Source: Clostridiales bacterium (lineage in GTDB: Bacteria > Bacillota > Clostridia > UBA1381). From it: DNA of 64,000 bases. Positions 1-64,000 of this stretch are shown here, in pieces. A program made the translations under genes and the position numbers. Positions within the stretch are counted from its first letter, which is position 1. Each line of letters begins with the position of its first letter. The stretch covers positions 1 to 64,000 of the forward strand of contig JAQXZB010000017.1 of NCBI GenBank assembly GCA_029226975.1, in the 5' to 3' direction. The notes under the pieces were generated by a model, which was not told the origin of the DNA, searched no databases, and saw only the letters and a program-made list of their open reading frames with translations.

Positions 1-893
1 TACCACTGAGAACACATGATCAGAGCCTTTGCATGTTTTAACAATTCATTCACCTCGTCATGTGGCTTAAATCCTAAAAGTTCAACGTTGTGAATGTTTT
101 CCTTTTCTAAACGCTCTGCAATATGTTCACTTAGATCTCCTCTGCCCACAATCTTAAGTTTTTTGCTCGGTACACTTCGGAACGCATCAATCAGGACATC
201 CACACCCTTGATTTCCTCTACTCGGCCAACAAAAATGTAATAATCTTCCGCTTGATTCAAGCCCTTTTGGTCGTACACAAAGTTGGGTTTGATGTATACC
301 CGCTCAGGGTTTACCACAGACTTAATCTTATCCTTAGAAAACTCCGTCAGGCAGATGTAATTAATCTTCTTGTAGATGCCCAAGATTCGATGGATGGTCA
401 TTGTCAACGCGCAGGCAAACGTCTGTACTTTGCTGCCGCGATAGCATCTGTATTTTATCGAGCACTTCAACCCATACCGAAGACAGTCCTCGCAAATATG
501 ACCATCTCGATAAAAAGTTGCTCCCGGGCAAACCAGTCTAAAATTGTGCACCGTTTGTACCACAGGAACATTGCATGCTCTGGCCGCATAGTAGACAGCG
601 GGACTGATTAGGTTAAGCGTATTGTGAACATGCACAACATCAATTTTGTTTTCAACAATGAGTCTCTTAATATCTCTATATGTACGGGGATTAAACACGG
701 TAGTAATTGGAAGCAACAACTTGCCGACTTTCCGCATTTCTCTGAGCTCTGAATTACTTCTAGTGTATAAAACCACATTATGTCCGTGCGTTTCTAATAA
801 TGTCTTTTCATTTTTAACTACTGTATCTTCTCCCCCCGGGATTTGATAGTAGTTGTGGACAATTAGAATATTTTTAATACCATCCACTCCCAT
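1..893 (-). CDS. GT4-family glycosyltransferase, 3' end cut by window edge
   Basis: Retaining GT4-type glycosyltransferase, probably adding one sugar to the lipid-linked repeat unit at the cytoplasmic face of the membrane. I translated the minus strand from an ATG at 893. About 297 residues are open to the window edge with no stop. The N-terminal Rossmann half starts NILIVHNYYQIPGGEDTVV, and its glycine-rich loop is typical of GT4 proteins. The second half starts at the motif YIFVGRVEEIKGVDVLIDAF, as GT4 C-terminal domains do, followed by LKIVGRGD and LLGFKPHDEV. A GAGGTG ribosome binding site 8 bases upstream supports the start. It is the last gene seen of the polysaccharide operon, 23 bases after the acyltransferase. 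The sugar donor and acceptor cannot be told from the sequence. The C-terminal nucleotide-binding residues lie outside the window. Confidence 0.85.
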   Translation of the reverse strand, partial: MGVDGIKNILIVHNYYQIPGGEDTVVKNEKTLLETHGHNVVLYTRSNSELREMRKVGKLLLPITTVFNPRTYRDIKRLIVENKIDVVHVHNTLNLISPAVYYAARACNVPVVQTVHNFRLVCPGATFYRDGHICEDCLRYGLKCSIKYRCYRGSKVQTFACALTMTIHRILGIYKKINYICLTEFSKDKIKSVVNPERVYIKPNFVYDQKGLNQAEDYYIFVGRVEEIKGVDVLIDAFRSVPSKKLKIVGRGDLSEHIAERLEKENIHNVELLGFKPHDEVNELLKHAKALIMCSQW

Positions 894-916
894 CTTCTCT
901 ACACCTCAAGCCACTT

Positions 917-1591
917 TTAGTGTTTCCAATTAATTTTCTCTTTTATTGTTTTTGCCGGAGTTCCCGCTAACATACAGTTTTTTTCTTTAAATTCTTTTGA
1001 TACTATACTTCCAAAGCCTATAACACAGTCATCCGCTATTCTTGCTCCCTTTAAACAAGCTACTTCTGCAGCAATCCAAACATGGTTTCCCACTACTATT
1101 GTCTTATCCTCGTTTAAAGTATTCCCTAATTCATCAAATACCGGATGCCCATCTCCATCAATAAATGTGCAATGCCAGCCTAATAAGCAATCGTCTCCGA
1201 ACTCAATATGTTTGCTGCAACTGATAGTCAAGTCATAGTTACTCGAAAAATCTTTTCCCAATACAAGTTCGCCATTTGGGCACATGTTAATCGAAAAACT
1301 GTTTGCTATATGTGCCGCGCCTTCGAAAATAATTCTCGAGTTTTGTGAACAAGTCAAATCACTCTTTGCATTTCTACCTTTTCCGTATGCTCCATCTGAC
1401 ATTCCGAGCCTGATCATACCCGTATTAATGTCAGTTGCATTAAGTACAATCGCTCCTTTCTTGATTCCTTTTACTCGGACTCTATGAGATACTATTATGG
1501 GAAGTCTACATGCAGTACTCAGATCAAAACATTTGAAGTTCACATACAAACTTTTCGGGATAGCAAACAACAAAGCAAAAATCTTATTCAT
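917..1591 (-). CDS. Hexapeptide-repeat (left-handed beta-helix) acyltransferase
   Basis: About 224 residues with the irregular hexad pattern of left-handed beta-helix acyltransferases (LbH/XAT type). It ends in the usual cap region VVGNHVWIAAEVACLKGARI, then DDCVIGFGSIVSKEF and LAGTPAKTI. The histidine in the NHVW stretch fits the catalytic position of this family. The likely role is O- or N-acetylation of a sugar of the surface polysaccharide, using acetyl-CoA in the cytoplasm. A GTG at 1597 would overlap the stop of the upstream transferase gene, but its ribosome binding site would be only 3 bases away. The ATG at 1591 has GAGGGG at 9 bases, so I prefer it. The acceptor sugar is unknown. 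Confidence 0.8.
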   Translation of the reverse strand: MNKIFALLFAIPKSLYVNFKCFDLSTACRLPIIVSHRVRVKGIKKGAIVLNATDINTGMIRLGMSDGAYGKGRNAKSDLTCSQNSRIIFEGAAHIANSFSINMCPNGELVLGKDFSSNYDLTISCSKHIEFGDDCLLGWHCTFIDGDGHPVFDELGNTLNEDKTIVVGNHVWIAAEVACLKGARIADDCVIGFGSIVSKEFKEKNCMLAGTPAKTIKEKINWKH

Positions 1592-1593
1592 TC

Positions 1594-2379
1594 TCACATA
1601 CCCCTCACAACAGCATTCCAGATAAACTTCATGTTTGTGTGCCAGTATCGTCTAAAAAGTCTCCTCGGATCTTGCAGAAGTCTATACAACCATTCCAGAT
1701 TGCTCTTCTGCATCCACTCTGGTGCTCTCTCAATATTTCCTGCATGGTAATCAAATCCGGCGCCAACACCAACCATCAGACCGTTTATTCGTCCCTGATG
1801 GGCGGTCATCCACTTTTCCTGCTTTGGAGCTCCGAGACCGACCCAAACAAAATCCGGATTTGTTTCGTTGATTCTTTCAATGATTGCTTTGTCCTCATCA
1901 TACGTCATTGGGCGGAAGGGCGGGCTATACATCCCTGCAATCTGAATTCCGGGATAGGAATCTGCAAGAACAGAATAAAGCTTTTCTATTGTCTCATCAG
2001 TAGATCCATAAAAATAATGCCGATATCCTTTGACAGCAGATATTTTGAAAATCTCTCCCATCAGGCTTGGTCCTGTTGTACGTTTCATATCCTTAAATCC
2101 ACGTTTTCGCCCCACTGAAGAAAGAGGGCCACCATCCGGTATGGCCATAATCCCGCCATTTTGTATCTTTTGGTACTCTTGGTCTTCATATGCCATAACC
2201 GTAGTATGTACGTTTGACACACAAATGTAGTCTCCTGATAGTTCTTTTAAATTACATTCAATATATTTAAGCAACCAATCCATATCAATTGCAGCAATAT
2301 TAACACCCATTATATTACAAGTCGGAATTTCAGACTTATCCGCAGTATGCTTATATGATTCGTTATATATCACACTCAT
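1594..2379 (-). CDS. WecG/TagA/CpsF-family glycosyltransferase (GT26)
   Basis: 261 residues of the WecG/TagA/CpsF family. These enzymes transfer a UDP-activated sugar (ManNAc, ManNAcA or similar) to an undecaprenyl-diphosphate sugar, normally the second step of repeat-unit assembly. Visible family features are the early segment CNIMGVNIAAIDMDWLLKYI, the IPDGGPLSSVGRKRG region, the central FVWVGLGAPKQEKWM signature, and the C-terminal PEWMQKSNLEWLYRLLQDPR stretch, a basic tail thought to touch the membrane. The ribosome binding site AGGAG lies 6-7 bases before the ATG. Acting after the initiating transferase at 8194-8961 fits the operon. The exact donor is not readable from the sequence. Confidence 0.88.
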   Translation of the reverse strand: MSVIYNESYKHTADKSEIPTCNIMGVNIAAIDMDWLLKYIECNLKELSGDYICVSNVHTTVMAYEDQEYQKIQNGGIMAIPDGGPLSSVGRKRGFKDMKRTTGPSLMGEIFKISAVKGYRHYFYGSTDETIEKLYSVLADSYPGIQIAGMYSPPFRPMTYDEDKAIIERINETNPDFVWVGLGAPKQEKWMTAHQGRINGLMVGVGAGFDYHAGNIERAPEWMQKSNLEWLYRLLQDPRRLFRRYWHTNMKFIWNAVVRGM

Positions 2380-2412
2380 TTATTTCTCCTGTCCATGTGC
2401 TCAGTCCCATTC

Positions 2413-3660
2413 TCAGTCTTTTTGAAATACATCTCGCGTATACACTTTAGTCTTCACATTTTCAAGGCAATCGTCATATCGATTAGCTATGATAACATCG
2501 CATATACGCTTAAATTCATCCAAGTCATTAACCACTCGGCTTCCAAAGAATGTTTCTCCGTCCTTTAATGTCGGCTCATAGACAACAACCGAAGCTCCTT
2601 TTGCCTTAATTCGCTTCATTACTCCCTGTATGCTGCTTTGTCGAAAATTATCGCTGTTGGCTTTCATTGTAAGCCTGTACACTCCTACCGTTACGGGCTT
2701 TTCTTTTGAACTGTTATAGGTGTTATCCTCATCATAACCGTAATATCCGGCCTTTTGCAATACCCTGTCCGCTATAAAATCCTTTCTGGTTCTGTTGGCT
2801 TCCACTATTGCCTCAATTAGCTTCTCCGGCACGTCACTGTAATTTGCCAAAAGTTGCTTTGTGTCCTTTGGCAGACAATACCCGCCGTAGCCAAAGGATG
2901 GGTTGTTGTAATGATTTCCTATTCTCGGATCAAGACACACACCCTCTATAATCTGTTTTGTGTTAAGTCCTTTCATCTCTGCATATGTATCAAGCTCGTT
3001 AAAATAGCTTACCCGCAGAGCTAAATATGTATTGGCAAACAGCTTTACCGCCTCTGCCTCCGTAAAACCCATGAACAGTGTATCTATTTCCTCTTTTATT
3101 GCACCTTCTTTAAGTAATCCGGCAAAGGTCTTTGCCTTTTCTTCAATGTACACATCCTTTTCATCAGTTCCCACTATAATCCTTGACGGATACAGATTAT
3201 CATAAAGTGCCCGCCCCTCTCTTAAAAACTCAGGACTGAATATGATATTCTTACTGCCTGTTTTTTCTCTTATACTCCTTGTATACCCTACGGGCACGGT
3301 TGATTTTATAACCATGATACCATTGGGGTTATACTTCATCACAAGCTCTATAACATTCTCCACCGCTGACGTATCAAAGAAATTTTTCTTACTGTCATAG
3401 TTGGTCGGAGCTGCTATTATTACAAACTCCGCGTCGGTATATGCCTCTTTAGCGTCTGTTGTTGCCGTCAAATCCAACTCATGCTTCTCAAGGTATTCTT
3501 CTATTTCCTTATCAACTATAGGCGACTTCTTATTATTTATAAGCTTCACCTTTTCCTCAACTATATCTACCGCATACACGGTATTATGCTGAGCAAGCAA
3601 TATCGCATTGCTAAGCCCCACATACCCTGTTCCGGCGACCGCAATCTTTCTTTTACTCAC
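2413..3660 (-). CDS. UDP-glucose/GDP-mannose dehydrogenase family protein
   Basis: 415-residue NAD-dependent nucleotide-sugar 6-dehydrogenase. It makes a nucleotide-activated uronic acid, most likely UDP-glucuronate from UDP-glucose, by a four-electron oxidation. The N-terminal NAD fold begins [18 protein letters not shown]. Family motifs are [15 protein letters not shown] and the catalytic-cysteine loop [14 protein letters not shown]. The C-terminal UDP-binding domain follows (about 310-415). The start is a GTG at 3660, with AAGGAG 7 bases upstream. It sits between manC and the TagA-type gene in the same operon, so the polymer probably carries an acidic sugar. A UDP-HexNAc or GDP-mannose substrate is possible. 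Confidence 0.9.
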
Positions 3661-3675
3661 AGCTTTCTCCTTGTT

Positions 3676-4986
3676 TTACAGCTCGTATTTAATCTTATCC
3701 TCAACGGAGATATCTTCTCCCATCTGGACCTCTATTACATTGAGCTCACTGTCGGCTATTATTGTATGCCTGCAGCCTGCTCCCATTGTTATTACATCTC
3801 CCGGTTTTACCGACCTTTCTTCACCGTCTATTACCGCTGTTCCGGTTCCCGACACTATTGTCCATACCTCGTCGCGATGCTCATGACTGTGATAGTACAT
3901 TCTATGCCCCGGCATCAGTACTACTTTTATTACCATACTGCTGTCGTTTACATCCAGTACGGTATAACTGCCCCAGGACTTCTCGGCATACATTGCCTGT
4001 GTATCCATTACTTCCGCATACGGCTTTATGTAACTGCTCTGTTCCTTATCCGAAACCAATATTCCGTCACCGCTTGCCGCAATTATCATATCCTTGCAGC
4101 CCATACACAGTATCGGTATATTAAGCTCGTTTATCACATTTGTATTTTTGCAAGCTTCATTAAGCGTTGCTTTGCCTATAGCTGTTTCGCTCATTTCCTC
4201 CGCAAAGGTATTCCACGAGCCTATATCCTTCCATTCTCCGGAGTACCTTAGGCAGCCAATGCTGCTCTCATGCTCCACTACCGCATAATCGAAAGATATT
4301 TTTTCCAAAGCCTCATAGCTTGAATATATATCCAAATAGCTGTCAAAGTTTATATGTCTGTGCGCTATTTCCAACAGATAGCCCAGCTTAAATGCAAACA
4401 CTCCGCAATTCCACAGCGCACCCTGCCCTATGTACTGTTCTGCCGCTTCCTTTGAGGGCTTTTCCTTAAATTCCTCCACCTTTGAAACATGAGTTGTTTC
4501 TTCAGGGATTATATATCCGTATTTTTCACTGGGATATGTAGGCTCAACACCCATTAGGTTAAGGCGGTAGCATCCCTTTTGTGCAAGCTCAAAAAGTTCC
4601 TTTAACGCTTCAAAATACGAGTCCTCCACATATGGGTCTACAGGGCACACAAGAACTGCTTCATCCTCGCTTACTCCCTTTTCGCTTTTTAAAAACGCAG
4701 CCGCAAGAGCTATTGCCGGAAAGGTATCTCTTCTTGCAGGCTCAACACAAACCGCAACCCGTCCGCCGAGCTGATTATTTATTGTGCTGACCTGTTTTTT
4801 ACTTGTCGCTATTGTTATATTGGCATCGGGGTCTACGCTTTTTATTTGGCGGTACACCCTCTGCACCATGGATTCATACTCGCCCTCGTTGTTTTTAAAC
4901 ATCTTGATAAACTGCTTTGAGCGAATATCATTTGACAGCGGCCACAGTCTTTTTCCGCTTCCTCCCGATAAAAGGATTATGTTCAT
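3676..4986 (-). CDS. manC: Mannose-1-phosphate guanylyltransferase / mannose-6-phosphate isomerase
   Basis: 436 residues. The N-terminal nucleotidyltransferase domain (about 1-280) starts IILLSGGSGKRLWPLSND, the G-rich GTP-binding signature, and carries the EFKEKPS motif of mannose-1-phosphate guanylyltransferases. The C-terminal cupin (about 320-436) has the metal-binding series PGHRMYYHSHEHRDE, as in type II phosphomannose isomerases. It would turn mannose-1-phosphate into GDP-mannose and may also isomerise fructose-6-phosphate to mannose-6-phosphate. It supplies substrate to the Gmd and Fcl enzymes encoded just upstream in the operon; only 4 bases separate it from the fcl stop. The product is shorter than many 460-480-residue ManC proteins but has both halves. 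Confidence 0.92.
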   Translation of the reverse strand: MNIILLSGGSGKRLWPLSNDIRSKQFIKMFKNNEGEYESMVQRVYRQIKSVDPDANITIATSKKQVSTINNQLGGRVAVCVEPARRDTFPAIALAAAFLKSEKGVSEDEAVLVCPVDPYVEDSYFEALKELFELAQKGCYRLNLMGVEPTYPSEKYGYIIPEETTHVSKVEEFKEKPSKEAAEQYIGQGALWNCGVFAFKLGYLLEIAHRHINFDSYLDIYSSYEALEKISFDYAVVEHESSIGCLRYSGEWKDIGSWNTFAEEMSETAIGKATLNEACKNTNVINELNIPILCMGCKDMIIAASGDGILVSDKEQSSYIKPYAEVMDTQAMYAEKSWGSYTVLDVNDSSMVIKVVLMPGHRMYYHSHEHRDEVWTIVSGTGTAVIDGEERSVKPGDVITMGAGCRHTIIADSELNVIEVQMGEDISVEDKIKYEL

Positions 4987-4990
4987 AGGC

Positions 4991-5935
4991 TTATCTCTCC
5001 GCTCTCATGGGATTATTCAAAAAATCCTCATAGCTTAGCTTAATCCCGTCTTTAAGCTCTGTTTTGTAGCTCCAGCCAAGCTTTTTCGCTTTTGAAACAT
5101 CCAAAAGCTTTCTCGGCGTACCGTTGGGCTTTGAAGTATCCCAGCGTATTTCACCCTTATAGCCTATAACCTCCGCCACAAGTTCAGTAAGGGCTTTGAT
5201 TGTAAGCTCCTTACCGGTTCCCGCGTTTACGGTTTCATTGCCGCTGTAGTTATTCATCAGGAACACGCACAGATTTGCCAAATCGTCCACATACAGAAAC
5301 TCTCTTAACGGGCTTCCGTCTCCCCAGCAGGTTACATAAGGAAGATTTTGTTCCTTTGCCTCATGAAACCGGCGTATAAGTGCCGGTAATACATGGCTGT
5401 GAGTCGGATGATAGTTATCATTGGGTCCGTACAGATTCGTGGGCATAACGCTTATGTAATCTGTTTTGTACTGCTTATTTAAAAACTCGCAGTATTTAAG
5501 CCCCGATATTTTTGCAAGAGCATATGCCTCATTTGTTTTTTCAAGCTCCGAGGTAAGCAAACAGCTCTCTTTCATGGGCTGAGGTGCCATTCTCGGATAT
5601 ATACATGAACTGCCTAAAAATTCAAGCTTTTTACAGCCGTTTTTCCAAGCAGAATGTATCACATTCATTTCCAGTATCATATTTTCATAAATGAAATCGG
5701 CAAGTGCGCTTTGATTGGCTTCAATTCCTCCCACCTTTGCCGCCGCCAAAAACACATATTCGGGTTTTTCCTCTTTAAAGAAGGCTTCTACTTCGTCCTG
5801 TCTCGTTAAATCCAATTCCTTATGTGTTCGGGTAATTATATTTGTATAGCCCTGCCGCTCCAGCTCTCTTACTATCGCCGAGCCGACCATACCTCTATGT
5901 CCCGCCACATATATCTTTGCATTCTTCTCTATCAT
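4991..5935 (-). CDS. fcl: GDP-L-fucose synthase
   Basis: 314-residue short-chain dehydrogenase/reductase. It converts GDP-4-keto-6-deoxy-mannose to GDP-L-fucose by 3,5-epimerisation and NADPH reduction. It starts IYVAGHRGMVGSAIVREL, the typical nucleotide-binding loop of GDP-fucose synthases. The SSCIYP motif supplies the catalytic serine and cysteine, and the YxxxK pair is in NEAYALAKISG. Length matches the family (about 310-320). Its ATG overlaps the TGA of gmd by one base (TGATG), so translation is probably coupled. Together with gmd and manC it forms a complete route from mannose-1-phosphate to GDP-L-fucose. Confidence 0.95.
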   Translation of the reverse strand: MIEKNAKIYVAGHRGMVGSAIVRELERQGYTNIITRTHKELDLTRQDEVEAFFKEEKPEYVFLAAAKVGGIEANQSALADFIYENMILEMNVIHSAWKNGCKKLEFLGSSCIYPRMAPQPMKESCLLTSELEKTNEAYALAKISGLKYCEFLNKQYKTDYISVMPTNLYGPNDNYHPTHSHVLPALIRRFHEAKEQNLPYVTCWGDGSPLREFLYVDDLANLCVFLMNNYSGNETVNAGTGKELTIKALTELVAEVIGYKGEIRWDTSKPNGTPRKLLDVSKAKKLGWSYKTELKDGIKLSYEDFLNNPMRAER

Positions 5936-6987
5936 CAGTACGTCACCCCTCTTGCCGCAGCTTCTTTCTTTGCAAGTTCCAAATCATGCAGAGCCATAAT
6001 TTTTACCAGTTCCTCATAGCTTGTCTTCTGCGGATTCCAGCCAAGGAGTGTTTTTGCTTTTGTCGGATCGCCCCAAAGGTTATCCACATCAGTAGGTCTA
6101 AACCATGCTTCGTTTACCTCTACAAGAACCTTGCCTGTTTTTTTATCTATTCCTTTTTCCTCCAAGCCTTCTCCTCTAAATTCAAGCTCTATTCCGCAGG
6201 CAGCAAAGGCTTTTTGAGTAAAATCTCTTACGGTATGCTGCTCACCTGTTGCAATTACAAAGTCCTCGGGCGTATCATGCTGCAAAATCATCCACATACA
6301 CTCAACATAGTCCTTTGCATAACCCCAGTCACGCAGGGAGTCCATATTACCCAACTGAAGCTTGTCCTGCAGTCCGCAGGCTATTCTTCCGGCTGCAAGA
6401 GTGATTTTTCTTGTAACAAAATTTTCGCCTCGGCGTTCCGATTCATGATTAAACAGAATACCGTTTACGGCAAACATTCCGTATGCTTCACGGTATTCTT
6501 TTGTAATCCAGAATCCGTACTGCTTTGCAACCGCATAGGGACTGTATGGATGGAAAGGAGTTGTTTCCTTTTGAGGAATTTCCTCAACCTTACCGAACAG
6601 CTCCGAGGTTGATGCCTGATATATTCTGCAAGTTTTGGTAAGTCCCAAAATTCTTACCGCCTCAAGAATACGCAAAACTCCTATAGCGTCCACATCACCC
6701 GAGTATTCGGGGGCATCAAAGCTTACCTGTACATGGCTTTGAGCTGCAAGATTATATATTTCATCAGGCTTTACAAGGGATATAATCCTTATCAGGCTTG
6801 ACGAATCGGTTAAATCCCCATCATGCAGTGTTACGGCATTTTTCTCAAGCAGATGATCTATTCTTGATGTATTCGATATTGAGGCACGTCTTGTTATTCC
6901 GTGCACCTCATAGCCTTTTTCAAGCAGAAACTCCGCAAGATATGAGCCGTCCTGTCCCGTGATTCCCGTTATTAGCGCTTTTTTCAT
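5935..6987 (-). CDS. gmd: GDP-mannose 4,6-dehydratase
   Basis: 350 residues from the ATG at 6987, which has GGAGG seven bases upstream. An open frame extends upstream to 7029, but its residues do not fit the family and it would overlap the previous gene. The protein starts [20 protein letters not shown], the classic Gmd dinucleotide-binding signature. The catalytic YxxxK lies in [13 protein letters not shown], and the NADP-binding ITRRAS segment is present. It converts GDP-mannose to GDP-4-keto-6-deoxy-mannose, the substrate of Fcl, whose gene overlaps its stop codon. Length is typical. Alternative use of the product for GDP-rhamnose or perosamine is unlikely because fcl follows directly. Confidence 0.95.
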
Positions 6988-7004
6988 GCATTTCCTCCGT
7001 AATT

Positions 7005-8174
7005 TTAGATTTCTTTTACTGCTTCCCACAACTCTTGTAATGGTTTTGACTTGCTCTCATCAACATAAGCCGCAGAATGTGCCAAATTATACAGATTCTT
7101 TTTTTCTTTTACTGCGATCCTCACAATTCTCATACCCCAAGTAATAGGGTACATAAATTTATATTTATCAAGAAATGGATATTGTTTTTTCATCGCTCTA
7201 AACGGTAAAAAAGTATTTGTCCAAACGCACCTGAGTTTATACTTAACTTTTGCTACAAATCCTTTTGTTGCAACACTGGCTCTAATCTGTTTGTGCTGAT
7301 TGTTATTCCCGAATGAACCACTTTCAATAATAAATGTACCCAGCGCGCATACCGTGGGATCACTTGTAGTTTCTTTTCCAAACCAACACAGTGCCAGCTC
7401 TCTTGCCCATTTTTCAAAATCAATTATATTGGCTCTTTTTAGCATATCGGACAGTTTTTGTTCCCCATATGTATGTTTATTCAAAAGCTGCCATATATCC
7501 ATTACAAACTTAATTCCCGCTCCATTATTATGTATATGTTTACATAAATGCGCAATTGTAAAGGTATAAAGCAATTCATTATCCATAACATATCTATGGC
7601 TTCCCGGCTTTGATTGCTTTAAAAGAGACCAAATATCAGAAAATGCCGGATAAGCTCGATTATCACCCGCTACAAGCTGCTTATGGATTTCAACATAATA
7701 ATATGGTTGCTTTTTATACTCACGATGTAACGGATGCTGTTTATCTAAATGCTCATATCCATTTTCTATCATTATTATTTGCGCTCTATTCTCATCCTCT
7801 TCACGGATAAGAATATCAATATCCCCAGACTGGCGGTAATCGGGCATCGGGTACAGATATTTTACTACGCTTCCTTTGAGCGGTACAAAATCAATTCCCG
7901 CTTTCTCAAATGCTTCGGAAATGGACTCAAGCTCCAGTGCCTGAGTTGCTTCAATCATGATTGCCATGTCATGGGCTTCTTCAAATTTTGCCATTGTATC
8001 CGGCGGAACATTGATTTTTAAATCCCTCAGTCCCACATAGAGCATATTTTCCACTCCATGGCTTTCTCCAAAGGCAAACAACTGCTCGAAATCAATATCC
8101 TCGGGAAGCTCCGGTATATCACTGTTTAATACATAACGGAGAAGCTTTATTGTATATTCCCAAATCTTTTCCAT
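7005..8174 (-). CDS. Nucleotidyltransferase-like protein (NTP_transf_5 type)
   Basis: 389 residues. The middle carries the signature of the nucleotidyltransferase fold seen in the NTP_transf_5 family: [14 protein letters not shown] followed by the two-aspartate motif SGDIDILI. A later IEIH-like metal position is read as YVEIHKQLV. Proteins of this family are common in capsule and exopolysaccharide loci, but their reaction is not established. A role in modifying or regulating the polymer is inference. It starts at an ATG with GAGGTGAG upstream, 19 bases after the initiating transferase, and is followed by gmd. The gene is more AT-rich than gmd and fcl, which suggests a separate origin. Confidence 0.75.
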
Positions 8175-8193
8175 TATGCACTCACCTCACATC

Positions 8194-8961
8194 TTAACAC
8201 GCTCCGACGTTGCTAAACACTGCCGGGATTGTTCTTAATATAATTTCGATGTCCTTCCAAAACCCTCGTTCATCTATATATTTATTATCAAGCTCCATCC
8301 ATTTTTCAAAGCCTATAGAGCTTCTGCCACTGCACTGCCAGTAACAGGTCAGCCCCGGCTTTACCGCAAGACGGCGCATTGAATATTCATCATACTGCAT
8401 GACCTCATATCCCAAAGGCGGTCTCGGACCTACTATGCTCATATCCCCCTTTAATATGTTAAACAACTGCATTAACTCGTCTATGCTTGTCCGCCTTATT
8501 ATGGCTCCTACCTTTGTAATTCTCGGATCGTTCTCCATTTTAAAGGTTGGTCCGTCCGATTCGTTGTGCTGCCATAAATCCTTCTTCATATGTTCTGCGC
8601 CGACATACATCGAACGAAATTTATACATTTTAAAAAATTTACCGTTTTTTCCGACTCTCGTCTGCGAATATACGGCAGGTCCGCCGTCTTCAAGCTTTAT
8701 TGCGGCAGCGGTTAATAACAACAGCCACGATAAGGCAACGATGGCAATAAATGAGCATACTATATCAAATGCCCGCTTGAAAAAGTCATATATCGGTTTT
8801 TTCTCCGATTCATCAAGCTCCCGGCACCTAACCTCTATATGCTTCCATACCTCACAATAACGCTCATTAACATCATTGGTATGCTGAACCATCGGCATAC
8901 TCCTTCCCGTTTCATCTAAACCAACCAATTCCCGATCCGTATGCGGCAAAAGGCTACGCAT
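8194..8961 (-). CDS. Initiating undecaprenyl-phosphate sugar-1-phosphate transferase
   Basis: 255-residue bacterial sugar transferase (PglC/WbaP-type catalytic domain). It moves a sugar phosphate from a nucleotide sugar to undecaprenyl phosphate, starting repeat-unit synthesis at the inner membrane face. About 65 hydrophilic residues precede one hydrophobic re-entrant segment (FDIVCSFIAIVALSWLLLL). Then come the family motifs KMYKFRSM, the catalytic RRTSIDELMQLFNILKGDMS, VGPRPP, and KPGLTCYWQCSGRS. The long polytopic N-terminal domain of WbaP is absent, so this is the short, monotopic form. It is the first gene after the operon promoter at 9050-9078. The start is uncertain, as only a weak GGTGAT lies upstream; a methionine about 22 codons inside is an alternative. 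Confidence 0.88.
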   Translation of the reverse strand: MRSLLPHTDRELVGLDETGRSMPMVQHTNDVNERYCEVWKHIEVRCRELDESEKKPIYDFFKRAFDIVCSFIAIVALSWLLLLTAAAIKLEDGGPAVYSQTRVGKNGKFFKMYKFRSMYVGAEHMKKDLWQHNESDGPTFKMENDPRITKVGAIIRRTSIDELMQLFNILKGDMSIVGPRPPLGYEVMQYDEYSMRRLAVKPGLTCYWQCSGRSSIGFEKWMELDNKYIDERGFWKDIEIILRTIPAVFSNVGAC

Positions 8962-9049
8962 TTATGAACATCACCGATTATTCTGAAGTGTATTATAAAT
9001 TTTTTTCATATTTCTATAAATAGCCTCACTTGCCCCAACTTATATTCTA

Positions 9050-9078
9050 ATAATACCATAAAATTTCTGTAATTGCAA
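9050..9078 (-). promoter_or_regulatory. Sigma-A promoter of the polysaccharide operon
   Basis: On the minus strand, TTGCAA (9073-9078) and TATTAT (9050-9055) are separated by exactly 17 bases. This leaves a leader of about 80 bases before the initiating transferase gene. No riboswitch-like fold is obvious in that leader. Confidence 0.65.
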
Positions 9079-9136
9079 GGTTTTTTATATAATTTTTTAG
9101 GAAAATATATATTTTTTGTCTAAATAAGACATATAA

Positions 9137-9166
9137 TTGACAAAACCGCTAAATATATGGTATAAT
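9137..9166 (+). promoter_or_regulatory. Sigma-A promoter of metY
   Basis: TTGACA (9137-9142) and TATAAT (9161-9166), both perfect consensus, 18 bases apart. Transcription should start near 9173, giving a leader of about 25 bases. That is too short for an S-box or T-box, so the gene is not controlled that way from this promoter. Confidence 0.8.
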
Positions 9167-9198
9167 GAACATAATATTATATGAAAGGAAAACTTACT

Positions 9199-10485
9199 AT
9201 GAGCAATTACAAAATAGGAACAAAATGCGTTCAAAGCGGATACACTCCATCAAACGGAGAGCCGCGCCAAATTCCGATTGTGCAGTCCACAACCTTTAAG
9301 TACAGCACAAGCGAGGATATGGGCAAGCTGTTCGATTTGGAGGCAGAGGGATATTTCTATACCCGTCTGCAAAACCCCACCAATGACGCTGTTGCCGCAA
9401 AAATAGCAGCCATGGAGGGCGGCACAGCGGCTATGCTTACCTCATCGGGTCAAGCCGCAAACTTCTTTGCGCTCTTTAACATCTGCCAATGCGGAGATCA
9501 TATTGTAGCATCATCTTCCATTTACGGAGGCACCTTTAATCTAATATCCGTCACAATGGCAAAAATGGGTATAACCACTACCTTTGTATCGCCGGATGCA
9601 TCAGAGGAGGAGCTTAACGCCGCTTTTCGTCCCAATACAAAGGCAATGTTCGGTGAAACCATTGCCAACCCCGCGCTTACCGTGCTTGATATCGAGCTGT
9701 TTGCAAAGGTTGCCCACGCTCACGGTGTGCCTCTTATCGTTGACAATACCTTCCCCACCCCGGTAAACTGCCGCCCGATTGAATGGGGAGCGGACATTGT
9801 AACCCACTCCACAACAAAGTATATGGACGGTCACGGCGCAGCCGTAGGCGGTGCTATTGTGGATTCGGGCAATTTCGACTGGATGGCTCATGCCGATAAA
9901 TACCCCGGTCTGTGTACCCCGGATGAGAGCTATCATGGTATTACATACGCCGAAAAATTCGGCAAGGAGGGTGCTTTCATTACAAAATGCACCTCTCAGC
10001 TTATGCGTGATTTGGGCTCTATCCAATCACCGCAGAACGCCTTTATACTAAACCTCGGTCTGGAATCACTGCATGTCAGAATGCCCAAGCACGTTGAAAA
10101 TGGTCAGGCGGTTGCGGAATTTTTATACAACCACCCGAAGGTTGCCTATGTAAATTATTCGGGTCTGCCCTCGGACAAGTACTATGAGCGGGCAAAGAAA
10201 TATCTGCCCAACGGCGGCTGCGGAGTAGTTTCTTTCGGTCTTAAGGGCGGACGCGAGGCTGCTTCTGTATTTATGCGTACCCTAAAGCTTGGCGCTATAG
10301 AAACCCATGTTGCAGACGCAAGAACCTGCTGCCTAAATCCTGCCACCTCCACACACAGACAGATGAATGATGAGCAGCTAAAGGAAGCGGGCGTTCCCGC
10401 AGAGCTTATCCGCATCAGCCTCGGCATTGAGGATAAGGAGGACTTGATCGCCGATATTTCAAATGCACTTGATGCAATAAAATAA
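9199..10485 (+). CDS. metY: O-acetylhomoserine aminocarboxypropyltransferase (sulfhydrylase)
   Basis: 428 residues from the ATG at 9199, preceded by AAAGGA at 9 bases. An ATG at 9181 is nearly at the transcription start and lacks a ribosome binding site. It is a PLP enzyme of the Cys/Met metabolism family. It begins IGTKCVQSGYTPSNGEPRQI, and the pyridoxal lysine is in HSTTKYMDGHG. The pattern LQNPTNDAVAAKIAAMEGG is characteristic of the O-acetylhomoserine sulfhydrylase branch, which is about 425-430 residues long, compared with about 380-400 for cystathionine synthases and lyases. It would make homocysteine (or methionine with methanethiol) from O-acetylhomoserine and sulfide in the cytoplasm. 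It is monocistronic, ending at a terminator shared with purL. Confidence 0.92.
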   Translation: MSNYKIGTKCVQSGYTPSNGEPRQIPIVQSTTFKYSTSEDMGKLFDLEAEGYFYTRLQNPTNDAVAAKIAAMEGGTAAMLTSSGQAANFFALFNICQCGDHIVASSSIYGGTFNLISVTMAKMGITTTFVSPDASEEELNAAFRPNTKAMFGETIANPALTVLDIELFAKVAHAHGVPLIVDNTFPTPVNCRPIEWGADIVTHSTTKYMDGHGAAVGGAIVDSGNFDWMAHADKYPGLCTPDESYHGITYAEKFGKEGAFITKCTSQLMRDLGSIQSPQNAFILNLGLESLHVRMPKHVENGQAVAEFLYNHPKVAYVNYSGLPSDKYYERAKKYLPNGGCGVVSFGLKGGREAASVFMRTLKLGAIETHVADARTCCLNPATSTHRQMNDEQLKEAGVPAELIRISLGIEDKEDLIADISNALDAIK

Positions 10486-10500
10486 TCCTAAAACAAGTGA

Positions 10501-10536
10501 CAGCGGCAAAGCCCAAATAAGTTTTGCCGCTGCTTT
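10501..10536. terminator. Bidirectional terminator between metY and purL
   Basis: Ten-base perfect stem CAGCGGCAAA (10501-10510) with TTTGCCGCTG (10523-10532) and a 12-base loop. CTTTT follows on the plus side and A-rich sequence precedes it for minus-strand transcripts. It lies exactly between the two convergent genes. Confidence 0.85.
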
Positions 10537-10541
10537 TATTC

Positions 10542-13500
10542 TTATTTAAAATATTTAACTCCTGCTTCAAAGAGCTTTTGATCCTTTTCACCCGGAACGT
10601 TAAATGCAATATTCTTGCCTATTCTTTCACTGTGTCCCATTTTGCCCAGAACTCGTCCGTCGGGGCTTGTGATACCCTCTATTGCCGAAACGGAGCCGTT
10701 GGGATTCCATGCAATGTCATAGGTTGCTTTATTTTCCAAGTCCACATACTGTGTTGCAATCTGACCGTTTGCCGCCAGCTCTGCCACCTGCTTGGGCGAT
10801 GCAATAAATCTGCCTTCGCCGTGGGAAAGCGCAATTGTATGCACATCTCCCGTTTCAACATTGCCAAGCCAAGGCGACTTGTTCGAAGCTATCCTCGTCC
10901 TTGCCATGCAGGAAACGTGTCTGCCTATGGTATTAAAGGTAAGTGTGGGCGAGTTGTCCTCCAAATCCCTTATCTCTCCGTAGGGAACAAGTCCCAGCTT
11001 GATAAGAGCCTGGAAGCCGTTGCATATACCGAGCATCAAACCATCTCTGTCCTTAAGCAGCTTCATTACCGCATCTTTTACAAGCGGATTTCTAAACGCC
11101 GTTGCGATAAACTTGCCGGAGCCCTCCGGCTCATCTCCGCCGGAAAAACCGCCGGGAATCATGATTATCTGAGAATTGTTTATTCTCTTCTCCATTTCCT
11201 TCATGGAATAGGTTACATCACTGCCGCTCAGGTTCCTTATTACGAATACATCGGCAACTCCTCCCGCCTTTTCAAAGGCGCGCGCTGTGTCATACTCGCA
11301 GTTTGTACCAGGGAATACGGGTATGAATATCCTCGGCTTTGCGAATTTCTCCGCCGCAACCGTTATATTTCTCTTATTGAAGCTGTAGGTTTCCGGCTCC
11401 TTGTCAAAATCTCCCGCTTTTGTCGGGAACACCTTTTCAAGGGGAGCTCTCCATGCTTCACACGCTTCGTCAAGACCAAGCTTAATGCCCTTAATATCTA
11501 TTGATTTTTCCGGCTTTGTATAACCTATGGTCACGGCACCCTCAACCTCTGTATCCCTTTCCACCTCAAGCACTATTGATCCTATGGGCGCATTGAAAAG
11601 AATATCGTTTGAAACACCGTCTTCTATATCTATACCTATCATATTGCCGAATGCCATTTTGGAAATCACCTCGGCAAGACCGAAGCCCTTTACTGCCGAT
11701 GCGGATATTACCTTTTTGCCGCTTATCAGCGAATAAACCTTGTCATACATAGCCTTAAGCTCATCAAATACCGGCAGGTTATTTTCATCATATTTAAGCT
11801 CTAATAATACAAGCTTTGAATCAGTCCTCTTCAGCTCCTGCGAAACAATTCTGTCCGCTCTTGCCGGGGCAACCGCAAAGGAAGTAAGCGTAGGAGGCAC
11901 GTCAAGCTCGTTAAATGAGCCGCTCATGGAGTCCTTTCCGCCGATTGCCGCAATGCCCAATTCAAGTTGCGCCGAATATGCGCCCAACAGCGCCGCAAAG
12001 GGCTTGCCCCATCTCTTGGGATCGCTTCCCAGTCTTTCAAAATACTCCTGGAAGGTCAGGTATATTTTCTTGTAATCCGCTCCGATAGCCACAGCCTTGG
12101 AAACCGATTCAATTATCGCATATACCGCGCCGTGATAGGGGCTCCAGCTTGAAAGCTCCGGATTGTAGCCGAAGGTCATAATCGTTGCTGTGTTCGTTTC
12201 TCCATCAAGCACCGGAACCTTTGCTGCCATACCGTCAGAGGGCGTAAGCTGATACTTTCCTCCAAAGGGCATTAAAATTGTACCCGCGCCTATAGTCGAG
12301 TCAAACTTTTCCGCAAGACCCTTTTGTGAGCATACGTTAAGATTTGACAGAACATCAAGCCATTTGTTCTTAATATCCTCTACAGGCTTTGCCTTAAAGA
12401 AGCTGTTTTCCTCATCAGGAAGCTCCACTTCCACATCGGTATTCTTTACGGCTCCGTTTGTATTTAAAAATTCTCTTGATATATCGCAGATTTTCGAGCC
12501 TCTCCAGTTCATAACAAGGCGCTTTTCATCCGTAACCTCAGCCACAACAGTCGCTTCAAGGTTTTCCTCGTTTGCGTATTGTATGAATTTATCGGCGTCC
12601 TCGGCTCTTACAACAACCGCCATTCTCTCCTGTGATTCGCTTATTGCAAGCTCCGTACCGTCAAGTCCCTCGTATTTTTTGGGAACCTTGTCAAGATTTA
12701 TTACAAGTCCGTCCGCCAGCTCGCCTATGGCAACCGATACGCCGCCCGCGCCGAAGTCGTTGCAGCGCTTAATAAGCGTTGTAACCTTCTCGCTTCTGAA
12801 CAATCTCTGTATTTTCCTCTCAACCGGCGGATTACCCTTTTGAACCTCACTGCCGCAGGTTACGACGCTCTTTTCGTCATGCGCCTTTGATGAGCCTGTT
12901 GCTCCGCCTATACCGTCGCGCCCGGTGCGTCCGCCCAAAAGTACAATAACATCGCCCTTGGCGGGAACTTCTCTTATAACGTTCTTCTTGGGAGCGGCAC
13001 CTATAACCGCACCTATCTCCATTCTCTTTGCAACGTAGCCCTCATGGTAAATCTCCTGCACCTGACCTGTTGCCAGACCTATCTGGTTTCCGTAGGAGCT
13101 GTAGCCGGCGGATGCGCCGCGGGTTATCTTCTTTTGCATAAGCTTGCCGTGAAGCGTGTCCTTTAACGATGTTCTCGGATCACCGCTTCCGGTAACTCTC
13201 ATCGCCTGGTATACATACGAACGTCCCGAAAGTGGATCGCGTATCGCGCCGCCAAGACAGGTTGCCGCACCGCCGAAGGGCTCTATCTCAGTGGGGTGAT
13301 TGTGGGTTTCGTTTTTAAACATTATAAGCCATGGCTCTTCCTTGCCGTCAATGTCAACATCAACCACGATTGAGCAGGCATTTATCTCCTCGGACTCGTC
13401 AATTTCCTTTAACAAGCCCTTTTTCTTAAGCTGCTTTACTATAATGGTAGCCATATTCATCAGGCAGGTATCTCTGTCGGGAGCATAAAGCTTTGCCTTT

Positions 13501-14276
13501 GCACTTTTATATTCCTCGTATGCCCCACTTATCACATCGGCGTATTTGCCGTTGTTTATCGTTACGTTGTTAATACGCGTTGAAAATGTTGTATGCCTAC
13601 AGTGATCCGACCAGTAGGTATCGATCATACGAAGCTCCGTCACCGTAGGATTTCTTTTTTCTGTGTTCTTGAAATAATTTTGGCAAAAACGCAGATCGTC
13701 CAAATCCATTGCAAAGCCCATGGACTTTAAAAATTCCTCCATTGCGCTCTCGTCCATGTCGATAAAGCCGTCTACCACAGCCACATCCGCGGGAACGGTA
13801 ATCTCCATATCGAGAGTTTCGGGCTTTTCAAGAGAAGCCTCCCTTGCCTCAACAGGGTTTATAACATAATTTTTTACCCTGTCAAGCTCCTCATCGGACA
13901 CATCGCCTATCAGTACATAAACCTTTGCGCTTCTTACCTGGGGACATTCCTTTTGGGTAAGAATTGAAATACACTCCTGTGCCGAAGCGGCTCTTTGGTC
14001 AAACTGACCGGGAAGATACTCTACCGCAAACACCTTTCCCTCGCCTATTTCAATTTCCTCGTCATAGGCATTGTCAACGGGCGGCTCAGAGAATATAAGG
14101 CTCCTTGCCTTTTGATACTCCTCCTCAAGAATGCCCGAAACATCATATCTGTTGATGATCCTCACATCCTTAAGCCCCTTCATGGAAAGGTTTTCCCTCA
14201 AATCCGCCAAGACTCCCTTTGCCTCAACATCGAAGCCCTGCTTCTTTTCCACATAAATTCTTTTTACGTCTGCCAT
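10542..14276 (-). CDS. purL: Phosphoribosylformylglycinamidine synthase (single-chain)
   Basis: 1244 residues from the ATG at 14276, six bases after a perfect AGGAGG. A longer frame to 14336 is not needed. The fourth step of purine synthesis converts FGAR plus glutamine and ATP to FGAM. The order is an N-terminal PurS-like part, the linker with the SDHCRHTTF motif, two AIRS-like ATP domains (NETHNHPTEIEPFGGAATC; GGKDSMSGSF), and a glutaminase from about residue 975 (VFPGTNCEYDTARAFEKAGG). The nucleophile is in GICNGFQ near residue 1082, with a late SHGEGRF. Many Gram-positives split this enzyme into PurS, PurQ and PurL, but the large fused form is also common in Clostridia. It follows a histidine-phosphatase gene by 10 bases, and no other pur genes are adjacent. 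Confidence 0.95.
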   Translation of the reverse strand: MADVKRIYVEKKQGFDVEAKGVLADLRENLSMKGLKDVRIINRYDVSGILEEEYQKARSLIFSEPPVDNAYDEEIEIGEGKVFAVEYLPGQFDQRAASAQECISILTQKECPQVRSAKVYVLIGDVSDEELDRVKNYVINPVEAREASLEKPETLDMEITVPADVAVVDGFIDMDESAMEEFLKSMGFAMDLDDLRFCQNYFKNTEKRNPTVTELRMIDTYWSDHCRHTTFSTRINNVTINNGKYADVISGAYEEYKSAKAKLYAPDRDTCLMNMATIIVKQLKKKGLLKEIDESEEINACSIVVDVDIDGKEEPWLIMFKNETHNHPTEIEPFGGAATCLGGAIRDPLSGRSYVYQAMRVTGSGDPRTSLKDTLHGKLMQKKITRGASAGYSSYGNQIGLATGQVQEIYHEGYVAKRMEIGAVIGAAPKKNVIREVPAKGDVIVLLGGRTGRDGIGGATGSSKAHDEKSVVTCGSEVQKGNPPVERKIQRLFRSEKVTTLIKRCNDFGAGGVSVAIGELADGLVINLDKVPKKYEGLDGTELAISESQERMAVVVRAEDADKFIQYANEENLEATVVAEVTDEKRLVMNWRGSKICDISREFLNTNGAVKNTDVEVELPDEENSFFKAKPVEDIKNKWLDVLSNLNVCSQKGLAEKFDSTIGAGTILMPFGGKYQLTPSDGMAAKVPVLDGETNTATIMTFGYNPELSSWSPYHGAVYAIIESVSKAVAIGADYKKIYLTFQEYFERLGSDPKRWGKPFAALLGAYSAQLELGIAAIGGKDSMSGSFNELDVPPTLTSFAVAPARADRIVSQELKRTDSKLVLLELKYDENNLPVFDELKAMYDKVYSLISGKKVISASAVKGFGLAEVISKMAFGNMIGIDIEDGVSNDILFNAPIGSIVLEVERDTEVEGAVTIGYTKPEKSIDIKGIKLGLDEACEAWRAPLEKVFPTKAGDFDKEPETYSFNKRNITVAAEKFAKPRIFIPVFPGTNCEYDTARAFEKAGGVADVFVIRNLSGSDVTYSMKEMEKRINNSQIIMIPGGFSGGDEPEGSGKFIATAFRNPLVKDAVMKLLKDRDGLMLGICNGFQALIKLGLVPYGEIRDLEDNSPTLTFNTIGRHVSCMARTRIASNKSPWLGNVETGDVHTIALSHGEGRFIASPKQVAELAANGQIATQYVDLENKATYDIAWNPNGSVSAIEGITSPDGRVLGKMGHSERIGKNIAFNVPGEKDQKLFEAGVKYFK

Positions 14277-14286
14277 TACAAACCTC

Positions 14287-14883
14287 CTATATATTAAGCC
14301 CTTTAAGAACTCCTTTTTTCTCATCGTCCACATCAATCACCGCAATCCCGGTATTATCAAGGAAGAAATGCCAGCTTTCCTCCTGACCAAAGCCCAAAAG
14401 ATGCGATATAATGTGTCTTGCCGCACCCAGATGCGTTACTATAAGCACCCTTTCACCCTCGTGCATATCAAGAATTTTTCTGACGGTTTCTCCCGTTCTT
14501 TTAAAAAGCTCCTCGTCGCTTTCTCCGCCCGGAACGCGATATGTAAGCCAGTTGTCCCGCCACAGCTTGTACTCCTCGGGATACGCCGCCTTTATCTCGC
14601 CGAAGGTCATGTCATCCCAGCTTCCGAAATCACGCTCGATAATCCCGTAATTCATAACAAGCTTGGTATTTGACCTTAGCCGTATAAACGGCGTGATTGT
14701 ATCTATCGCCCTTTGGAGCGGACTTGTATAGATTACATCAAAGGGAATTTCTCTAAGCTTTCCCAACAGCTCGTCCGCCTGCTTTAAGCCCGCGGCGTTT
14801 AAGGGAATGTCCTTTCGTCCGATACAAGCGTTTCTTTTATTGGAATCCGTCTGACCGTGACGCACAACATACACCTGCGTCAA
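14287..14883 (-). CDS. Histidine phosphatase family (phosphoglycerate-mutase-like) protein
   Basis: 198 residues with the N-terminal phosphohistidine signature VVRHGQTDSN and the second histidine in VTHLGAARHI. This is the branch of small phosphatases such as CobC, PhoE and GpmB. The substrate cannot be read from the sequence. Phosphoglycerate, alpha-ribazole phosphate or a nucleotide intermediate are all possible. The initiator is TTG at 14883: no ATG or GTG stands in frame between the AGGAGG at 14894-14899 and this codon, and the spacing of 10 is slightly long. It is 10 bases upstream of purL, so the two are probably co-transcribed. Confidence 0.85.
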   Translation of the reverse strand: MTQVYVVRHGQTDSNKRNACIGRKDIPLNAAGLKQADELLGKLREIPFDVIYTSPLQRAIDTITPFIRLRSNTKLVMNYGIIERDFGSWDDMTFGEIKAAYPEEYKLWRDNWLTYRVPGGESDEELFKRTGETVRKILDMHEGERVLIVTHLGAARHIISHLLGFGQEESWHFFLDNTGIAVIDVDDEKKGVLKGLNI

Positions 14884-15013
14884 TACAAATGCACCTCCTA
14901 AGCATTATATAGTGTCATTTTATCATATTTTCCGTCATTTTACAACTATATACAGTAAAAAATTATAAATAATTTTTTTTAAATATTTTTTCTTATTTTT
15001 TTCAAAAAAACTA

Positions 15014-15042
15014 TTGACAAAACCAAAAAAGTATGCTATGAT
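15014..15042 (+). promoter_or_regulatory. Sigma-A promoter of tRNA-Gly
   Basis: TTGACA (15014-15019), a 17-base spacer, then TATGAT (15037-15042), about 20 bases before the tRNA. The region upstream (14900-15010) is very AT-rich and holds no gene. Confidence 0.8.
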
Positions 15043-15063
15043 ATATAAGTCGTCAGGCAATAT

Positions 15064-15138
15064 GCGGGAGTGGCTCAGTGGTAGAGCGTCACCTTGCCAA
15101 GGTGAACGTCGCGAGTTCGAATCTCGTCTTCCGCTCCA
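15064..15138 (+). tRNA. tRNA-Gly (anticodon GCC)
   Basis: 75 bases folding as a full cloverleaf. The acceptor is GCGGGAG with CTTCCGC (one G-U pair), the D arm GCTC/GAGC, the anticodon stem TCACC/GGTGA with loop TTGCCAA (anticodon GCC), and the T arm GCGAG-TTCGAAT-CTCGT. The discriminator U and CCA are encoded. It reads GGC and GGU glycine codons. It stands alone between its own promoter and terminator. Confidence 0.95.
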
Positions 15139-15141
15139 ATT

Positions 15142-15169
15142 AAAACGGTTCTTTATGAGCCGTTTTTTT
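15142..15169 (+). terminator. Rho-independent terminator of tRNA-Gly
   Basis: Stem AAAACGGTTC (15142-15151) with GAGCCGTTTT (15157-15166), including one G-U pair. It has a 5-base loop and a run of seven T directly after the GC part. Confidence 0.88.
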
Positions 15170-15179
15170 CATTAAATTG

Positions 15180-15218
15180 AACGGCGCGCTTTCGGTTTTT
15201 GAAGCGCGCCGTTTCCTT
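15180..15218. terminator. Strong hairpin at the nagA 3' end
   Basis: Twelve-base perfect stem AACGGCGCGCTT (15180-15191) with AAGCGCGCCGTT (15202-15213) and a 10-base loop. It lies 5 bases past the nagA stop on the minus strand. The minus-strand tail (CAATTTAATG) is only moderately T-rich, and the plus strand has TCCTTTT. It probably stops nagA transcripts and backs up the tRNA terminator. Confidence 0.75.
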
Positions 15219-16292
15219 TTACAGATTATTCCTATATTGTATTTCTCCGTTTACCACACAAAGCTTAACATTATAATTATCATCATATACCGCAAAATCC
15301 GCGTCAAAGCCCGGCTCTAATCTGCCCTTTGACTTAAATCCCATAAGCTCTGCGGGAGTTTGGGATGCCATTTTAAACGCCTCCTCCTCAGGTATTCCGA
15401 ACTCAATCGCTTTTTTTACACAGTCCAAAAGGGTCGAGGTGCTTCCCGCTATTGCTCCGTCTTGGGTGCGCGCAACCGAATTTTTGACCGTAATGGTTTG
15501 TCCGCCGAATTCATATTCACCGTCCTCTAACCCTGTCGCCCGCATGGAATCGCTTATAAGCACCATCCTGCCGCTGCCAAATGTTCTGTATAAAAGCTTT
15601 ATTACGCTTTTATGTATATGCAGACCGTCGCATATCACCTGGACATATATATTATTATCGATTGCCGCGCCTATCGGTCCCGGATTTCGGTGATGAATGG
15701 GCGGCATTGCGTTAAAGGTATGCGTAAGACATTTTGCACCCAAGCCCATAGCCTTATCGGCGCACTCATAGTCCGCATCGGTGTGTCCTATGGATACCAC
15801 TTCAGAGCAGCCCTTTATAAACTCCATACTGCCCTCTATCTCCGGAGCTATCGTCACCATCTTTATATTTTCAAGAGTGTTAAACTCCTCCAAATCCGGT
15901 GTTTTTATATACTTTTCATTCTGCGCACCCTTGTGCTTGGGAGAAATGTAGGGTCCCTCCATGTGAAAGCCCAAAACCGCGGCTCCCTTTTGCGGCAGTT
16001 GCTTTATTGCCGTAACATTTCTTATCTTGTCCATATTCATGGTCATGGTAGTGGGCAGCCATGCCGTTACTCCATGACCTGCAATGTACTCGGACATTTC
16101 CTCAAGATGTGTTCCGTCCATTGTATCATAGCCTATGCAGCCATGGGTATGAATATCGATAAGTCCGGGATATACCTTGCAGCCCTTAAGGTCAAGTCCC
16201 TCACCCTCAAGCTGTCCCACAGCCGTTATTTTGCCGTTTTGAACCTCTATATCAACATTTTCCCCCATGAGAGAAGTATTTTTATAAATCAC
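15219..16292 (-). CDS. nagA: N-acetylglucosamine-6-phosphate deacetylase
   Basis: 357-residue amidohydrolase removing acetate from GlcNAc-6-phosphate. The metal-binding motif is GLIDIHTHGCIGYDTMDG, the FHMEGPYISPKHKGAQ glutamate region follows, and histidines stand in VSIGHTDADYE and CLTHTFNAMPPIHHR. The catalytic aspartate is in LISDSMRATG. The initiator is GTG at 16292, since a TGA lies three codons upstream in frame. AAGGAG stands 10 bases away. It is 14 bases downstream of the nagB-kinase fusion, so both form one operon. Its product, GlcN-6-phosphate, is the substrate of the NagB domain. Confidence 0.93.
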   Translation of the reverse strand: MIYKNTSLMGENVDIEVQNGKITAVGQLEGEGLDLKGCKVYPGLIDIHTHGCIGYDTMDGTHLEEMSEYIAGHGVTAWLPTTMTMNMDKIRNVTAIKQLPQKGAAVLGFHMEGPYISPKHKGAQNEKYIKTPDLEEFNTLENIKMVTIAPEIEGSMEFIKGCSEVVSIGHTDADYECADKAMGLGAKCLTHTFNAMPPIHHRNPGPIGAAIDNNIYVQVICDGLHIHKSVIKLLYRTFGSGRMVLISDSMRATGLEDGEYEFGGQTITVKNSVARTQDGAIAGSTSTLLDCVKKAIEFGIPEEEAFKMASQTPAELMGFKSKGRLEPGFDADFAVYDDNYNVKLCVVNGEIQYRNNL

Positions 16293-16306
16293 AGCAAGTC
16301 ATCTCC

Positions 16307-17905
16307 TTAGAGCATGGCAGCGCCCAGCGCGCCCGCGTCGCTTTGCAGCTCTGAAATTTCTATTCTTATATTTCCTCTAAGCTTTTCCTTTAACGGAGCA
16401 AGCAGCTTATCACCCTGCTTTGTAACTCCGCCGGCAAGAACAACCGCATCGGGTCCGAAAATATTTACAAGGCTTTCTATTCCCGAAGCAAGATAGAATA
16501 TGTACTTGTCAAACACAGCTTTTGCGGTTTCGCAGCCTTGATCAAGCGCTTCAAATATAAGCTTGCCGTCAAGTCTTGAGCTGTTCTTTTCCATTAAGCC
16601 GTAAAGTACGCTTTCCTTATTTTCCAAGGCAGCCGCCTGTGCATCCTTTATAAGCGCAGTTGCCGATGCGTACTGCTCCCAACAGCCGCAAAGACCGCAG
16701 GGGCATTTGCGTCCGCCCTCGGTTTGAATAATAATATGTCCTATCTCGCCCATATTATTGTTTCCGTGGCATATCTGTCTGTTCATAATAATTCCGCCGC
16801 CTACGCCGGTACCTAAAGAAACGAGAACTATATTATCACATTCCTTGGTCGTACCGAACTCAATCTCGCCCAAAGCCGCACAGTTGGCGTCATTGTCAAC
16901 AGTTACCGGAAGTCCCAAACGCTCCTTTAGAAGCTTTTCCAGGTTTGTGTTCTCAAAGGGCAGATTAACGCTTGTTACCATGCCGTTTTTAATTATTCCC
17001 GGTGTTCCCACGCCAACCTTCTTTATATTAAACTGCTCTTTAATGCTGTTTGCCTCTTTTGCAATTGCTTCTATAATACCCTCGCAGGTCCTTTCGGTCT
17101 TTACGCTGCTTTTGTATTTTACGCAGTCGCCCTCAACCACCGCAAACTTTATGTTCGTTCCGCCTATGTCTATGCCCAGCTTCGTACCCATATACGCGTC
17201 GCGGTCACAGATTAGAATAACATCGGGGTGCGTTTTAAGCATCGTAGCCGGAACGGAGGTGTTTATCGCGTCATTTAAAAGCTCTGCCACAACCGTACTC
17301 TTGCTTGCACCGCTTGCAAGAAGAATTATCTTCTTTGCGGATAAAATCGTGGAAATTCCCATTGTAAGCGCCTGCTTGGGCACCTCGTCATAGGAGTTGA
17401 AAAAGCGCGAATTGGCATTTATCGTGTTTTCGGTAAGCTTGGTCAGATGTGTATAGGAATTAAGGCTTGCGTCCGGCTCATTAAAGCCGATATGACCGTT
17501 TTGACCTATTCCCAGAATCTGCAAATCCACACCGCCGCTTTGCTTTATCATTTTTTCGTAATTTTCACACTCTGCCTTGGGATTGTCCGTTTCACCGTTG
17601 GGTATATGAGTGTTGTTGGGGTCTATGTTTATTTTAGAGAACAGATTTTCCCTCATAAAGGTGTAATAGCTCTGATCATTATCCTTTTTTATGGGATAAT
17701 ATTCGTCAAGATTAAAGCTTCTCACCTGCGAAAAGTCAATCTCTCCGTTTTTATACATCTCGGCAAGCTTATTATACATTCCCACCGGAGTTGAGCCTGT
17801 AGCAAGACCCAGCACACAGTCGGGCTTCAGCATAACCTGGGACGCAACAATCCCCGCCGCCTTTTCGGATAATTCATCGTAGTTTTCACATAAAATAATA
17901 CGCAT
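16307..17905 (-). CDS. Fusion of glucosamine-6-phosphate deaminase (NagB) and a ROK sugar kinase
   Basis: One 532-residue open frame. Residues 1 to about 237 are NagB: LGLATGSTPVGMYNKL binds phosphate, FNLDEYYPI carries the catalytic aspartate, and GQNGHIGFNEP carries the ring-opening histidine. From about 242 a complete ROK kinase follows almost without linker. It has LGIDIGGTNIKFAVVEG (ATP binding), DNDANCAALGE (catalytic aspartate), LGTGVGGGII, GEIGH, and the zinc cluster CPCGLCGCWEQYAS. NagB turns GlcN-6-phosphate into fructose-6-phosphate and ammonia. The kinase substrate is inferred to be GlcNAc, ManNAc or glucose. Because nagA is next, a GlcNAc kinase would complete three consecutive steps. 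The start at 17905 has GGGGAAG upstream; an ATG at 17923 lacks a good site. Confidence 0.92.
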   Translation of the reverse strand: MRIILCENYDELSEKAAGIVASQVMLKPDCVLGLATGSTPVGMYNKLAEMYKNGEIDFSQVRSFNLDEYYPIKKDNDQSYYTFMRENLFSKINIDPNNTHIPNGETDNPKAECENYEKMIKQSGGVDLQILGIGQNGHIGFNEPDASLNSYTHLTKLTENTINANSRFFNSYDEVPKQALTMGISTILSAKKIILLASGASKSTVVAELLNDAINTSVPATMLKTHPDVILICDRDAYMGTKLGIDIGGTNIKFAVVEGDCVKYKSSVKTERTCEGIIEAIAKEANSIKEQFNIKKVGVGTPGIIKNGMVTSVNLPFENTNLEKLLKERLGLPVTVDNDANCAALGEIEFGTTKECDNIVLVSLGTGVGGGIIMNRQICHGNNNMGEIGHIIIQTEGGRKCPCGLCGCWEQYASATALIKDAQAAALENKESVLYGLMEKNSSRLDGKLIFEALDQGCETAKAVFDKYIFYLASGIESLVNIFGPDAVVLAGGVTKQGDKLLAPLKEKLRGNIRIEISELQSDAGALGAAML

Positions 17906-17943
17906 TTTTTCTTCCCCTTCCATGTTCTTTAATATCTAAGCTT

Positions 17944-17972
17944 ATTATATATTACAAAATCCGCGATTTCAA
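17944..17972 (-). promoter_or_regulatory. Sigma-A promoter of the nagB-kinase/nagA operon
   Basis: Minus strand TTGAAA (17967-17972), a 17-base spacer and TATAAT (17944-17949), about 40 bases upstream of the fusion gene. I see no clear operator palindrome around it. The rest of the gap to 18099 holds nothing recognisable. Confidence 0.75.
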
Positions 17973-18099
17973 TACACAATTGGCTCAAATATTTATAAAT
18001 TCAGTCCAAACATGAAGCAAAATCACGCGTCCTTAACCACGAAATTTATTTTTTGTTTCAATGCTTCCTCTCTCATAACTGCTTTTTACGGCGAAAAAA

Positions 18100-18131
18100 A
18101 CAGCGCCCGATGTAATGAGCGCAGTTTTCTT
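18100..18131 (-). terminator. Terminator after the nitroreductase gene
   Basis: Read on the minus strand, ACTGCGC (18119-18125) pairs with GCGCTGT (18100-18106) except for one mismatch. Seven T follow directly. It lies just downstream of the stop at 18132. Confidence 0.7.
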
Positions 18132-18797
18132 CTATTTCCATTTAAAATTATCAACGCCCGCACCTATTTCAAAATGATATTTCACAATACCCAGGTCAAG
18201 CTTTGTGTAAAATCCCATGCCCGCCTTTGCCGATACGGTTTTGCCGTCAAGGGAAAATACAAATTTTTGCTGATTCATTGCCGTAGGCGCAAGAAGCGCA
18301 GCGTCAATGCCCGCCTCAAACCACGCGGGAACACTGCCATCAGAGTTCATTACGCTTTCTCTCGGCTTTGATTTGTGAGCAATGCCTTGTGTTGTTCCGT
18401 AGCCTATTGCAATAACAACACACAGCTTTTCGCCGCGGTCAATTTGATAAGCCGCAGAGGCCTTGCTGTAGCTCATTGCCACCCAGCAGGTGTTAAGTCC
18501 GAGCTGCTGTGCCTTTAATACGACCTTTTCGCCGTAATAACCGCATTTTTCCTGCAAATCGCCGCCTTTTTTACCGATTAACGCAATATAATTTCTGACG
18601 CCCGAAAATTTTCCGTAATGCGCCATAGGCCCCGAAAAAGCCTTGGGCTCATTGAGAACAAGTTGCATATGAAGCCCGCTTTCATTATTGCACTTATCTA
18701 TAAAGTCCTCAAGCTCCGACTTTACTTTTCCGTCTATGGGACGTTCGTCATAGGAACGCACCGAATGACGGCTTTTCATTGCTTCCGTTAAATCCAT
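18132..18797 (-). CDS. Nitroreductase-family protein
   Basis: About 221 residues from the ATG at 18797, which has AAGGAGG at about 8 bases. It begins MDLTEAMKSRHSVRSYDERP, the FMN-binding RxSxRxY signature of nitroreductases. Later features resemble the TM1586-like branch: KAQQLGLNTCWVAMSYSK, VIAIGYG, and a second half containing APTAMNQQKFVFSL, which partly repeats the fold. The substrate is unknown; such flavoproteins reduce quinones, flavins or nitro groups. It follows leuB by about 30 bases and probably shares its transcript, although no function in leucine synthesis is known. Confidence 0.82.
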   Translation of the reverse strand: MDLTEAMKSRHSVRSYDERPIDGKVKSELEDFIDKCNNESGLHMQLVLNEPKAFSGPMAHYGKFSGVRNYIALIGKKGGDLQEKCGYYGEKVVLKAQQLGLNTCWVAMSYSKASAAYQIDRGEKLCVVIAIGYGTTQGIAHKSKPRESVMNSDGSVPAWFEAGIDAALLAPTAMNQQKFVFSLDGKTVSAKAGMGFYTKLDLGIVKYHFEIGAGVDNFKWK

Positions 18798-18827
18798 ATA
18801 TCCTGCCTCCTTATGCCGTTTTGGCAA

Positions 18828-19895
18828 TTACAGGTTTTGTGCGATAAGCGCCGCCATCTCCTTGGTGCCTGTTTTCTTCATGCCCTCGGACATAATATCC
18901 GCAGTTCTGTAGCCCATATCAAGCACCTTGTCAACCGCCGCATTTATCGCCTTTGCCTCCTCATGCAGTCCCAATGACATATCAAGCATCAAAGCCGCAC
19001 TCACTATTGTGGCAATGGGGTTTGCTATATCCATACCCGCAATATCCGGCGCACTGCCGTGTATCGGCTCATACATACCGCATTTTGTTGCTCCCAAAGA
19101 AGCTGACGGCAGCATGCCTATCGAGCCTGCTATTGCCGAGGACAAATCCGAAAGAATATCTCCGAATATATTCGAGGTCACAATAACATCAAACTGTGCC
19201 GGATTTATTGCAAGCTGCATTGCCGCATTGTCAACATACATATGGGACAGCTCCACCTGCGGGTAATCCTTTGCCATTTCCGTTACGGTCGCTCTCCAAA
19301 GCCTTGAGGACTCCAAAACATTGGCCTTGTCAACGGATACTACCTTTTTGTTTCTGAGCATTGCGGTTTCAAAAGCAATCTTTGCAATTCTTTTTATTTC
19401 CTCAACGCTGTACTTCTCCTCGTCCGAAGCCCATGAGCCGTCCTCTGCCTTCTCGCGCTTTCCGAAATAAATTCCGCCGGTAAGCTCTCTTACCACCATA
19501 ACGTCTAAACCGTTTTTAAGCTTTTCATCCTTTAAGGGCGAAGCCTCCTTAAGCTGGGGCTTTAAGATTGAGGGACGAAGATTTGAATACAGTCCCAAAG
19601 CCTTTCTTATGCCCAAAAGTCCCTTTTCCGGGCGAAGCTGTGAGGGAACGCTGTCCCACTTGGGACCGCCCACCGCGCCCAAAAGCACCGAATCGGAAGC
19701 CTTGCACACGTCTATAGTTTCCTGAGGAAGGGGAACGCCGCACGCGTCATATGCACAGCCGCCCATTAAAACCTCTTTATAGTTGAATTTGTGACCGAAC
19801 TTTTCACCAACGGCATCAAGCACCGTAACGGCTCCGTCAACAATTTCCGGGCCTATTCCGTCGCCCTTTATTAAAGCTATGTTAAATTCTGACAT
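18828..19895 (-). CDS. leuB: 3-isopropylmalate dehydrogenase
   Basis: 355 residues from the ATG at 19895, with GGAG 6-7 bases before. It performs the NAD-dependent oxidation and decarboxylation of 3-isopropylmalate to 2-ketoisocaproate. Motifs are [41 protein letters not shown] and the metal-binding [20 protein letters not shown], followed by the NAD-discriminating [11 protein letters not shown]. It is third in the leuC-leuD-leuB order. A small hairpin (GCCGCA/TGCGGC, about 19910-19925) lies between leuD and its ribosome binding site and could tune expression. leuA is not in the window. Confidence 0.95.
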
Positions 19896-19934
19896 TTTAA
19901 TCTCCATTCCGCCGCACAGGTGCGGCACAAATTG

Positions 19935-20423
19935 TTAGTTATTCCCTTTTATATACTCCACCAGTCCGCCGGCGTTTATTATTCCCTGCATGAACGGCGG
20001 GAACGCAACCGCCTTGTACTGCTTGTTCTTGGTCTTGTTTGTGATAACTCCGGTATCGAAATTCACCTCAACCTCATTGCCCGCATCAATATCCTCCGAT
20101 GCCTCGGCACATTCTAAGATAGGCAGACCGATATTTATCGAGTTTCTGTAAAAAATCCTTGCAAAATCCTTTGCGATTACGCAAGAAATCCCGCTTGCCT
20201 TAATGGCAATGGGCGCATGTTCTCTCGATGAACCGCAGCCGAAGTTTGCGCCGCCCACCATAATATCGCCGGTCTGCACCTTATCTGCAAAATCCTTGTC
20301 AATATCCTCCATGCAGTGCTTTGCCAGCTCCTCCGGTGAGGACGTGTTTAAATATCTTGCCGGAATGATTACATCCGTATCTATGTTATCTCCGTATTTT
20401 ATTGCTTTGCCGTTTGCTTTCAT
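19935..20423 (-). CDS. leuD: 3-isopropylmalate dehydratase small subunit
   Basis: 162 residues, the short type paired with 420-residue LeuC proteins. It forms the swivel domain of isopropylmalate isomerase. It starts [20 protein letters not shown], with the substrate-loop motif [19 protein letters not shown] and then [14 protein letters not shown]. Its start overlaps the leuC stop by one base, so the subunits are translationally coupled. Specificity for isopropylmalate over homoaconitate is inferred from the neighbouring leuB. Confidence 0.93.
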
Positions 20424-21688
20424 TATTTCATTACCTCCTCGGGTGCGGTTATTTTTCCGGTTACCGCGCTTGCCGCCGCAACCTCAGGGCTTGCCAGATA
20501 TACCTCGCTTTCGGTATGTCCCATACGTCCCACAAAGTTTCTGTTTGTTGTGGAAACGCATCTCTCGCCTGCCGCCAAAACGCCCATATGTCCGCCCAAA
20601 CACGGTCCGCAGGTGGGTGCGGATATTACGCAGCCCGCCTCAACCAAAGCCGAGAGCGTTCCATCCTTTAACGCCTCTAAATAAATTGCCTGAGTAGCCG
20701 GGAATACGATTACTCTTACTCCCTTCTTTACCTTTTTGCCCTTTAATATCTCGGCAGCGCGTCTTAAATCCGAAATTCTTCCGTTGGTGCAGGAGCCTAT
20801 AACCACCTGGTCAATCTCCACCTCGCCCCAGTTTTCGGGTGTTCTTGCATTTTCGGGAAGATGCGGGAACGCAACGGTGTGAGGCACCTTGGAAAGGTCA
20901 ATGTCAATAACCCTCGCATATTCCGCGTCCGGGTCGGCTTCAAATACCTTGTATTCCCCGGCCGAATGTTCTTTCATGTACTCAACGGTCAAATCGTCAA
21001 CCTCAAAAATTCCGTTCTTTGCGCCCGCCTCGATAGCCATGTTCGCAACCGTAAAGCGGTCGTCCATGGTAAGGGAATGAACTCCCTCTCCGACAAATTC
21101 CATCGACTTGTACAGCGCTCCGTCAACGCCTATCATGCCTATAATATGTAAAATCAAGTCCTTGCCGCTGACATATTTGTTAAGCTTGCCGGTAAGATTA
21201 AACTTAATAGCCTCGGGGACCTTAAACCACGCCTTTCCGGTAGCCATTCCGGCAGCCATATCCGTTGAGCCCACGCCGGTTGAGAATGCGCCCAATGCGC
21301 CGTAGGTACAGGTATGTGAGTCTGCGCCGATAACAACGTCGCCTGCCGCAACCAAGCCCTTTTCGGGCAAAAGCGCGTGTTCTATGCCAACCTCGCCCAC
21401 CTCGAAATAATTCACTATATCCTGCTCATGAGCAAAGCTTCTCACCTTAAGAGCCTGCTCGGCGGATTTTATGTCCTTGTTGGGAGTAAAGTGATCCGGC
21501 ACAAGCGCAACCTTTGCCCTGTCGAACACATTCTTTGCTCCGATTTTGTCAAACTCGCCTATCGCCACAGGTGCCGTAATGTCATTTCCCAGTACAAGGC
21601 TGAGATTTGCCATTATCAAATCCCCCGCCTTAACCGAGGGTAGTCCCGCCGCATTTGCAAGAATTTTCTGTGTCATTGTCATTGCCAT
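20423..21688 (-). CDS. leuC: 3-isopropylmalate dehydratase large subunit
   Basis: 421-residue aconitase-family subunit carrying a 4Fe-4S cluster. Cluster-related cysteines stand in [30 protein letters not shown] and [13 protein letters not shown]. At about 420 residues it belongs to the LeuC2/homoaconitase-like branch, separate from the 460-470-residue enterobacterial type. It isomerises 2- to 3-isopropylmalate with LeuD. Translation begins at the first of three close ATGs (21688), which has GAGGTG 7 bases upstream. It heads the leuCDB operon from the promoter at 21735-21763. The 40-base leader is too short for a T-box. Confidence 0.94.
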
Positions 21689-21734
21689 GTGTTTTCACCT
21701 CGTAAATCTAAGCTTTTTGCCTATAATATACATA

Positions 21735-21763
21735 TTATACTACATTTCCCGCCATTTGTAAAT
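21735..21763 (-). promoter_or_regulatory. Sigma-A promoter of leuCDB
   Basis: Minus strand TTTACA (21758-21763), a 17-base spacer and TATAAT (21735-21740). The start site would be near 21728, 40 bases before leuC. Confidence 0.78.
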
Positions 21764-21795
21764 ATTAAAAAGCAACAAATTATTGCCGCAAACGG

Positions 21796-21823
21796 AAAAG
21801 CACCCGCAAGCCGCCGCGGGTGC
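21796..21823 (-). terminator. Terminator of ireB
   Basis: Eight-base GC-rich stem GCACCCGC (21816-21823 on the minus strand) with GCGGGTGC (21800-21807) and an 8-base loop. TTTTCC follows on the minus strand. It lies just after the ireB stop. Confidence 0.82.
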
Positions 21824-21830
21824 ATAAGAA

Positions 21831-22082
21831 TCAAAGAGTCTTTATATAGTTTTTTACAACCTCTTCCAGGAGCTCGTCGCGCTCAATCTTCGCTATAAGA
21901 CCTCTTGCGCCGTTATAGCTTGTTATGTATGTGGGATCACCTGAAAGAATATAACCGACAATTTGACTTATAGGGTCATATCCTTTTATCTTCAATGCTT
22001 CATAAACCTTCTGTATCACATCTCTGACTTCCTGCTCCCTGTCAAAGCCCAGCTTAATCTTCATTGTTTCATTAAATTCCAT
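21831..22082 (-). CDS. ireB: IreB-family regulatory phosphoprotein
   Basis: 83 residues matching the small, well-conserved IreB (formerly DUF965/YrzL) family: [59 protein letters not shown] and [12 protein letters not shown]. In Enterococcus, IreB is phosphorylated by the Ser/Thr kinase IreK and opposes cephalosporin resistance; here only membership is clear. In many Firmicutes it sits next to ruvX, but here it is alone with its own promoter and terminator. Ribosome binding site AAAGGGTG. Confidence 0.93.
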
Positions 22083-22135
22083 TTCGTGTCACCCTTTCTG
22101 TTTTTTCTTTTCGCTGCGATTTCAAACTCATATCT

Positions 22136-22164
22136 ATAATATTACATTTTGATTAAAATTGCAA
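22136..22164 (-). promoter_or_regulatory. Sigma-A promoter of ireB
   Basis: Minus strand TTGCAA (22159-22164), 17 bases, TATTAT (22136-22141). The boxes and spacing are identical to those of the polysaccharide operon promoter at 9050-9078. The remaining sequence up to 22264 is AT-rich and without a gene. Confidence 0.68.
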
Positions 22165-22264
22165 GCCTTTTTGAAAAAAATTTATAGTTTATTTATAATT
22201 TTTTTCTTCTTTTTTACCTCATTCAAATTTAAAATCAACAAATTTATCAAAATAGCATACTATT

Positions 22265-23509
22265 TTAAAAATCGAACAGTCCGGATACGGAATTTATCGG
22301 TCCCACCGCGGCAACCGACAGTGTATCGGTATCGAGAACCTTGTCAATTACCCTCGAAACCGACTCGGTATTTACCTCCTCGATTTTTTCGAGTACCTCC
22401 TCCTGGGTGTATATCGGTCTGTCAAGAAGCAGTGAGCGTCCCGCGCTCTGCATTCTCGCCCCGGTGCTTTCGTAGCTTAGAATATAGCTGCCCTTTAGCT
22501 GTTCCTTTGCTCTTGCCACCTCATCTGCGCTTAGCCTGTCCTTTTTGGCGCGGCGCACCTCCTCGGCTATAAGAGCGCATACCGCCCCAACGTTTTCGCG
22601 GCTCATTCCTGCGCTTATATCGAATGTTCCGGTGCCGATATATGAGCTGTGTCCCGCACATACCGAATATGCCAGCCCCCGGCGTTCTCTTATATTCTGA
22701 AACAGCCTTGAAGACATTCCGCTGCCGAATACGTTATTAAACACCAAAAGGCTGTAAACATCCTCATCCATAATATCTATGCCCTTAAAGCATGCCACAA
22801 GCTGCACCTGCTCTATATCCTTCTCCCTTACAATATCCGAGGGTACATACTCCGCCCCGGGGCAAAGCACCTCATTTTCGGGAATTTCTCTTGACCCGAA
22901 GTATTTCTCCAGTCCGTCAAAAAAATCCTCGCCAAAGTTTCCCGAAACGGATATTATCATATTTTTATTTGTATAATGGGTATGCATATAATCGCGCATA
23001 ATCTGCGGGGTAATCCCGGCAAGGCTTTCCCTTGTACCGAGTATATTCCTGCCCATGGGCGTATCGCCCCAAACCGCCCCGGATAAAAGGTCGTATACCA
23101 AATCCTCCGGGCTGTCCTCGTAAAGGCTTATTTCCTCGCCTATAACCCGCTTTTCCATTTCCATATCCTCTTCCTTAAGGGCAGGCGAAAAAATCATGTC
23201 CGAAAGTATATCAATAGCAATATCGGCATGGGAATCCAGTGTTTTTGTATAAAAACAGGTATATTCACGGGCGGTAAAGGCGTTTAGCTGACCGCCGACA
23301 GCGTCTATTGCTCCGGCAATGTCCTGTGCGCTTCTTGTTTTTGTTCCCTTAAATACCATATGCTCGATAAAATGAGATATTCCGTTTTTATCCAAATCCT
23401 CATGGCGCGAGCCGTTTCCGACCCAAACGCCTATGGAAACCGACTTTAAATAATCTATCCGCTCCGCCACAACGCGGATTCCGTTTGAAAGTGTTTTAAA
23501 TATATACAT
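22265..23509 (-). CDS. M16-family zinc peptidase (pitrilysin/processing-peptidase-like)
   Basis: 414 residues. The inverted zinc-binding motif is in GISHFIEHMVFKGTKTRSAQ (HxxEH), with the further glutamate ligand expected near EDMEMEKRVIGEEISLYED. The second, inactive M16 half follows, with the usual RRGLAYSVCAGHSSY segment. Length and pattern match the single-chain YmxG/MppA-like peptidases of Firmicutes, which are cytoplasmic and of unclear substrate. Ribosome binding site GGGAGA. It is divergent from the DUF2520 gene and probably monocistronic. A role in trimming small peptides is inference only. Confidence 0.88.
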   Translation of the reverse strand: MYIFKTLSNGIRVVAERIDYLKSVSIGVWVGNGSRHEDLDKNGISHFIEHMVFKGTKTRSAQDIAGAIDAVGGQLNAFTAREYTCFYTKTLDSHADIAIDILSDMIFSPALKEEDMEMEKRVIGEEISLYEDSPEDLVYDLLSGAVWGDTPMGRNILGTRESLAGITPQIMRDYMHTHYTNKNMIISVSGNFGEDFFDGLEKYFGSREIPENEVLCPGAEYVPSDIVREKDIEQVQLVACFKGIDIMDEDVYSLLVFNNVFGSGMSSRLFQNIRERRGLAYSVCAGHSSYIGTGTFDISAGMSRENVGAVCALIAEEVRRAKKDRLSADEVARAKEQLKGSYILSYESTGARMQSAGRSLLLDRPIYTQEEVLEKIEEVNTESVSRVIDKVLDTDTLSVAAVGPINSVSGLFDF

Positions 23510-23539
23510 AATTATCTCCCGATTAAGCTGTTTTTCGTA

Positions 23540-23568
23540 TTGCCTTTATTGCAGTTTTGGTGTATAAT
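23540..23568 (+). promoter_or_regulatory. Promoter of the DUF2520 gene
   Basis: TTGCCT (23540-23545), 17 bases, TATAAT (23563-23568), 25 bases before the ATG. Only the -10 box is strong. Confidence 0.6.
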
Positions 23569-23592
23569 AAATGCAAAAGGATGTGATATTTC

Positions 23593-24381
23593 ATGAAAAT
23601 AGGATTTATCGGTGCAGGAAAGGTCGGCTGCTCCCTTGCGAGGTATTTTTCAAGCCGCGGCATTGCCGTAAGCGGTTTTTTTAGCTTTTCCGGCAAGGAT
23701 ACCGGCTTTTTTGGCTTTAATTCCTGCAATGAGCTTGCAAAGAACAGCTCCGTTATATTCATAACCGTCCCCGACGGTAAAATTGCGGACACCGCTGCTC
23801 TTATACCGAAAGACTACAACGGAATTGTCTGCCACTGCAGCGGCTCGCTTTCCTCCGATGTTACGGGCTTTGCACGCTCCTGCAGTGTTCATCCCATGTG
23901 CGCCGTAAGCACCCCGAAAACCGACCTTTCCGGCGCGTTTTTTACCCTTGAGGGCAGTTTGGATGCGGTTGGGGAAATAAGCGCACTCTTAATTTGCTGT
24001 AATAATCCTTTTACGGTTATAAAAAAAGAGGACAAGGTCAAATATCACGCCGCCGCCTGCTTTGCCTCCAATTTTGTTGTCGCAGTCTGCCAAAAGGCAT
24101 ATGAGCTTTTGGAGCAGTGCGGCTTTGACGAAGAAAGCGCCAAGGCAGCACTGACGCCGCTCATGAGTGCTAATATGGACAATATATGCTCCTCCTCACC
24201 TGTCTCGGCGCTTACCGGTCCCGTTGAGAGAAATGACATTCTCACTGTGCAAAAACATCTTTTATCTCTCGACTGTGACAGCGCCCAAATGTATAAGGCA
24301 TGCTCAAAAACCCTTTTGGAGCTTGCCCGTCATCGTCATCCAAACTCCGATTATTCCAAAATGCGCAGACTGCTCGATTAG
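23593..24381 (+). CDS. Rossmann-like and DUF2520 domain protein
   Basis: 262 residues. The N-terminal NAD(P)-binding fold starts MKIGFIGAGKVGCSLARYFS (about 1-120). The C-terminal helical DUF2520 domain (about 125-260) contains KYHAAACFASNFVVAVCQKA and LTGPVERND, typical of this family of reductase-like proteins related to 6-phosphogluconate and ketopantoate dehydrogenases. The reaction is unknown. The last codons form one arm of a terminator palindrome, and the TAG overlaps the TAA of the convergent fumarase-like gene by two bases. Confidence 0.87.
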   Translation: MKIGFIGAGKVGCSLARYFSSRGIAVSGFFSFSGKDTGFFGFNSCNELAKNSSVIFITVPDGKIADTAALIPKDYNGIVCHCSGSLSSDVTGFARSCSVHPMCAVSTPKTDLSGAFFTLEGSLDAVGEISALLICCNNPFTVIKKEDKVKYHAAACFASNFVVAVCQKAYELLEQCGFDEESAKAALTPLMSANMDNICSSSPVSALTGPVERNDILTVQKHLLSLDCDSAQMYKACSKTLLELARHRHPNSDYSKMRRLLD

Positions 24382-24400
24382 CACAGTCTGCGGTATTTTT
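24364..24400. terminator. Palindromic terminator covering two convergent stop codons
   Basis: Nine-base perfect stem CGCAGACTG (24364-24372) with CAGTCTGCG (24384-24392). The 11-base loop contains both stop codons. TATTTTT follows on the plus strand and CATTTTGG on the minus strand. Both arms are coding: each gene ends with the codons for Arg-Arg-Leu. Confidence 0.8.
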
Positions 24401-24932
24401 CCTGTCCTATTTCATAAATATCGTTCCCCTCACAGTCAATAAGCACCGTAACGGGGAAATCCTCAACCTCTAAGCGGCGTATTGCCTCTGTCCCCAAATC
24501 GTCATAGGCGACAACCTCCGCCTTTTTTATTGCCTGTGCAATAAGCGCACCGGCTCCGCCGATTGCTCCGAAATACACAGCAGTATTTCTTTTCATTGCC
24601 TCGACTACCTCCGGCTTTCTTGCGCCCTTGCCGATCATCGCGCCCAATCCGTTATCCAAAAGCATCGGAGTGTACGCGTCCATTCTTCCGGCAGTGGTGG
24701 GTCCGCAGGAGCCTATTACCTCTCCCGGCTTTGCGGGACAGGGGCCTGCGTAGTATATCACCTGCTCCCCTAAATCAATGGGGAACGGCTCGCCCTCTTT
24801 AAACAAACGCGTCATTCTTTCATGCGCCGCGTCACGAGCGGTGTATATCACTCCCGAAAGCAGTACGCTGTCCCCCGCTTTAAGGGTGCGTATTACCTCC
24901 TTGCTTATGGGAGCCGTTATTTTCCTTTCCAT
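24378..24932 (-). CDS. Class I fumarase/tartrate-dehydratase beta-type subunit, orphan
   Basis: 184 residues equal to the C-terminal (beta) domain of iron-sulfur fumarate hydratases. It has KAGDSVLLSGVIYTARDAAHER, IYYAGPCPAKPGEVIGSCGPTTAGRMD, MIGKGARKPEVVEAM and YFGAIGGAGALIAQAI. In two-subunit enzymes this part partners an alpha subunit of about 280 residues that holds the 4Fe-4S cysteines. No alpha gene lies within the window. A partner encoded elsewhere or another hydratase is possible. Ribosome binding site AAGGA at 9 bases. It follows the hisB-like gene by 79 bases, with a terminator-like hairpin between them. Confidence 0.88.
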   Translation of the reverse strand: MERKITAPISKEVIRTLKAGDSVLLSGVIYTARDAAHERMTRLFKEGEPFPIDLGEQVIYYAGPCPAKPGEVIGSCGPTTAGRMDAYTPMLLDNGLGAMIGKGARKPEVVEAMKRNTAVYFGAIGGAGALIAQAIKKAEVVAYDDLGTEAIRRLEVEDFPVTVLIDCEGNDIYEIGQEKYRRLC

Positions 24933-24959
24933 GTGTATCAGTCCTTCTTACTTAAAAAT

Positions 24960-25000
24960 GGGCTGCCGCAAAATCCGAAAAAATCAGCTGCGGCAGTCCC
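24960..25000 (-). terminator. Terminator-like hairpin after the hisB-like gene
   Basis: On the minus strand CTGCCGCA (24989-24996) pairs with TGCGGCAG (24963-24970). Three further G-C pairs lie beyond a bulge, then ATTTTTA. The 18-base loop is rather long. It may only partly stop transcription into the fumarase-like gene. Confidence 0.6.
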
Positions 25001-25011
25001 GTTGAATTTAC

Positions 25012-25632
25012 TTATTCAATGCTCCATTCAATTTTTCCGGCAACTCCGCTGGTTTTGCCTTTGCGCGCCTGGGATACCTCAAAGGTACGGTTTATTGCCG
25101 TTCCCAAGGCTCTGAAAACCGCCTCCCAAATATGGTGTCCGTTATGACCTCTTTCAACATCTATCTGCAAGGTGCACATTGCTCCCTGGGCAAAGCCCTC
25201 AAGAAAGGTTTCCAAATCCTGAGTATCCATGCCCTCAACGGTTTCGCAAAGCTCGATGCCGTCATTATATTCAATCGACGCATAGGCTCTCGACTCAAAG
25301 CTTACGGCAGCGCGCGCTCTTGCCTCGTCAATTATGCCCACCGCATCGCCGTAGCCGTAAGCGCCGTCGGTTTTGTCTATATACTCCTTTGCCGCCTTGC
25401 CCAAGGCAATGCCCAAGTCCTCGCATATAACATGGGTAAGCATAAACTCGTCAAGCTCCATATTCACTTCTATATTAAAGCCGCCCCGCCATGCTATATG
25501 CTCAAGCATATGATTTAAAAACGGTATCGGGGTTTTTATATATTTCCTGTAATCGGAACGCAGCGGCGAAAAATCAAGCACAACCTCAATTTTCGACTCC
25601 GTAGTTTTCCTCGTTACCTTTATTTTATCCAT
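25012..25632 (-). CDS. Imidazoleglycerol-phosphate dehydratase homologue (divergent)
   Basis: 206 residues aligned over their length to HisB dehydratases, which remove water from imidazoleglycerol phosphate using a two-manganese site. Retained features are FLNHMLEH (about residue 39), DEARAR and the second HHxxE motif in GHNGHHIWEAVFRAL (about 165). The first HHxxE motif, usually DDHHTVED, reads THVICED here, so one metal histidine is lost. The usual HG after the helix is RG, and the C-terminal SSKG-type loop is altered. It lies 50 bases after the hisD-like gene, and no other his genes are present. It may be a true but diverged HisB or a paralogue with a new substrate. Ribosome binding site AAGGAG. 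Confidence 0.75.
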   Translation of the reverse strand: MDKIKVTRKTTESKIEVVLDFSPLRSDYRKYIKTPIPFLNHMLEHIAWRGGFNIEVNMELDEFMLTHVICEDLGIALGKAAKEYIDKTDGAYGYGDAVGIIDEARARAAVSFESRAYASIEYNDGIELCETVEGMDTQDLETFLEGFAQGAMCTLQIDVERGHNGHHIWEAVFRALGTAINRTFEVSQARKGKTSGVAGKIEWSIE

Positions 25633-25682
25633 TTTTCAATATCTCCTTCGCCGGTTTTTAAAAGAAATGCCGGTAATTTTTC

Positions 25683-26984
25683 TCAAAGCTTTCTTTCCTT
25701 TACCGCCAGACCGTGGGTATCAAAGCCCTCAACCTTTGCAAATCTGTATGCGTAATCTCTTACGTTCTTAAAGCCCCCCTTTGAAGCATAGCCTACTGAA
25801 GAACGCTTTAAGAAATCCTGAACGGATACGGAGGAATAAGTCTTTGCAAAGCCTCCTGTGGGAAGTATCGCATTGGGTCCCAATACAAAGTTGCACAGCG
25901 TTACCGGGGTGTAGTCGCCCAGCAGAATTTCACCGGCGTTTTTAATCTTGGGAAGCGTGTCAAAGGGCTTCTCGGTCATAACCTCCATATGCTCCGGCGC
26001 GTACTCGTTTACAAAGTCAATGGACTCATCGAGGGAGTCGGTAAGAATAACTCCGCCGTATGTAGTCAGATTTGTTTCTATAAACTCCTTGCGCTTCGGC
26101 GAAATCTTCTCAAGCTGTTCGTTTACTATGGGTATAACCTTATCCACAAGCTCTCTTGAGTGAGTAACAAGCAATGCGGCACTGTCGGGGCCATGCTCCG
26201 CTTCAATCATCCAGTCGAGAGCCACCTTGTGGGGATCGGCATTTTCGTCTGCCAAAACAATTATCTCCGAAGGTCCTGCCGGAAGTCCCGCGTCTATGTG
26301 GTTTGCAAGCACTCTCTTTGCCGCGGTTGCATAGCTGTTTCCGGGGCCTATAATCTTGTGGCACTTGGGAATTGTTTCCGTACCGTAAGCAACCGCCGCA
26401 ACAGCCTGAATACCGCCGACCTTGTATATCTCATCAATTCCTATTATTTTTGCGGCGCACAAAATAGCGTCGTCCACCTCGCCCTTTTCATTGGGCGGTG
26501 TTACAACAACAATCTTGGGCACCTTTGCAACAACGGCGGGAATACCCAGCATACACAGCACTGACGGGAACGAGCCCTTGCCGTGGGGAACATACAGACA
26601 CACGTCAACTATAGGCGTGGTCTTTTCGCCGACCATCAGTCCGTCGTCAACCATGGTAAACCACATCTCCTCGGGGAGCTGCTTTTCATGGAAATCATAA
26701 ATATTTTTGTAGGCGTACTCAATCGCCTCGCGGGTTTCCTTATCAAGTCTGTTATAGCCCGCCTCAATCTCCTCGGGCGTAACCTTCATATTCTCGCGGG
26801 TAAGCTGCACCCTGTCAAACTTGGCGGTATATTCCAAAACCGCCTCATCGCCGCGGGCTTTGACATCGTCCGAAACCTCCTTTGCAATCTTCATCTGCTC
26901 GGTAATGTCAAGCTCCGCACGCTTCATAATGAAGTCATACTGCTCCTTTGTCATTTCATTTAGCTTGTATATGCTCGGATTCAT
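25683..26984 (-). CDS. Histidinol dehydrogenase homologue (divergent)
   Basis: 433 residues of the HisD family. Canonical HisD oxidises L-histidinol to histidine in two NAD steps. The PAGPSEIIVLAD signature, GPGNSYATAAKR and the catalytic Glu-His of NEYAPEHM (about 328) are kept. Other key positions differ: the zinc-ligand Gln of SQAEHGPDS is Glu (EAEHGPDS, about 261), the Asp of the GDY region is Asn (CNFVLGPN, about 363), and the substrate-contact His of GPNHVLPT is Ala (GPNAILPT). The usual PGG loop is VPHGKGSF. It starts 18 bases after dnaJ and probably shares its transcript. It may be a paralogue acting on another amino alcohol or hydroxy acid. Confidence 0.75.
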   Translation of the reverse strand: MNPSIYKLNEMTKEQYDFIMKRAELDITEQMKIAKEVSDDVKARGDEAVLEYTAKFDRVQLTRENMKVTPEEIEAGYNRLDKETREAIEYAYKNIYDFHEKQLPEEMWFTMVDDGLMVGEKTTPIVDVCLYVPHGKGSFPSVLCMLGIPAVVAKVPKIVVVTPPNEKGEVDDAILCAAKIIGIDEIYKVGGIQAVAAVAYGTETIPKCHKIIGPGNSYATAAKRVLANHIDAGLPAGPSEIIVLADENADPHKVALDWMIEAEHGPDSAALLVTHSRELVDKVIPIVNEQLEKISPKRKEFIETNLTTYGGVILTDSLDESIDFVNEYAPEHMEVMTEKPFDTLPKIKNAGEILLGDYTPVTLCNFVLGPNAILPTGGFAKTYSSVSVQDFLKRSSVGYASKGGFKNVRDYAYRFAKVEGFDTHGLAVKERKL

Positions 26985-27002
26985 AACCTAAATTCCTTTC
27001 CG

Positions 27003-28124
27003 TTAATTAAAAAGCTGCTTTAATTTATCCATAAAAGTCGGCCTTTTTTTATAATATTTATCATCATCCAGCTCTCGAACGAGCTCCTTTTGTCTTGGGG
27101 AGAGATTTTTGGGTATCTCCACCTCAATCGTAACATACTGATCGCCTCTGCCACTGCCTCTCAGATACGGTATTCCCTTGCCTCTTAACCTAAAGCGCGT
27201 TCCCGACTGAGTTCCCTCCGGAATGTCATATTCCACCGGACCGTCAAGAGTCGGTACCTTAAGCGTTGCGCCCAAAATAGCCTGAGTTACCGTAATGGGC
27301 ATGGTCATAACAATATCGTTTTCCATGCGCTTGAAAAATTCATGGGGTCTTACCCTTACCGTTACGAGAAGATCGCCGTTGGGTGCGCCGGGTTCTCCCG
27401 CTTCGCCCTTGCCGGAAAGCTGCATTGTCTGCGAATCATCAATTCCCGCAGGAATTGTAATCTCAATCTTGCTTTCCTTTCTGACCTTGCCCGTTCCGCG
27501 GCATTCACGGCATGGCTCCTTTATAATCTTGCCCTTTCCCCTGCATTCGGGACAGGTTGTAACATTTGCCACAACGCCGAAGGGGGTTCTTTGCTGTACC
27601 TTTATCTGCCCCGAGCCGCCGCATCTTGAACAGGTCTGGGGCTGTGTGCCCGCCTTTGCGCCGCTGCCGCCGCAGGCATGACATTTCTCCTGCTTGGTTA
27701 CATTTATTGTCTTTGTTGTGCCAAATGCCGCTTCCTCAAAGGAAATATCGATAACCTGGCGTACATCACTGCCTCGCTTTGGTCCTCTGCGGCGTCCGCC
27801 GCCAAATCCTCCGAAGCCGCCGCCGAATATATCGCTGAATATATCGCCGAAATCAAAATCACCGGTAAAACCACCGCCGCCGGCTCCGAAGTTGGGATCT
27901 ACGCCTGCATGACCGTACTGGTCATAGCGCGCCTTTTTATCCGCATCCGAAAGCACGCTGTATGCCTCGTTTACTTCCTTGAATTTTTCCTCGGCTTCCT
28001 TATCTCCCGGATTTAAGTCGGGGTGGTATTTTTTTGCCACCTTTCGGTACGCTTTTTTTATCTCCGCGTCCGAAGCCCCCTTACTTACTCCGAGTACCTC
28101 GTAATAATCACGTTTATCCGCCAC
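27003..28124 (-). CDS. dnaJ: Chaperone protein DnaJ
   Basis: 373 residues from the GTG at 28124 ([13 protein letters not shown]), the usual N-terminus. A GTG at 28133 lies too close to its ribosome binding site. The J domain occupies about 5-70 with HPD at 34-36. A Gly/Phe-rich stretch follows, then four CxxCxGxG zinc repeats ([32 protein letters not shown]) and the C-terminal substrate-binding domains. As DnaK co-chaperone it stimulates ATP hydrolysis and delivers clients. A strong terminator separates it from dnaK, and it has its own sigma-A promoter, so it is not simply part of the CIRCE operon. Confidence 0.96.
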
Positions 28125-28144
28125 TTTACTCACCTACCTGCTAT

Positions 28145-28173
28145 ATTATAAACCATTTTTTCCCTTTTGTAAA
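28145..28173 (-). promoter_or_regulatory. Sigma-A promoter of dnaJ
   Basis: Minus strand TTTACA (28168-28173), 17 bases, TATAAT (28145-28150), just after the dnaK terminator and about 20 bases before the start codon. No CIRCE element accompanies it. Confidence 0.75.
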
Positions 28174-28185
28174 TAGCTAAAATCC

Positions 28186-28240
28186 CCAAAAAGGGCTGTT
28201 GCGCAAAAAACATTGATTTTTTGCGCACAGTCCCCTTTGA
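28186..28240 (-). terminator. Terminator of the hrcA-grpE-dnaK operon
   Basis: On the minus strand GCGCAAAAAA (28221-28230 region) pairs with TTTTTTGCGC (28201-28210). The stem continues by CTGT/ACAG and G-C pairs around one bulge. It ends in CTTTTTGG. It lies between dnaK and dnaJ. Confidence 0.8.
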
Positions 28241-28242
28241 TT

Positions 28243-30099
28243 TTAGTTGTTTTTATCGTCGTCTACCTCGCGGTAATCAGCCTCATAAACGTTGTCGCCG
28301 CTTTGAGCACCGCCGTTTTGCGCACCGCCTGCAGCCGCATTGGGGTCAAAGCCCTGTGCTCCGCCCGGATTTGCCTGCTGATAAATCTTTTCCGATACAG
28401 AGAAGAACTTCTGCTGCAAAGCCTCCGAAGCCGCCTTGATGGCTGCGGTATCCGTACCCTCCAAAGCCTTCTTAACATTGTCTATTTCAGCCTGAACAGC
28501 GTCCTTATCAGCCTGGTCAAGCTTGTCGCCGACCTCCTTTAGGGTCTTTTCCGACTGGTAAACCATGGACTCGGCGTTGTTTCTGGTGTCAACCTCTTCC
28601 TTACGCTTCTTATCCTCTTCAGCATACTTTTCAGCCTCTTTAACGGCTCTGTCAATATCCTCATCGCTTAGGTTTGTCGAAGCGGTTATGGTAATCTTCT
28701 GCTCGTTGCCTGTGCCTAAATCCTTTGCCGAAACGTTTACGATACCGTTTGCGTCAATATCAAAGGTAACCTCAATCTGAGGAACTCCTCGAGGAGCCGG
28801 AGCAATACCGGTAAGATTGAAGCGTCCCAAGGTCTTGTTGTACTGCGCCATTTCTCTTTCGCCCTGCAAAACGTGCACCTCAACCGAGGTCTGACCGTCC
28901 GCCGCTGTGGAGAATATCTGCGACTTGTTTGTGGGAACTGTGGTATTTCTTTCAATAAGCTTTGTAAATACGCCGCCCATTGTTTCGATACCCAGTGACA
29001 GCGGAGTAACGTCAAGCAGAAGCACACCGGTTTCCTCACCGCTTAATACACCTGCCTGTCTTGCAGCACCTACCGCTACGCACTCGTCGGGGTTAATGCC
29101 CTTGTGAGGCTCCTTGTTCATTTCCTTCTTAACAGCCTCCTGAACAGCCGGTATTCTCGAAGAACCGCCTACCAAAAGCACCTCGTCAATGCTTGACGCG
29201 CTTACGTCCGCATCTCTCATTGCATTTCTTATGCAGGTAAGTGTTCTGTCAACCAAATCAGCCGTAAGCTCATCAAACTTAGCCTTTGTGATTGTAATAT
29301 CCATGTGCTTGGGGCCTGTGGCGTCTGCTGTGATAAAGGGCAGATTTACGTTTGAGGTTGTGGTTGTCGAAAGCTCAATCTTTGACTTCTCGGCAGCCTC
29401 CTTAAGTCTTTGCATTGCCATCTTGTCGGCAGACAAATCAACGCCCTGTTCTCTCTTAAACTCGCTTACAAGATAATCTATAATTCTTTGGTCAAAATCG
29501 TCACCGCCCAGATGAGTATCTCCGTTTGTGGAAAGCACCTCAAACACGCCGTCGCCGATTTCAAGGATTGATACATCGAAGGTACCGCCGCCCAAGTCAT
29601 ATACCATGATCGTCTGATCCTTGTCGCTCATGCCGTAAGCAAGCGCCGCAGCCGTAGGCTCGTTTATAATTCTCTGAACGTCCAAGCCCGCAATTTTTCC
29701 CGCGTCCTTTGTAGCCTGACGCTGTGAGTCGTTAAAGTATGCCGGAACGGTGATAACCGCCTGGGTAACCGGCTCGCCCAAATATGCCTCCGCATCGGCT
29801 TTTAGCTTTGACAAAATCATTGCCGAAATTTCCTGGGGCGTGTAAGCCTTGCCGTCAATCGTCACCTTTTCGGCAGTACCCATCTTTCTCTTTATCGACA
29901 TGATGGTTCTGTCGGCATTTGTAACCGCCTGGCGCTTTGCAACCTGACCTACAATTCTCTCTCCGTCCTTCTGGAACGCTACAACCGACGGGGTTGTTCT
30001 TGCACCCTCGGAATTGGTGATAACCGTTGGGTTACCGCCCTCCATAACCGCTACGCAGCTGTTTGTTGTACCTAAATCGATTCCTATTATCTTTCCCAT
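28243..30099 (-). CDS. dnaK: Chaperone protein DnaK (Hsp70)
   Basis: 618 residues. The ATPase domain starts [19 protein letters not shown] and includes the phosphate loops [25 protein letters not shown] and [14 protein letters not shown]. The substrate-binding domain begins near 385 after the linker [18 protein letters not shown]. The C-terminus has a Gly/Ala/Gln-rich tail ending [13 protein letters not shown], close to the EVVD-type ends of Gram-positive DnaK. Ribosome binding site AAGGAGG at 8 bases. It is third gene of the HrcA-controlled operon, 25 bases after grpE. Confidence 0.98.
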
Positions 30100-30124
30100 G
30101 ATAAATTCCTCCTTAATTAAAACC

Positions 30125-30658
30125 TTAGTTTGCTACCTTTACCATACTGTGACGGACAACTCTGCTGTCCTTATATTTGTAACCCTTCATAAATTCCTCG
30201 ACAACCGTATTGTCATCTATCGAATCATCCTCCATATGCATTATTGCGTTATGGAAGTTGGGGTCAAACTGCTCTCCAACGGCTTCAATCGCCGTTACGC
30301 CGAGCTTTTCCAAAGACTCCCTGTACTGCTTCATAACCATCTCAACGCCCTCTTTGAATTTGAGCGCATCCTCCGAGGTTACCTGCGTTTGCAGGGCTCT
30401 TTCAAGATTATCTCCCACCGGGAGAATTGCCGAAACAACGTCTACCAAGGCATCGGTATACCTTGCATCCTTTTCCCTGGCGGAACGCTTGCGGAAATTA
30501 TCGTATTCGGCGTACAGACGCATATATTTATCCGTCTGCTCCTGAAGCTTTTCCTCAAGCTCCTCCTCGCGGGATTTGGGAGCTTCCTCCTCCGTTTCCG
30601 GCTCGGCTTCCTGAGGCTTTTCTTCCTCTATCTCCTCTTTAATCTCCTTTTCACTCAT
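30125..30658 (-). CDS. grpE: Nucleotide exchange factor GrpE
   Basis: 177 residues. A Glu/Pro-rich N-terminus leads into a long coiled coil (about 35-75) and the GrpE core [15 protein letters not shown], then the C-terminal beta domain with [22 protein letters not shown] and the end [12 protein letters not shown]. It releases ADP from DnaK. Ribosome binding site AAGGAGG. It lies 12 bases downstream of hrcA and 25 bases upstream of dnaK. Confidence 0.96.
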
Positions 30659-30670
30659 ATGCTTCCCTCC

Positions 30671-31705
30671 TTATTCACCTGTAATGTAAAATTTCAGGAT
30701 TTTATCTATTTCACTTGATATTAAATCAAGGCTTGCAAACACCTTTGAATAATTCATGCGCTTTGGCCCTATAACTCCGAGCCTGCCCATCGTTCGGTTG
30801 TTTACGGAATAATCCACCGTTACAAGTGAGCAGTCCTTTAATATTTCCAGACCGTTCTCCTTGCCGATTTTGGCATTAACGCCGCTTCCCGCACCCGACG
30901 CCGCAAGCTTCTTTAGGTTTTCCTTATCCTCAAGGAACTCGAAAATCTCCCGCGCCTTGGAAACATCCGAATACTCCGGATATTTAAGGATAAGCTTTGC
31001 ATTGTTAAGGTAAATATCCGCGCTGTCCATGGCAGATATTGTATCGTATACAAAGCTTATTATGTCAACAAGCGCCTGCGGCTCTATCGGCATGACCTCC
31101 AAAACCGCTTTTTGAATTTGCATCACCTTTTCGCGGCTTATCTCCTCCGCCGTAAGTCCTGCAAGCTGATCGTTTAAAAGCCTTGTCAGCTCTAAACATT
31201 CCTGCGGATTTAAGTCCGTTCTCAGAATACAGCTTTTTGCCGTATGTGTCACAACAATCAGCATTACCTGAGAATGTTCCATGGGTATAAGCTCAAGCTT
31301 CCTTATCTTTGACAAAGGCTTGGGCGTTGTCACAAAGGACGCGTACTCGGTAAGCATGGATGTAAGCGCACCCGCTTTTCTTATGGTTTTTTCAAGCTGG
31401 CTCACCCGCTCCTCCATTGCTTTTTGAAGCTCTACCACCGCCTCGACTCCAAGCTTATATCTTTGCATAAGCGAGTTTACATAAAATCTGTAGCCCTCAT
31501 CGGAGGGTACCCGCCCCGCCGAGGTGTGGGGCTGAATAAGATAGCCCATTTCCTCAAGATCCGCCATTTCGTTTCTTATGGTGGCGCTTGACAGTCCGAG
31601 CTGCTCCTTTCTGGATATAACCCTTGAACCGACCGGCTCCGCCGTTGTGATGTATTCTTCGATGATTGCCTGAAGGATTTTGCGCTTTCTTTCACTCAAA
31701 TCCAT
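30671..31705 (-). CDS. hrcA: Heat-inducible transcription repressor HrcA
   Basis: 344 residues. The N-terminal winged helix (MDLSERKRKILQAIIEEYI, then LGLSSATIRNEMADLEEMGYL) recognises the CIRCE element. The GAF-like dimer domain follows, with the conserved late segment SLVTVDYSVNNRTMGRLGVIGPKRMNYSK. It represses its own operon until heat or misfolded proteins occupy the chaperonin system. It starts at an ATG with GAGGTGAG upstream and is first in the order hrcA-grpE-dnaK, the usual order in Firmicutes. Confidence 0.97.
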   Translation of the reverse strand: MDLSERKRKILQAIIEEYITTAEPVGSRVISRKEQLGLSSATIRNEMADLEEMGYLIQPHTSAGRVPSDEGYRFYVNSLMQRYKLGVEAVVELQKAMEERVSQLEKTIRKAGALTSMLTEYASFVTTPKPLSKIRKLELIPMEHSQVMLIVVTHTAKSCILRTDLNPQECLELTRLLNDQLAGLTAEEISREKVMQIQKAVLEVMPIEPQALVDIISFVYDTISAMDSADIYLNNAKLILKYPEYSDVSKAREIFEFLEDKENLKKLAASGAGSGVNAKIGKENGLEILKDCSLVTVDYSVNNRTMGRLGVIGPKRMNYSKVFASLDLISSEIDKILKFYITGE

Positions 31706-31755
31706 TTTACACTCACCTCATCTCTGCCCTGTATATCATATCCTTCACAGGATTG

Positions 31756-31782
31756 TTAGCACTCAATATAAAGGAGTGCTAA
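31756..31782. promoter_or_regulatory. CIRCE operator (HrcA binding site)
   Basis: Perfect inverted repeat TTAGCACTC (31756-31764), 9 bases, GAGTGCTAA (31774-31782). This is the full consensus for HrcA, lying between the hrcA promoter and start codon. Confidence 0.97.
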
Positions 31783-31795
31783 CAATTACAATAAT

Positions 31796-31824
31796 AAGAT
31801 ACCACTATTATCTCCAAATGTCAA
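31796..31824 (-). promoter_or_regulatory. Sigma-A promoter of hrcA-grpE-dnaK
   Basis: Minus strand TTGACA (31819-31824), 17 bases, TATCTT (31796-31801). Transcription should start near 31789, directly before CIRCE, so HrcA would block the start. Confidence 0.8.
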
Positions 31825-31865
31825 GGGAATTTCTGAGATTTAATAAATTATTCACAATTCTTTAC

Positions 31866-33065
31866 TTATTTATTCAAAATCTCTATCGCTTTTTGCAGTT
31901 GAGTATCCTTATCCCGTTCCACCTGCGAAGCGTACATATTCTTATATTCCTCCGGCATTGCCACCTCAATATCCGGCTCAATGCCCGTACCGTGTATGCA
32001 TACGCCGTTTGGCGAAAAATACCGCGCAATGGTCACAGACATTCCCGATCCGTCCGAGAAGGGTATTACCGACTGAACAACACCCTTGCCATAGCTCTTT
32101 TCGCCTATTACCTGCGCCTTTTTATAGTCCTTGAGCGCGCCGGTAAGCACCTCGGAAGCGCTTGCGCTGTTTTCATTTATCAAAACCGCCATGGGTATGC
32201 CCAGCTCCTCGGCGTCCGATTTATAATCCTCTCTTGATCCGTCCTTGTATTCCATATAGGTTATTATGCCCTCCGGCAAAAGCATATCCGCAATGGAGCA
32301 TACCACATCGAGGGAGCCGCCGGGGTTATCTCTTAGGTCAATAATCATCTTTTCCATACCCTCGCCCCGGAGCTTTTCCACATTCTCCTTAAACTCCGTA
32401 TAAGTATCAATATCGTTATCCTCATCTGCGCTGTTAAAGGCTGAAATTCTTACATAACCGATATTTCCGTCAAGCATCTGCGCCTTTACGGAATTTGTGG
32501 TTACGCGCCGTCTTTCGACTGTTTTATCAAAGCTTTCACCGTCTCTTTTAAAGCTTATTGTTACGGTCGTTCCCTCTTCGCCGGTTCGGATTTTTGAAAC
32601 CGCCTCGTCAAGCTGATCCCCCACAAATGGCTCGCCCTCCACCGCGGTTATTATATCGCCGGGCAGTATTCCCGCTTCAAAGGAGCTGCTACCCTCATAG
32701 GTCGAAACAATTACCAGCTCATCCTCGTCCGTTACGGAAATCACCGCTCCGATGCCCACATAGCTTTCCTCCAAGCTGTCGGTATACTGCGAAAAGGTCT
32801 TTGGGTCGTAATAATGGGTATACGGCTCGTCAAGACCCTCCACATAGCCCATTACAGCCATTTCACTCATCTGCTCCTTGTCGTAGTCATATATATAATT
32901 GGAATCAAGACAGGCGTTTATCATATTAAGCTTTGATTCAAGCTTCTTTGTCGTGTTGATATCCGCAATGTGCATAAATGCAATATCCTTGGCAATGCTT
33001 GTTGCAAGCGCTGTCACCACCGCCGTAACAACCACACATAAAACCGTTTTCTTTTTACCAGTCAT
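31866..33065 (-). CDS. S41-family C-terminal processing peptidase (CtpA/CtpB-like)
   Basis: 399 residues with one N-terminal membrane segment (VLCVVVTAVVTALATSIA), so the rest lies outside the membrane. A PDZ domain (about 100-190; GIGAVISVTDEDE, AGILPGDIITAVEG) precedes the tail-protease core. The core has LRDNPGGSLDVV, the catalytic serine in NENSASASEVLTGALKDY and the lysine in GEKSYGKGVVQ. These enzymes cut the C-termini of secreted or membrane proteins. Possible targets are the SLH and other surface proteins (inference). AAAGGAG stands 8 bases before the ATG. The leader contains two alternative hairpins, one covering this site. Confidence 0.92.
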   Translation of the reverse strand: MTGKKKTVLCVVVTAVVTALATSIAKDIAFMHIADINTTKKLESKLNMINACLDSNYIYDYDKEQMSEMAVMGYVEGLDEPYTHYYDPKTFSQYTDSLEESYVGIGAVISVTDEDELVIVSTYEGSSSFEAGILPGDIITAVEGEPFVGDQLDEAVSKIRTGEEGTTVTISFKRDGESFDKTVERRRVTTNSVKAQMLDGNIGYVRISAFNSADEDNDIDTYTEFKENVEKLRGEGMEKMIIDLRDNPGGSLDVVCSIADMLLPEGIITYMEYKDGSREDYKSDAEELGIPMAVLINENSASASEVLTGALKDYKKAQVIGEKSYGKGVVQSVIPFSDGSGMSVTIARYFSPNGVCIHGTGIEPDIEVAMPEEYKNMYASQVERDKDTQLQKAIEILNK

Positions 33066-33073
33066 TTTAATTG

Positions 33074-33107
33074 CTCCTTTGAAAAAAGGAGTGTAAACAC
33101 ACTCCTT
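33074..33107 (-). terminator. Terminator after the CdaR-like gene, overlapping the ctpA ribosome-site hairpin
   Basis: On the minus strand AAGGAGTGT (33099-33107), loop GTTT, ACACTCCTT (33086-33094), then TTTT. The same CTCCTTT (33085-33091) can instead pair with the ribosome binding site AAAGGAG of ctpA (33074-33080) across the 4-base loop TTTC. The two structures exclude each other. Confidence 0.75.
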
Positions 33108-33154
33108 AATTTTTCATTTATATTAGAATATGCCGATTTGATATATACAATTCC

Positions 33155-34240
33155 TCATATTTTAAGCGGGTTGGACATAAGATACTTATGCACCATCATC
33201 GCTACCTTGAATACTATTGCCTGGTCAAACTTCCTAAGGTCAAGACCCGTAAGCTTGTAAATCTTCTCCAGTCTGTATACAAGAGTATTTCTGTGAACGA
33301 ACAGTTGTCTGGAGGTTTCCGAAACATTCAGGTCGTTTTCAAAGAACTTGTTAATGGTAAGAATTGTTTCATCGTCTAAGGATGCGATGTTTCCTTTCTT
33401 AAACACTTCGTTTAAGAACAGCTCGCACAGCTTTATGGGCAGCTGATAAATAAGTCTGCCGATGCCTAAGCTGTCATAATTTAAGATATACTTCTCCTCG
33501 TCGAATACCTTGCCCACCTCTAAGGCAATCTGAGCCTCCTTGTAGGAATTGTTAAGCTCGTCTATATTGTTTGCAACGGTGCTTAAGCCCACAAGTACGG
33601 GAAGCATGGTTTCCGAGTTGATTGTATCCAAAATAGACTGCGCCATATCCTCCAGCTCCTGAGAGGTCGCGGGGCCCTTAAGCTCCTTGATAAGTACGAT
33701 ATTATTCGCGTCTATGTTTATGACAAAATCCTTCTCCTTGTCGGGGAACATATTTCTTATGACCTCATAAATGCCGGGCTCATTGTTATCCTGGATTTTT
33801 ATATAAAATACAGCCCTGGGTATATCTATATCAACGTGAAGCTCTCTTGCCTTTTGATGTATATCAAATGCCAAAAGATTATCCATGATAATATTTTGCA
33901 TAAAGTTTGTCTTATCATATTTTTCATCGTAATAGTGTCTTACATTATTCGCCGCTACCGCAATGGCGTTGCAGCAATATTTTGAAATCTCGTCCGTTCC
34001 CTCCACATACACAATATACTCGGTATACGGCTTATTGGACATGACTCTCATGGTATATCCGTCCTTATAAAGAAGTCTGTCGCTGTTTACTGCCGAATAA
34101 ACAAGGTTTTCCATAGTTTCCGCCGACGGCTCTGTTCCCGTATACGCAAGCACAAGCCCGTGTGAGTCGGCAATTCCGAAACGCTTCGGAAATACATCGG
34201 CCATTTGTGTCACAATGTCCTGAAATGCTTTACTTATCAT
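33155..34240 (-). CDS. CdaR/PucR-family transcriptional regulator
   Basis: 361 residues from the ATG at 34240, with GGAGGG 7 bases upstream. An ATG at 34261 would place that site inside the gene. The N-terminal part (about 1-130) resembles the sugar-diacid recognition domain of CdaR (KAFQDIVTQMADVFPKRFGIAD). A central GGDEF-like module follows. The C-terminal PucR helix-turn-helix is NKFFENDLNVSETSRQLFVH with RNTLVYRLEKIYKLTGLDLR. Family members sense glycerate, glucarate or related small acids and activate nearby genes. The target here is unknown; the gene is alone between ctpA and the araC gene. Confidence 0.9.
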   Translation of the reverse strand: MISKAFQDIVTQMADVFPKRFGIADSHGLVLAYTGTEPSAETMENLVYSAVNSDRLLYKDGYTMRVMSNKPYTEYIVYVEGTDEISKYCCNAIAVAANNVRHYYDEKYDKTNFMQNIIMDNLLAFDIHQKARELHVDIDIPRAVFYIKIQDNNEPGIYEVIRNMFPDKEKDFVINIDANNIVLIKELKGPATSQELEDMAQSILDTINSETMLPVLVGLSTVANNIDELNNSYKEAQIALEVGKVFDEEKYILNYDSLGIGRLIYQLPIKLCELFLNEVFKKGNIASLDDETILTINKFFENDLNVSETSRQLFVHRNTLVYRLEKIYKLTGLDLRKFDQAIVFKVAMMVHKYLMSNPLKI

Positions 34241-34281
34241 TTCCTTTCCCTCCACATACAAATTATTTTCACGCTGATACT

Positions 34282-34313
34282 ATCGGACAAGTCCCGGTCG
34301 GCTCTTATCCGAT
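34282..34313. repeat. Inverted repeat in the CdaR-like gene leader
   Basis: Arms ATCGGACAAG (34282-34291) and CTTATCCGAT (34304-34313), ten bases with one non-Watson-Crick position and a 12-base spacer. It lies between a TATAAT-like stretch and the start codon, so it could be an autoregulatory operator or a leader hairpin. The rest of 34314-34488 is AT-rich with no gene. Confidence 0.5.
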
Positions 34314-34488
34314 TACATTATAATATCATACAATACATACTATAATTATACACCAAATTCCGTACAATTTCAACTGTTATTCTTCATTTTTTTTGAAAAT
34401 CTTTCAATTTGCCGTTTTTGTGACAAAATATTATGCAATTTTCACAATAATAATGCAATTTTTACCAAAGAACACAGCCCCAAACCCG

Positions 34489-35295
34489 TTATTTTCCGCC
34501 GCCGTAAAGCCTTGAATACTTCTGCGGAGCAATTCCCTTGTACTTTTTAAACACCGCCGAGAAATAATTGCTGTCCCCAAATCCGCACATAAGCGCCGCG
34601 TCCGTCACCCTCATATCGGTATTTTCCAAAAGACGTGCCGCACGGCGTATTCTTACGCTTCGTATGTATTCGTTAATCCCCACTCCGAAATGCGCCTTAA
34701 AGCTGCGCGATAAATGGCTCTTGCTTATAAAGAATTTCTCCGACAACTCCGAAAGGGAAATATCCTGCGCATAGTTTCTTCGTATATACTCCGCAACCGC
34801 CCTCATCGTTTCGCCCCCGGTCTGTGAATTGTTTTTCTTCATGTACCTGTTAAGGCATACAATAAGCTCCGAAATATACAGCTTGAGCATAGTTTCCCTG
34901 TATGCTCCCGCTCCCTCGTATTCTTCCCTTAGCAGATGCAGTATTTCCTCGGCGCGTCCCGAACCGGCTTTTGCCGTTTGTATATGGTTATATGCGCCCA
35001 GGGTGTCCAAAATCGGCAGTGCGCCCGCGTCAACGCTTTCATCATCAAAGCTTATGAGTATACGTTCGGTATTTAAACACTCCCTGCTGTCCGTACTGTG
35101 CCTTACGCCCTTGGGCACAAAAACAAAATCCCCTTCAAAAACGTCAAAGCTTCTGTCCTCTATATGGTATTGTGTGCTCCCGCCCAATAAATAATACAGC
35201 TCATGCCTGTTATGATAATGCTGCACACAGCTTCTGCGGCGGTTTATCGTCTTATTATACGAATATAAATCCTTTTCATAAATATAAATCGCCAT
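34489..35295 (-). CDS. AraC-family transcriptional regulator
   Basis: 268 residues from the ATG at 35295 (AGGTGAT upstream). The N-terminal cupin-type sensing domain has HYHNRHELYYLLGG and FEGDFVFVPKGVRHST. The C-terminal AraC domain has two helix-turn-helix motifs: DISLSELSEKFFISKSHLSR with SFKAHFGVGINEYI, and MRVTDAALMCGFGDSNYFSA with VFKKYKGIAPQKYS. Such proteins bind two tandem half sites and activate sugar genes. It is divergent from the GH4 gene, a likely target. It is also the only AraC-type protein in the window, hence a candidate for the tandem-repeat promoters at 47830-59819. That link is unproven. Confidence 0.93.
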   Translation of the reverse strand: MAIYIYEKDLYSYNKTINRRRSCVQHYHNRHELYYLLGGSTQYHIEDRSFDVFEGDFVFVPKGVRHSTDSRECLNTERILISFDDESVDAGALPILDTLGAYNHIQTAKAGSGRAEEILHLLREEYEGAGAYRETMLKLYISELIVCLNRYMKKNNSQTGGETMRAVAEYIRRNYAQDISLSELSEKFFISKSHLSRSFKAHFGVGINEYIRSVRIRRAARLLENTDMRVTDAALMCGFGDSNYFSAVFKKYKGIAPQKYSRLYGGGK

Positions 35296-35310
35296 AAAAT
35301 CACCTATATT

Positions 35311-35339
35311 ATTATATCTTTTTTTCTTGACAATATCAA
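35311..35339 (-). promoter_or_regulatory. Sigma-A promoter of the araC-type gene
   Basis: Minus strand TTGATA (35334-35339), 17 bases, TATAAT (35311-35316). The leader would be only about 10 bases, just enough for the ribosome binding site. Confidence 0.65.
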
Positions 35340-35370
35340 GTCTTTTGCGCAAAAAAATAATAATTTACCT

Positions 35371-35419
35371 AAATTACGGCAAAATTTCAAAGGCGTTTAA
35401 CACCGTAATTTTATATAAT
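35371..35419 (+). promoter_or_regulatory. Promoter/operator region of the GH4 gene
   Basis: A -10 box TATAAT (35414-35419) without a good -35. A perfect 9-base inverted repeat AAATTACGG (35371-35379) / CCGTAATTT (35403-35411) brackets the -35 region and ends three bases before the -10. It looks like a regulator site, possibly for the divergent AraC-type protein. Confidence 0.55.
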
Positions 35420-35450
35420 TTATTTAAAAAATCAGCAAAGGAGTTTAATT

Positions 35451-36839
35451 ATGAGATACAATAACAATTTCGTCGAGGATATAAAAATAGCCTACATCGG
35501 CGGCGGCTCGCGGGGCTGGGCTTGGGGGCTTATGAGCGACCTTGTCTGTGCGCCGGATATAAGCGGCAGCGTATATCTCTATGATATTGACGAAGCAGCC
35601 GCAAAAAGCAATGAAATTATCGGCAATCGCTTTAATGATGCCGAGGGCGCAAAAAGCCACTGGAGCTACCACTGCGCAGCTTCCCTCGAACAGGCACTTG
35701 GCAATGCGGATTTTGTTATAATTTCCATTCTGCCCGGTACCTTTGACGAAATGGCTTCAGACGTTCACACTCCCGAAAAATACGGCATATATCAGTCCGT
35801 CGGCGACACTACCGGCCCCGGCGGAATTGTCCGGGCTATGCGTACCGTTCCCATGTACGAGGGCTTTGCCGAAAGCATAAAAAAGCACTGTCCCGATGCG
35901 TGGGTTATAAACTATACCAATCCGATGACGCTGTGCGTAAAAACCCTTTATCGGGTATTCCCCGAAATAAAGGCCTTTGGCTGCTGTCATGAGGTGTTCG
36001 GCACCCAGACACTGCTTTGTGAAATCGCAAAGCAGTCCTTGGGCTTAGAAAATCTTTCCCGCAGCGACATAAAGGTAAACCCGGTGGGCGTAAACCATTT
36101 TACATGGCTTACAAGCGCAAGTGTGCGGGGTACGGATTTATTCCCCGTATACCGCCAGTTCTGCCTCACCCATCCCGACGGCTTCGGCGGCGACGGCCCC
36201 GTTGATACAAACTGGATGAATAACAGCTTTGCCAGTGATGAAAAGGTCAAAATGGATTTATTCAGGCGTTTCGGTTATATCGCGGCAGCGGGCGACAGAC
36301 ATCTTGCGGAATTTTGCGAAGGCTCATGGTACCTTAAAAGCCCCGAAAGAGTGCGGGAAATGCATTTTTCCCTTACAAGCGTTGACTGGAGAAAAGAGGA
36401 TTTAAAGAAGCGTCTTGCGCGCAGTGCCGACCTTGCAAAAGGCAAAGAGCCGGTAAAAATCAATCTCACCGGTGAGGAGGGCGTAAATCAGATAAGAGCG
36501 CTGTTAGGTCTTTGCGAATTGGTAACCAACGTGAACATTCCCAATATCGGTCAAATCCCCAACCTACCCATCGGCGCGGTGGTGGAAACAAACGCGGTAT
36601 TTCGCGCCGGCAGCCTGACGCCTGTTTTTGCCGGTAATATTCCCGTTTCAATATATCCGCTCATATCAAGAATATGTGCCGAGCAAGAAGCGGTTTTTGA
36701 GGGTATAATCAGCAGGGACAAGGATAAAATCTTTGCAGCCTTTGCCTGCGATCCCCTTGTAAGCTGCGGTATCGAGGACGCAAGACGCCTGTTTGACGAA
36801 ATGTGCCAAAACACAGCGGCTTATCTCGGTATGTATTAA
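35451..36839 (+). CDS. GH4-family glycosidase (LplD/alpha-galacturonidase-like)
   Basis: 462-residue NAD- and Mn-dependent GH4 hydrolase. The N-terminal nucleotide fold is IAYIGGGSRGWAWGLMSDL. The metal-binding cysteine lies in GCCHEVFG and the histidine in GVNHFTWL, both characteristic of the family. It has no signal peptide, so it acts in the cytoplasm. The CHEVFG form and the overall length resemble LplD-type enzymes that cleave alpha-galacturonides or alpha-glucosides. Which uronic or neutral sugar it takes is an inference. AAAGGAG precedes the ATG. It is monocistronic and divergent from the AraC-type regulator. Confidence 0.88.
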   Translation: MRYNNNFVEDIKIAYIGGGSRGWAWGLMSDLVCAPDISGSVYLYDIDEAAAKSNEIIGNRFNDAEGAKSHWSYHCAASLEQALGNADFVIISILPGTFDEMASDVHTPEKYGIYQSVGDTTGPGGIVRAMRTVPMYEGFAESIKKHCPDAWVINYTNPMTLCVKTLYRVFPEIKAFGCCHEVFGTQTLLCEIAKQSLGLENLSRSDIKVNPVGVNHFTWLTSASVRGTDLFPVYRQFCLTHPDGFGGDGPVDTNWMNNSFASDEKVKMDLFRRFGYIAAAGDRHLAEFCEGSWYLKSPERVREMHFSLTSVDWRKEDLKKRLARSADLAKGKEPVKINLTGEEGVNQIRALLGLCELVTNVNIPNIGQIPNLPIGAVVETNAVFRAGSLTPVFAGNIPVSIYPLISRICAEQEAVFEGIISRDKDKIFAAFACDPLVSCGIEDARRLFDEMCQNTAAYLGMY

Positions 36840-36902
36840 GGAGAAATGTGACGTGAATTTATTTAAAAAGCATAACAATTTGCTAATAGGCAATAGATAA
36901 CA

Positions 36903-36948
36903 AAGAAAAACCGACCGCAGCCGGTAAGCTGATTGGTCGGTTTTTTGG
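36903..36948. terminator. Bidirectional terminator between GH4 gene and SLH operon
   Basis: Ten-base perfect stem AAAACCGACC (36907-36916) with GGTCGGTTTT (36935-36944). T-runs follow on the plus strand and A-rich sequence precedes it for the minus strand. Confidence 0.85.
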
Positions 36949-36954
36949 CTTTCT

Positions 36955-39900
36955 TTATTGATTTATAAGTCTGTATATTACGGCAAAGGCTTCACATCGC
37001 TTTGCGCTGTCACCCGGAGCAAATTCACCGTTGCTTCGTCCTTGCATAATTCCTGCGCGGGCGGTCTTTTTCACAGCTTCTCTTGCCCATTCGCTTATTT
37101 TATCCGAGTCGGTAAACTCATCGTCTCCGTCTCCGTCAGAGCAGAGTGCGGCAAGCATTTTTGCCATCTGCTCGCGGGTTATACTGCTGTTTGGCTCGGC
37201 GTTTTCACCCAGACCCTCGAATATTTTGCCCCGGTATGCCGCTTCAATATAATCCGCATACCAGTCATCGGCGCTTACATCCTTAAATATCCCGCTGTAG
37301 CTTTGAGGCTCTAAATTCTTTGCTCTTACAAGAAGCGTTATAAACTCCGCTCTCGTTATTTGGCTCTCCAATCCGAAGCTTGTTTCCGTTCTGCCGTTTA
37401 TAATGCCCTTTTCATAGAGCGATTCAATTTCTTTTCTTGCCCAGTGATTTTCTATTTCTGCCTTAAGCGCTTCGTTCATTTTTCCCAAAGTAGGATTTTC
37501 ACCCGGCTCTGCCGTAGGCTCAGGCTCGTTTGTGGCAGAGGGCTTTGGCGTAACCGCATTTGCGGGCGGAATATATCCGCCTCCACCGCCGCCTCCGCCG
37601 CCGTGAGTTACCGGCGGTTTGGTGGGTACTGCCGTAGGCTTGGGAGTAGCTCCCGGAGCAGATGTGGGTGCTGTGCCGAAGTAAATATAATCATCGACTT
37701 TGGAAACTGCCGTCTGCTCGCCGTTTACCTTTACCTCCTGCACATCCTTGCCGCAGGAGTAAAGCCGTACATTGTTTGATTTTAATGATGCCGGGCTTAT
37801 GACGGAGCTGTCCGCAAACAAATAGCCTCCGTTCCATTTTGCGGCAAATTCCTTGATTTCATTATCGGATCTGAATATCTGCTTACTTCCGCAGCTAAGC
37901 ATTGATGCATCCTGCAGCGCAATGTACTGTATATTCCCCTTATAATCCATCTCCGCAAACAGCATTGACGCGTCGGTTGTAAAATCATCCACCGTAACGG
38001 TACCCTTTTTATCTTTATCGTTTAAGATATAATATATATACCTGGTCATTTCGCCCGTTACCTTGCTGGTGATATAAATTTCCATCGCGCTTGCCCGGGT
38101 TTCGTCCAAGCCCTCAAGCTTAAGCTCACCGGCAGACACCTCATAGTCCTCACCGGTGTTTTCGGGAAGAAGCAGAGTGTTAAATACTGCGTTTCCGACC
38201 ACGTTTTTCTCATACTCGGTATACTTTGCATCCAGTATACTTCCCTGTCCCTCCGAATACAGACCGTCCATATTTTCGGCTCTGTCCAGCTTTTCGGCAC
38301 CTATGGGCACAACCTGTATATTTGCTCCGAGGAAATTTGTCTTTACTGTTTTTGTGTCCTCGTCCATGGTAATTCCCGCCTCGGGCAGATAATGCCATGC
38401 CTGAACGTATTTATTGGACTTTGACGCATTGGACGCGTTGGGTACGAGATAATCGTTTACGATAAACAGCTTATCTCTGTAGAAGAATGTGCTTCTCCTG
38501 TATTCTGTAGCGTCCGGCACAGCCTTTGCCGAGCCTGTTACAAAGTCATAGGTATTGTTCGTTTCCCATCTGGGAATTGAGCCTACCGCCGTACTTTTGT
38601 TGTAGCTTTGATTTTTACCGTTCATAACAACCTCGTTATGAGCAATGGACGAGGTAAGCCATGTCTTTGCCGCGCTTGCCGAATAGGTTCCGTAAAGCGG
38701 GTCAACGAGCAGATACTGTCCGTATGCTGCTACGGTTATGCTGTTGTCATCGGGGTGGGAATGGTTTCCCACACCTCCGTCCACATCGGTATAAAAATAC
38801 ATTGCCTTATCGGACCAGTTTGTACGCATAACCGCCTTTAAGCCAACCGGGAACATTGTCGAGGTAAATTCCGGCTCATGCCCCTCGTCACCGTCCGAAG
38901 CCGCATATTTAAGCTGCGGATTGTTAAACCAGTTTCCCAGTGACTCCATTCTCGTTTTGAAGTTTCCTCTGTGGCTGTATCCGTCGCCCACCTGATTATC
39001 GCTCACTCCCGGAAGTGACGACCAGTACATAAACAAGCCCAAATGCTCTATATTGTCAAGAGTTTTTTGGGTATAGGGCGAATACTTGTTAAAATCTATT
39101 CCCAAATCCTCCGCCGCGGTTTTCGCGTCAAGAAGCGTTGTCAAGGTATAATCCGTATATCCCAGTGACAGCTCCGTACATGAATAATCCGCTCTTGTCA
39201 TTTCGTTTGACAGCGATTCGTATCTTACTCTCACGCGGTCAAGCCATTCCTGCGAATCCTTAAATTCCGGATAATTTATGGTAACCGTATAGAGTCCCAA
39301 ACTCTCCGAAGTACCCCAGTTACCTGTTCTTGTGAAGTATTTCGCGCCGTTTGCCTGAACATAGCACCATTTCATAAACGCCGTAAATATTTCCGGACTC
39401 ATATACTGACTTCCCAAAAGCTGCATCCACAAATCCGGCATACACTGCGTTCTTACCGCAACGTCAAGGGATTTTAACCAGCATATATCGTCACCGCGCA
39501 CATTTATGTAATCCATAAACTGACGTATTGCCGTATATGCATACTTTTCGTCACCGGTGTAATTATAAAGCTTTACCAGCTTATCAAACCATGTGTTAAA
39601 TCTTAAAAGCTCCTCCTGATAACGATAACCGGCGCTTATGGGCTGATTCCAGTACCATGACTTTGCCTGGTCATAGGAATATATAACCTGTGCAGTGGCA
39701 TTTGCATAGGTAAGCGTTTCCTCGTCCCAGGTTGACTCGTCCGAATAGAACACAACCGTTTCGCGGCTTTGCCCGTCAACCATATTATTTCCGCATAAAT
39801 TAAGGGTTGCGGCTTCTATGGTATCACCGCTTTTTAAATCGGAAATATTGAATTTTAGGTAAATTCTGCTTGTGTTTGAATTTACAAATATATGGGTGAT

Positions 39901-40872
39901 GTCCGTCAGACCGTCATGGGAATAGGTTGTTGTGCCGAACTCATCCTCCCTTGCCGTAAGGGTGGTATCGCTTCCGTAGGTCTTGGACTTGTTGTCTCCC
40001 GCCTTTATGTTGGTGTCTGCCGTAGGATATATTATCTTCTCCGCGCCGTCAACTCTAAGCTTTAGGTACGGGGCATTTTCTCCCTCCTTGGAGTCAAATT
40101 CCGCCCAGTCTCCGTTTTTGTCGGTGGCCACCACCAAAAACGCCAAATATTCTCTTGTTCCGAGATATTTTGTAACCGTTGCGGAAACGTCAACTCCTCT
40201 GTACTGCTTGGAATTTCCCACATCCATAATTCCCACCGGGGAAATACCGCTCATCGCATTGTACATAAAGTTCTTGCACAAAAGATCCGCAGTTATTCTG
40301 TCCGCCGTACTGTCCGAGGTGTCCTTGCTTCTGTTTAGATTATTTTCCCTCTCAACATAATAATTATAATAGGCAAGCTTTGCCTGCTCATAATTTCCCG
40401 CCTTTGCGGCCGCCTCAATCCTGCTCATTTCGGGATACGCCTCATAATCAAGCTTTGACGGTGTTGACCATGTGCCGCTTTGCTCATCCCATACGCCGAA
40501 CAGGTCGGAATCTCTTAGCCAAAAAGCGTCATTGAGCTTCTTTTTTGAAGCGGAGTATTCCACGCCCTGCTTAACCTTTTTGGTATTGTACGGGTCGCCG
40601 TAAATGGGATAGCCGTAGGTATTGGTGATATATTCATCCTCTCCCACCGGCTGCTCCGTATAAGGATAATCCGACTCGGTATCGCCGAAAATCGGCTCGT
40701 TCGCGTCTTCGATGACCTCTGCCAGCTCCTCTGTTTCCTCATGCAGGCTTACTTCCTCCGAAACTGCCGTTTCGGCAGTCTCGGAGTCTCCCTCTTGTGC
40801 CGTTGCGGGAAGGGCAGCGCAAAGCAGAGCCGCGCTCAAAGCAAGAGCAATAAATTTATTGAATTTTTTCAT
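36955..40872 (-). CDS. SLH-anchored heparinase II/III-like protein
   Basis: 1305 residues, secreted (signal peptide ending LPATAQ, about 1-25). An acidic stretch is followed by the alpha/alpha part of a heparinase/alginate-lyase-like fold (about 110-270). A DNRLRE/CBM96-like beta module is inserted at about 277-400 (YGSDTTLTARED, IYLKFNISDLKSGDTIEAATL). The helical toroid then resumes, and the heparinase II/III beta domain follows (about 690-900), with the motif GVGNHSHPDDNSITVAAYG and IAHNEVVMNG. A Thr-Pro and poly-Gly linker (about 1075-1120) leads to three SLH repeats (about 1144-1305) that bind secondary cell-wall polymer. It is probably a polysaccharide lyase for uronic-acid glycans. It is the last gene of a three-gene SLH operon. 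Confidence 0.83.
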   Translation of the reverse strand: MKKFNKFIALALSAALLCAALPATAQEGDSETAETAVSEEVSLHEETEELAEVIEDANEPIFGDTESDYPYTEQPVGEDEYITNTYGYPIYGDPYNTKKVKQGVEYSASKKKLNDAFWLRDSDLFGVWDEQSGTWSTPSKLDYEAYPEMSRIEAAAKAGNYEQAKLAYYNYYVERENNLNRSKDTSDSTADRITADLLCKNFMYNAMSGISPVGIMDVGNSKQYRGVDVSATVTKYLGTREYLAFLVVATDKNGDWAEFDSKEGENAPYLKLRVDGAEKIIYPTADTNIKAGDNKSKTYGSDTTLTAREDEFGTTTYSHDGLTDITHIFVNSNTSRIYLKFNISDLKSGDTIEAATLNLCGNNMVDGQSRETVVFYSDESTWDEETLTYANATAQVIYSYDQAKSWYWNQPISAGYRYQEELLRFNTWFDKLVKLYNYTGDEKYAYTAIRQFMDYINVRGDDICWLKSLDVAVRTQCMPDLWMQLLGSQYMSPEIFTAFMKWCYVQANGAKYFTRTGNWGTSESLGLYTVTINYPEFKDSQEWLDRVRVRYESLSNEMTRADYSCTELSLGYTDYTLTTLLDAKTAAEDLGIDFNKYSPYTQKTLDNIEHLGLFMYWSSLPGVSDNQVGDGYSHRGNFKTRMESLGNWFNNPQLKYAASDGDEGHEPEFTSTMFPVGLKAVMRTNWSDKAMYFYTDVDGGVGNHSHPDDNSITVAAYGQYLLVDPLYGTYSASAAKTWLTSSIAHNEVVMNGKNQSYNKSTAVGSIPRWETNNTYDFVTGSAKAVPDATEYRRSTFFYRDKLFIVNDYLVPNASNASKSNKYVQAWHYLPEAGITMDEDTKTVKTNFLGANIQVVPIGAEKLDRAENMDGLYSEGQGSILDAKYTEYEKNVVGNAVFNTLLLPENTGEDYEVSAGELKLEGLDETRASAMEIYITSKVTGEMTRYIYYILNDKDKKGTVTVDDFTTDASMLFAEMDYKGNIQYIALQDASMLSCGSKQIFRSDNEIKEFAAKWNGGYLFADSSVISPASLKSNNVRLYSCGKDVQEVKVNGEQTAVSKVDDYIYFGTAPTSAPGATPKPTAVPTKPPVTHGGGGGGGGGYIPPANAVTPKPSATNEPEPTAEPGENPTLGKMNEALKAEIENHWARKEIESLYEKGIINGRTETSFGLESQITRAEFITLLVRAKNLEPQSYSGIFKDVSADDWYADYIEAAYRGKIFEGLGENAEPNSSITREQMAKMLAALCSDGDGDDEFTDSDKISEWAREAVKKTARAGIMQGRSNGEFAPGDSAKRCEAFAVIYRLINQ

Positions 40873-40884
40873 TTATATTCCTCC

Positions 40885-43800
40885 CTATCTGGTCAGCATA
40901 TAAATAATCTTTGCCGACTCCGCTCTTGTAGCATTGTTTTTGGGTCTGAAGCTGTTGTCCTCATATCCCTCCAAAATGCCCAGCTCATTCATTGCGTCCA
41001 CTGCCTCTGCCGCGTATTGGGATATATCGCTTCTGTCCGCAAATACCGCTTCCTTTTCGGGTGCGCTGTATCTGTTTAAATACATCAGCGTTCTTTTGCA
41101 CATAACCGCTATATCCTCACGGGTTATGGGGCTTTCCTTTGCAAATTCCGTATCCGTCACTCCGTTTACTATGCCAAGCTCAACCGCTTTTGCTATATAA
41201 GGATAACTCCAATCTCCCTCTTTTACATCGCTAAAGCCTGCGTCCTTTGCACCGCTTACATCTATTTTGGCTGCCAGAAGAAGTATTTTTACAAATTCCT
41301 GACGGCTTATATTGTCGCCGGGGCGGAAATTGCGGTCATTATCTCCCGATACCACTCCGTCCTTTGCCAGATTTTCTATGTAATTATACGCCCAGAAGCT
41401 TTTTTCCACATCGTTAAATATTCCCGTTTCGGGTTTTTTGGTCGGTGTAGGCGATATTGTGTTTCCCGTTCCCGGAAGTGCGGGACTTGTTACTCCACCG
41501 CCGCCTCCGCCGCCGGAGCTGCCGCCCGTACTTCCCCCGGAGCTTCCGCCGCCGGTGCTCTTTTGAGCCACCGAAACAGGTACTGTCTGCGTTACGGTTT
41601 CACCACCGTTTACAGCAGTAATCGTAAGCGTTCCGCTCACAAGCTTATTTTGGCAGTTTACCGCTCCGCTGTCCGAAAAGGCTTCGGGTATGGAGGACTT
41701 GTATGTAAGCGTGCTTCCGTAGCGCATCGATGAGGGCAGCGTCTTATTCTGCGTCATGTTTGTAAGCGTTCCTATGGAATCAAGAGCAAGAGTTATATCC
41801 GCCTGTGCCTTTGACCGGCTGTCCGATGCGGCATAAATCATCATTTCTCTTAATCCCACACAGCAATCCTGTGCCTTATCGGTTACCCTAAAGCGTACAT
41901 ACCGCGCTATAGCCGAATTTACGCTGATTGTATGCGGTGCTTCTCCGATAGTTGTGCCGCTGTAGAGGGTTTTCCATGTGCTTGCATCTCTTGAGGTTTC
42001 TATAACATATCCCTTTATCGGATATTCACCCATCATGTCCGCTTCATAGAGGATTATCTTATCCAGTACCTCGTCACATTCCAGGTCAACCGTCAGCGCA
42101 GGCAAATCCGAAAAACGCATCGTCTGCCACCATGTTCCTATTGAGCCGTCAACCGCTTTTTTGGCATTGTGTCCGGTCATGGGCTGAGTTTTGCCCGTAT
42201 CCGCATTTTTATCCATGGCAATATTGTTTTTGTCAACCCATACTGCCACAAGGTCAAAGGTCTTTTCGATATACTGATCCGTACCGTCCAGTGTCAGCCT
42301 GAAGGTAAGCGATACCGGCGTATCCTCTGTATAGGCGCTTGAATTAAGCTTTCCGTCATCGGAGAGTATTTCGGGATTTGACGATGTCCATTTCGCCGCC
42401 ATGCCCGGATATGCCGCTGTGGTAAGCTCCACATCGCTTTTTATATATCCTCCCAGTGCTTCTACCGGATTGTAATACTTTATATTGTCAACTGCAACAC
42501 CCAGCTTGTTTGATTGAGGAGTATAAAGTCTCATACCCTCAATTTTCAGCGTTCCGCAAAGAGTCGAATCACCGCTGTTGTTGTCGCTGTTCGCCAAAAC
42601 CTGAATATAGGAAAGATTTTGCGCGTCCTCTCTTAAATATTTGTTGTTAAAGAGCGTTGTGTACTCCTGCTCCCCGTTTAATGCCGCATACAGTGACATT
42701 CTCTGTGTGTCGGTATTGAACATTACCTTAATTTTCATTGAAATTGCGCCGTTTGTGCCGGAGGGAAGCTCCTTATGCACCGCACTTGCGGAAAGTTCCT
42801 CCCTCGCCACTCCCGTAAGCACCGTTCCCGTACTCTTGCAGGTGGTATAGAACGAGGTTATTCTCTGTCCGTTGGTATCATAGAGTACAAGCTCCATCTT
42901 CTGATACGCATCATCGGGCATTGAAACCTCCGTTTCAAACACCCACGAGCCTGTGGCATTAAACTGCATATTATCCCACATGGGATAAATCTTAACCGAC
43001 GGTGTCTGTGAAGAAGCTGTTCTTGTAAGAAGAATTTTTCCGTCCTCTATCTTGTGTGTTCCGCCGTTGTCCTCAAAATTCACCCCGTCGCCTTCAAAAT
43101 CCACATCGTCAATCAGCTCAAAGTTATTGGTGTCAAGCTTACTTACTTTAAGGGTAAAGTCCTTATACGCCACATCGTCACCCTTGCTTAAAGTTGCCGT
43201 CATTACCACTGTTTCGCTTCCGTCCAAGGGCTGGTCTATAAGCTTTCCGCTGTCATCTATAACCGAGGGCTTCGATGATGTCCATGATACCGCTGCTCCG
43301 TCTGCGGTCTTGGGCAGGGTCTTTAAATTCCCCGAAACCGAATCCGGCGTATCGCATATGTCGCTCATAAGAAGCGATTTTGCCGCCTGTGCCGCCGCAT
43401 TGGCGCCGCTTTCACCTATACGGTAAAGCTTTATATTTTTTACGGTCATATAGTCATTTACCTTTGACTGGTTTTTTAAGACATACATTATGCCCTGAAG
43501 CGGCGTTCCCGCCTTAAAGGTCTTTTTATACTCCTCTCCATCATTTACGGTGGTTATAAGCTCACCCGTTTCGGTATCTGCTATATATGTATAAGTAGTA
43601 TCCTTGTCAATCAGTGAGCCGGAATAAAGCTTGGGCTTGTTGCTTGAGGAAATGTATTCATAGGCACCGCTTGAATCAATACACATATTATATACCATCG
43701 CCGGCACAATTCCCGCGTCACCCATGGCCGGGTTTATTTCCTGGAACTGGGAGCCGCTCTGCACATGTGAATTTGCAACGGTAACTATTTTATACTTTCC

Positions 43801-45024
43801 TCTTAAATTTGTCATGTAGGTTTTTGTGTTCTCGTCCTCGTCCGTTACCTCCTTAAATCGGTACATACTTCTGTAACGGTCCGAATAATCCGTTTCGTTG
43901 GCTGTGGAGGTCTTTAAAATTTTAAGCGCTCCGTCCACCATTGATAAGGAAACATTTGAAAATGCGCTCACCTTATCGGTCTTGTCATAGAACTCCCAGC
44001 CGTCAAGGGCATTATCCTCCACTGTCTTGCCGGTGAAATCCTCCTCGTCTATGAGTGTTTCTTCCCCTGCCGGCACTTCGGGTGTTGCTGTCGGAGTTGG
44101 GGTATTCTCCGGTTTAGGCGTATGGGTAGCTGTCGGAACGGGAGTTTGAGTGTTTTCCGGTTTCGGTGTCTGCACAGTTTCCACCCCTTCGGATACGCCT
44201 ATATACTTAATTCTGTATCCGTTTGTGGCACTGTTTTTTGTGGTGCTTGCCGAAAATCCTACAAATTCCCCGATATTATCCGAGTTCATCGGTGCGTTAT
44301 CGATAATTTTATTATCATCGCTTGCCTGAACCGCACTGTACTCTCCCTCGTCCACCTTCCTCAATGTATGCCATGCACTGAAGGTTTGGTTGGTAAAATC
44401 AAATTCAGCCTTAATATACTGCAGTGCCGAGGCTATTCCTATCGCTCCGTTTTTAGCGGCTAAGTTATTCGCCTTAAAAGGCTCTGCTGCACCTATCGTC
44501 TGACCCTGATCGTCCACAAAGGCAAAGGTCATAAGATTTTCACTGCGGTTAAAGGTAAGCCTTGCATTTGCAATATACTTTTCCGCTCCGACACTGTCCT
44601 TGCCTATAAAATCCAGCGTCATATAACTCTCGCTGTTGTAGAGTGCACAAAATTCCATTTCAAAAACGTACTTTTCCCCGGTCAGCTTTTCCCCGTCGGG
44701 ATTACCCTGGGAATCATTTGCAAAGGTAAGCTTGTAAAGCTCATAGTCCCTTGTTCCGTCATTGGCTTTTGTGGTAAATCTTGCCGCCGGCATATATATC
44801 GAGTCCGCCTTGTTTTCAAAAGCCGGGCTCCATATATTGTTTGTATTGTCAAAGCTAAAGCCCCTGCTCTTTGCAGCATCCGCGTCAAAGGAAGATACCG
44901 TTGTCATATCGAACTCATACACCTTGGTGCCGTTTGCATGAGCGCATACCGCACCCGGCAGCATCGATACTGCCAATGCCGCAGCCGTAAGCTTGCTTAT
45001 AAGTTTTGTTAAGCCTGTATTCAT
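40885..45024 (-). CDS. SLH surface protein with discoidin, Ig-like and unnamed beta modules
   Basis: 1379 residues, secreted (signal about 1-28). No catalytic domain is recognisable. Order: a beta module at about 30-280, a Thr-Pro linker (TPKPENT repeats), a second module at about 321-535, an atrophied bacterial Ig-like domain (about 551-630; AVSWTSSKPSVIDDSG), a third module (about 638-845), a second Ig-like domain (AAKWTSSNPEILSDDG), an F5/8 type C discoidin domain (about 935-1065; AVDGSIGTWWQT, IARYVRFRVTD), another Ig-like part, a Gly/Ser-rich linker, and three SLH repeats (about 1208-1379). It is likely a wall-bound glycan-binding protein. It lies 13 and 12 bases from its operon neighbours. 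Confidence 0.82.
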   Translation of the reverse strand: MNTGLTKLISKLTAAALAVSMLPGAVCAHANGTKVYEFDMTTVSSFDADAAKSRGFSFDNTNNIWSPAFENKADSIYMPAARFTTKANDGTRDYELYKLTFANDSQGNPDGEKLTGEKYVFEMEFCALYNSESYMTLDFIGKDSVGAEKYIANARLTFNRSENLMTFAFVDDQGQTIGAAEPFKANNLAAKNGAIGIASALQYIKAEFDFTNQTFSAWHTLRKVDEGEYSAVQASDDNKIIDNAPMNSDNIGEFVGFSASTTKNSATNGYRIKYIGVSEGVETVQTPKPENTQTPVPTATHTPKPENTPTPTATPEVPAGEETLIDEEDFTGKTVEDNALDGWEFYDKTDKVSAFSNVSLSMVDGALKILKTSTANETDYSDRYRSMYRFKEVTDEDENTKTYMTNLRGKYKIVTVANSHVQSGSQFQEINPAMGDAGIVPAMVYNMCIDSSGAYEYISSSNKPKLYSGSLIDKDTTYTYIADTETGELITTVNDGEEYKKTFKAGTPLQGIMYVLKNQSKVNDYMTVKNIKLYRIGESGANAAAQAAKSLLMSDICDTPDSVSGNLKTLPKTADGAAVSWTSSKPSVIDDSGKLIDQPLDGSETVVMTATLSKGDDVAYKDFTLKVSKLDTNNFELIDDVDFEGDGVNFEDNGGTHKIEDGKILLTRTASSQTPSVKIYPMWDNMQFNATGSWVFETEVSMPDDAYQKMELVLYDTNGQRITSFYTTCKSTGTVLTGVAREELSASAVHKELPSGTNGAISMKIKVMFNTDTQRMSLYAALNGEQEYTTLFNNKYLREDAQNLSYIQVLANSDNNSGDSTLCGTLKIEGMRLYTPQSNKLGVAVDNIKYYNPVEALGGYIKSDVELTTAAYPGMAAKWTSSNPEILSDDGKLNSSAYTEDTPVSLTFRLTLDGTDQYIEKTFDLVAVWVDKNNIAMDKNADTGKTQPMTGHNAKKAVDGSIGTWWQTMRFSDLPALTVDLECDEVLDKIILYEADMMGEYPIKGYVIETSRDASTWKTLYSGTTIGEAPHTISVNSAIARYVRFRVTDKAQDCCVGLREMMIYAASDSRSKAQADITLALDSIGTLTNMTQNKTLPSSMRYGSTLTYKSSIPEAFSDSGAVNCQNKLVSGTLTITAVNGGETVTQTVPVSVAQKSTGGGSSGGSTGGSSGGGGGGGVTSPALPGTGNTISPTPTKKPETGIFNDVEKSFWAYNYIENLAKDGVVSGDNDRNFRPGDNISRQEFVKILLLAAKIDVSGAKDAGFSDVKEGDWSYPYIAKAVELGIVNGVTDTEFAKESPITREDIAVMCKRTLMYLNRYSAPEKEAVFADRSDISQYAAEAVDAMNELGILEGYEDNSFRPKNNATRAESAKIIYMLTR

Positions 45025-45037
45025 GCCTTTTCGCCCC

Positions 45038-47728
45038 CTATCTTATTACTACCACAGCACGAACCTTTCCGTTTGTGGAGAATACACTTATAACATCACT
45101 GCCTACCGCAACCGCTCTCATATCCGCAAATTCAGCAGACTTGTCTGCCCTATTGAATATAAATACAGGCGGCGGGTTGTTTTTGTAAACCTCATAGTAA
45201 AGGCTCGATTCCTCATCAAGGGCAGGGCTAACGTTTATTCTTGTAACCCATCTGTTGTATTGATTTGATACATAATTATAATCCGCATCGAGAGCATAGC
45301 CCACAAATATGGTGTATGACGAGCTTGCGCTGTCAAGCCCGAACTGCGGCATTACATCATAGCTTTTTACGATTTTGAGGTTTTCTATTTTCCCCTCGTT
45401 GTTCAAAAGGTAGGCAACAAGGCTTCCGCGTCTGGGCACCTCATATTTCTCATACTCTCTGTACGCCTCGGTAATATCATATACCTTTTCCTTGCCCTCA
45501 TCATTTAACATGGTAATCTTTAAGGTTTCCTCATTGCTGTCCTCATCCATTACCGTAACAACATCGGTAACAAAACCGACCTCGCTTGTGCTTGTAAGCT
45601 CGCCCACCGTTCCGTCCTTCATGGGCGCCGTAACCACAATGAGGTCAACAACGTGCCTGTCCTCGTTCATTTCATAGCTTATAACATTATAGGTCTTGCC
45701 GTTGCTCATCTCAACATTTGCAAGGTAATCCCTTGAAGAAGGCTTTTCCGAGTCGGGAACGCATATGGTTCTCGTTTCAAAATCAACGCCGAATCCGCCC
45801 TTGTCGGTGTTGTCGCCGTTGCCCTTGGCAAAGGTTCTCTCATATGAATTGTATACCTTTTTATCTCCGCCTCTTTCAGGCTTTAAAATCACCACTGAAT
45901 CAATCTCATCCTTGCTGTTTAAGGTATATCTTACAGCCTTATTTAAAATATACTCCGCGGCGGTTTTTGAGCTTAGCTTTCTTTGCTCCGTACTGCCGTT
46001 TATGCCGGATACATATACATTTGCCGCCAGGTACATATTCCTAAGCTCCTCGTTGCTGGCAATAATCTTGGAGATGATTGTTGCGTCGCCGCCGTCCTCA
46101 TTCTCCTCCTCTTCCTTTTTCTCGCTGAGCTTATTGGGAATAATCATCTTTACTCCGGCATAGGTGGCGGAATCGTCCATGAATATACTTGCGGCATAGC
46201 CGTAATTGGTAGAGGTGGTAATTGTCTTTATATAAACAACCTCTCCCATATAATTCATATATGCTCTTATATCCCTGTCAAAAACAGCATTATCTTTGAC
46301 CTCGTCCCGTTCGGTGGGATACACCTTTCCGTTTATGGTAACGGTATCGTCATCACACGCCGTAAGCTTTCCGTCAACAAATGCGTCGCATATAATCCCC
46401 TCGGTAAAATTCTTATCATCGCTTTGGCATATGCTGATTACATTATCCTTTAATACATCCTCTGCCGAAGCGGGCGTTCCGTCGGATTTATAGAGAACTA
46501 TTCTTTTATTGCTGTTTCTTTCCGTATCTACATCTATGTATTTCTTTCCGCCCAGTAAAGTGCTGTCCGAAAAATAAATCATTCCCCTCTCGGCGTTTAC
46601 GTCCTCGACAATCACGCTTACATATGATTTATATAAAATAATATCTATATCATTATCACTGTCCGAGGTATTGTTAATAAGCGTCAACTCACCCTGTTCA
46701 AGATTTAAAAACTCCTCAGGATTCCAGGAAGGAACCGGGCGGTTGTTTTTTAATACCCGAACACCCGGTATAAGCTTCTTTGTTTTTGAGGTATTGCCCT
46801 CGGTGTAATAGGTTATGCTTGAAGCATCCGCTTCCTTTATGTCCTTTACCGGAATTGTTATAACCTCGTTGTACTCCGAAGGACGCAGACTTATTATTTT
46901 ATTGCTTTCCTCGGTATTTACATAATATACAACTCTTTGACCTATATATCTTGCCGCAGCCGGGTCGTTTATGTAATATATGGAATTGTCAATCTCTATC
47001 TGTCCCGAATTCATGTCCGACAGTGCATTATTCATATATGCGTCCACTGTTGCGGTAACGATACCCTCGCGCTTTTCAACACTTCCGTCCGCTACGGTTG
47101 TGAACTTATCTCTGAAGGTGGTGTTTGAGATTACATAATCAACCTTGCCTCCACGCATTTCGGTTGTCATAATCTTTACATACAGTGCATTATACACCAT
47201 TCTTGCGGTAGCTTCCCTTGTAAAGGGATAGCTGATATTTACACCCTTTAAAAGCCCGATTGTTCCCGCCGTTAATGTATATCCGCCGGGGTATCCGCCG
47301 TTGTTTTCGCCCTGAATGCTGTAGCCCAAACAGCATACAAGTATTTTACATATATTTTCATAGCTTAAATATTCGTCGGGACCGAACTTATTGTCGCCGA
47401 TGCCGCTTATGATACCCAAATGCGACAGCATAACAATATAGCCGTTGGCCCAATGATCCGTCCCCACGTCATCATACATTTTCTCATTCTTGTATGATGC
47501 CGCCGCATCCTCCATACTCATCATTCTTGATGCAATAGCTGCAAACTCCGCTCTTGTGACGGGCTTTTCCAAATGAAACTCACCGTCGTCATCACCCTCC
47601 ATAACCTTGAGGGTTTTAAGCTCAAAGACAATATCGTCCATTGTAAGGGCGGCATAAGCGGGCATTGCAGCAGCCGCAAACAGCATCGCGGCAGCTATAA
47701 TTATCGCTGTCAGTCTTTTTTTCATCAT
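45038..47728 (-). CDS. Large surface protein with N-terminal SLH repeats
   Basis: 896 residues from the ATG at 47728, which has AAAGGAAAG upstream. An upstream frame to 47794 would bury the signal peptide. The signal is KKRLTAIIIAAAMLFAAAAM. Three SLH repeats follow (about 26-185; FHLEKPVTRAEFAAIASRMM, HWANGYIVMLSHLGIISGIG). The remaining 700 residues are beta-rich, repetitive in character and match no family I can name. Short segments such as RYIGQRVVYYVNTEESNKI recall S-layer and cell-surface proteins of Clostridia. It may be a main S-layer subunit or scaffold. It is the first gene of the SLH operon behind a tandem-repeat promoter (47830-47890). Confidence 0.78.
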   Translation of the reverse strand: MMKKRLTAIIIAAAMLFAAAAMPAYAALTMDDIVFELKTLKVMEGDDDGEFHLEKPVTRAEFAAIASRMMSMEDAAASYKNEKMYDDVGTDHWANGYIVMLSHLGIISGIGDNKFGPDEYLSYENICKILVCCLGYSIQGENNGGYPGGYTLTAGTIGLLKGVNISYPFTREATARMVYNALYVKIMTTEMRGGKVDYVISNTTFRDKFTTVADGSVEKREGIVTATVDAYMNNALSDMNSGQIEIDNSIYYINDPAAARYIGQRVVYYVNTEESNKIISLRPSEYNEVITIPVKDIKEADASSITYYTEGNTSKTKKLIPGVRVLKNNRPVPSWNPEEFLNLEQGELTLINNTSDSDNDIDIILYKSYVSVIVEDVNAERGMIYFSDSTLLGGKKYIDVDTERNSNKRIVLYKSDGTPASAEDVLKDNVISICQSDDKNFTEGIICDAFVDGKLTACDDDTVTINGKVYPTERDEVKDNAVFDRDIRAYMNYMGEVVYIKTITTSTNYGYAASIFMDDSATYAGVKMIIPNKLSEKKEEEENEDGGDATIISKIIASNEELRNMYLAANVYVSGINGSTEQRKLSSKTAAEYILNKAVRYTLNSKDEIDSVVILKPERGGDKKVYNSYERTFAKGNGDNTDKGGFGVDFETRTICVPDSEKPSSRDYLANVEMSNGKTYNVISYEMNEDRHVVDLIVVTAPMKDGTVGELTSTSEVGFVTDVVTVMDEDSNEETLKITMLNDEGKEKVYDITEAYREYEKYEVPRRGSLVAYLLNNEGKIENLKIVKSYDVMPQFGLDSASSSYTIFVGYALDADYNYVSNQYNRWVTRINVSPALDEESSLYYEVYKNNPPPVFIFNRADKSAEFADMRAVAVGSDVISVFSTNGKVRAVVVIR

Positions 47729-47829
47729 TTTTTCTTTCCTTTCTGTTACGCATATTTTTTGGACGGTTCCGCTCGCAGACGGACGAAACCGCAAAAAAGC
47801 ACAACACAGCTGTAGCTTCTTCTGATTTT

Positions 47830-47890
47830 AGTATAACATATGAACAATATGTAAACAATAGGTTATATTTTTCCCTAAATGGCTATATTT
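47830..47890 (-). promoter_or_regulatory. Tandem-repeat promoter of the SLH operon
   Basis: Plus-strand view: ATAGGTTATATTT (47858-47870) and AATGGCTATATTT (47878-47890), exactly 20 bases apart. Minus-strand -10 box TATACT (47835-47830) begins 23 bases from the inner repeat edge. One of five promoters in the window with this arrangement. Confidence 0.7.
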
Positions 47891-47911
47891 AACCCTTGAT
47901 TTATCATATAT

Positions 47912-47944
47912 ACAAGAAAGCCGCGCCCGGCGGCTTTCTTGTTA
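47912..47944 (-). terminator. Terminator of the ABC importer operon
   Basis: Thirteen-base perfect stem ACAAGAAAGCCGC (47912-47924) with GCGGCTTTCTTGT (47930-47942) and a 5-base loop. The stop codon of the permease gene overlaps the stem base. On the minus strand the descending arm is CTTTCTTGTATAT. Confidence 0.8.
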
Positions 47945-48775
47945 TCCCTTTACTCCCGATGAGGTTACTCCCTCAACAAAATATCTCTGGCAGAACAGGA
48001 ACATCACTATAATGGGCAACAGCACCAGTGTTGCCGCAGCCATCTGCGCTCCGTAGTCCTGTACCTGTCCCGATGAAAACAGCTTGATACCAACCGATAA
48101 CATCTGCTTCTTTATATCCGAAATATACAGATACGGGCTCATGTAATCATTCCATGTCCATACAAAGGAGAACAGCATCATTGTTGCTATTGCCGGCTTT
48201 GCAAGGGGTACGATTATGCTGTAGTAAATCTTAAAATGATTACAGCCGTCAATTTTTGCCGCCTCGCTTATGGAGTCGGGTATGCTTATAAATGACTGCC
48301 TTAACAGGAATACAAAGTATACGTCAACGCAGCTTGGTATAATGATTGCCCACATTGTATTTAAAAGCTTTAAGTTTTTAAATATAATGTATCTGGGCAA
48401 AATCATAATATCCGACGGAATCATCAGTGCCGCAAGCAGCACCAGAAATATCGCGTCCCGGCCCTTAAACTGAATTTTCGAGAAGCCGTATGCCGTAAGG
48501 GTTATTAAAAACAGCTTCAATAAAAGCGTTATTCCCGTCATTAAAATCGTGTTCCAGTACCACAGCGGGAAATTGTAATATTCACTGTTAAAAAGTCCCG
48601 TTATGTTCTTTAGAGTGAAGTTTGACGGAATAAGCTCAAAGGGCTTCATCAAAACGTCACCGCTGGGTTTAAAGGACGAGGACAGCATGAATATAAACGG
48701 ATATATGCACATAACTCCGATTACAAGCATAATAATCGTTACTATCCATTTTGTAACCTTATTTTTCTTATACAT
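47942..48775 (-). CDS. Carbohydrate ABC transporter permease (MalG/LplC type)
   Basis: 277 residues with six membrane segments. The EAA loop reads EAAKIDGCNHFKIYYSIIVP near residue 180, and the C-terminal end is FCQRYFVEGVTSSGVKG, as in the MalG/AraQ/LplC class. It forms the channel with the partner permease encoded 15 bases upstream. The ATPase is missing from the window, as is usual when a shared MsmX-type ATPase serves several importers. The substrate is probably an oligosaccharide from the secreted enzymes encoded nearby (inference). Confidence 0.93.
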   Translation of the reverse strand: MYKKNKVTKWIVTIIMLVIGVMCIYPFIFMLSSSFKPSGDVLMKPFELIPSNFTLKNITGLFNSEYYNFPLWYWNTILMTGITLLLKLFLITLTAYGFSKIQFKGRDAIFLVLLAALMIPSDIMILPRYIIFKNLKLLNTMWAIIIPSCVDVYFVFLLRQSFISIPDSISEAAKIDGCNHFKIYYSIIVPLAKPAIATMMLFSFVWTWNDYMSPYLYISDIKKQMLSVGIKLFSSGQVQDYGAQMAAATLVLLPIIVMFLFCQRYFVEGVTSSGVKG

Positions 48776-48790
48776 ATTCTGCGCCTCCCA

Positions 48791-49684
48791 TCAATAATTT
48801 ACCCATTTTTTCTGTCCGCGCCATTGGATAAGCGTGATGAGCATAACCACCGCAAACATCACCATAGCCTGGGCGCTTGCAAAGCCTGTCTGATACTTAA
48901 CAAATGCGCTGCGGACAATGCTTATTGCCATAACCGTTGTCGCCTGACCCGGTCCTCCGTCGGTAAGGGACTGAATAACCGTAAAGTTCTGAAGCGAGGT
49001 TATAATAGAGCTTACTATAAGGAAAAATGTTGTCGGCGAAAGCATGGGAATAACCACATTCTTAATTCTCTGCAGCTTGTTGGCTCCGTCTATCTGCGCC
49101 GCCTCCTCAAGCTCTGCGGGAACATTCTGCAAGGCACCCAAGTATGTAATCATGTTAAGTCCCACGCCCTTCCATACCGCAATGGCTGCAACCGTCGGCA
49201 GTGCGAACTTATCCGACAAAAGCAAAAGCGGCGGATCCTTTACACCGAGAGCACCAAGCAATGTCACAAGCGGACCTCCCGTACCGAGAAGCAGCTTGAA
49301 CACAACCGCTACGGCTACCATGTTCGATACATAAGGTAAAAATACCATTCCTCTTATTGTATTTTTAAAATATACTCCCTTGTTAAGGAGCAGTGCAAGT
49401 ATGAATCCAACGACCATAATCAGCGGAACATAAACCAGGGAATATAGCCCCGTTCGTCCCAGAGCCGCCATGACCTCTTTGTTTTTAAACATCTCGATAA
49501 AGTTCTTTAGTCCCACAAAATGCATACTGTCCATTTTTGTAAGATAGGTCATATCGGTAAACGAAAGCACTATCGAGAAAATGAACGGTATTCCGGTAAA
49601 TATCGTAAACAGCAGTACATACGGGCTGATAAAGGCATATCCGGTCCTGTTTTCTTTACGTTCGAGTGCGCTGCCCTTTTTCAC
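48791..49684 (-). CDS. Carbohydrate ABC transporter permease (MalF/LplB type)
   Basis: 297 residues with six membrane segments. The N-terminus RTGYAFISPYVLLFTIFTGI is typical of sugar permeases of the UgpA/LplB class. The EAA motif is EEAAQIDGANKLQRIKNVVI, contacting the ATPase. It lies between the binding-protein gene (70 bases, containing a hairpin) and the second permease. Confidence 0.93.
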   Translation of the reverse strand: MKKGSALERKENRTGYAFISPYVLLFTIFTGIPFIFSIVLSFTDMTYLTKMDSMHFVGLKNFIEMFKNKEVMAALGRTGLYSLVYVPLIMVVGFILALLLNKGVYFKNTIRGMVFLPYVSNMVAVAVVFKLLLGTGGPLVTLLGALGVKDPPLLLLSDKFALPTVAAIAVWKGVGLNMITYLGALQNVPAELEEAAQIDGANKLQRIKNVVIPMLSPTTFFLIVSSIITSLQNFTVIQSLTDGGPGQATTVMAISIVRSAFVKYQTGFASAQAMVMFAVVMLITLIQWRGQKKWVNY

Positions 49685-49713
49685 TTTTCTTCCTTCCTTT
49701 CTTTTTTATATTT

Positions 49714-49743
49714 AATGCGCCGACTTCTTAAAGCCGGCGCATT
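49714..49743 (-). repeat. Hairpin between binding-protein and permease genes
   Basis: Nine-base perfect stem AATGCGCCG (49714-49722) with CGGCGCATT (49735-49743) and a 12-base loop, without a T-run on the minus strand. Such structures often protect or partly end the message after the highly expressed binding protein. Confidence 0.65.
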
Positions 49744-49754
49744 TTCGCAGCGAA

Positions 49755-51113
49755 TTATTTCGTTTCCTCTGCAATTGCCGTATCGGCACGGCTTGTTATG
49801 GATGACACAGCCTCATCTATGGGCTTTGAGCCTGCTCCGTAAAGCTGAGCTTCTTCTATAATAATCTGATTGATTGTTGTGTCCGCCGGGCCTATAATCT
49901 TCTCCGCTATAACCTTTCTGTCGGGATCGAACCAAGCCTTCTTAAATTCCTCGACAGTTATAGCGTCATTTGCAAATGTGGGCACAAGCTTCTCTGAAAT
50001 ATAATTTGTGATTTCCTCATCACTCAGGTCAACTCTTGCCGGAATACGTCCGTAGCCCAAGGTATACTGATTTTCCGCCATGCAGGCAATTGCCGCAAAA
50101 GCCGCGTCCTTGTTCTTGCTTGTTGTGGGAACCGCATAGCAGCCTGTTACAGCCAGTGTTGACGGCTCCTGTCCCTCGGGATAGGGCATGGGCAAAATAC
50201 CGCACTGCCAATCTCTGGGGTACTTTTCCAAATCCGGAAGCATTGACGCAACCCAGCCGCCGCATACAAACATTCCCATTTTACCGCCCGCAACAAAGGA
50301 GTTCCAGGGATATGTTCCGGAAGCATAGGTAATGCTGTCTGGCTGAATTTTATCCTTGTTGCCCAAGCCATAGAACCATTCAAGGCTTTCTTTAAACAGC
50401 GGATCGGAGAAGTTTGACTTCGTCTGATCCTCATTATATGCCTTAAATCCCTTTTGGAAAGCATACATATAATTGTAGTTGTCATAGTCAAGCATGAACG
50501 AGCCGTAAATACCCTTTGAAGCGTCCGTCAGCTTCTTTGCCGTTTCAACATACTTTTCCCATGTCCAGCCGTCTGCCGAAGGATATTCAAGCCCCGCTTC
50601 GTCAAAAAGCTTCTTATTGTAATAGGTGAGCCAAATATCGCTAAAGGCAGGCAGTCCGTAAACCCTGTCATCGCTGTAGATGGCAAGATTATCTCCGAAC
50701 TTTTCCTCCATGTTGTAATTTGCATTGACTGCCAGCTCATCAAGCGGTGTAAGCACTCCCGCGCTGTAGTATGATTTGAGCTTTGAATCCGTTCCATAGA
50801 GAATATCCAGCTCATCTCCCGCCATAAGGCTTACCAGTGCTTTGTCAACCTCTCCGGCATTGGTATTGGGAACTATTGTAAATTCAATGTTAATTCCCGT
50901 CTTTTCCCTTACCAGCTCGATAAGCTCCTGTGTTTCTCCTCCCTGGGTTGCCGATTCGGAAACCGCATAATGCAGCGTTACTCCCTCATAGGGCTTTTCG
51001 CTGTTTGTTGCCGCCGTTGGGGACGGCGCGTTCTTCTCGGTACAGCCGGCTGCCATTGTGCATAAAGATGCCGCCGCCATAACCGCCGCAATACTCCTGT
51101 TTAATAATTTCAT
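49755..51113 (-). CDS. Extracellular sugar-binding lipoprotein (family 1 solute-binding protein)
   Basis: 452 residues. The lipoprotein signal ends in TMAAGC, with the lipid-bearing cysteine at residue 24. The mature protein matches family 1 binding proteins: KPYEGVTLHYAVSES, PAFSDIWLTYYNKKLFDEAGL and KMGMFVCGGWVASM. It is anchored on the outer membrane face and delivers sugar to the two permeases encoded next. AAGGAGG stands 8 bases before the ATG. It has its own tandem-repeat promoter (51159-51219). The cargo cannot be read from the sequence. Confidence 0.92.
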   Translation of the reverse strand: MKLLNRSIAAVMAAASLCTMAAGCTEKNAPSPTAATNSEKPYEGVTLHYAVSESATQGGETQELIELVREKTGINIEFTIVPNTNAGEVDKALVSLMAGDELDILYGTDSKLKSYYSAGVLTPLDELAVNANYNMEEKFGDNLAIYSDDRVYGLPAFSDIWLTYYNKKLFDEAGLEYPSADGWTWEKYVETAKKLTDASKGIYGSFMLDYDNYNYMYAFQKGFKAYNEDQTKSNFSDPLFKESLEWFYGLGNKDKIQPDSITYASGTYPWNSFVAGGKMGMFVCGGWVASMLPDLEKYPRDWQCGILPMPYPEGQEPSTLAVTGCYAVPTTSKNKDAAFAAIACMAENQYTLGYGRIPARVDLSDEEITNYISEKLVPTFANDAITVEEFKKAWFDPDRKVIAEKIIGPADTTINQIIIEEAQLYGAGSKPIDEAVSSITSRADTAIAEETK

Positions 51114-51158
51114 TCCTCATACCTCCTTGGTGTTTGAATAACTTTTTGTGTTATCTAT

Positions 51159-51219
51159 ATTATACAATGGAATTATACTTCTTTCCATAGGTAGATTTTT
51201 TAATCCATGGTCTATTTTT
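51159..51219 (-). promoter_or_regulatory. Tandem-repeat promoter of the ABC importer operon
   Basis: Plus-strand view: ATAGGTAGATTTT (51187-51199) and ATGGTCTATTTTT (51207-51219), 20 bases apart. Minus-strand TATAAT (51164-51159) begins 23 bases from the inner repeat edge. The copies are the most diverged of the set, but the geometry is exact. Confidence 0.65.
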
Positions 51220-51237
51220 GTACAAATTATGAATTTT

Positions 51238-54200
51238 TTATTTGGAATATGCAAGGGGTACCATGTTATCATCCCATACATAAACTCTAAGCGTTTTTCC
51301 CTCTGCCTGCGCCGCCGCAATTTCCGTATCGCCCGGATTTGCGGTTATCTTTTCTCTTTGTACCTTATAAAGAGTATTATCCTCGTTATAGACAGCGGCC
51401 GTAACCGTTGCTTCAACGGGAGTGCCGGTTTCATTTTTTACCGTAATTTTCCCGTTTTCACATAAAACCGACAGCGGCATTTCGCCCTTCACGGTCACTC
51501 TGAAATCCTTGTATGCCGTAAATCCGTCATCGCTGTTTACTATTTTGGTGGTCATTATAACATCGCAGTCCGCTGCCGCTCCGTAAAATGTTCCGTCTGC
51601 TGCTATAACCTCCGGTCTGCTGCTGCTCCATGAAATCTCTGCTCCCTCCTCGATTGATGAGGGCAGTATGAGATTTTCTCCCACGCTTTGCGGATTTTTT
51701 GTCAGCTTATCCATTGTAAGCTCCTCAACGGTATTGTCAACGGCCTGAACGGGACTTTTTTCAATCTCGCAAAGTCTGAGCCTTTCAAGCTTTACAAAAT
51801 CCCCCGGAGTCATATTCTTGTTTGCCGCAAAGCGTATTCCCGACAAATATGCACCCGCCTGGGTCGTTCCCCAGTTGGTCATGACAAAGGTATCCGCCGA
51901 AGCCCCCGAGTTTAATGTGCCGGTGGTTTTTGAAGCCTGGGTCGACCCGTCCTTAAATACTTGGAATGTGGATGTATCGGAATCGAACACAACGCACATA
52001 TCCACAAAGGAAGCGGTATTGCTCCACATGGGCGAAGCGCTTGCCGTAGTATTCAGCTTGTTATTATAAACGCTTATGGTTCCCGATGCGTTTTGGAATC
52101 GTCCGACACTTGTGCCGGGATTTTTGTTTCTCGCGCCGATAAAGTCTATCCACGAGCTGCTGCTTGTATGCGGCAGAGCAATGCGCATTTCAACCGAGTA
52201 TTTGCCCTTAAAATCAGTTCTTCTCACCGTCACGCGTTCGTCACCGCCGTAATTTTCCTCAATCTGCTCAAAATTCTTCAATGCCGAATATACCGTATTA
52301 CCGTCACCGACTCCCGAGGGAACCGTAACCGCCGAGGACTTGTTTATAACAAGTGCGCCGCCTTTAACCGCAAAAGCCCCGTAATCCGCATTCTCGTTCA
52401 CTCTCATGGGATCGTCCGTTTCGCTCCACCCTTGCTCCTGAAGCTCATTCTGGGCCATATCCGCCCCGGTATAATCCTCCTCGTCAATAGGTGTTCCAAA
52501 TCCCTTCCATTCATTTGAGGTTTCAAGCAGCACAAACGCTCCGCTGCTTTCCCTGCCGTTTTCCATTGCCGTAACCTTATAGGTGGTCTGCTTCTTTGCC
52601 TCCTCCTCGCTTACGTCAAATTCAAAGACAGTATTCTCTGCCGTACCCATAAGCTCATAATCGGCCGCGTTTTCCACTGCCCTGTACACTCTGTACTCCT
52701 CGGCGCTGTCCGTTCCCGTCCATTTTACGGCAGCATGAGTTGAAGTGCTGTATTTTACGCTTACATCGGACGGAGCGCTTATACTTGTGCGCGCCGGTAT
52801 GTCGGATATAACATACTCCTCACCCTTTTGGGTGTTAAAGGTTATCTTGTCCGTACCCTGTGCCGTAAATGACACCCCATTCCCCTTTGAGTCCGTTACC
52901 TTTGCAAGAGCAATATTGTCAAAGCCCACGCTTACGCTTTCGGTATCTGCGCGGGAACGGATTTTCGCTTCGGTTACGGTGCTGTTTTTCCAGTCAATGT
53001 CCACCTCAAAATTTCCCCTTGCAACCAATCCGTCCACAGAGCCGCTTGTCCATACCGGAGAGAGTGCCGGCAAAAGCTCTATATATCCCGCATGGCTTTG
53101 CATCAGGGTTTCGATAACACCCGCAACAGCACCCAAATTTCCGTCTATCTGGAAGGTAGCCGTAGGATGCGTGTTCCACAAATTCGGATTTGTCGAGCCT
53201 GTTAAAATCTTCTTGTAGGCTTCATAGGACTGTACTCCGTCCTTTGCTCTTGCCCATAAATTCATTCTGTGCGCCAAAGCCCAGCCCGGAAGCGAGCTGC
53301 TCATTCCTCTCTTTTGCAGAGTAACCTTTGCTCCGTCAAGCCATGCCGGAGTATTATCGTTTATCGATGTGCCCGGATAAAGCCCCTTAAGCTGTGAAAC
53401 ATGCCTGTGTCCCGCCTCGCCGGAGGTTCCGTCCGCATACTGATTATAATGTCCCTCGTCGCGGTATTCCTTTACCTGTCCGTCAAGACCTATAAGCACC
53501 GGGTCAAGCTTATCTATCTGCATATCGATTACGCTCTCAAGCTCCGTATCGGGATTTTCCAAAAGAGCGCCCAGTATCTCGGTTTCCTTGTAAGCTTCGT
53601 AGGTCATCTGTTGGTCAAAGGCACAGCCCGGCGATATTCTCTTGTTTGCATTCTCAGGCGATGCCGAATGTTCTATAAGATATTTTCCGTCATGCTCCAC
53701 AACGGCTCTTGACAAAAATTTTGCCACTCCGCCCACAGCCTTGTAATCATGCTCAAGCTTGCCCGGGTCTCTTGTAAAATCATACTGGTCATAAAAAAGC
53801 ATTGCCGTAAGCGCCGAGGTACCCGGTCCCGAATGGGTCGAGCCGGTGGGCGGTCCGTCCAGTGCGTAAGGGTATGCTCCTGTGCCAACGCCCCAGCCGT
53901 TTTCGTGGTCTGTGACATTATCCTTGTCCGCGCCCCATACCTTTAGGTAATTGTCCGCGCCCGTTTCGGCAGCGTACATATACGCCTTGTTGTAATCCTC
54001 ATAGGACTCAAACATTTCCGCCAGATTTGCCGTAAATACCGGCCAGTAATTCATCTGCACATTTATGTTGTGCCAGTAGCCCGCCGTCCATGGCGCGCTG
54101 TCATATGCGTTCCATGCGCCCTGCAAATGTGCCGGAAGCGCGCCTTTTCGAGATGAGGCTATGAGCAAATATCTTCCGTACTGGAAATACAATTCCTCCA

Positions 54201-55254
54201 TATACCGGCGGTTTACGGATGCGTCCTTGTATTTTTCAAGCATAACGTCCGTTGTCATATCCGGGTCATACACTCCGCCCAAATCCAGTTCCACGCGGTC
54301 AAAATATGTTTTGTAATCGGCAATATGCTCCGCCTTTACCGCGTCATAGCCCTTTTTAACCGCCGCGTCAAGCCTTGCGCTCACCTTATCATGGGGAGCC
54401 GCCTTGCCCGCAAGCTTTTCCTTTGCCGGTTTGGTAAACACCTCCGGCTCTAACTCATAATTGGTATCGAGTGCAGCCATAACAACCACGCTGTCCGCTC
54501 CCTCTACGGTAAGCGTACTCTCGTCCCCCGTTACCGTTCCCCCGTCATTTATAAGCTTTATCTGTGTTTCATACTGTATCTGATAATACTCCATAAGTCC
54601 GCTCAGGGTAATGCGCTGTGCTGCCGCATCTGCCTCAACCGTTCCGGTCTTGCCCTGACCGTCCCCCTCAGTCATGCCGTAGTCCTTAATATATGGATTT
54701 TCGGGTCTTAGAGTAAAGGAAATCTTCCCCGGCTCTGACGCGCTTATTTTTATTGCCAGAACATTGTCCGGGTAGCTTGCTATGTACTCCCTGTGATAGG
54801 TTACTCCCTCATACTCGTAATCCGCCGCCGCAACGGCAGTCCTCAAATCCAGACTTCTTCGGTAATTTGACGAAACGGCAAAATCCTGATTAAAATCCAT
54901 GTAAATATCCGCAAAGCTGTTCAAGCCGCCGCGGCTGTGCAAAAGCGCACCTGTCGGGTCGCTTCTGTAGGGATTTGCCAAGGTCTTGTCCGCAATCTGT
55001 ACCCGATCGGTATCAAGCCTTGCCCATATGCTTGCGCCCATATATCCGTTGCCTATGGGCAGGCTCTGCTCATCCCAGCCCTTTCTGTCCTCAACGCTGT
55101 TGTCAAGTATGGGCGCGGTATTGTCGCAAGGCTCGTCATACCACAGAATAAGCGGCTTCTTCTCGCTCTCCTGTGCCAAAGCAATGCCCGCCCCCGGAAC
55201 AGCTCCCAGTACCATACAAGCCGTCAGCGCGGAAGAAACAATTCTTTTAATCAT
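51238..55254 (-). CDS. Secreted GH95 alpha-L-fucosidase, multimodular
   Basis: About 1338 residues from the ATG at 55254, where AAAGGA is spaced 8 bases. An ATG at 55263 is in frame but abuts its site. Signal peptide about 1-27. The GH95 catalytic part (about 35-790) carries SLPIGNGYMGASIWA and the asparagine pair WHNINVQMNYWP (about 390-400). It also has GHRHVSQLKGLYPG and THPTATFQIDGN (aspartate near 702), matching catalytic residues of AfcA-type 1,2-alpha-L-fucosidases. Then come a fibronectin-like domain (825-900), an unnamed beta module (925-1160), an Ig-like domain (1175-1255) and a C-terminal domain ending VYVWDDNMVPLAYSK. No SLH. Alpha-L-galactosidase activity is possible. Confidence 0.92.
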   Translation of the reverse strand: MIKRIVSSALTACMVLGAVPGAGIALAQESEKKPLILWYDEPCDNTAPILDNSVEDRKGWDEQSLPIGNGYMGASIWARLDTDRVQIADKTLANPYRSDPTGALLHSRGGLNSFADIYMDFNQDFAVSSNYRRSLDLRTAVAAADYEYEGVTYHREYIASYPDNVLAIKISASEPGKISFTLRPENPYIKDYGMTEGDGQGKTGTVEADAAAQRITLSGLMEYYQIQYETQIKLINDGGTVTGDESTLTVEGADSVVVMAALDTNYELEPEVFTKPAKEKLAGKAAPHDKVSARLDAAVKKGYDAVKAEHIADYKTYFDRVELDLGGVYDPDMTTDVMLEKYKDASVNRRYMEELYFQYGRYLLIASSRKGALPAHLQGAWNAYDSAPWTAGYWHNINVQMNYWPVFTANLAEMFESYEDYNKAYMYAAETGADNYLKVWGADKDNVTDHENGWGVGTGAYPYALDGPPTGSTHSGPGTSALTAMLFYDQYDFTRDPGKLEHDYKAVGGVAKFLSRAVVEHDGKYLIEHSASPENANKRISPGCAFDQQMTYEAYKETEILGALLENPDTELESVIDMQIDKLDPVLIGLDGQVKEYRDEGHYNQYADGTSGEAGHRHVSQLKGLYPGTSINDNTPAWLDGAKVTLQKRGMSSSLPGWALAHRMNLWARAKDGVQSYEAYKKILTGSTNPNLWNTHPTATFQIDGNLGAVAGVIETLMQSHAGYIELLPALSPVWTSGSVDGLVARGNFEVDIDWKNSTVTEAKIRSRADTESVSVGFDNIALAKVTDSKGNGVSFTAQGTDKITFNTQKGEEYVISDIPARTSISAPSDVSVKYSTSTHAAVKWTGTDSAEEYRVYRAVENAADYELMGTAENTVFEFDVSEEEAKKQTTYKVTAMENGRESSGAFVLLETSNEWKGFGTPIDEEDYTGADMAQNELQEQGWSETDDPMRVNENADYGAFAVKGGALVINKSSAVTVPSGVGDGNTVYSALKNFEQIEENYGGDERVTVRRTDFKGKYSVEMRIALPHTSSSSWIDFIGARNKNPGTSVGRFQNASGTISVYNNKLNTTASASPMWSNTASFVDMCVVFDSDTSTFQVFKDGSTQASKTTGTLNSGASADTFVMTNWGTTQAGAYLSGIRFAANKNMTPGDFVKLERLRLCEIEKSPVQAVDNTVEELTMDKLTKNPQSVGENLILPSSIEEGAEISWSSSRPEVIAADGTFYGAAADCDVIMTTKIVNSDDGFTAYKDFRVTVKGEMPLSVLCENGKITVKNETGTPVEATVTAAVYNEDNTLYKVQREKITANPGDTEIAAAQAEGKTLRVYVWDDNMVPLAYSK

Positions 55255-55288
55255 TTTCCTCATCCTTTCCGTTTTATTCTATATTATT

Positions 55289-55349
55289 ATTTTACTATTG
55301 TTTCACAGCTTTTTACATAGGCTGTTTACGCAGAAAATAGGCTACATTT
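55289..55349 (-). promoter_or_regulatory. Tandem-repeat promoter of the GH95 gene
   Basis: Plus-strand view: ATAGGCTGTTTAC (55317-55329) and ATAGGCTACATTT (55337-55349), 20 bases apart. Minus-strand TAAAAT (55294-55289) begins 23 bases from the inner repeat edge. Confidence 0.7.
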
Positions 55350-55350
55350 A

Positions 55351-55372
55351 AGGGGATGCTCTCGCATCCCCT
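55351..55372 (-). terminator. Hairpin after the metallophosphoesterase gene
   Basis: Nine-base perfect stem AGGGGATGC (55351-55359) with GCATCCCCT (55364-55372) and a 4-base loop. It lies 8 bases past the stop codon and directly borders the GH95 promoter repeats. The T-run is weak. Confidence 0.65.
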
Positions 55373-55380
55373 CATAAGCA

Positions 55381-58300
55381 CTATTTGGTTATCACTGCAT
55401 ACGGAATCATATTTTTATCCCAAACCATAACCTTGATTGTTTTTGCGCCCTCATTCGCCGTAAAGTCGGTACTGATTGTATCCGATGTTTTATCCGCGAT
55501 TGTGCCGTCTGCCTTAACAAGTGACAGCAGATTGCTGTTTTCATCGTACTGAGCAACGTAGAGGGACATTTCCTTTACTTCGCCGCTTCTGTTCTCTATC
55601 TGTGCCTGTGCGGTTGCAGCTTCTGCGCTTACCGAAGCCTTTACATATTTTAGCTCATCGCCGTTTTCACCGCTTATTTCAATATTGTTGAGCCAGAATA
55701 TATTGGTAACGGCACTGTTTGTTATGTCAAAGCTTACAGCGTCAAGAGACTTTACATCGGTATTGATAAACTCCGCCGAGTCCACAAGCTTGGTCTTTTC
55801 AGAATATTCCGTACCCTGATATGCGCCGCTTTCCGTTTTTCTCGGTACGAGATATGCCGAATATGTACCTGTGGTCATGTCAAGCTCAATTCTTGCATAC
55901 AGCACCATTGCCGCAACCTTTGCATTATCGTCCGCACCCTTGTATTTTAAGGAGCTTCCGATTTTGCTGCCGTTTGCGTCAGTGAAGTACGCCTCACAGG
56001 TGTTTTTGTAATCTCCCGTTGACTGAGCAAATTTAATAGCCGCAATATCCTTTTCATCGCCCGATGCATTTCTGCCCTTAAGGGTCATTGTCATGCTGCC
56101 GCTGTCTTTATAAAGCACCTCAAACTCCGATTCGTAAACATACTTTCCGCCCTCAAAGCGTGTCTGTGACGGATTGTTTGTTATATCCTTGGCAAAATCG
56201 ATTCTGCCCATGTGCTGATTTCCCTTATCGGTTTTCATGGAAAAACGCAGTGCCGGCACATAGCAGGTATTATCGTCATTTTCCTTTACCACACTCCATA
56301 TAGCGGAGCCGTTTGCCGTAATTCCGTAATTTTCCGTAGTGATTGCCTTTAGATACTCTCCCTCAACCTTGTCGGCATACATGGAGTATGCAACGCTCTT
56401 TTTGGAGTTTACCTTATTTATATATGCCTCAATATCCGCATCCGTCAAGTCCTCGTCAGCCATAAGCATACGTCCCTCGTTAAGCAGCGCACCGTTCTCA
56501 ATCGTACCGCCGCAAAGAAGCTCGTTTAACTCGTCAGCCTTTGTAAGCGACGCTCTTTGTACATACTTGTTATCAAGCTCCGCAACCTCCTTGGCTGTAA
56601 ATGCGCCGTTGTAAAGATTCGCAAATACTATCTTTCCCGAAAATGCGTTCTGAGCCGATGTTTGATCCTCAAATCCATTATCCGTCGGTACAGGATTGTA
56701 ATCACCGCCTATGACCATTCCGAAATTGGGATCGTCCTGGGCGTAAAATTCCATTGCTCCGCTTGCCGCATGAGTATCAGCCAACACTCCGTTATTGTAT
56801 ACCTTGACGTTCTCGCCGTCATAGGTAACGGTTAAGTGATAGTATTTTCCGGCTTCAAGCGTAAGCGTGCTTCCGGGATAGGGATCTTTTACCCATGCTC
56901 CGTTATGACGTACATAAGCCTCAACGGTACCGTCCGCCGTTGTTTCAATATCAAAGCCGGAGCCTTGTGCCGCACCTATAACATTGTCCGAGCCGTTAAA
57001 CTTTGACGGGCTGAACATTACATCGATTGTATATCCGTCCGCTCCCTGCATAAGCTCTTTTCTTCCTGCGTCCATCATAACCTTGAAGAAATTCGGCGAG
57101 CCGGTCTGTCCCTCTTCTCTTTCAAAGGACGCTTCATACATTTTAAGCTCACTGTTATATGAAATCGGTGTGCTTCCGTAAACTCTGGGCTGCAAATCGT
57201 AAAAACGTGCATATTCCGAGGTATCCTGTATTGTGCTGTCGTTAAAGGATACCTTTGCCAGTGCCGCCGGCTTAACCTCTCTTGCCGCAGTGGTAAATAC
57301 CTCTGTTTCAATGGTGTTTGACGACTCCTGATAGAAGCTGTCATAGGCTGTTATAACCGCCTTGTATTGCGTCTGCGGTTCAAGCCCCGATACGTTCCAA
57401 TAGTTCTCGGCCGGTGCCTCATCTCCCTGCCAGTAATATGATGAAACCGTATAGCTCTTATCCGTATTTTGAGTTTCCTGATTTATAATATCAACTCTGT
57501 AGTGACCTACGTCCGTATCGTCATCCTTTGCCTGGGTAAAGGTCACCTTGCAGCCGCTCTCGCTTACTCCCGAAACCGCTGCCGTCGCATCTTGGGTAAA
57601 ATACGGAGCGGTTGTATCCCTTGTATCCGTATATTGCCAATTTGCCTTATCGTTTACATTTATTACCCACGGCTCCTTAAACTCTCTGTTTCTGTAAAAG
57701 TCCATACGATGAACGGTAACCACATTGTCCTCGCCCACCTCTATATAATAGCCGGAGCTTTCATTTTCATTGCTGCCGAATCTCTTGGGCTGGAAGGACT
57801 CGTCCCAGCAGTCCTCAATTTCCATGTTGTTTACCGCACCGGTATTAAGTGAGGTAAATTCACCCTGGTGTATGGAACGCTCATTTGCCATATCCCAGTG
57901 TGAGTGACCCGAGAAGGTTATGGCGTTTTGGCAGTTCTTTAAGCTGTCATAAAGCTCGTTTGTTCCCCAATAATTTGAGGTATAGGGGCTTCCATTTCTC
58001 ATGCCGGTTACGGGGAACGAACCGTAAACCGTATCCTTTACATTGGGGTGCATAGCCACAAATATCGGCTTGCCCTCCGCAGCCGCCTCCTCCGAAGCAG
58101 CCTGCACCTCTTGGTCAAACCAGCTTATGGTTTCGGGCGAGTGTATATACTCATATGAGCTTGACTCATCATTTGCTCTTTGAGTATCCTGGCTCACCGT
58201 TATAAACTTGTAGCCGTATATGTCATATACATTATTGGGCGAGGTAAGCGTTTCGTCATAGTCCGAAAGATATGTAACGAAATTGCTTTCCTTATTATCC

Positions 58301-59607
58301 TTGGCGTCATGATTTCCTCTTACAAACATAACCTTTGTATGGCTGCCCTTGGGAATTACCTCCTCAAGGTCCTTTACAAATGCCTGATACTCCGCCGCAT
58401 TGCTGTTATGGGTTATATCACCGGGAATCATCAGCACATCAAGCTGTTCAATGCCGCCTGCCTTTTCAATTACCTGCTCTGCTGCCGCCTTGAACTTTTT
58501 GCCTGCATAGCCGTATGCGTCAAGGCTGCTGTCCTGGGAAGCTCTGCCGTATTGCAAATCCGAAAGCACTCCGATTTTTAAGGCTACACCCTCCTCATGT
58601 CCCTGGGTGGGTACCGGCGTGGGTATGGGAGTTGCTTCTATGACCTCCGGAGTGTATTCGCTTACAGAAACATTTTTAATCCATACCGCATTTCCGTAAT
58701 AGAAGTGCATAATGTCATAATTGAAGCCGATAAACTCCTGTGCGTTCTTATTTATCATAGAAGCGTTTTCAACCAAAAGATTTTCCTCGGAAGGCTCTGT
58801 GGCCGCATATTCGCCGTCCTCGTCCTTTCTGGGAACAAGCCATACGGAATAAAGCTTGTTTACAAAATCCAGCTTTACTCTTATAAACAGCATCTCTCCC
58901 GCATTGTCATAACTGTAGTTTGACGTACTCTTTATGGTTGCCTTGTTTCCGATTGCTTTTCCCGCCGCGTCAAGAGCGTATGCATATGCCGCATTCGCCT
59001 TGCCGTTTACCGGCTTTGCCTGAGGAATAAAACGAACCGTTCCCAATACGGCGCTGTTTCCGTCCGCATCCTTTCCGTTTAAATCCAGATCAATATATGT
59101 AGTATCATCTTTAATCTGAACCGCAAACTCGGACTCATAAACATATCCGCTGCCGTTCATTGCTGCCGGTTTATTTACCGTATCCGCGGTAAAATCCCAA
59201 GTCATAGCCGTACACGATGTGTCAGCCTTAAGGGTTCTTGAAGCAAATCTTAAGCCCTCAACACCTATATTTTTTATAGAACTTATTCTCTGTACGCTCC
59301 ATATGCCCTTAGTTCCGGTATCAGCCGTTATGCCGTATCTGTTGTAGTCTTCCGCGGCAAGACCGGTATTTACGGGGTAAATGGTTTCTCCGTCCGCCTT
59401 TGTCATGTTGTCCGAAGAATAGGCTACCACCACATTCTGTTCTGCCTCATACTCCGGCTGTGCCTCCGCCATAGGCTGCGGCATTATCGCCTCATAAACC
59501 GTTTCTTCCTTTGTAATTTCCGTATCCGTTCCGTTTACGGCCATTACCGCCGGGGCAAAAGCTCCGAGCTGTGCCACTGCTGTAAGCAGCGCCAAAAATT
59601 TTTTCAT
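55381..59607 (-). CDS. Giant secreted metallophosphoesterase with LamG and unnamed beta modules
   Basis: 1408 residues with a signal peptide (about 1-23). Order: unnamed beta module A (about 75-325); calcineurin-like phosphoesterase (about 345-600) with all metal motifs IGVLSDLQYG, MIPGDITHNSN, VRGNHDAKD and SGHSHWDMAN; a fibronectin-like domain (about 675-770); a LamG/concanavalin-like domain (about 835-1015; YYHLTVTYDGENVKVYNNG); a second module A (about 1089-1312); and a C-terminal domain ending VMVWDKNMIPYAVITK, like that of the GH95 protein. It cleaves phosphomono- or diesters outside the cell; the target is unknown. It has its own tandem-repeat promoter. No SLH or sortase motif. Confidence 0.85.
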   Translation of the reverse strand: MKKFLALLTAVAQLGAFAPAVMAVNGTDTEITKEETVYEAIMPQPMAEAQPEYEAEQNVVVAYSSDNMTKADGETIYPVNTGLAAEDYNRYGITADTGTKGIWSVQRISSIKNIGVEGLRFASRTLKADTSCTAMTWDFTADTVNKPAAMNGSGYVYESEFAVQIKDDTTYIDLDLNGKDADGNSAVLGTVRFIPQAKPVNGKANAAYAYALDAAGKAIGNKATIKSTSNYSYDNAGEMLFIRVKLDFVNKLYSVWLVPRKDEDGEYAATEPSEENLLVENASMINKNAQEFIGFNYDIMHFYYGNAVWIKNVSVSEYTPEVIEATPIPTPVPTQGHEEGVALKIGVLSDLQYGRASQDSSLDAYGYAGKKFKAAAEQVIEKAGGIEQLDVLMIPGDITHNSNAAEYQAFVKDLEEVIPKGSHTKVMFVRGNHDAKDNKESNFVTYLSDYDETLTSPNNVYDIYGYKFITVSQDTQRANDESSSYEYIHSPETISWFDQEVQAASEEAAAEGKPIFVAMHPNVKDTVYGSFPVTGMRNGSPYTSNYWGTNELYDSLKNCQNAITFSGHSHWDMANERSIHQGEFTSLNTGAVNNMEIEDCWDESFQPKRFGSNENESSGYYIEVGEDNVVTVHRMDFYRNREFKEPWVINVNDKANWQYTDTRDTTAPYFTQDATAAVSGVSESGCKVTFTQAKDDDTDVGHYRVDIINQETQNTDKSYTVSSYYWQGDEAPAENYWNVSGLEPQTQYKAVITAYDSFYQESSNTIETEVFTTAAREVKPAALAKVSFNDSTIQDTSEYARFYDLQPRVYGSTPISYNSELKMYEASFEREEGQTGSPNFFKVMMDAGRKELMQGADGYTIDVMFSPSKFNGSDNVIGAAQGSGFDIETTADGTVEAYVRHNGAWVKDPYPGSTLTLEAGKYYHLTVTYDGENVKVYNNGVLADTHAASGAMEFYAQDDPNFGMVIGGDYNPVPTDNGFEDQTSAQNAFSGKIVFANLYNGAFTAKEVAELDNKYVQRASLTKADELNELLCGGTIENGALLNEGRMLMADEDLTDADIEAYINKVNSKKSVAYSMYADKVEGEYLKAITTENYGITANGSAIWSVVKENDDNTCYVPALRFSMKTDKGNQHMGRIDFAKDITNNPSQTRFEGGKYVYESEFEVLYKDSGSMTMTLKGRNASGDEKDIAAIKFAQSTGDYKNTCEAYFTDANGSKIGSSLKYKGADDNAKVAAMVLYARIELDMTTGTYSAYLVPRKTESGAYQGTEYSEKTKLVDSAEFINTDVKSLDAVSFDITNSAVTNIFWLNNIEISGENGDELKYVKASVSAEAATAQAQIENRSGEVKEMSLYVAQYDENSNLLSLVKADGTIADKTSDTISTDFTANEGAKTIKVMVWDKNMIPYAVITK

Positions 59608-59656
59608 ATTAGTTCACCTTTCCTTTCGTTGATTGTATTTTCGTTCCTGTAATTTG

Positions 59657-59716
59657 ATTATATATATAGTCTGCAAAAAAATAAATAAGCTATTTTTTCT
59701 TTTATTGGTTAATTTT
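59657..59716 (-). promoter_or_regulatory. Tandem-repeat promoter of the metallophosphoesterase gene
   Basis: Plus-strand view: ATAAGCTATTTTT (59685-59697) and ATTGGTTAATTTT (59704-59716), 19 bases apart. Minus-strand TATAAT (59662-59657) begins 23 bases from the inner repeat edge. It lies back to back with the lyase promoter. Confidence 0.65.
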
Positions 59717-59758
59717 ATACTAAAGTGCAAGTTTTGCCCATTTATAGGTCAAAATTGC

Positions 59759-59819
59759 AAATACAGCATATTTATGAAAAATATAGCCTATTGATTTTAC
59801 TTCCCCTCGACTTTAAACT
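59759..59819 (+). promoter_or_regulatory. Tandem-repeat promoter of the PL8/GH29/GH112 operon
   Basis: AAATACAGCATAT (59759-59771) and AAATATAGCCTAT (59779-59791), exactly 20 bases apart and 11 of 13 bases identical. TAAACT (59814-59819) begins 23 bases from the inner repeat edge. Confidence 0.7.
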
Positions 59820-59860
59820 TATATATAGGATAATTTTTTACAAGAAAGGCAGGTACATAT

Positions 59861-62350
59861 ATGAAGCTGAAAAGATTTATATCGATTTTCCTCGCCCTTG
59901 CGGCGCTGTCTCCGGCGGCTTATGCCAAGGATGCCGTTTATATGGAGGAAAACAGCACTACCGTAATAGATACCGGAAAAACCCATGAGCTGTCCGAGCC
60001 TGTAAAGAACATAGACGGAACGGTTTATGTTCCCGTAAGAAGCGTGCTTGAGCTTTTGGGCTACAATGTATATTGGGAGGACGGAAAGCTTGTTATAGGG
60101 AAACAGGACGAAGCTGTTCTTTCCGATATGATAAATGACGGGTATCTTGCCGCAAAGCTTGACGGTGCGGTATCGGGAGATCTCTCGGATATAAGGAAAA
60201 TAAAGGACGCTTTAAAGGAAAGTGTTTACAATAAGGACGCCGACCCGACAGAGGCGCTTTCTCTTTGGAAGGAGAACGGCAGCTTTGAGGGCATAGAGTA
60301 TTACAATCCCGACCGCATGGTCTGGACCGCAAACAATCATGTTAAATATCTGCTTACCATGGTTCAGGCTGCATACTCACCCGAAAATAAGTATTACGGC
60401 GACAAGGCTCTTAAAGAGAAGATTGCAAAATCTTTGGATTTTTGGGCGCACGGCGGCAGAGTTGAATGTGATAACTGGTGGCAGCAGGAGATCGGTGTTC
60501 CTCAAACGGTTGTAAATATTCTTATTCTAAACCCCGATGAAATTACCGACGATGTAAGAGCCGTTTTAAATGCCGAAGCGGCAAAGGGCTCCATATTTAA
60601 CGAAACCACAACCGACCGAATGAAAGAACGTCCCGTTGCCAACACCGGTGCAAATTTAGCGGACAAGCTTCTTACAAGCTTTAAGATTGATATTGCAACG
60701 GAAAACGAAGCGGAGCTTTGGGACGCGATACATCTTATGGAAAATGAGTTTCGCGTATTTGAAAAGGTGCGTACCGACGAGTACGGCGAGGACTCCGACG
60801 GTATAAAGGCGGATTATTCCTTCCATCAGCATGTTGACCAGATACAGGGCGGTAGCTATGGCGAGGTTATGATGAATGACTTTTCGGCGATTATTTCCTA
60901 TTTAAAAGGCACAAAATACAAAATTGCCGACAATGCCTTAAATGAGTATGCCAACTGGCTTTTGGACGGTCAGCAGTGGATATTCAGAAACAATTACCGA
61001 GAGCTTACCACAGCAGGCAGGCACATCACCCGCCCCAACGGCATAATGGGCTTTAGAGCATCCATGCAAAAGGCAGTGGACGCCCTTGAGGGATATACGC
61101 AGATAAAGCGTTATGACGAGCTTATGGCAATGAAACAAAACCGCCTCGGCGACAGTGATACCTTTAACGGAAACCGCCATTTCTGGCTTTCGGATTATAT
61201 GTCCCATAACCGCACAGGGTATCATGTGGGCTTAAAGCTTTCGTCAAACCGCACCAAAAACGGCGAGGTTGTAAACAATGAAAATCTTTTGGGCTACTAC
61301 CTCTCCGACGGCGTTACCACCCTTATGCAGGACGGTGACGAGTATTACAACATAATGCCCCTTATTGACTGGAACAAGCTGCCGGGTACCACAACTCCCC
61401 AGGGCGCCCTAAAAAATCTTAACGACTGGGCGGACTGGAACGGCGAGCATTTGTGGAACTGGAAGGGCAGCTGCCACTTCGTGGGCGGCGTTTCGGACGG
61501 AATGTACGGCGCGGCGGTAATGGATTATTCCCTTGACGGTCTTGCGGCGCATAAGGCATGGTTTATGCTTGATGACCGAATGATAGCTTTGGGCAATCAA
61601 ATAAACGCATATTCGCCCTATGATATTTACACAAGCATAAATCAGTGCGTAAAGGACGGGGATATTAAAATCGTTTCTTCATCATCTGTCCGCGACGCAA
61701 AAGCCTTAGAGAGCGTAAAGAAGGGCGAAGCGGTTTTGCATAACGGCATAGGCTATATCTTAAAAAATGACGCAAAGCTGTCCTTTGAGGATAAAACCGC
61801 AAAATATGAGCTTATAAACTTAGGCTCCGCATACAAGGACATAGAAGAAAGCAATACCATATTCTCTTTAGGCATTGACCATGGCAAAAAGCCCGAAAAT
61901 GCTTCATATGAATACACCGTTCTCTTTAATGCGGACGAAGCAAAGCTAAAGACGGAGCTTTCGGCTTCCAAAATAAGCGTTATAAGAAACGATGACGCTA
62001 TGCAGGCGGTTTATGACTATAACAATAAAATTGCCGAAGCAATCGTTTGGAAGGCCGGTGATTTGGAGCTTCCCTCCGGTCTTAGTGTAAATATAAACAA
62101 GAAATGCGCGCTTATAATAAAGGAGCTTTCGGACGGTACGCTTGAAATAACCGCTTCAAATCCCGACAATACACCCAAGGATTTGCAGCTTGTGGTAAAC
62201 AGGGTATTGCCGGCAGACGGTGTAAGCGTTGTAAAGGAAAGCGACACCTCCACAAGGATTAAATTCCGTTTAAACGAGGGCGTTTACAGCGGAAGCAGCA
62301 GCACCTATAATTCAAAAACCGGCTTTAGCGAGTTTTTGACCAACGAATAA
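59861..62350 (+). CDS. Secreted polysaccharide lyase family 8-like protein
   Basis: 829 residues with a signal peptide (about 1-22). Residues about 24-80 resemble the small copper-amine-oxidase N-terminal stalk domain (DGTVYVPVRSVLELLGYNVY). The PL8 alpha/alpha toroid follows, with CDNWWQQEIGVPQTVV (about 204) and the likely catalytic residues: asparagine in TGANLADKL (about 262), histidine in DYSFHQH (about 320), tyrosine in GGSYGEVM (about 332) and arginine in AGRHITR (about 388). A beta super-sandwich comes next (about 430-690). PL8 enzymes split hyaluronan, chondroitin, xanthan or related uronic-acid polymers by beta-elimination; which one is not decided. It is first of a plus-strand operon. 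Confidence 0.85.
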   Translation: MKLKRFISIFLALAALSPAAYAKDAVYMEENSTTVIDTGKTHELSEPVKNIDGTVYVPVRSVLELLGYNVYWEDGKLVIGKQDEAVLSDMINDGYLAAKLDGAVSGDLSDIRKIKDALKESVYNKDADPTEALSLWKENGSFEGIEYYNPDRMVWTANNHVKYLLTMVQAAYSPENKYYGDKALKEKIAKSLDFWAHGGRVECDNWWQQEIGVPQTVVNILILNPDEITDDVRAVLNAEAAKGSIFNETTTDRMKERPVANTGANLADKLLTSFKIDIATENEAELWDAIHLMENEFRVFEKVRTDEYGEDSDGIKADYSFHQHVDQIQGGSYGEVMMNDFSAIISYLKGTKYKIADNALNEYANWLLDGQQWIFRNNYRELTTAGRHITRPNGIMGFRASMQKAVDALEGYTQIKRYDELMAMKQNRLGDSDTFNGNRHFWLSDYMSHNRTGYHVGLKLSSNRTKNGEVVNNENLLGYYLSDGVTTLMQDGDEYYNIMPLIDWNKLPGTTTPQGALKNLNDWADWNGEHLWNWKGSCHFVGGVSDGMYGAAVMDYSLDGLAAHKAWFMLDDRMIALGNQINAYSPYDIYTSINQCVKDGDIKIVSSSSVRDAKALESVKKGEAVLHNGIGYILKNDAKLSFEDKTAKYELINLGSAYKDIEESNTIFSLGIDHGKKPENASYEYTVLFNADEAKLKTELSASKISVIRNDDAMQAVYDYNNKIAEAIVWKAGDLELPSGLSVNINKKCALIIKELSDGTLEITASNPDNTPKDLQLVVNRVLPADGVSVVKESDTSTRIKFRLNEGVYSGSSSTYNSKTGFSEFLTNE

Positions 62351-62359
62351 GGATATCCG

Positions 62360-62435
62360 CGCGGGAAAACCGCACCCCCACATTTTAATAGACACTGCAC
62401 ACTGCATAACCTCTGCAGTACGCGGTTTTCCTGCG
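62360..62435 (+). repeat. Long-range inverted repeat between lyase and GH29 genes
   Basis: CGCGGGAAAACCGC (62360-62373) pairs with GCGGTTTTCCTGCG (62422-62435), 14 bases with one G-U. The 48-base spacer holds a smaller nested pair ACTGCA/TGCAGT. It could be an attenuator, a processing site or the remnant of a small repeat element. Confidence 0.55.
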
Positions 62436-62459
62436 GTTTATCAATAAGGAGAGCAATAA

Positions 62460-63620
62460 ATGGAAACAATAAAGCCAACCAAGCGTCAGCTTGAATTTAT
62501 GGACTGGGAATTTGGAGTGTTCTTCCATTTCGGAATACGCACCTATTACCAAAACCATTCCGACTGGGACGGGAAGCCCATGGATATTTCGGTTTTCAAC
62601 CCCCAAAGGCTTGACTGTGACCAATGGCTTCAAGCCGCAAAAGCCGCCGGAGCAAGATATGCGGTATTTACCGCAAAGCACCATGACGGCTTTGCAAACC
62701 GGAATTCGGCATATACCGATTATTCGATAAAAAATACACCTTACAAAAACGGCGGCGGTGACATTGTAAAAAGCTTTACCGATGCTTGCCGAAAATTCGG
62801 GCTTAAGGTTGGGATATACTACTCGCCCGCCCAGTTCGGCTCACGTCAAAGCGAAAATTACGATGATTATTTTATAAACCAAATCTCGGAGCTTTTAACC
62901 GGTTACGGCAAAATAGATTATCTGTGGTTTGACGGCTGTGGCAGCGAGGGACATAATTATGACACGAAACGGATTATAAAGGAAATCCGCACCTTACAGC
63001 CGAATATTTTAATATTCAATATGTGGGACCCCGACACCCGCCGGGTGGGCAACGAGGACGGATATGCGCCGGAATGTAATCTAAACGTTACCGACAGCCT
63101 TGATTTTTCGGTTATGACCGATAAAAAGAAAAATCTTAAAAACCGGCGTTTTCTGCCCGCAGAATGTGACTGCCGCATCCGCGATAACTGGTTTTATCAC
63201 GAAGATGATAATTTAAAAAGCCTTGATAAGCTTATGGATATATATGAAAATTCCGTAGGTCACGGAGCAAACCTGCTACTTAACCTGTCCCCCGCTCCCG
63301 ACGGACTTATCCCCGATGAGGACGTAAAAAGAATGGAGGGGCTGGGAGAAAGAATACATAAGGAGTTTTGCTCAGCGGATTTTGAATTTTCATCAACCGA
63401 ATACGAATGCAATGCAAAAATATCCCGCGCCGTAATATGCGAGGACTTAACAGAGGGTCAGCGGGTTAAAGAATTTGCATTATACGCCGACGGAAAGCTG
63501 ATTTTTGGGGGCTCAACCATAGGGCATAAGCGCATATGCCGCTTTGGGCCCGTATATGCAAAGAAAATTGAGATTAAAACCGATGTATGCGCTAATCTTA
63601 ATACATCGCTTTATAAATAA
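62460..63620 (+). CDS. GH29 alpha-L-fucosidase, cytoplasmic
   Basis: 386 residues without signal peptide. The N-terminus has FGVFFHFGIRTYY and the active-site histidines of FTAKHHDGFANRNSAYTDY, which are hallmarks of GH29. The nucleophile is in IDYLWFDGCGSEG (aspartate near 157). The following beta domain is short, giving a compact member. It releases fucose from imported oligosaccharides, with retention of configuration. GGAG precedes the ATG. It lies 109 bases after the lyase gene and 18 bases before the GH112 gene. The linkage preference is not readable. Confidence 0.92.
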   Translation: METIKPTKRQLEFMDWEFGVFFHFGIRTYYQNHSDWDGKPMDISVFNPQRLDCDQWLQAAKAAGARYAVFTAKHHDGFANRNSAYTDYSIKNTPYKNGGGDIVKSFTDACRKFGLKVGIYYSPAQFGSRQSENYDDYFINQISELLTGYGKIDYLWFDGCGSEGHNYDTKRIIKEIRTLQPNILIFNMWDPDTRRVGNEDGYAPECNLNVTDSLDFSVMTDKKKNLKNRRFLPAECDCRIRDNWFYHEDDNLKSLDKLMDIYENSVGHGANLLLNLSPAPDGLIPDEDVKRMEGLGERIHKEFCSADFEFSSTEYECNAKISRAVICEDLTEGQRVKEFALYADGKLIFGGSTIGHKRICRFGPVYAKKIEIKTDVCANLNTSLYK

Positions 63621-63638
63621 ACAGAAAGGACGGATTTA

Positions 63639-64000
63639 ATGATTAAAGGAAGATTTACCCTTCCCGGCGAAACGGGAATGGAAAAGGAAATTAAAGAGCT
63701 TGCTAAGCTTTGGGGCGTTGACGCAATACGCGACAGCGACGGAACAAAGCTCTCACAGGATCTTATCGATATGGGACTTACGGTGTATTCCGTTTTGTGC
63801 CTTGTGCGTGACGATAATGAATGGGTAAAGAAAAACCCCGATTGTCTGCAGCAGATTTATCTGCTTACCGAGGAGCATACGGCATACGGTACAGAGCTTG
63901 CAATAGACATAATGTCCACCTTCTTCGATCAGCAGTTTAAGCCCAATACCGATGATGATATAAAAAAATACTGGCAGGTAATGGACAGGACAGCCGGCGA
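63639..64000 (+). CDS. GH112 phosphorylase (galacto-/lacto-N-biose or galactosyl-rhamnose), 3' end cut by window edge
   Basis: About 120 residues are open to the window end from an ATG with AAAGGA 8 bases upstream. They read IKGRFTLPGETGM, WGVDAIRDSDGTKL, VYSVLCLVRDDNEW and KKYWQVMDRTAG. This closely follows the N-terminus of GH112 phosphorylases, which split beta-galactosides with phosphate to galactose-1-phosphate. Known members act on lacto-N-biose/galacto-N-biose or on galactosyl-1,4-rhamnose; the part seen here does not settle which. It is third in the PL8-GH29 operon, cytoplasmic. Confidence 0.87.
   Translation, partial: MIKGRFTLPGETGMEKEIKELAKLWGVDAIRDSDGTKLSQDLIDMGLTVYSVLCLVRDDNEWVKKNPDCLQQIYLLTEEHTAYGTELAIDIMSTFFDQQFKPNTDDDIKKYWQVMDRTAG

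Follow-up and report, generated by a model that had tools for sequence, protein, structure and literature searches.

Fusion of a glucosamine-6-phosphate deaminase to a ROK sugar kinase in a family of Clostridia and its probable role in N-acetylglucosamine utilization

Analysis of a 64,000-nucleotide stretch of contig JAQXZB010000017.1 from a gut-type Clostridiales bacterium (assembly GCA_029226975.1; the whole stretch is called the window here) revealed a gene in which two amino-sugar enzymes that are generally separate proteins form one chain: a complete glucosamine-6-phosphate deaminase (NagB) passes, without a linker, into an equally complete kinase of the ROK family (Table 1). The longest open reading frame listed at this site extends from 16307 to 17923 on the minus strand (538 amino acids), and residues of the fusion are numbered on this frame. 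The ATG at 17905 is preceded by GGAAGGGGAAG, a good ribosome-binding site, giving a protein of 532 residues, and the alignments of most relatives to the fusion start at this ATG. In profile searches, TIGR00502 (NagB) matched residues 7 to 248 with 301.3 bits (cut-off, 236.9) and PF00480 (ROK) matched residues 249 to 538 with 211.6 bits (cut-off, 22.9). These matches bear out the original prediction of one 532-residue frame that holds a full NagB and a full ROK kinase with almost no linker. The nagA gene was correctly expected as the next gene of the operon: its product scores above the model cut-off, its start lies 14 bases past the stop of the fusion, and an AAGGAG sits at the fusion stop codon.

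Table 1. Features of the window discussed in the text
Feature	Position	Strand	Description
NagB-ROK fusion gene	16307..17905	-	532 aa from ATG at 17905
NagB (glucosamine-6-phosphate deaminase) domain	17192..17905	-	Residues 7-244; TIGR00502 match; closest solved structure 2bkv
ROK sugar-kinase domain	16310..17185	-	Residues 247-538; PF00480 match
Linker-free junction	17168..17212	-	Residues 238-252, ICDRDAYMGTKLGID
nagA (N-acetylglucosamine-6-phosphate deacetylase)	15219..16292	-	TIGR00221, 297 bits (cut-off, 225.65)
GH112 phosphorylase, start of gene	63639..64000	+	PF09508; likely source of free cytoplasmic GlcNAc

A single structure model of the fusion was generated (mean pLDDT, 74; pTM, 0.54). 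Its kinase half was covered by 3 of 10 rows only and is poor; the model was left unused for domain orientation. A Foldseek search with this model assigned the first half to NagB 2bkv (TM score of 0.94 by target length) and the second half to ROK kinases. The closest solved structure for the ROK half is the glucokinase 3vgk from S. griseus. At the junction, the model, which is of moderate quality, predicts the last NagB strand at residues 235 to 240, a helix of five residues at 241 to 245, and the first ROK strand at 247 to 253.

Searching for the fusion in related genomes revealed that many members of the window's family share it and that it is no oddity of the source genome. A full-length fusion in one frame was found in 26 of the 70 family genomes, representing 10 of 17 genera. 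The order comprises 95 genomes in this comparison, and none of its 25 genomes from outside the family contained a full-length fusion at E values up to 1e-60. Of 391 Clostridia genomes sampled, 12 contained the fusion, namely, 7 from the family and 5 from outside the order: G103 (with two copies), G205, G290, and the divergent G358 and G440 (46% identity). The same domain order thus occurs in relatives, as had been suspected. Two of nine genomes from the order of G205 carry the fusion, and a further one was detected among the named assemblies in an uncultured Ruminococcus (L033); locus L034 is apparently the same contig as G065:C59, with identical length (66,303) and matches, and was counted once. 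In a draw of 398 genomes from the phylum, the source genome alone had the fusion at E values up to 1e-95. No fusion was found in viral contigs, and the one plasmid record that spans most of the query, from a Parabacteroides plasmid, has NagB-like and ROK genes that are adjacent but separate.

The conservation of the fusion was analyzed in an alignment of 33 sequences, from which the second contig copy of G059 and a contig-cut copy of G047 were omitted. All 33 sequences were free of gaps over the 43 columns surrounding the junction. This bears directly on whether a sequencing or assembly error erased a stop codon between two genes. Relatives with unfused versions do exist (L029 and L030), which would suit such an error, but an uninterrupted junction of the same kind is seen throughout the alignment, and the open frame recurs in the family as described above. 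The artefact reading was rejected on account of these uninterrupted frames; a missed stop or frameshift at 17180 to 17200, named beforehand as a possible flaw, has almost no chance of being the explanation. Matches at four loci (L008, L010, L013, and L021) were flagged with a stop, yet their open frames are intact, with 528 to 540 codons from the true start.

The mean pairwise identity among the 33 fusions was 65% for the NagB half and 51% for the ROK half. In NagB, D73, E74, N142, H144, and K208 were kept in all 33 sequences and E149 and R173 in 31; we take these seven residues to be catalytic. The ROK half has the motifs N344-D345, E393-x-G-H396, and a zinc motif, C407-x-C-G-x2-G-C414, and N344, D345, E393, H396, C407, C409, and C414 are invariant in all fusions, in line with the earlier statement that the motifs of both enzymes are intact. 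Calculation of dN/dS for 11 chosen pairs gave values of 0.02 to 0.14 in both halves (one kinase value was saturated), which indicates that purifying selection acts on NagB and ROK alike in the pairs compared. The divergent fusions of G358 and G440 (L058 and L059) have N in place of E149 and A in place of R173; the dN/dS of their NagB half is 0.028, a value of purifying selection, and these changes perhaps reflect an altered reaction or a structural role.

Phylogenetic trees were calculated for both halves. In the kinase tree (47 of 49 rows; L046, which is distant, and L050, a duplicate of the L032 gene, were omitted), the fused rows cluster with a few single rows, and glucokinase-like ROK proteins fall outside. 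The label "fused" requires 6 changes on this tree and 12 on the NagB tree (66 rows, many weak forks); each tree includes a row labeled "single" (L044_kx and L043_b, respectively) that appears to be a second fused copy of G047 truncated by contig ends. In G034 and G036 (L029 and L030), nagB and the ROK gene are two genes with an ATGA overlap, and both are sisters of the fused L008 in the NagB and kinase trees (support values of 100/98 and 100/99). Because of this position beside a fused gene in both trees, the pair is most simply read as a fused gene that was split again. The constant junction favors a single fusion event with later losses, splits, and transfers over repeated gain; a single clean origin was considered and is unproved, given the numbers of label changes. 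In G059, a further locus (L042, 1883 to 2887) encodes a ROK domain that belongs to the fused clade but has lost its NagB half except for a few junction-like residues.

Inspection of the gene neighborhoods revealed nagA within the examined flanks of 25 of the 33 fusion loci. It adjoins the fusion in 22, as the next downstream gene in 19 (with a gap of 717 bases in L033) and directly upstream in 3 (L026 to L028). In L092 it lies on the same strand with two genes between, and in L023 and L025 it is near but not adjacent. No nagA was seen in the examined flanks of the other eight loci (L006, L014, L015, L017, L021, L024, L058, and L059), among which the flanks of L006 and L014 end at contig ends within about 360 bases. 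A homologue of N-acetylhexosamine 1-kinase (NahK), identified by its match to PDB entry 4ocu (7e-91), was found near the fusion in 20 of 33 loci and a sugar nucleotidyltransferase in 9. Since flank lengths differ among loci, these neighbor counts are lower bounds. AraC-type regulator genes, L-fucose isomerase, or a GH109-like protein are also encoded near some of the fusions.

The source genome has two GH112 lacto-N-biose phosphorylases, one of which starts in the window (Table 1), shortly after genes for a GH95 fucosidase, a PL8 lyase, and a GH29 fucosidase; these form a host-glycan group at 51238 to 64000. Within this region, positions 55381 to 59607 encode a protein of 1,408 residues with a signal-like start and, by eye, a metallophosphoesterase-like middle part. 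GH112 phosphorolysis yields free, unphosphorylated GlcNAc in the cytoplasm. This GlcNAc is out of reach of the phosphorylation that accompanies PTS uptake, so that a kinase is needed.

Considering these neighbors, we regard the fusion as probably a bifunctional GlcNAc 6-kinase/GlcN-6-P deaminase for GlcNAc that is released from host glycans within the cell. This free intracellular GlcNAc would come chiefly from GH112 enzymes, which would phosphorolyse lacto-N-biose and related disaccharides of host glycans. The C-terminal ROK domain would convert GlcNAc and ATP to GlcNAc-6-P, the separate NagA encoded by the next gene would form GlcN-6-P, and the N-terminal NagB domain would release fructose-6-P and ammonia. 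NahK, a separate 1-kinase, and the nucleotidyltransferase would belong to another, UDP-sugar-forming branch. Most simply, the fusion would ensure co-expression of the enzymes for the first and last steps in a one-to-one ratio; a putative channelling through NagA is possible.

The sequence of the ROK half does not by itself fix the sugar. The curated GlcNAc kinase model (NagK, PRK13310) gave 102.3 bits, below its cut-off of 380, so that the ROK half is not filed in the NagK subfamily, though it may act alike. Its best curated kinase match, the ROK glucokinase model TIGR00744, also stayed below the cut-off (213.6 bits versus 260.35), as did every other curated kinase model listed. The GlcNAc route of the original prediction is well supported by the gene neighbors, and its GlcNAc-kinase identity is not confirmed by the curated model. 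An assignment from active-site residues was attempted and discarded, because the contacts are largely common to ROK kinases (PMC10031466). GlcNAc as the substrate is instead suggested by the neighbors and by a second kind of fusion. In G088, a genome of another family (f3) of the same order, NagA and a ROK kinase share one frame of 694 residues (L082, 4537 to 6618), the start codon of the kinase being gone; in G085, a relative with 81% identity, nagA and the ROK gene are separate, and both a TGA and a ribosome-binding site are present. The ROK domain of G088, the only genome in which a NagA-ROK fusion was seen, belongs to a clade neighboring the NagB-fused kinases. Kinases of one kind are thus joined to NagB in one family and, once, to NagA in another, and a related ROK kinase fused to NagA or encoded beside nagA points to GlcNAc as the substrate. 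In G050, from the genus of the window, nagB, an in-frame TAG, a glucokinase-like ROK gene of another clade, and nagA follow one another (L050, 1 to 2413); here, the same neighborhood is assembled with a different kinase.

Two other substrate assignments were weighed. If the ROK half formed GlcN-6-P from free glucosamine, NagB would use the product at once; the fusion would then join adjacent steps, which is the usual logic of fused enzymes, and the fusion would by itself cover the whole path from glucosamine to fructose-6-P, a reading that suits the eight loci where nagA was not seen. We consider this assignment quite unlikely in view of nagA near the fusion at the remaining 25 loci and of the link of a close ROK kinase to NagA in G088 and G085. 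Alternatively, the ROK half could be a hexokinase or ManNAc kinase, acting on glucose, ManNAc, or a broad set of sugars and connecting the use of amino sugars with general sugar phosphorylation or with the degradation of sialic acid. The top curated model and the closest solved structure are both glucokinases, and some ROK kinases have a broad substrate range, but the constant link with NagB and the frequent link with nagA and NahK make this function rather unlikely. Furthermore, the source genome encodes a separate glucokinase-like ROK protein (L002), which is 37 to 40% identical to the fused ROK domain, falls outside the fused clade, and can serve as a glucokinase.

Some observations count against the preferred role as a GlcNAc 6-kinase. 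NahK of the same operons could itself consume GlcNAc. In the source genome, NahK and nucleotidyltransferase homologues lie side by side on another contig, outside the nagA operon, and 8 of 33 loci lack a visible nagA. The NagA-ROK fusion, moreover, was seen in a single genome. The genome also encodes one glucose-family PTS EIICBA (559.5 bits with the glucose model and 453.7 with the GlcNAc model, both below cut-off), which might bring in GlcNAc-6-P directly. Apart from these points, contig C111 of this genome carries a second, divergent pair of nagB-like and nagA-like genes with an AraC-type gene upstream (L003, 1309 to 3363), and the NagB-like protein scores 89 bits, far under the nagB cut-off.

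Similar gene sets are known from bifidobacteria. In Bifidobacterium longum subsp. infantis, nagK (ROK), nagB, nagA, and lnpA/lnpB are co-regulated (PMC9599254). The nag/lnp clusters of Bifidobacterium serve lacto-N-biose and GlcNAc use and share with the loci analyzed above a ROK NagK, NagB, NagA, a GH112-type phosphorylase, N-acetylhexosamine 1-kinase, and uridylyltransferase (PMC9599254). In those clusters, nagK and nagB are unfused and accompanied by a ROK repressor, whereas here kinase and deaminase form one chain, with an AraC-type gene near some loci. According to the authors of that article, no prokaryotic enzyme has been described that converts GlcNAc-1-P to GlcNAc-6-P, and therefore the 1-kinase should not replace a 6-kinase (PMC9599254).

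The NagB half has the same short form as the monomeric NagB of Bacillus subtilis (2bkv), with matching D73, N142, H144, and E149, and differs from this enzyme and from Escherichia coli NagB in being fused at its C terminus. The allosteric residues of E. coli NagB, which we take to be S151, R158, K160, and T161, would align with A152, H159, T161, and K162 of the fusion. They are not kept, so that activation of the E. coli type by GlcNAc-6-P is not expected, and allostery of this type by the kinase's own product was ruled out on this presumption.

UDP-GlcNAc 2-epimerase/ManNAc kinase (GNE) has the domain order of an amino-sugar enzyme followed by a ROK kinase. Like the fusion, GNE unites an amino-sugar enzyme and a ROK kinase in one chain (PMC2742894); it differs in its N-terminal enzyme and in its opposite, biosynthetic direction. 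Comparison by motif with NagK from Plesiomonas shigelloides revealed that D6, T10, N104, D105, E154, and H157 correspond to D252, T256, N344, D345, E393, and H396 here (PMC10031466). P. shigelloides NagK is a stand-alone dimer, unlike the fused domain, and its small domain rotates by 23 degrees upon GlcNAc binding (PMC10031466). NagB is attached, without a linker, to the small domain of ROK, and the deaminase could thus sense GlcNAc binding. We tentatively propose, as a minor possibility, that GlcNAc binding felt by NagB would mechanically replace GlcNAc-6-P allostery of the E. coli type and that NagA would be held between the two active sites in a three-enzyme complex. The gap-free junction, constant in all aligned fusions, would fit such coupling and such a complex.

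Neither the enzymes nor the pathway is new, and the concept of joining a ROK kinase to an amino-sugar enzyme has precedent; a NagB-ROK fusion was not named in the literature found among open-licence PMC papers. Within one family of Clostridia, NagB commonly takes this fused form, and best-hit annotation may label the fusion only as a deaminase or only as a ROK protein. For these bacteria, the fusion also points to the enzyme that serves as GlcNAc 6-kinase. The split, ATGA-overlapping pair of G034 and G036, the NagA-ROK fusion of G088, and the unfused neighbors offer natural comparisons, which would allow testing whether fusing steps one and three of the pathway alters flux.

Follow-up and report, generated by a model that had tools for sequence, protein, structure and literature searches.

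Which regulator, if any, reads a tandem sequence element that stands before five glycan-related transcription units of a Clostridiales genome is the question raised by the locus described here. The window, i.e., the whole stretch of DNA that was analyzed, comprises 64,000 nucleotides; the gene neighborhood beyond its end and the orthologous loci of other genomes were included where they bear on this question.

Tandem element and promoter geometry

The element, AAAWAYAGCCTAT, is 13 bp long and occurs in tandem at five promoters of the window (Table 1). The sequence-only reading had described two 13-base copies at each of these promoters, a fixed distance to the -10 box, and no good -35 box; all five pairs were recovered at the positions given, the distance from the inner copy to the -10 hexamer is exactly 22 nt in each case (5/5), and the best -35 matches at 17-nt spacing are poor (3-4 of 6 positions, and 2-4 of 6 in the relatives discussed below). 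The copy starts are 20 bp apart at four of the five promoters, and 19 bp apart at the metallophosphoesterase promoter. Every half-site contains two boxes that are conserved over 15 promoters: positions 1-6 are A-rich, and positions 8-13 read RCCWAT/RCCTAT. An AraC-type domain, with its two HTH motifs, would be expected to recognize two such boxes per half-site. A tandem operator upstream of the -10 box, overlapping or just above the -35 region, is found at the five window promoters and at ten promoters of the relatives, all with 22 nt, and supports the earlier proposal of an AraC-type activator on two direct half-sites that touch the -35 region.

Table 1. Promoters, genes, and operons of the cluster, with the two-component system beyond the window end (positions carrying the prefix C17)
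Feature	Position	Strand	Details
SLH operon promoter	47830..47890	-	Outer copy 47878-47890, inner 47858-47870, -10 TATACT 47830-47835
ABC importer operon promoter	51159..51219	-	Outer copy 51207-51219, inner 51187-51199, -10 TATAAT 51159-51164
GH95 gene promoter	55289..55349	-	Outer copy 55337-55349, inner 55317-55329, -10 TAAAAT 55289-55294
Metallophosphoesterase/LamG promoter	59657..59716	-	Outer copy 59704-59716, inner 59685-59697, -10 TATAAT 59657-59662
PL8/GH29/GH112 operon promoter	59759..59819	+	Outer copy 59759-59771, inner 59779-59791, -10 TAAACT 59814-59819
AraC-cupin protein	34489-35352	-	Candidate regulator of the sequence-only reading
SLH operon	36955-47794	-	Pfam; intergenic gaps 12-13 bp
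SLH-anchored heparinase II/III-like lyase	36955-40872	-	SLH operon; Pfam
SLH/F5-F8C protein	40885-45024	-	SLH operon; Pfam
SLH protein	45038-47794	-	SLH operon; Pfam
ABC importer operon	47942-51113	-	Pfam; orthologous to importers of relatives' loci
Two ABC importer permeases	48791-49684, 47942-48775	-	Pfam
Solute-binding protein of ABC importer	49755-51113	-	Pfam
GH95 enzyme with Ig-like domain	51238-55263	-	Pfam
Metallophosphoesterase with LamG-like domain	55381-59607	-	Pfam
PL8 lyase	59861-62350	+	Pfam; closest solved relative (PDB) chondroitinase AC
GH29 fucosidase	62460-63620	+	Pfam
GH112 phosphorylase	C17:63639-65768		PL8 operon, beyond window end
373-aa protein	C17:65856-66977		Downstream of GH112, PL8 operon, beyond window end
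YesN-type response regulator (RR)	C17:67325-68902		Response_reg 4-112, HTH_18 446-522
YesM-type histidine kinase	C17:68877-70766		dCache_1, HAMP, His_kinase (PF06580), HATPase

The five promoters lie inside 12 kb, and a recent duplication could have made them alike without any shared regulator. Between window promoters, however, the elements are ~70% identical, whereas identity is only ~30% in the 7-nt linkers and the 22-nt spacers; hence the likeness is limited to the sites and does not reflect recent copying. The downstream genes are unrelated, and the same element recurs in distant genomes (see below), so that duplication is scarcely credible as an explanation.

Scored with a matrix from their own ten half-sites, the pairs of the five promoters reach 25.9-34.3, whereas no pair scores above 24.5 in 150 random 64-kb sequences with matched dinucleotide composition; this comparison is partly circular, since the matrix was trained on the five, and an independent matrix was therefore built from the other genomes alone. 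With this relatives-only matrix, the five promoters take the first five places among distinct window sites (29.3, 23.0, 17.0, 15.0, 14.0), led by the ABC importer promoter with the SLH operon promoter second; the next unrelated window site scores 10.6, and 0.25 sites scoring at least 14.0 are expected per 64 kb, as compared to five observed. The transfer of matrices between window and relatives works in both directions.

A genome-wide scan of the kind suggested by the sequence-only reading locates the full design only at these five promoters of the 2.8-Mb genome. The inner element followed by N22 and a -10 box has 32 matches with one mismatch allowed, and the outer copy is present only at the five window promoters among the 30 of these 32 that were re-scored (all except those on C109 and C123). 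Without the -10 box, the pair pattern retrieves the same five sites and one near match (C15:41991) from the whole genome; the remaining matches carry two to three mismatches, at a frequency like that of the controls. Across 70 family genomes, the pair pattern yielded only the genome's own sites and two sites with three mismatches, again at control-like frequency. The near match (C15:41991-42023; L098:5992-6024) is a pair with one mismatch upstream of a PL8 paralogue, with its -10 box at 23 nt instead of 22 and a fair -35 box (TTGACC); it is a possible sixth member of the regulon, and stays a candidate because about one such site per genome is expected by score alone. A two-mismatch pair near another YesN paralogue (C27:8700) was rejected, as it has no -10 box at the right distance.

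The gene set and the adjoining two-component system

The genes behind the five promoters combine import, surface anchoring, and glycan cleavage. The heparinase II/III-like lyase is fused to SLH domains and a CBM96 module, and is probably a polysaccharide lyase anchored at the cell surface. For the GH112 enzyme, the closest solved structure is a lacto-N-biose phosphorylase; the 373-aa protein encoded after it is secreted-looking and without any Pfam family, and its gene is followed by a short open reading frame (~55 codons, by eye) and then by a strong hairpin (z -4.4) located between this reading frame and the response regulator gene (C17:65856-67245; L032:2856-4245). With its PL8, heparinase-like lyase, GH95, GH29, and GH112 genes, the gene set points to a fucosylated, uronic-acid-containing glycan. 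The GH112 family also includes galactosyl-rhamnose phosphorylases, and for this reason a host glycan is given here as the likely target and not more firmly. The earlier view that the element defines a regulon of glycan genes is supported, although its size has to be revised from at least nine to at least eleven genes.

Directly after the PL8/GH29/GH112 operon, ~3.3 kb past the window end and ~8 kb on from the five promoters, follows a two-component system of the YesM/YesN type (C17:67325-70766). The response regulator combines a receiver with a C-terminal AraC-type HTH domain, and the kinase an extracellular Cache domain (dCache_1) with HAMP, His_kinase, and HATPase domains; the dCache_1 match (E 2.8e-5) is below its curated cut-off, the other three are above theirs. 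Within its own genome, the RR has no full-length paralogue above 28% identity. The RR and kinase genes themselves are not preceded by a pair, and a consensus scan upstream of the RR gene revealed neither promoters nor terminators.

The source of the orthologous RR loci was a set of 84,980 species genomes; the RRs of these loci are 38-45% identical to the RR found past the window end. In eight other genomes, mostly Lachnospiraceae, the paired element comes after the RR and kinase orthologues in the 20/22 geometry, and in seven of the eight the pair stands at the orthologue of the window ABC importer; conservation in related genomes, which the sequence-only reading had named as a check, is thus observed beside the RR orthologues. 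RR, kinase, and the orthologous importer follow each other in L047, L048, L049, L051, L052, and L053, all with the 20-bp spacing and 22 nt to the -10 box; in Blautia L050, the pair with this geometry comes after the kinase, and a second pair directly precedes a GH95 and heparinase II/III operon, enzyme types that the window encodes too. Near the gene for the solute-binding protein, L047 and L053 carry an additional pair. The eighth locus (G702), found afterwards, has the pair between kinase and solute-binding-protein gene, with GH95, heparinase, and GH88 genes beside it; GH88 was seen in two relatives. L049 matches well in geometry and weakly in its diverged sequence, and the inner half-site differs slightly between the window (AYAGCCTAT) and the relatives (WCYACCTAT). 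The importers of the element-bearing loci are 51-58% (binding protein) and 62-73% (permeases) identical to that of the window, which lies ~16 kb from the two-component genes; being orthologous to importers that adjoin RR orthologues, the window importer has so kept its operator despite this distance. As a separate observation, the RR gene of L050 (Blautia sp. Marseille-P3201; L107; near 10075-11490) is broken by one in-frame TAG in this assembly, and both operators beside it are well preserved.

The pattern of pair, N22, and -10 box has seven hits in seven whole relative genomes (27.6 Mb); these fall into six genomes and are all at RR loci, with zero control hits. None of 391 sampled genomes of the class has a further RR orthologue at E<=1e-75 besides the genome's own; a search of 70 family genomes added none, and 397 sampled genomes of the Blautia family added one (G702). 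As a caveat, only eight loci enter the comparison, because RR orthologues are rare, and two of these loci (Hungatella) are nearly alike. What the genomes display directly is a set of sites with fixed geometry, restricted to the cluster and linked to RR orthologues across genomes.

Candidate regulators and proposed mechanism

The presence of the element follows the identity of the RR DNA-binding domain, which is 55-69% identical to that of the RR beside the cluster where the element is present, and 29-46% where it is absent. The AraC-cupin protein of the window, which the sequence-only reading had put forward as regulator, belongs to the AraC family, and its gene lies 1.6 kb from the SLH operon end; yet the protein's identity to the element-linked RR amounts to only 33% in the DNA-binding domain, its closest orthologues (46-48%) occur in two genomes of the same family (G053, G054) in which no match to the pair pattern was found, and the flanks of its orthologues contain no strong pair (best score 15.3). 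In other genomes the element sits at the RR orthologue. Its choice as the favored regulator was probably wrong, and we consider it improbable that this protein binds the paired elements as their activator. The other option of the earlier reading, a two-component regulator of AraC type, gains strong support from the YesM/YesN pair that adjoins the PL8 operon and from the element at its orthologues in eight genomes.

The element could also be read as a determinant of an alternative sigma factor, in the manner of an extended -35 region instead of an activator site; a -10 distance that is fixed in every case and a poor -35 box would agree with this. A sigma factor determinant nevertheless does not match a design of two copies at 20-bp spacing, of which the outer one stops ~42 nt before the -10 box; the -10 boxes are ordinary TANAAT boxes, and the element is confined to RR-linked loci. 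We regard this reading as very improbable.

The paired element is very probably the operator of the YesN-type RR, which in its phosphorylated form would activate five promoters with weak -35 boxes. We infer binding, phosphorylation, activation, and inducer as follows. An extracellular glycan fragment would activate the kinase, and the activated kinase would phosphorylate the RR; two RR molecules would then occupy the head-to-tail half-sites, one at about -67/-55 and the other at about -47/-35 (with the start of the -10 box set at -12), and the A-rich and RCCTAT boxes of each half-site, which are spaced by about one helical turn, would be read by one AraC-type domain. From its position at the -35 region, the RR may recruit RNA polymerase to promoters that have a good -10 and a poor -35 box, so that activation by the phosphorylated RR would make up for the weak -35. 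The predicted outcome is joint induction of the importer, the operon of the SLH-anchored lyase, the GH95 gene, the phosphoesterase gene, and the PL8/GH29/GH112 operon.

Known systems and wider meaning

In Caldicellulosiruptor bescii, tandem-repeat operators have been predicted for AraC-type two-component regulators of sugar importers (AviRS, BxgRS, MosSQ, and others); these operators have large spacers, and several lie upstream of the promoter as predicted activator sites (PMC8579813). The locus described here resembles them in placing an AraC-type two-component system with tandem operators beside a CUT1 ABC importer, a likeness that concerns the layout (PMC8579813); in contrast to the C. bescii systems, which have other regulators and plant cell wall substrates, one operator here links five units that include surface-anchored enzymes. 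XylS at the Pm promoter binds two 15-bp direct repeats, in each of which box A (5') and box B (3') are spaced by about one helical turn, and shares with the present case two direct half-sites of two boxes and a site that overlaps that of RNA polymerase (PMC5481539); a weak -35 box touched or overlapped by the proximal half-site, as at Pm-type promoters, is likewise found here. XylS, however, is a one-component, benzoate-binding regulator of TGCA/GGTA boxes, whereas the candidate here is a response regulator with A-rich and RCCTAT boxes. The pneumococcal YesMN-type system TCS07 also stands over glycan-degrading enzymes; the first study found no operator (PMC7075642), and the motif proposed later, CTWWWWWWAG, is a different one (PMC11034029). 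Human-milk-oligosaccharide loci of Roseburia unite ABC importer, GH112, GH29, GH95, histidine kinase, and regulator in one locus (PMC7335108); the parts of that publication compared here mention neither PL8, nor an SLH-anchored heparinase-like lyase, nor an operator, of which the first two are present in our locus together with a proposed operator. Given the C. bescii tandem operators and the Roseburia gut loci, this kind of control, by tandem sites of AraC-type two-component activators, is already known; the main texts consulted for this comparison contain neither the operator sequence nor its fixed geometry, nor do they assign it to this RR.

Two diverged paralogous YesN-type systems in Hungatella and Blautia (L134, L135) carry AAATCGTA twice, at a spacing of exactly 20 bp, in the gap between the kinase and binding-protein genes and 34 nt before a TATACT box. 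It is conceivable, though rather doubtful, that a 20-bp head-to-tail operator near the -35 region is a general rule for YesN-type RRs beside sugar importers, with half-site sequence and exact offset varying with the HTH domain; a survey of 24 diverse YesN-type loci showed no clear peak of 20-bp self-similarity before the importer genes, and the binding-protein gene was recognizable only at five of them and at the two known paralogue loci. If the rule were true, the operators of a large, poorly mapped class of regulators could be read from sequence. Sequence-defined operators for YesN-type RRs are scarce: none was reported for TCS07 initially (PMC7075642), and a study of XydR in Clostridium cellulolyticum pointed to the lack of a known consensus site for the AraC/XylS family (PMC3572039). 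For the present system, operator, promoter position, likely regulator, and regulon can be proposed together from independent genomes, and a clostridial glycan degrader may in this way couple its importer to surface-anchored lyases and fucosidases.
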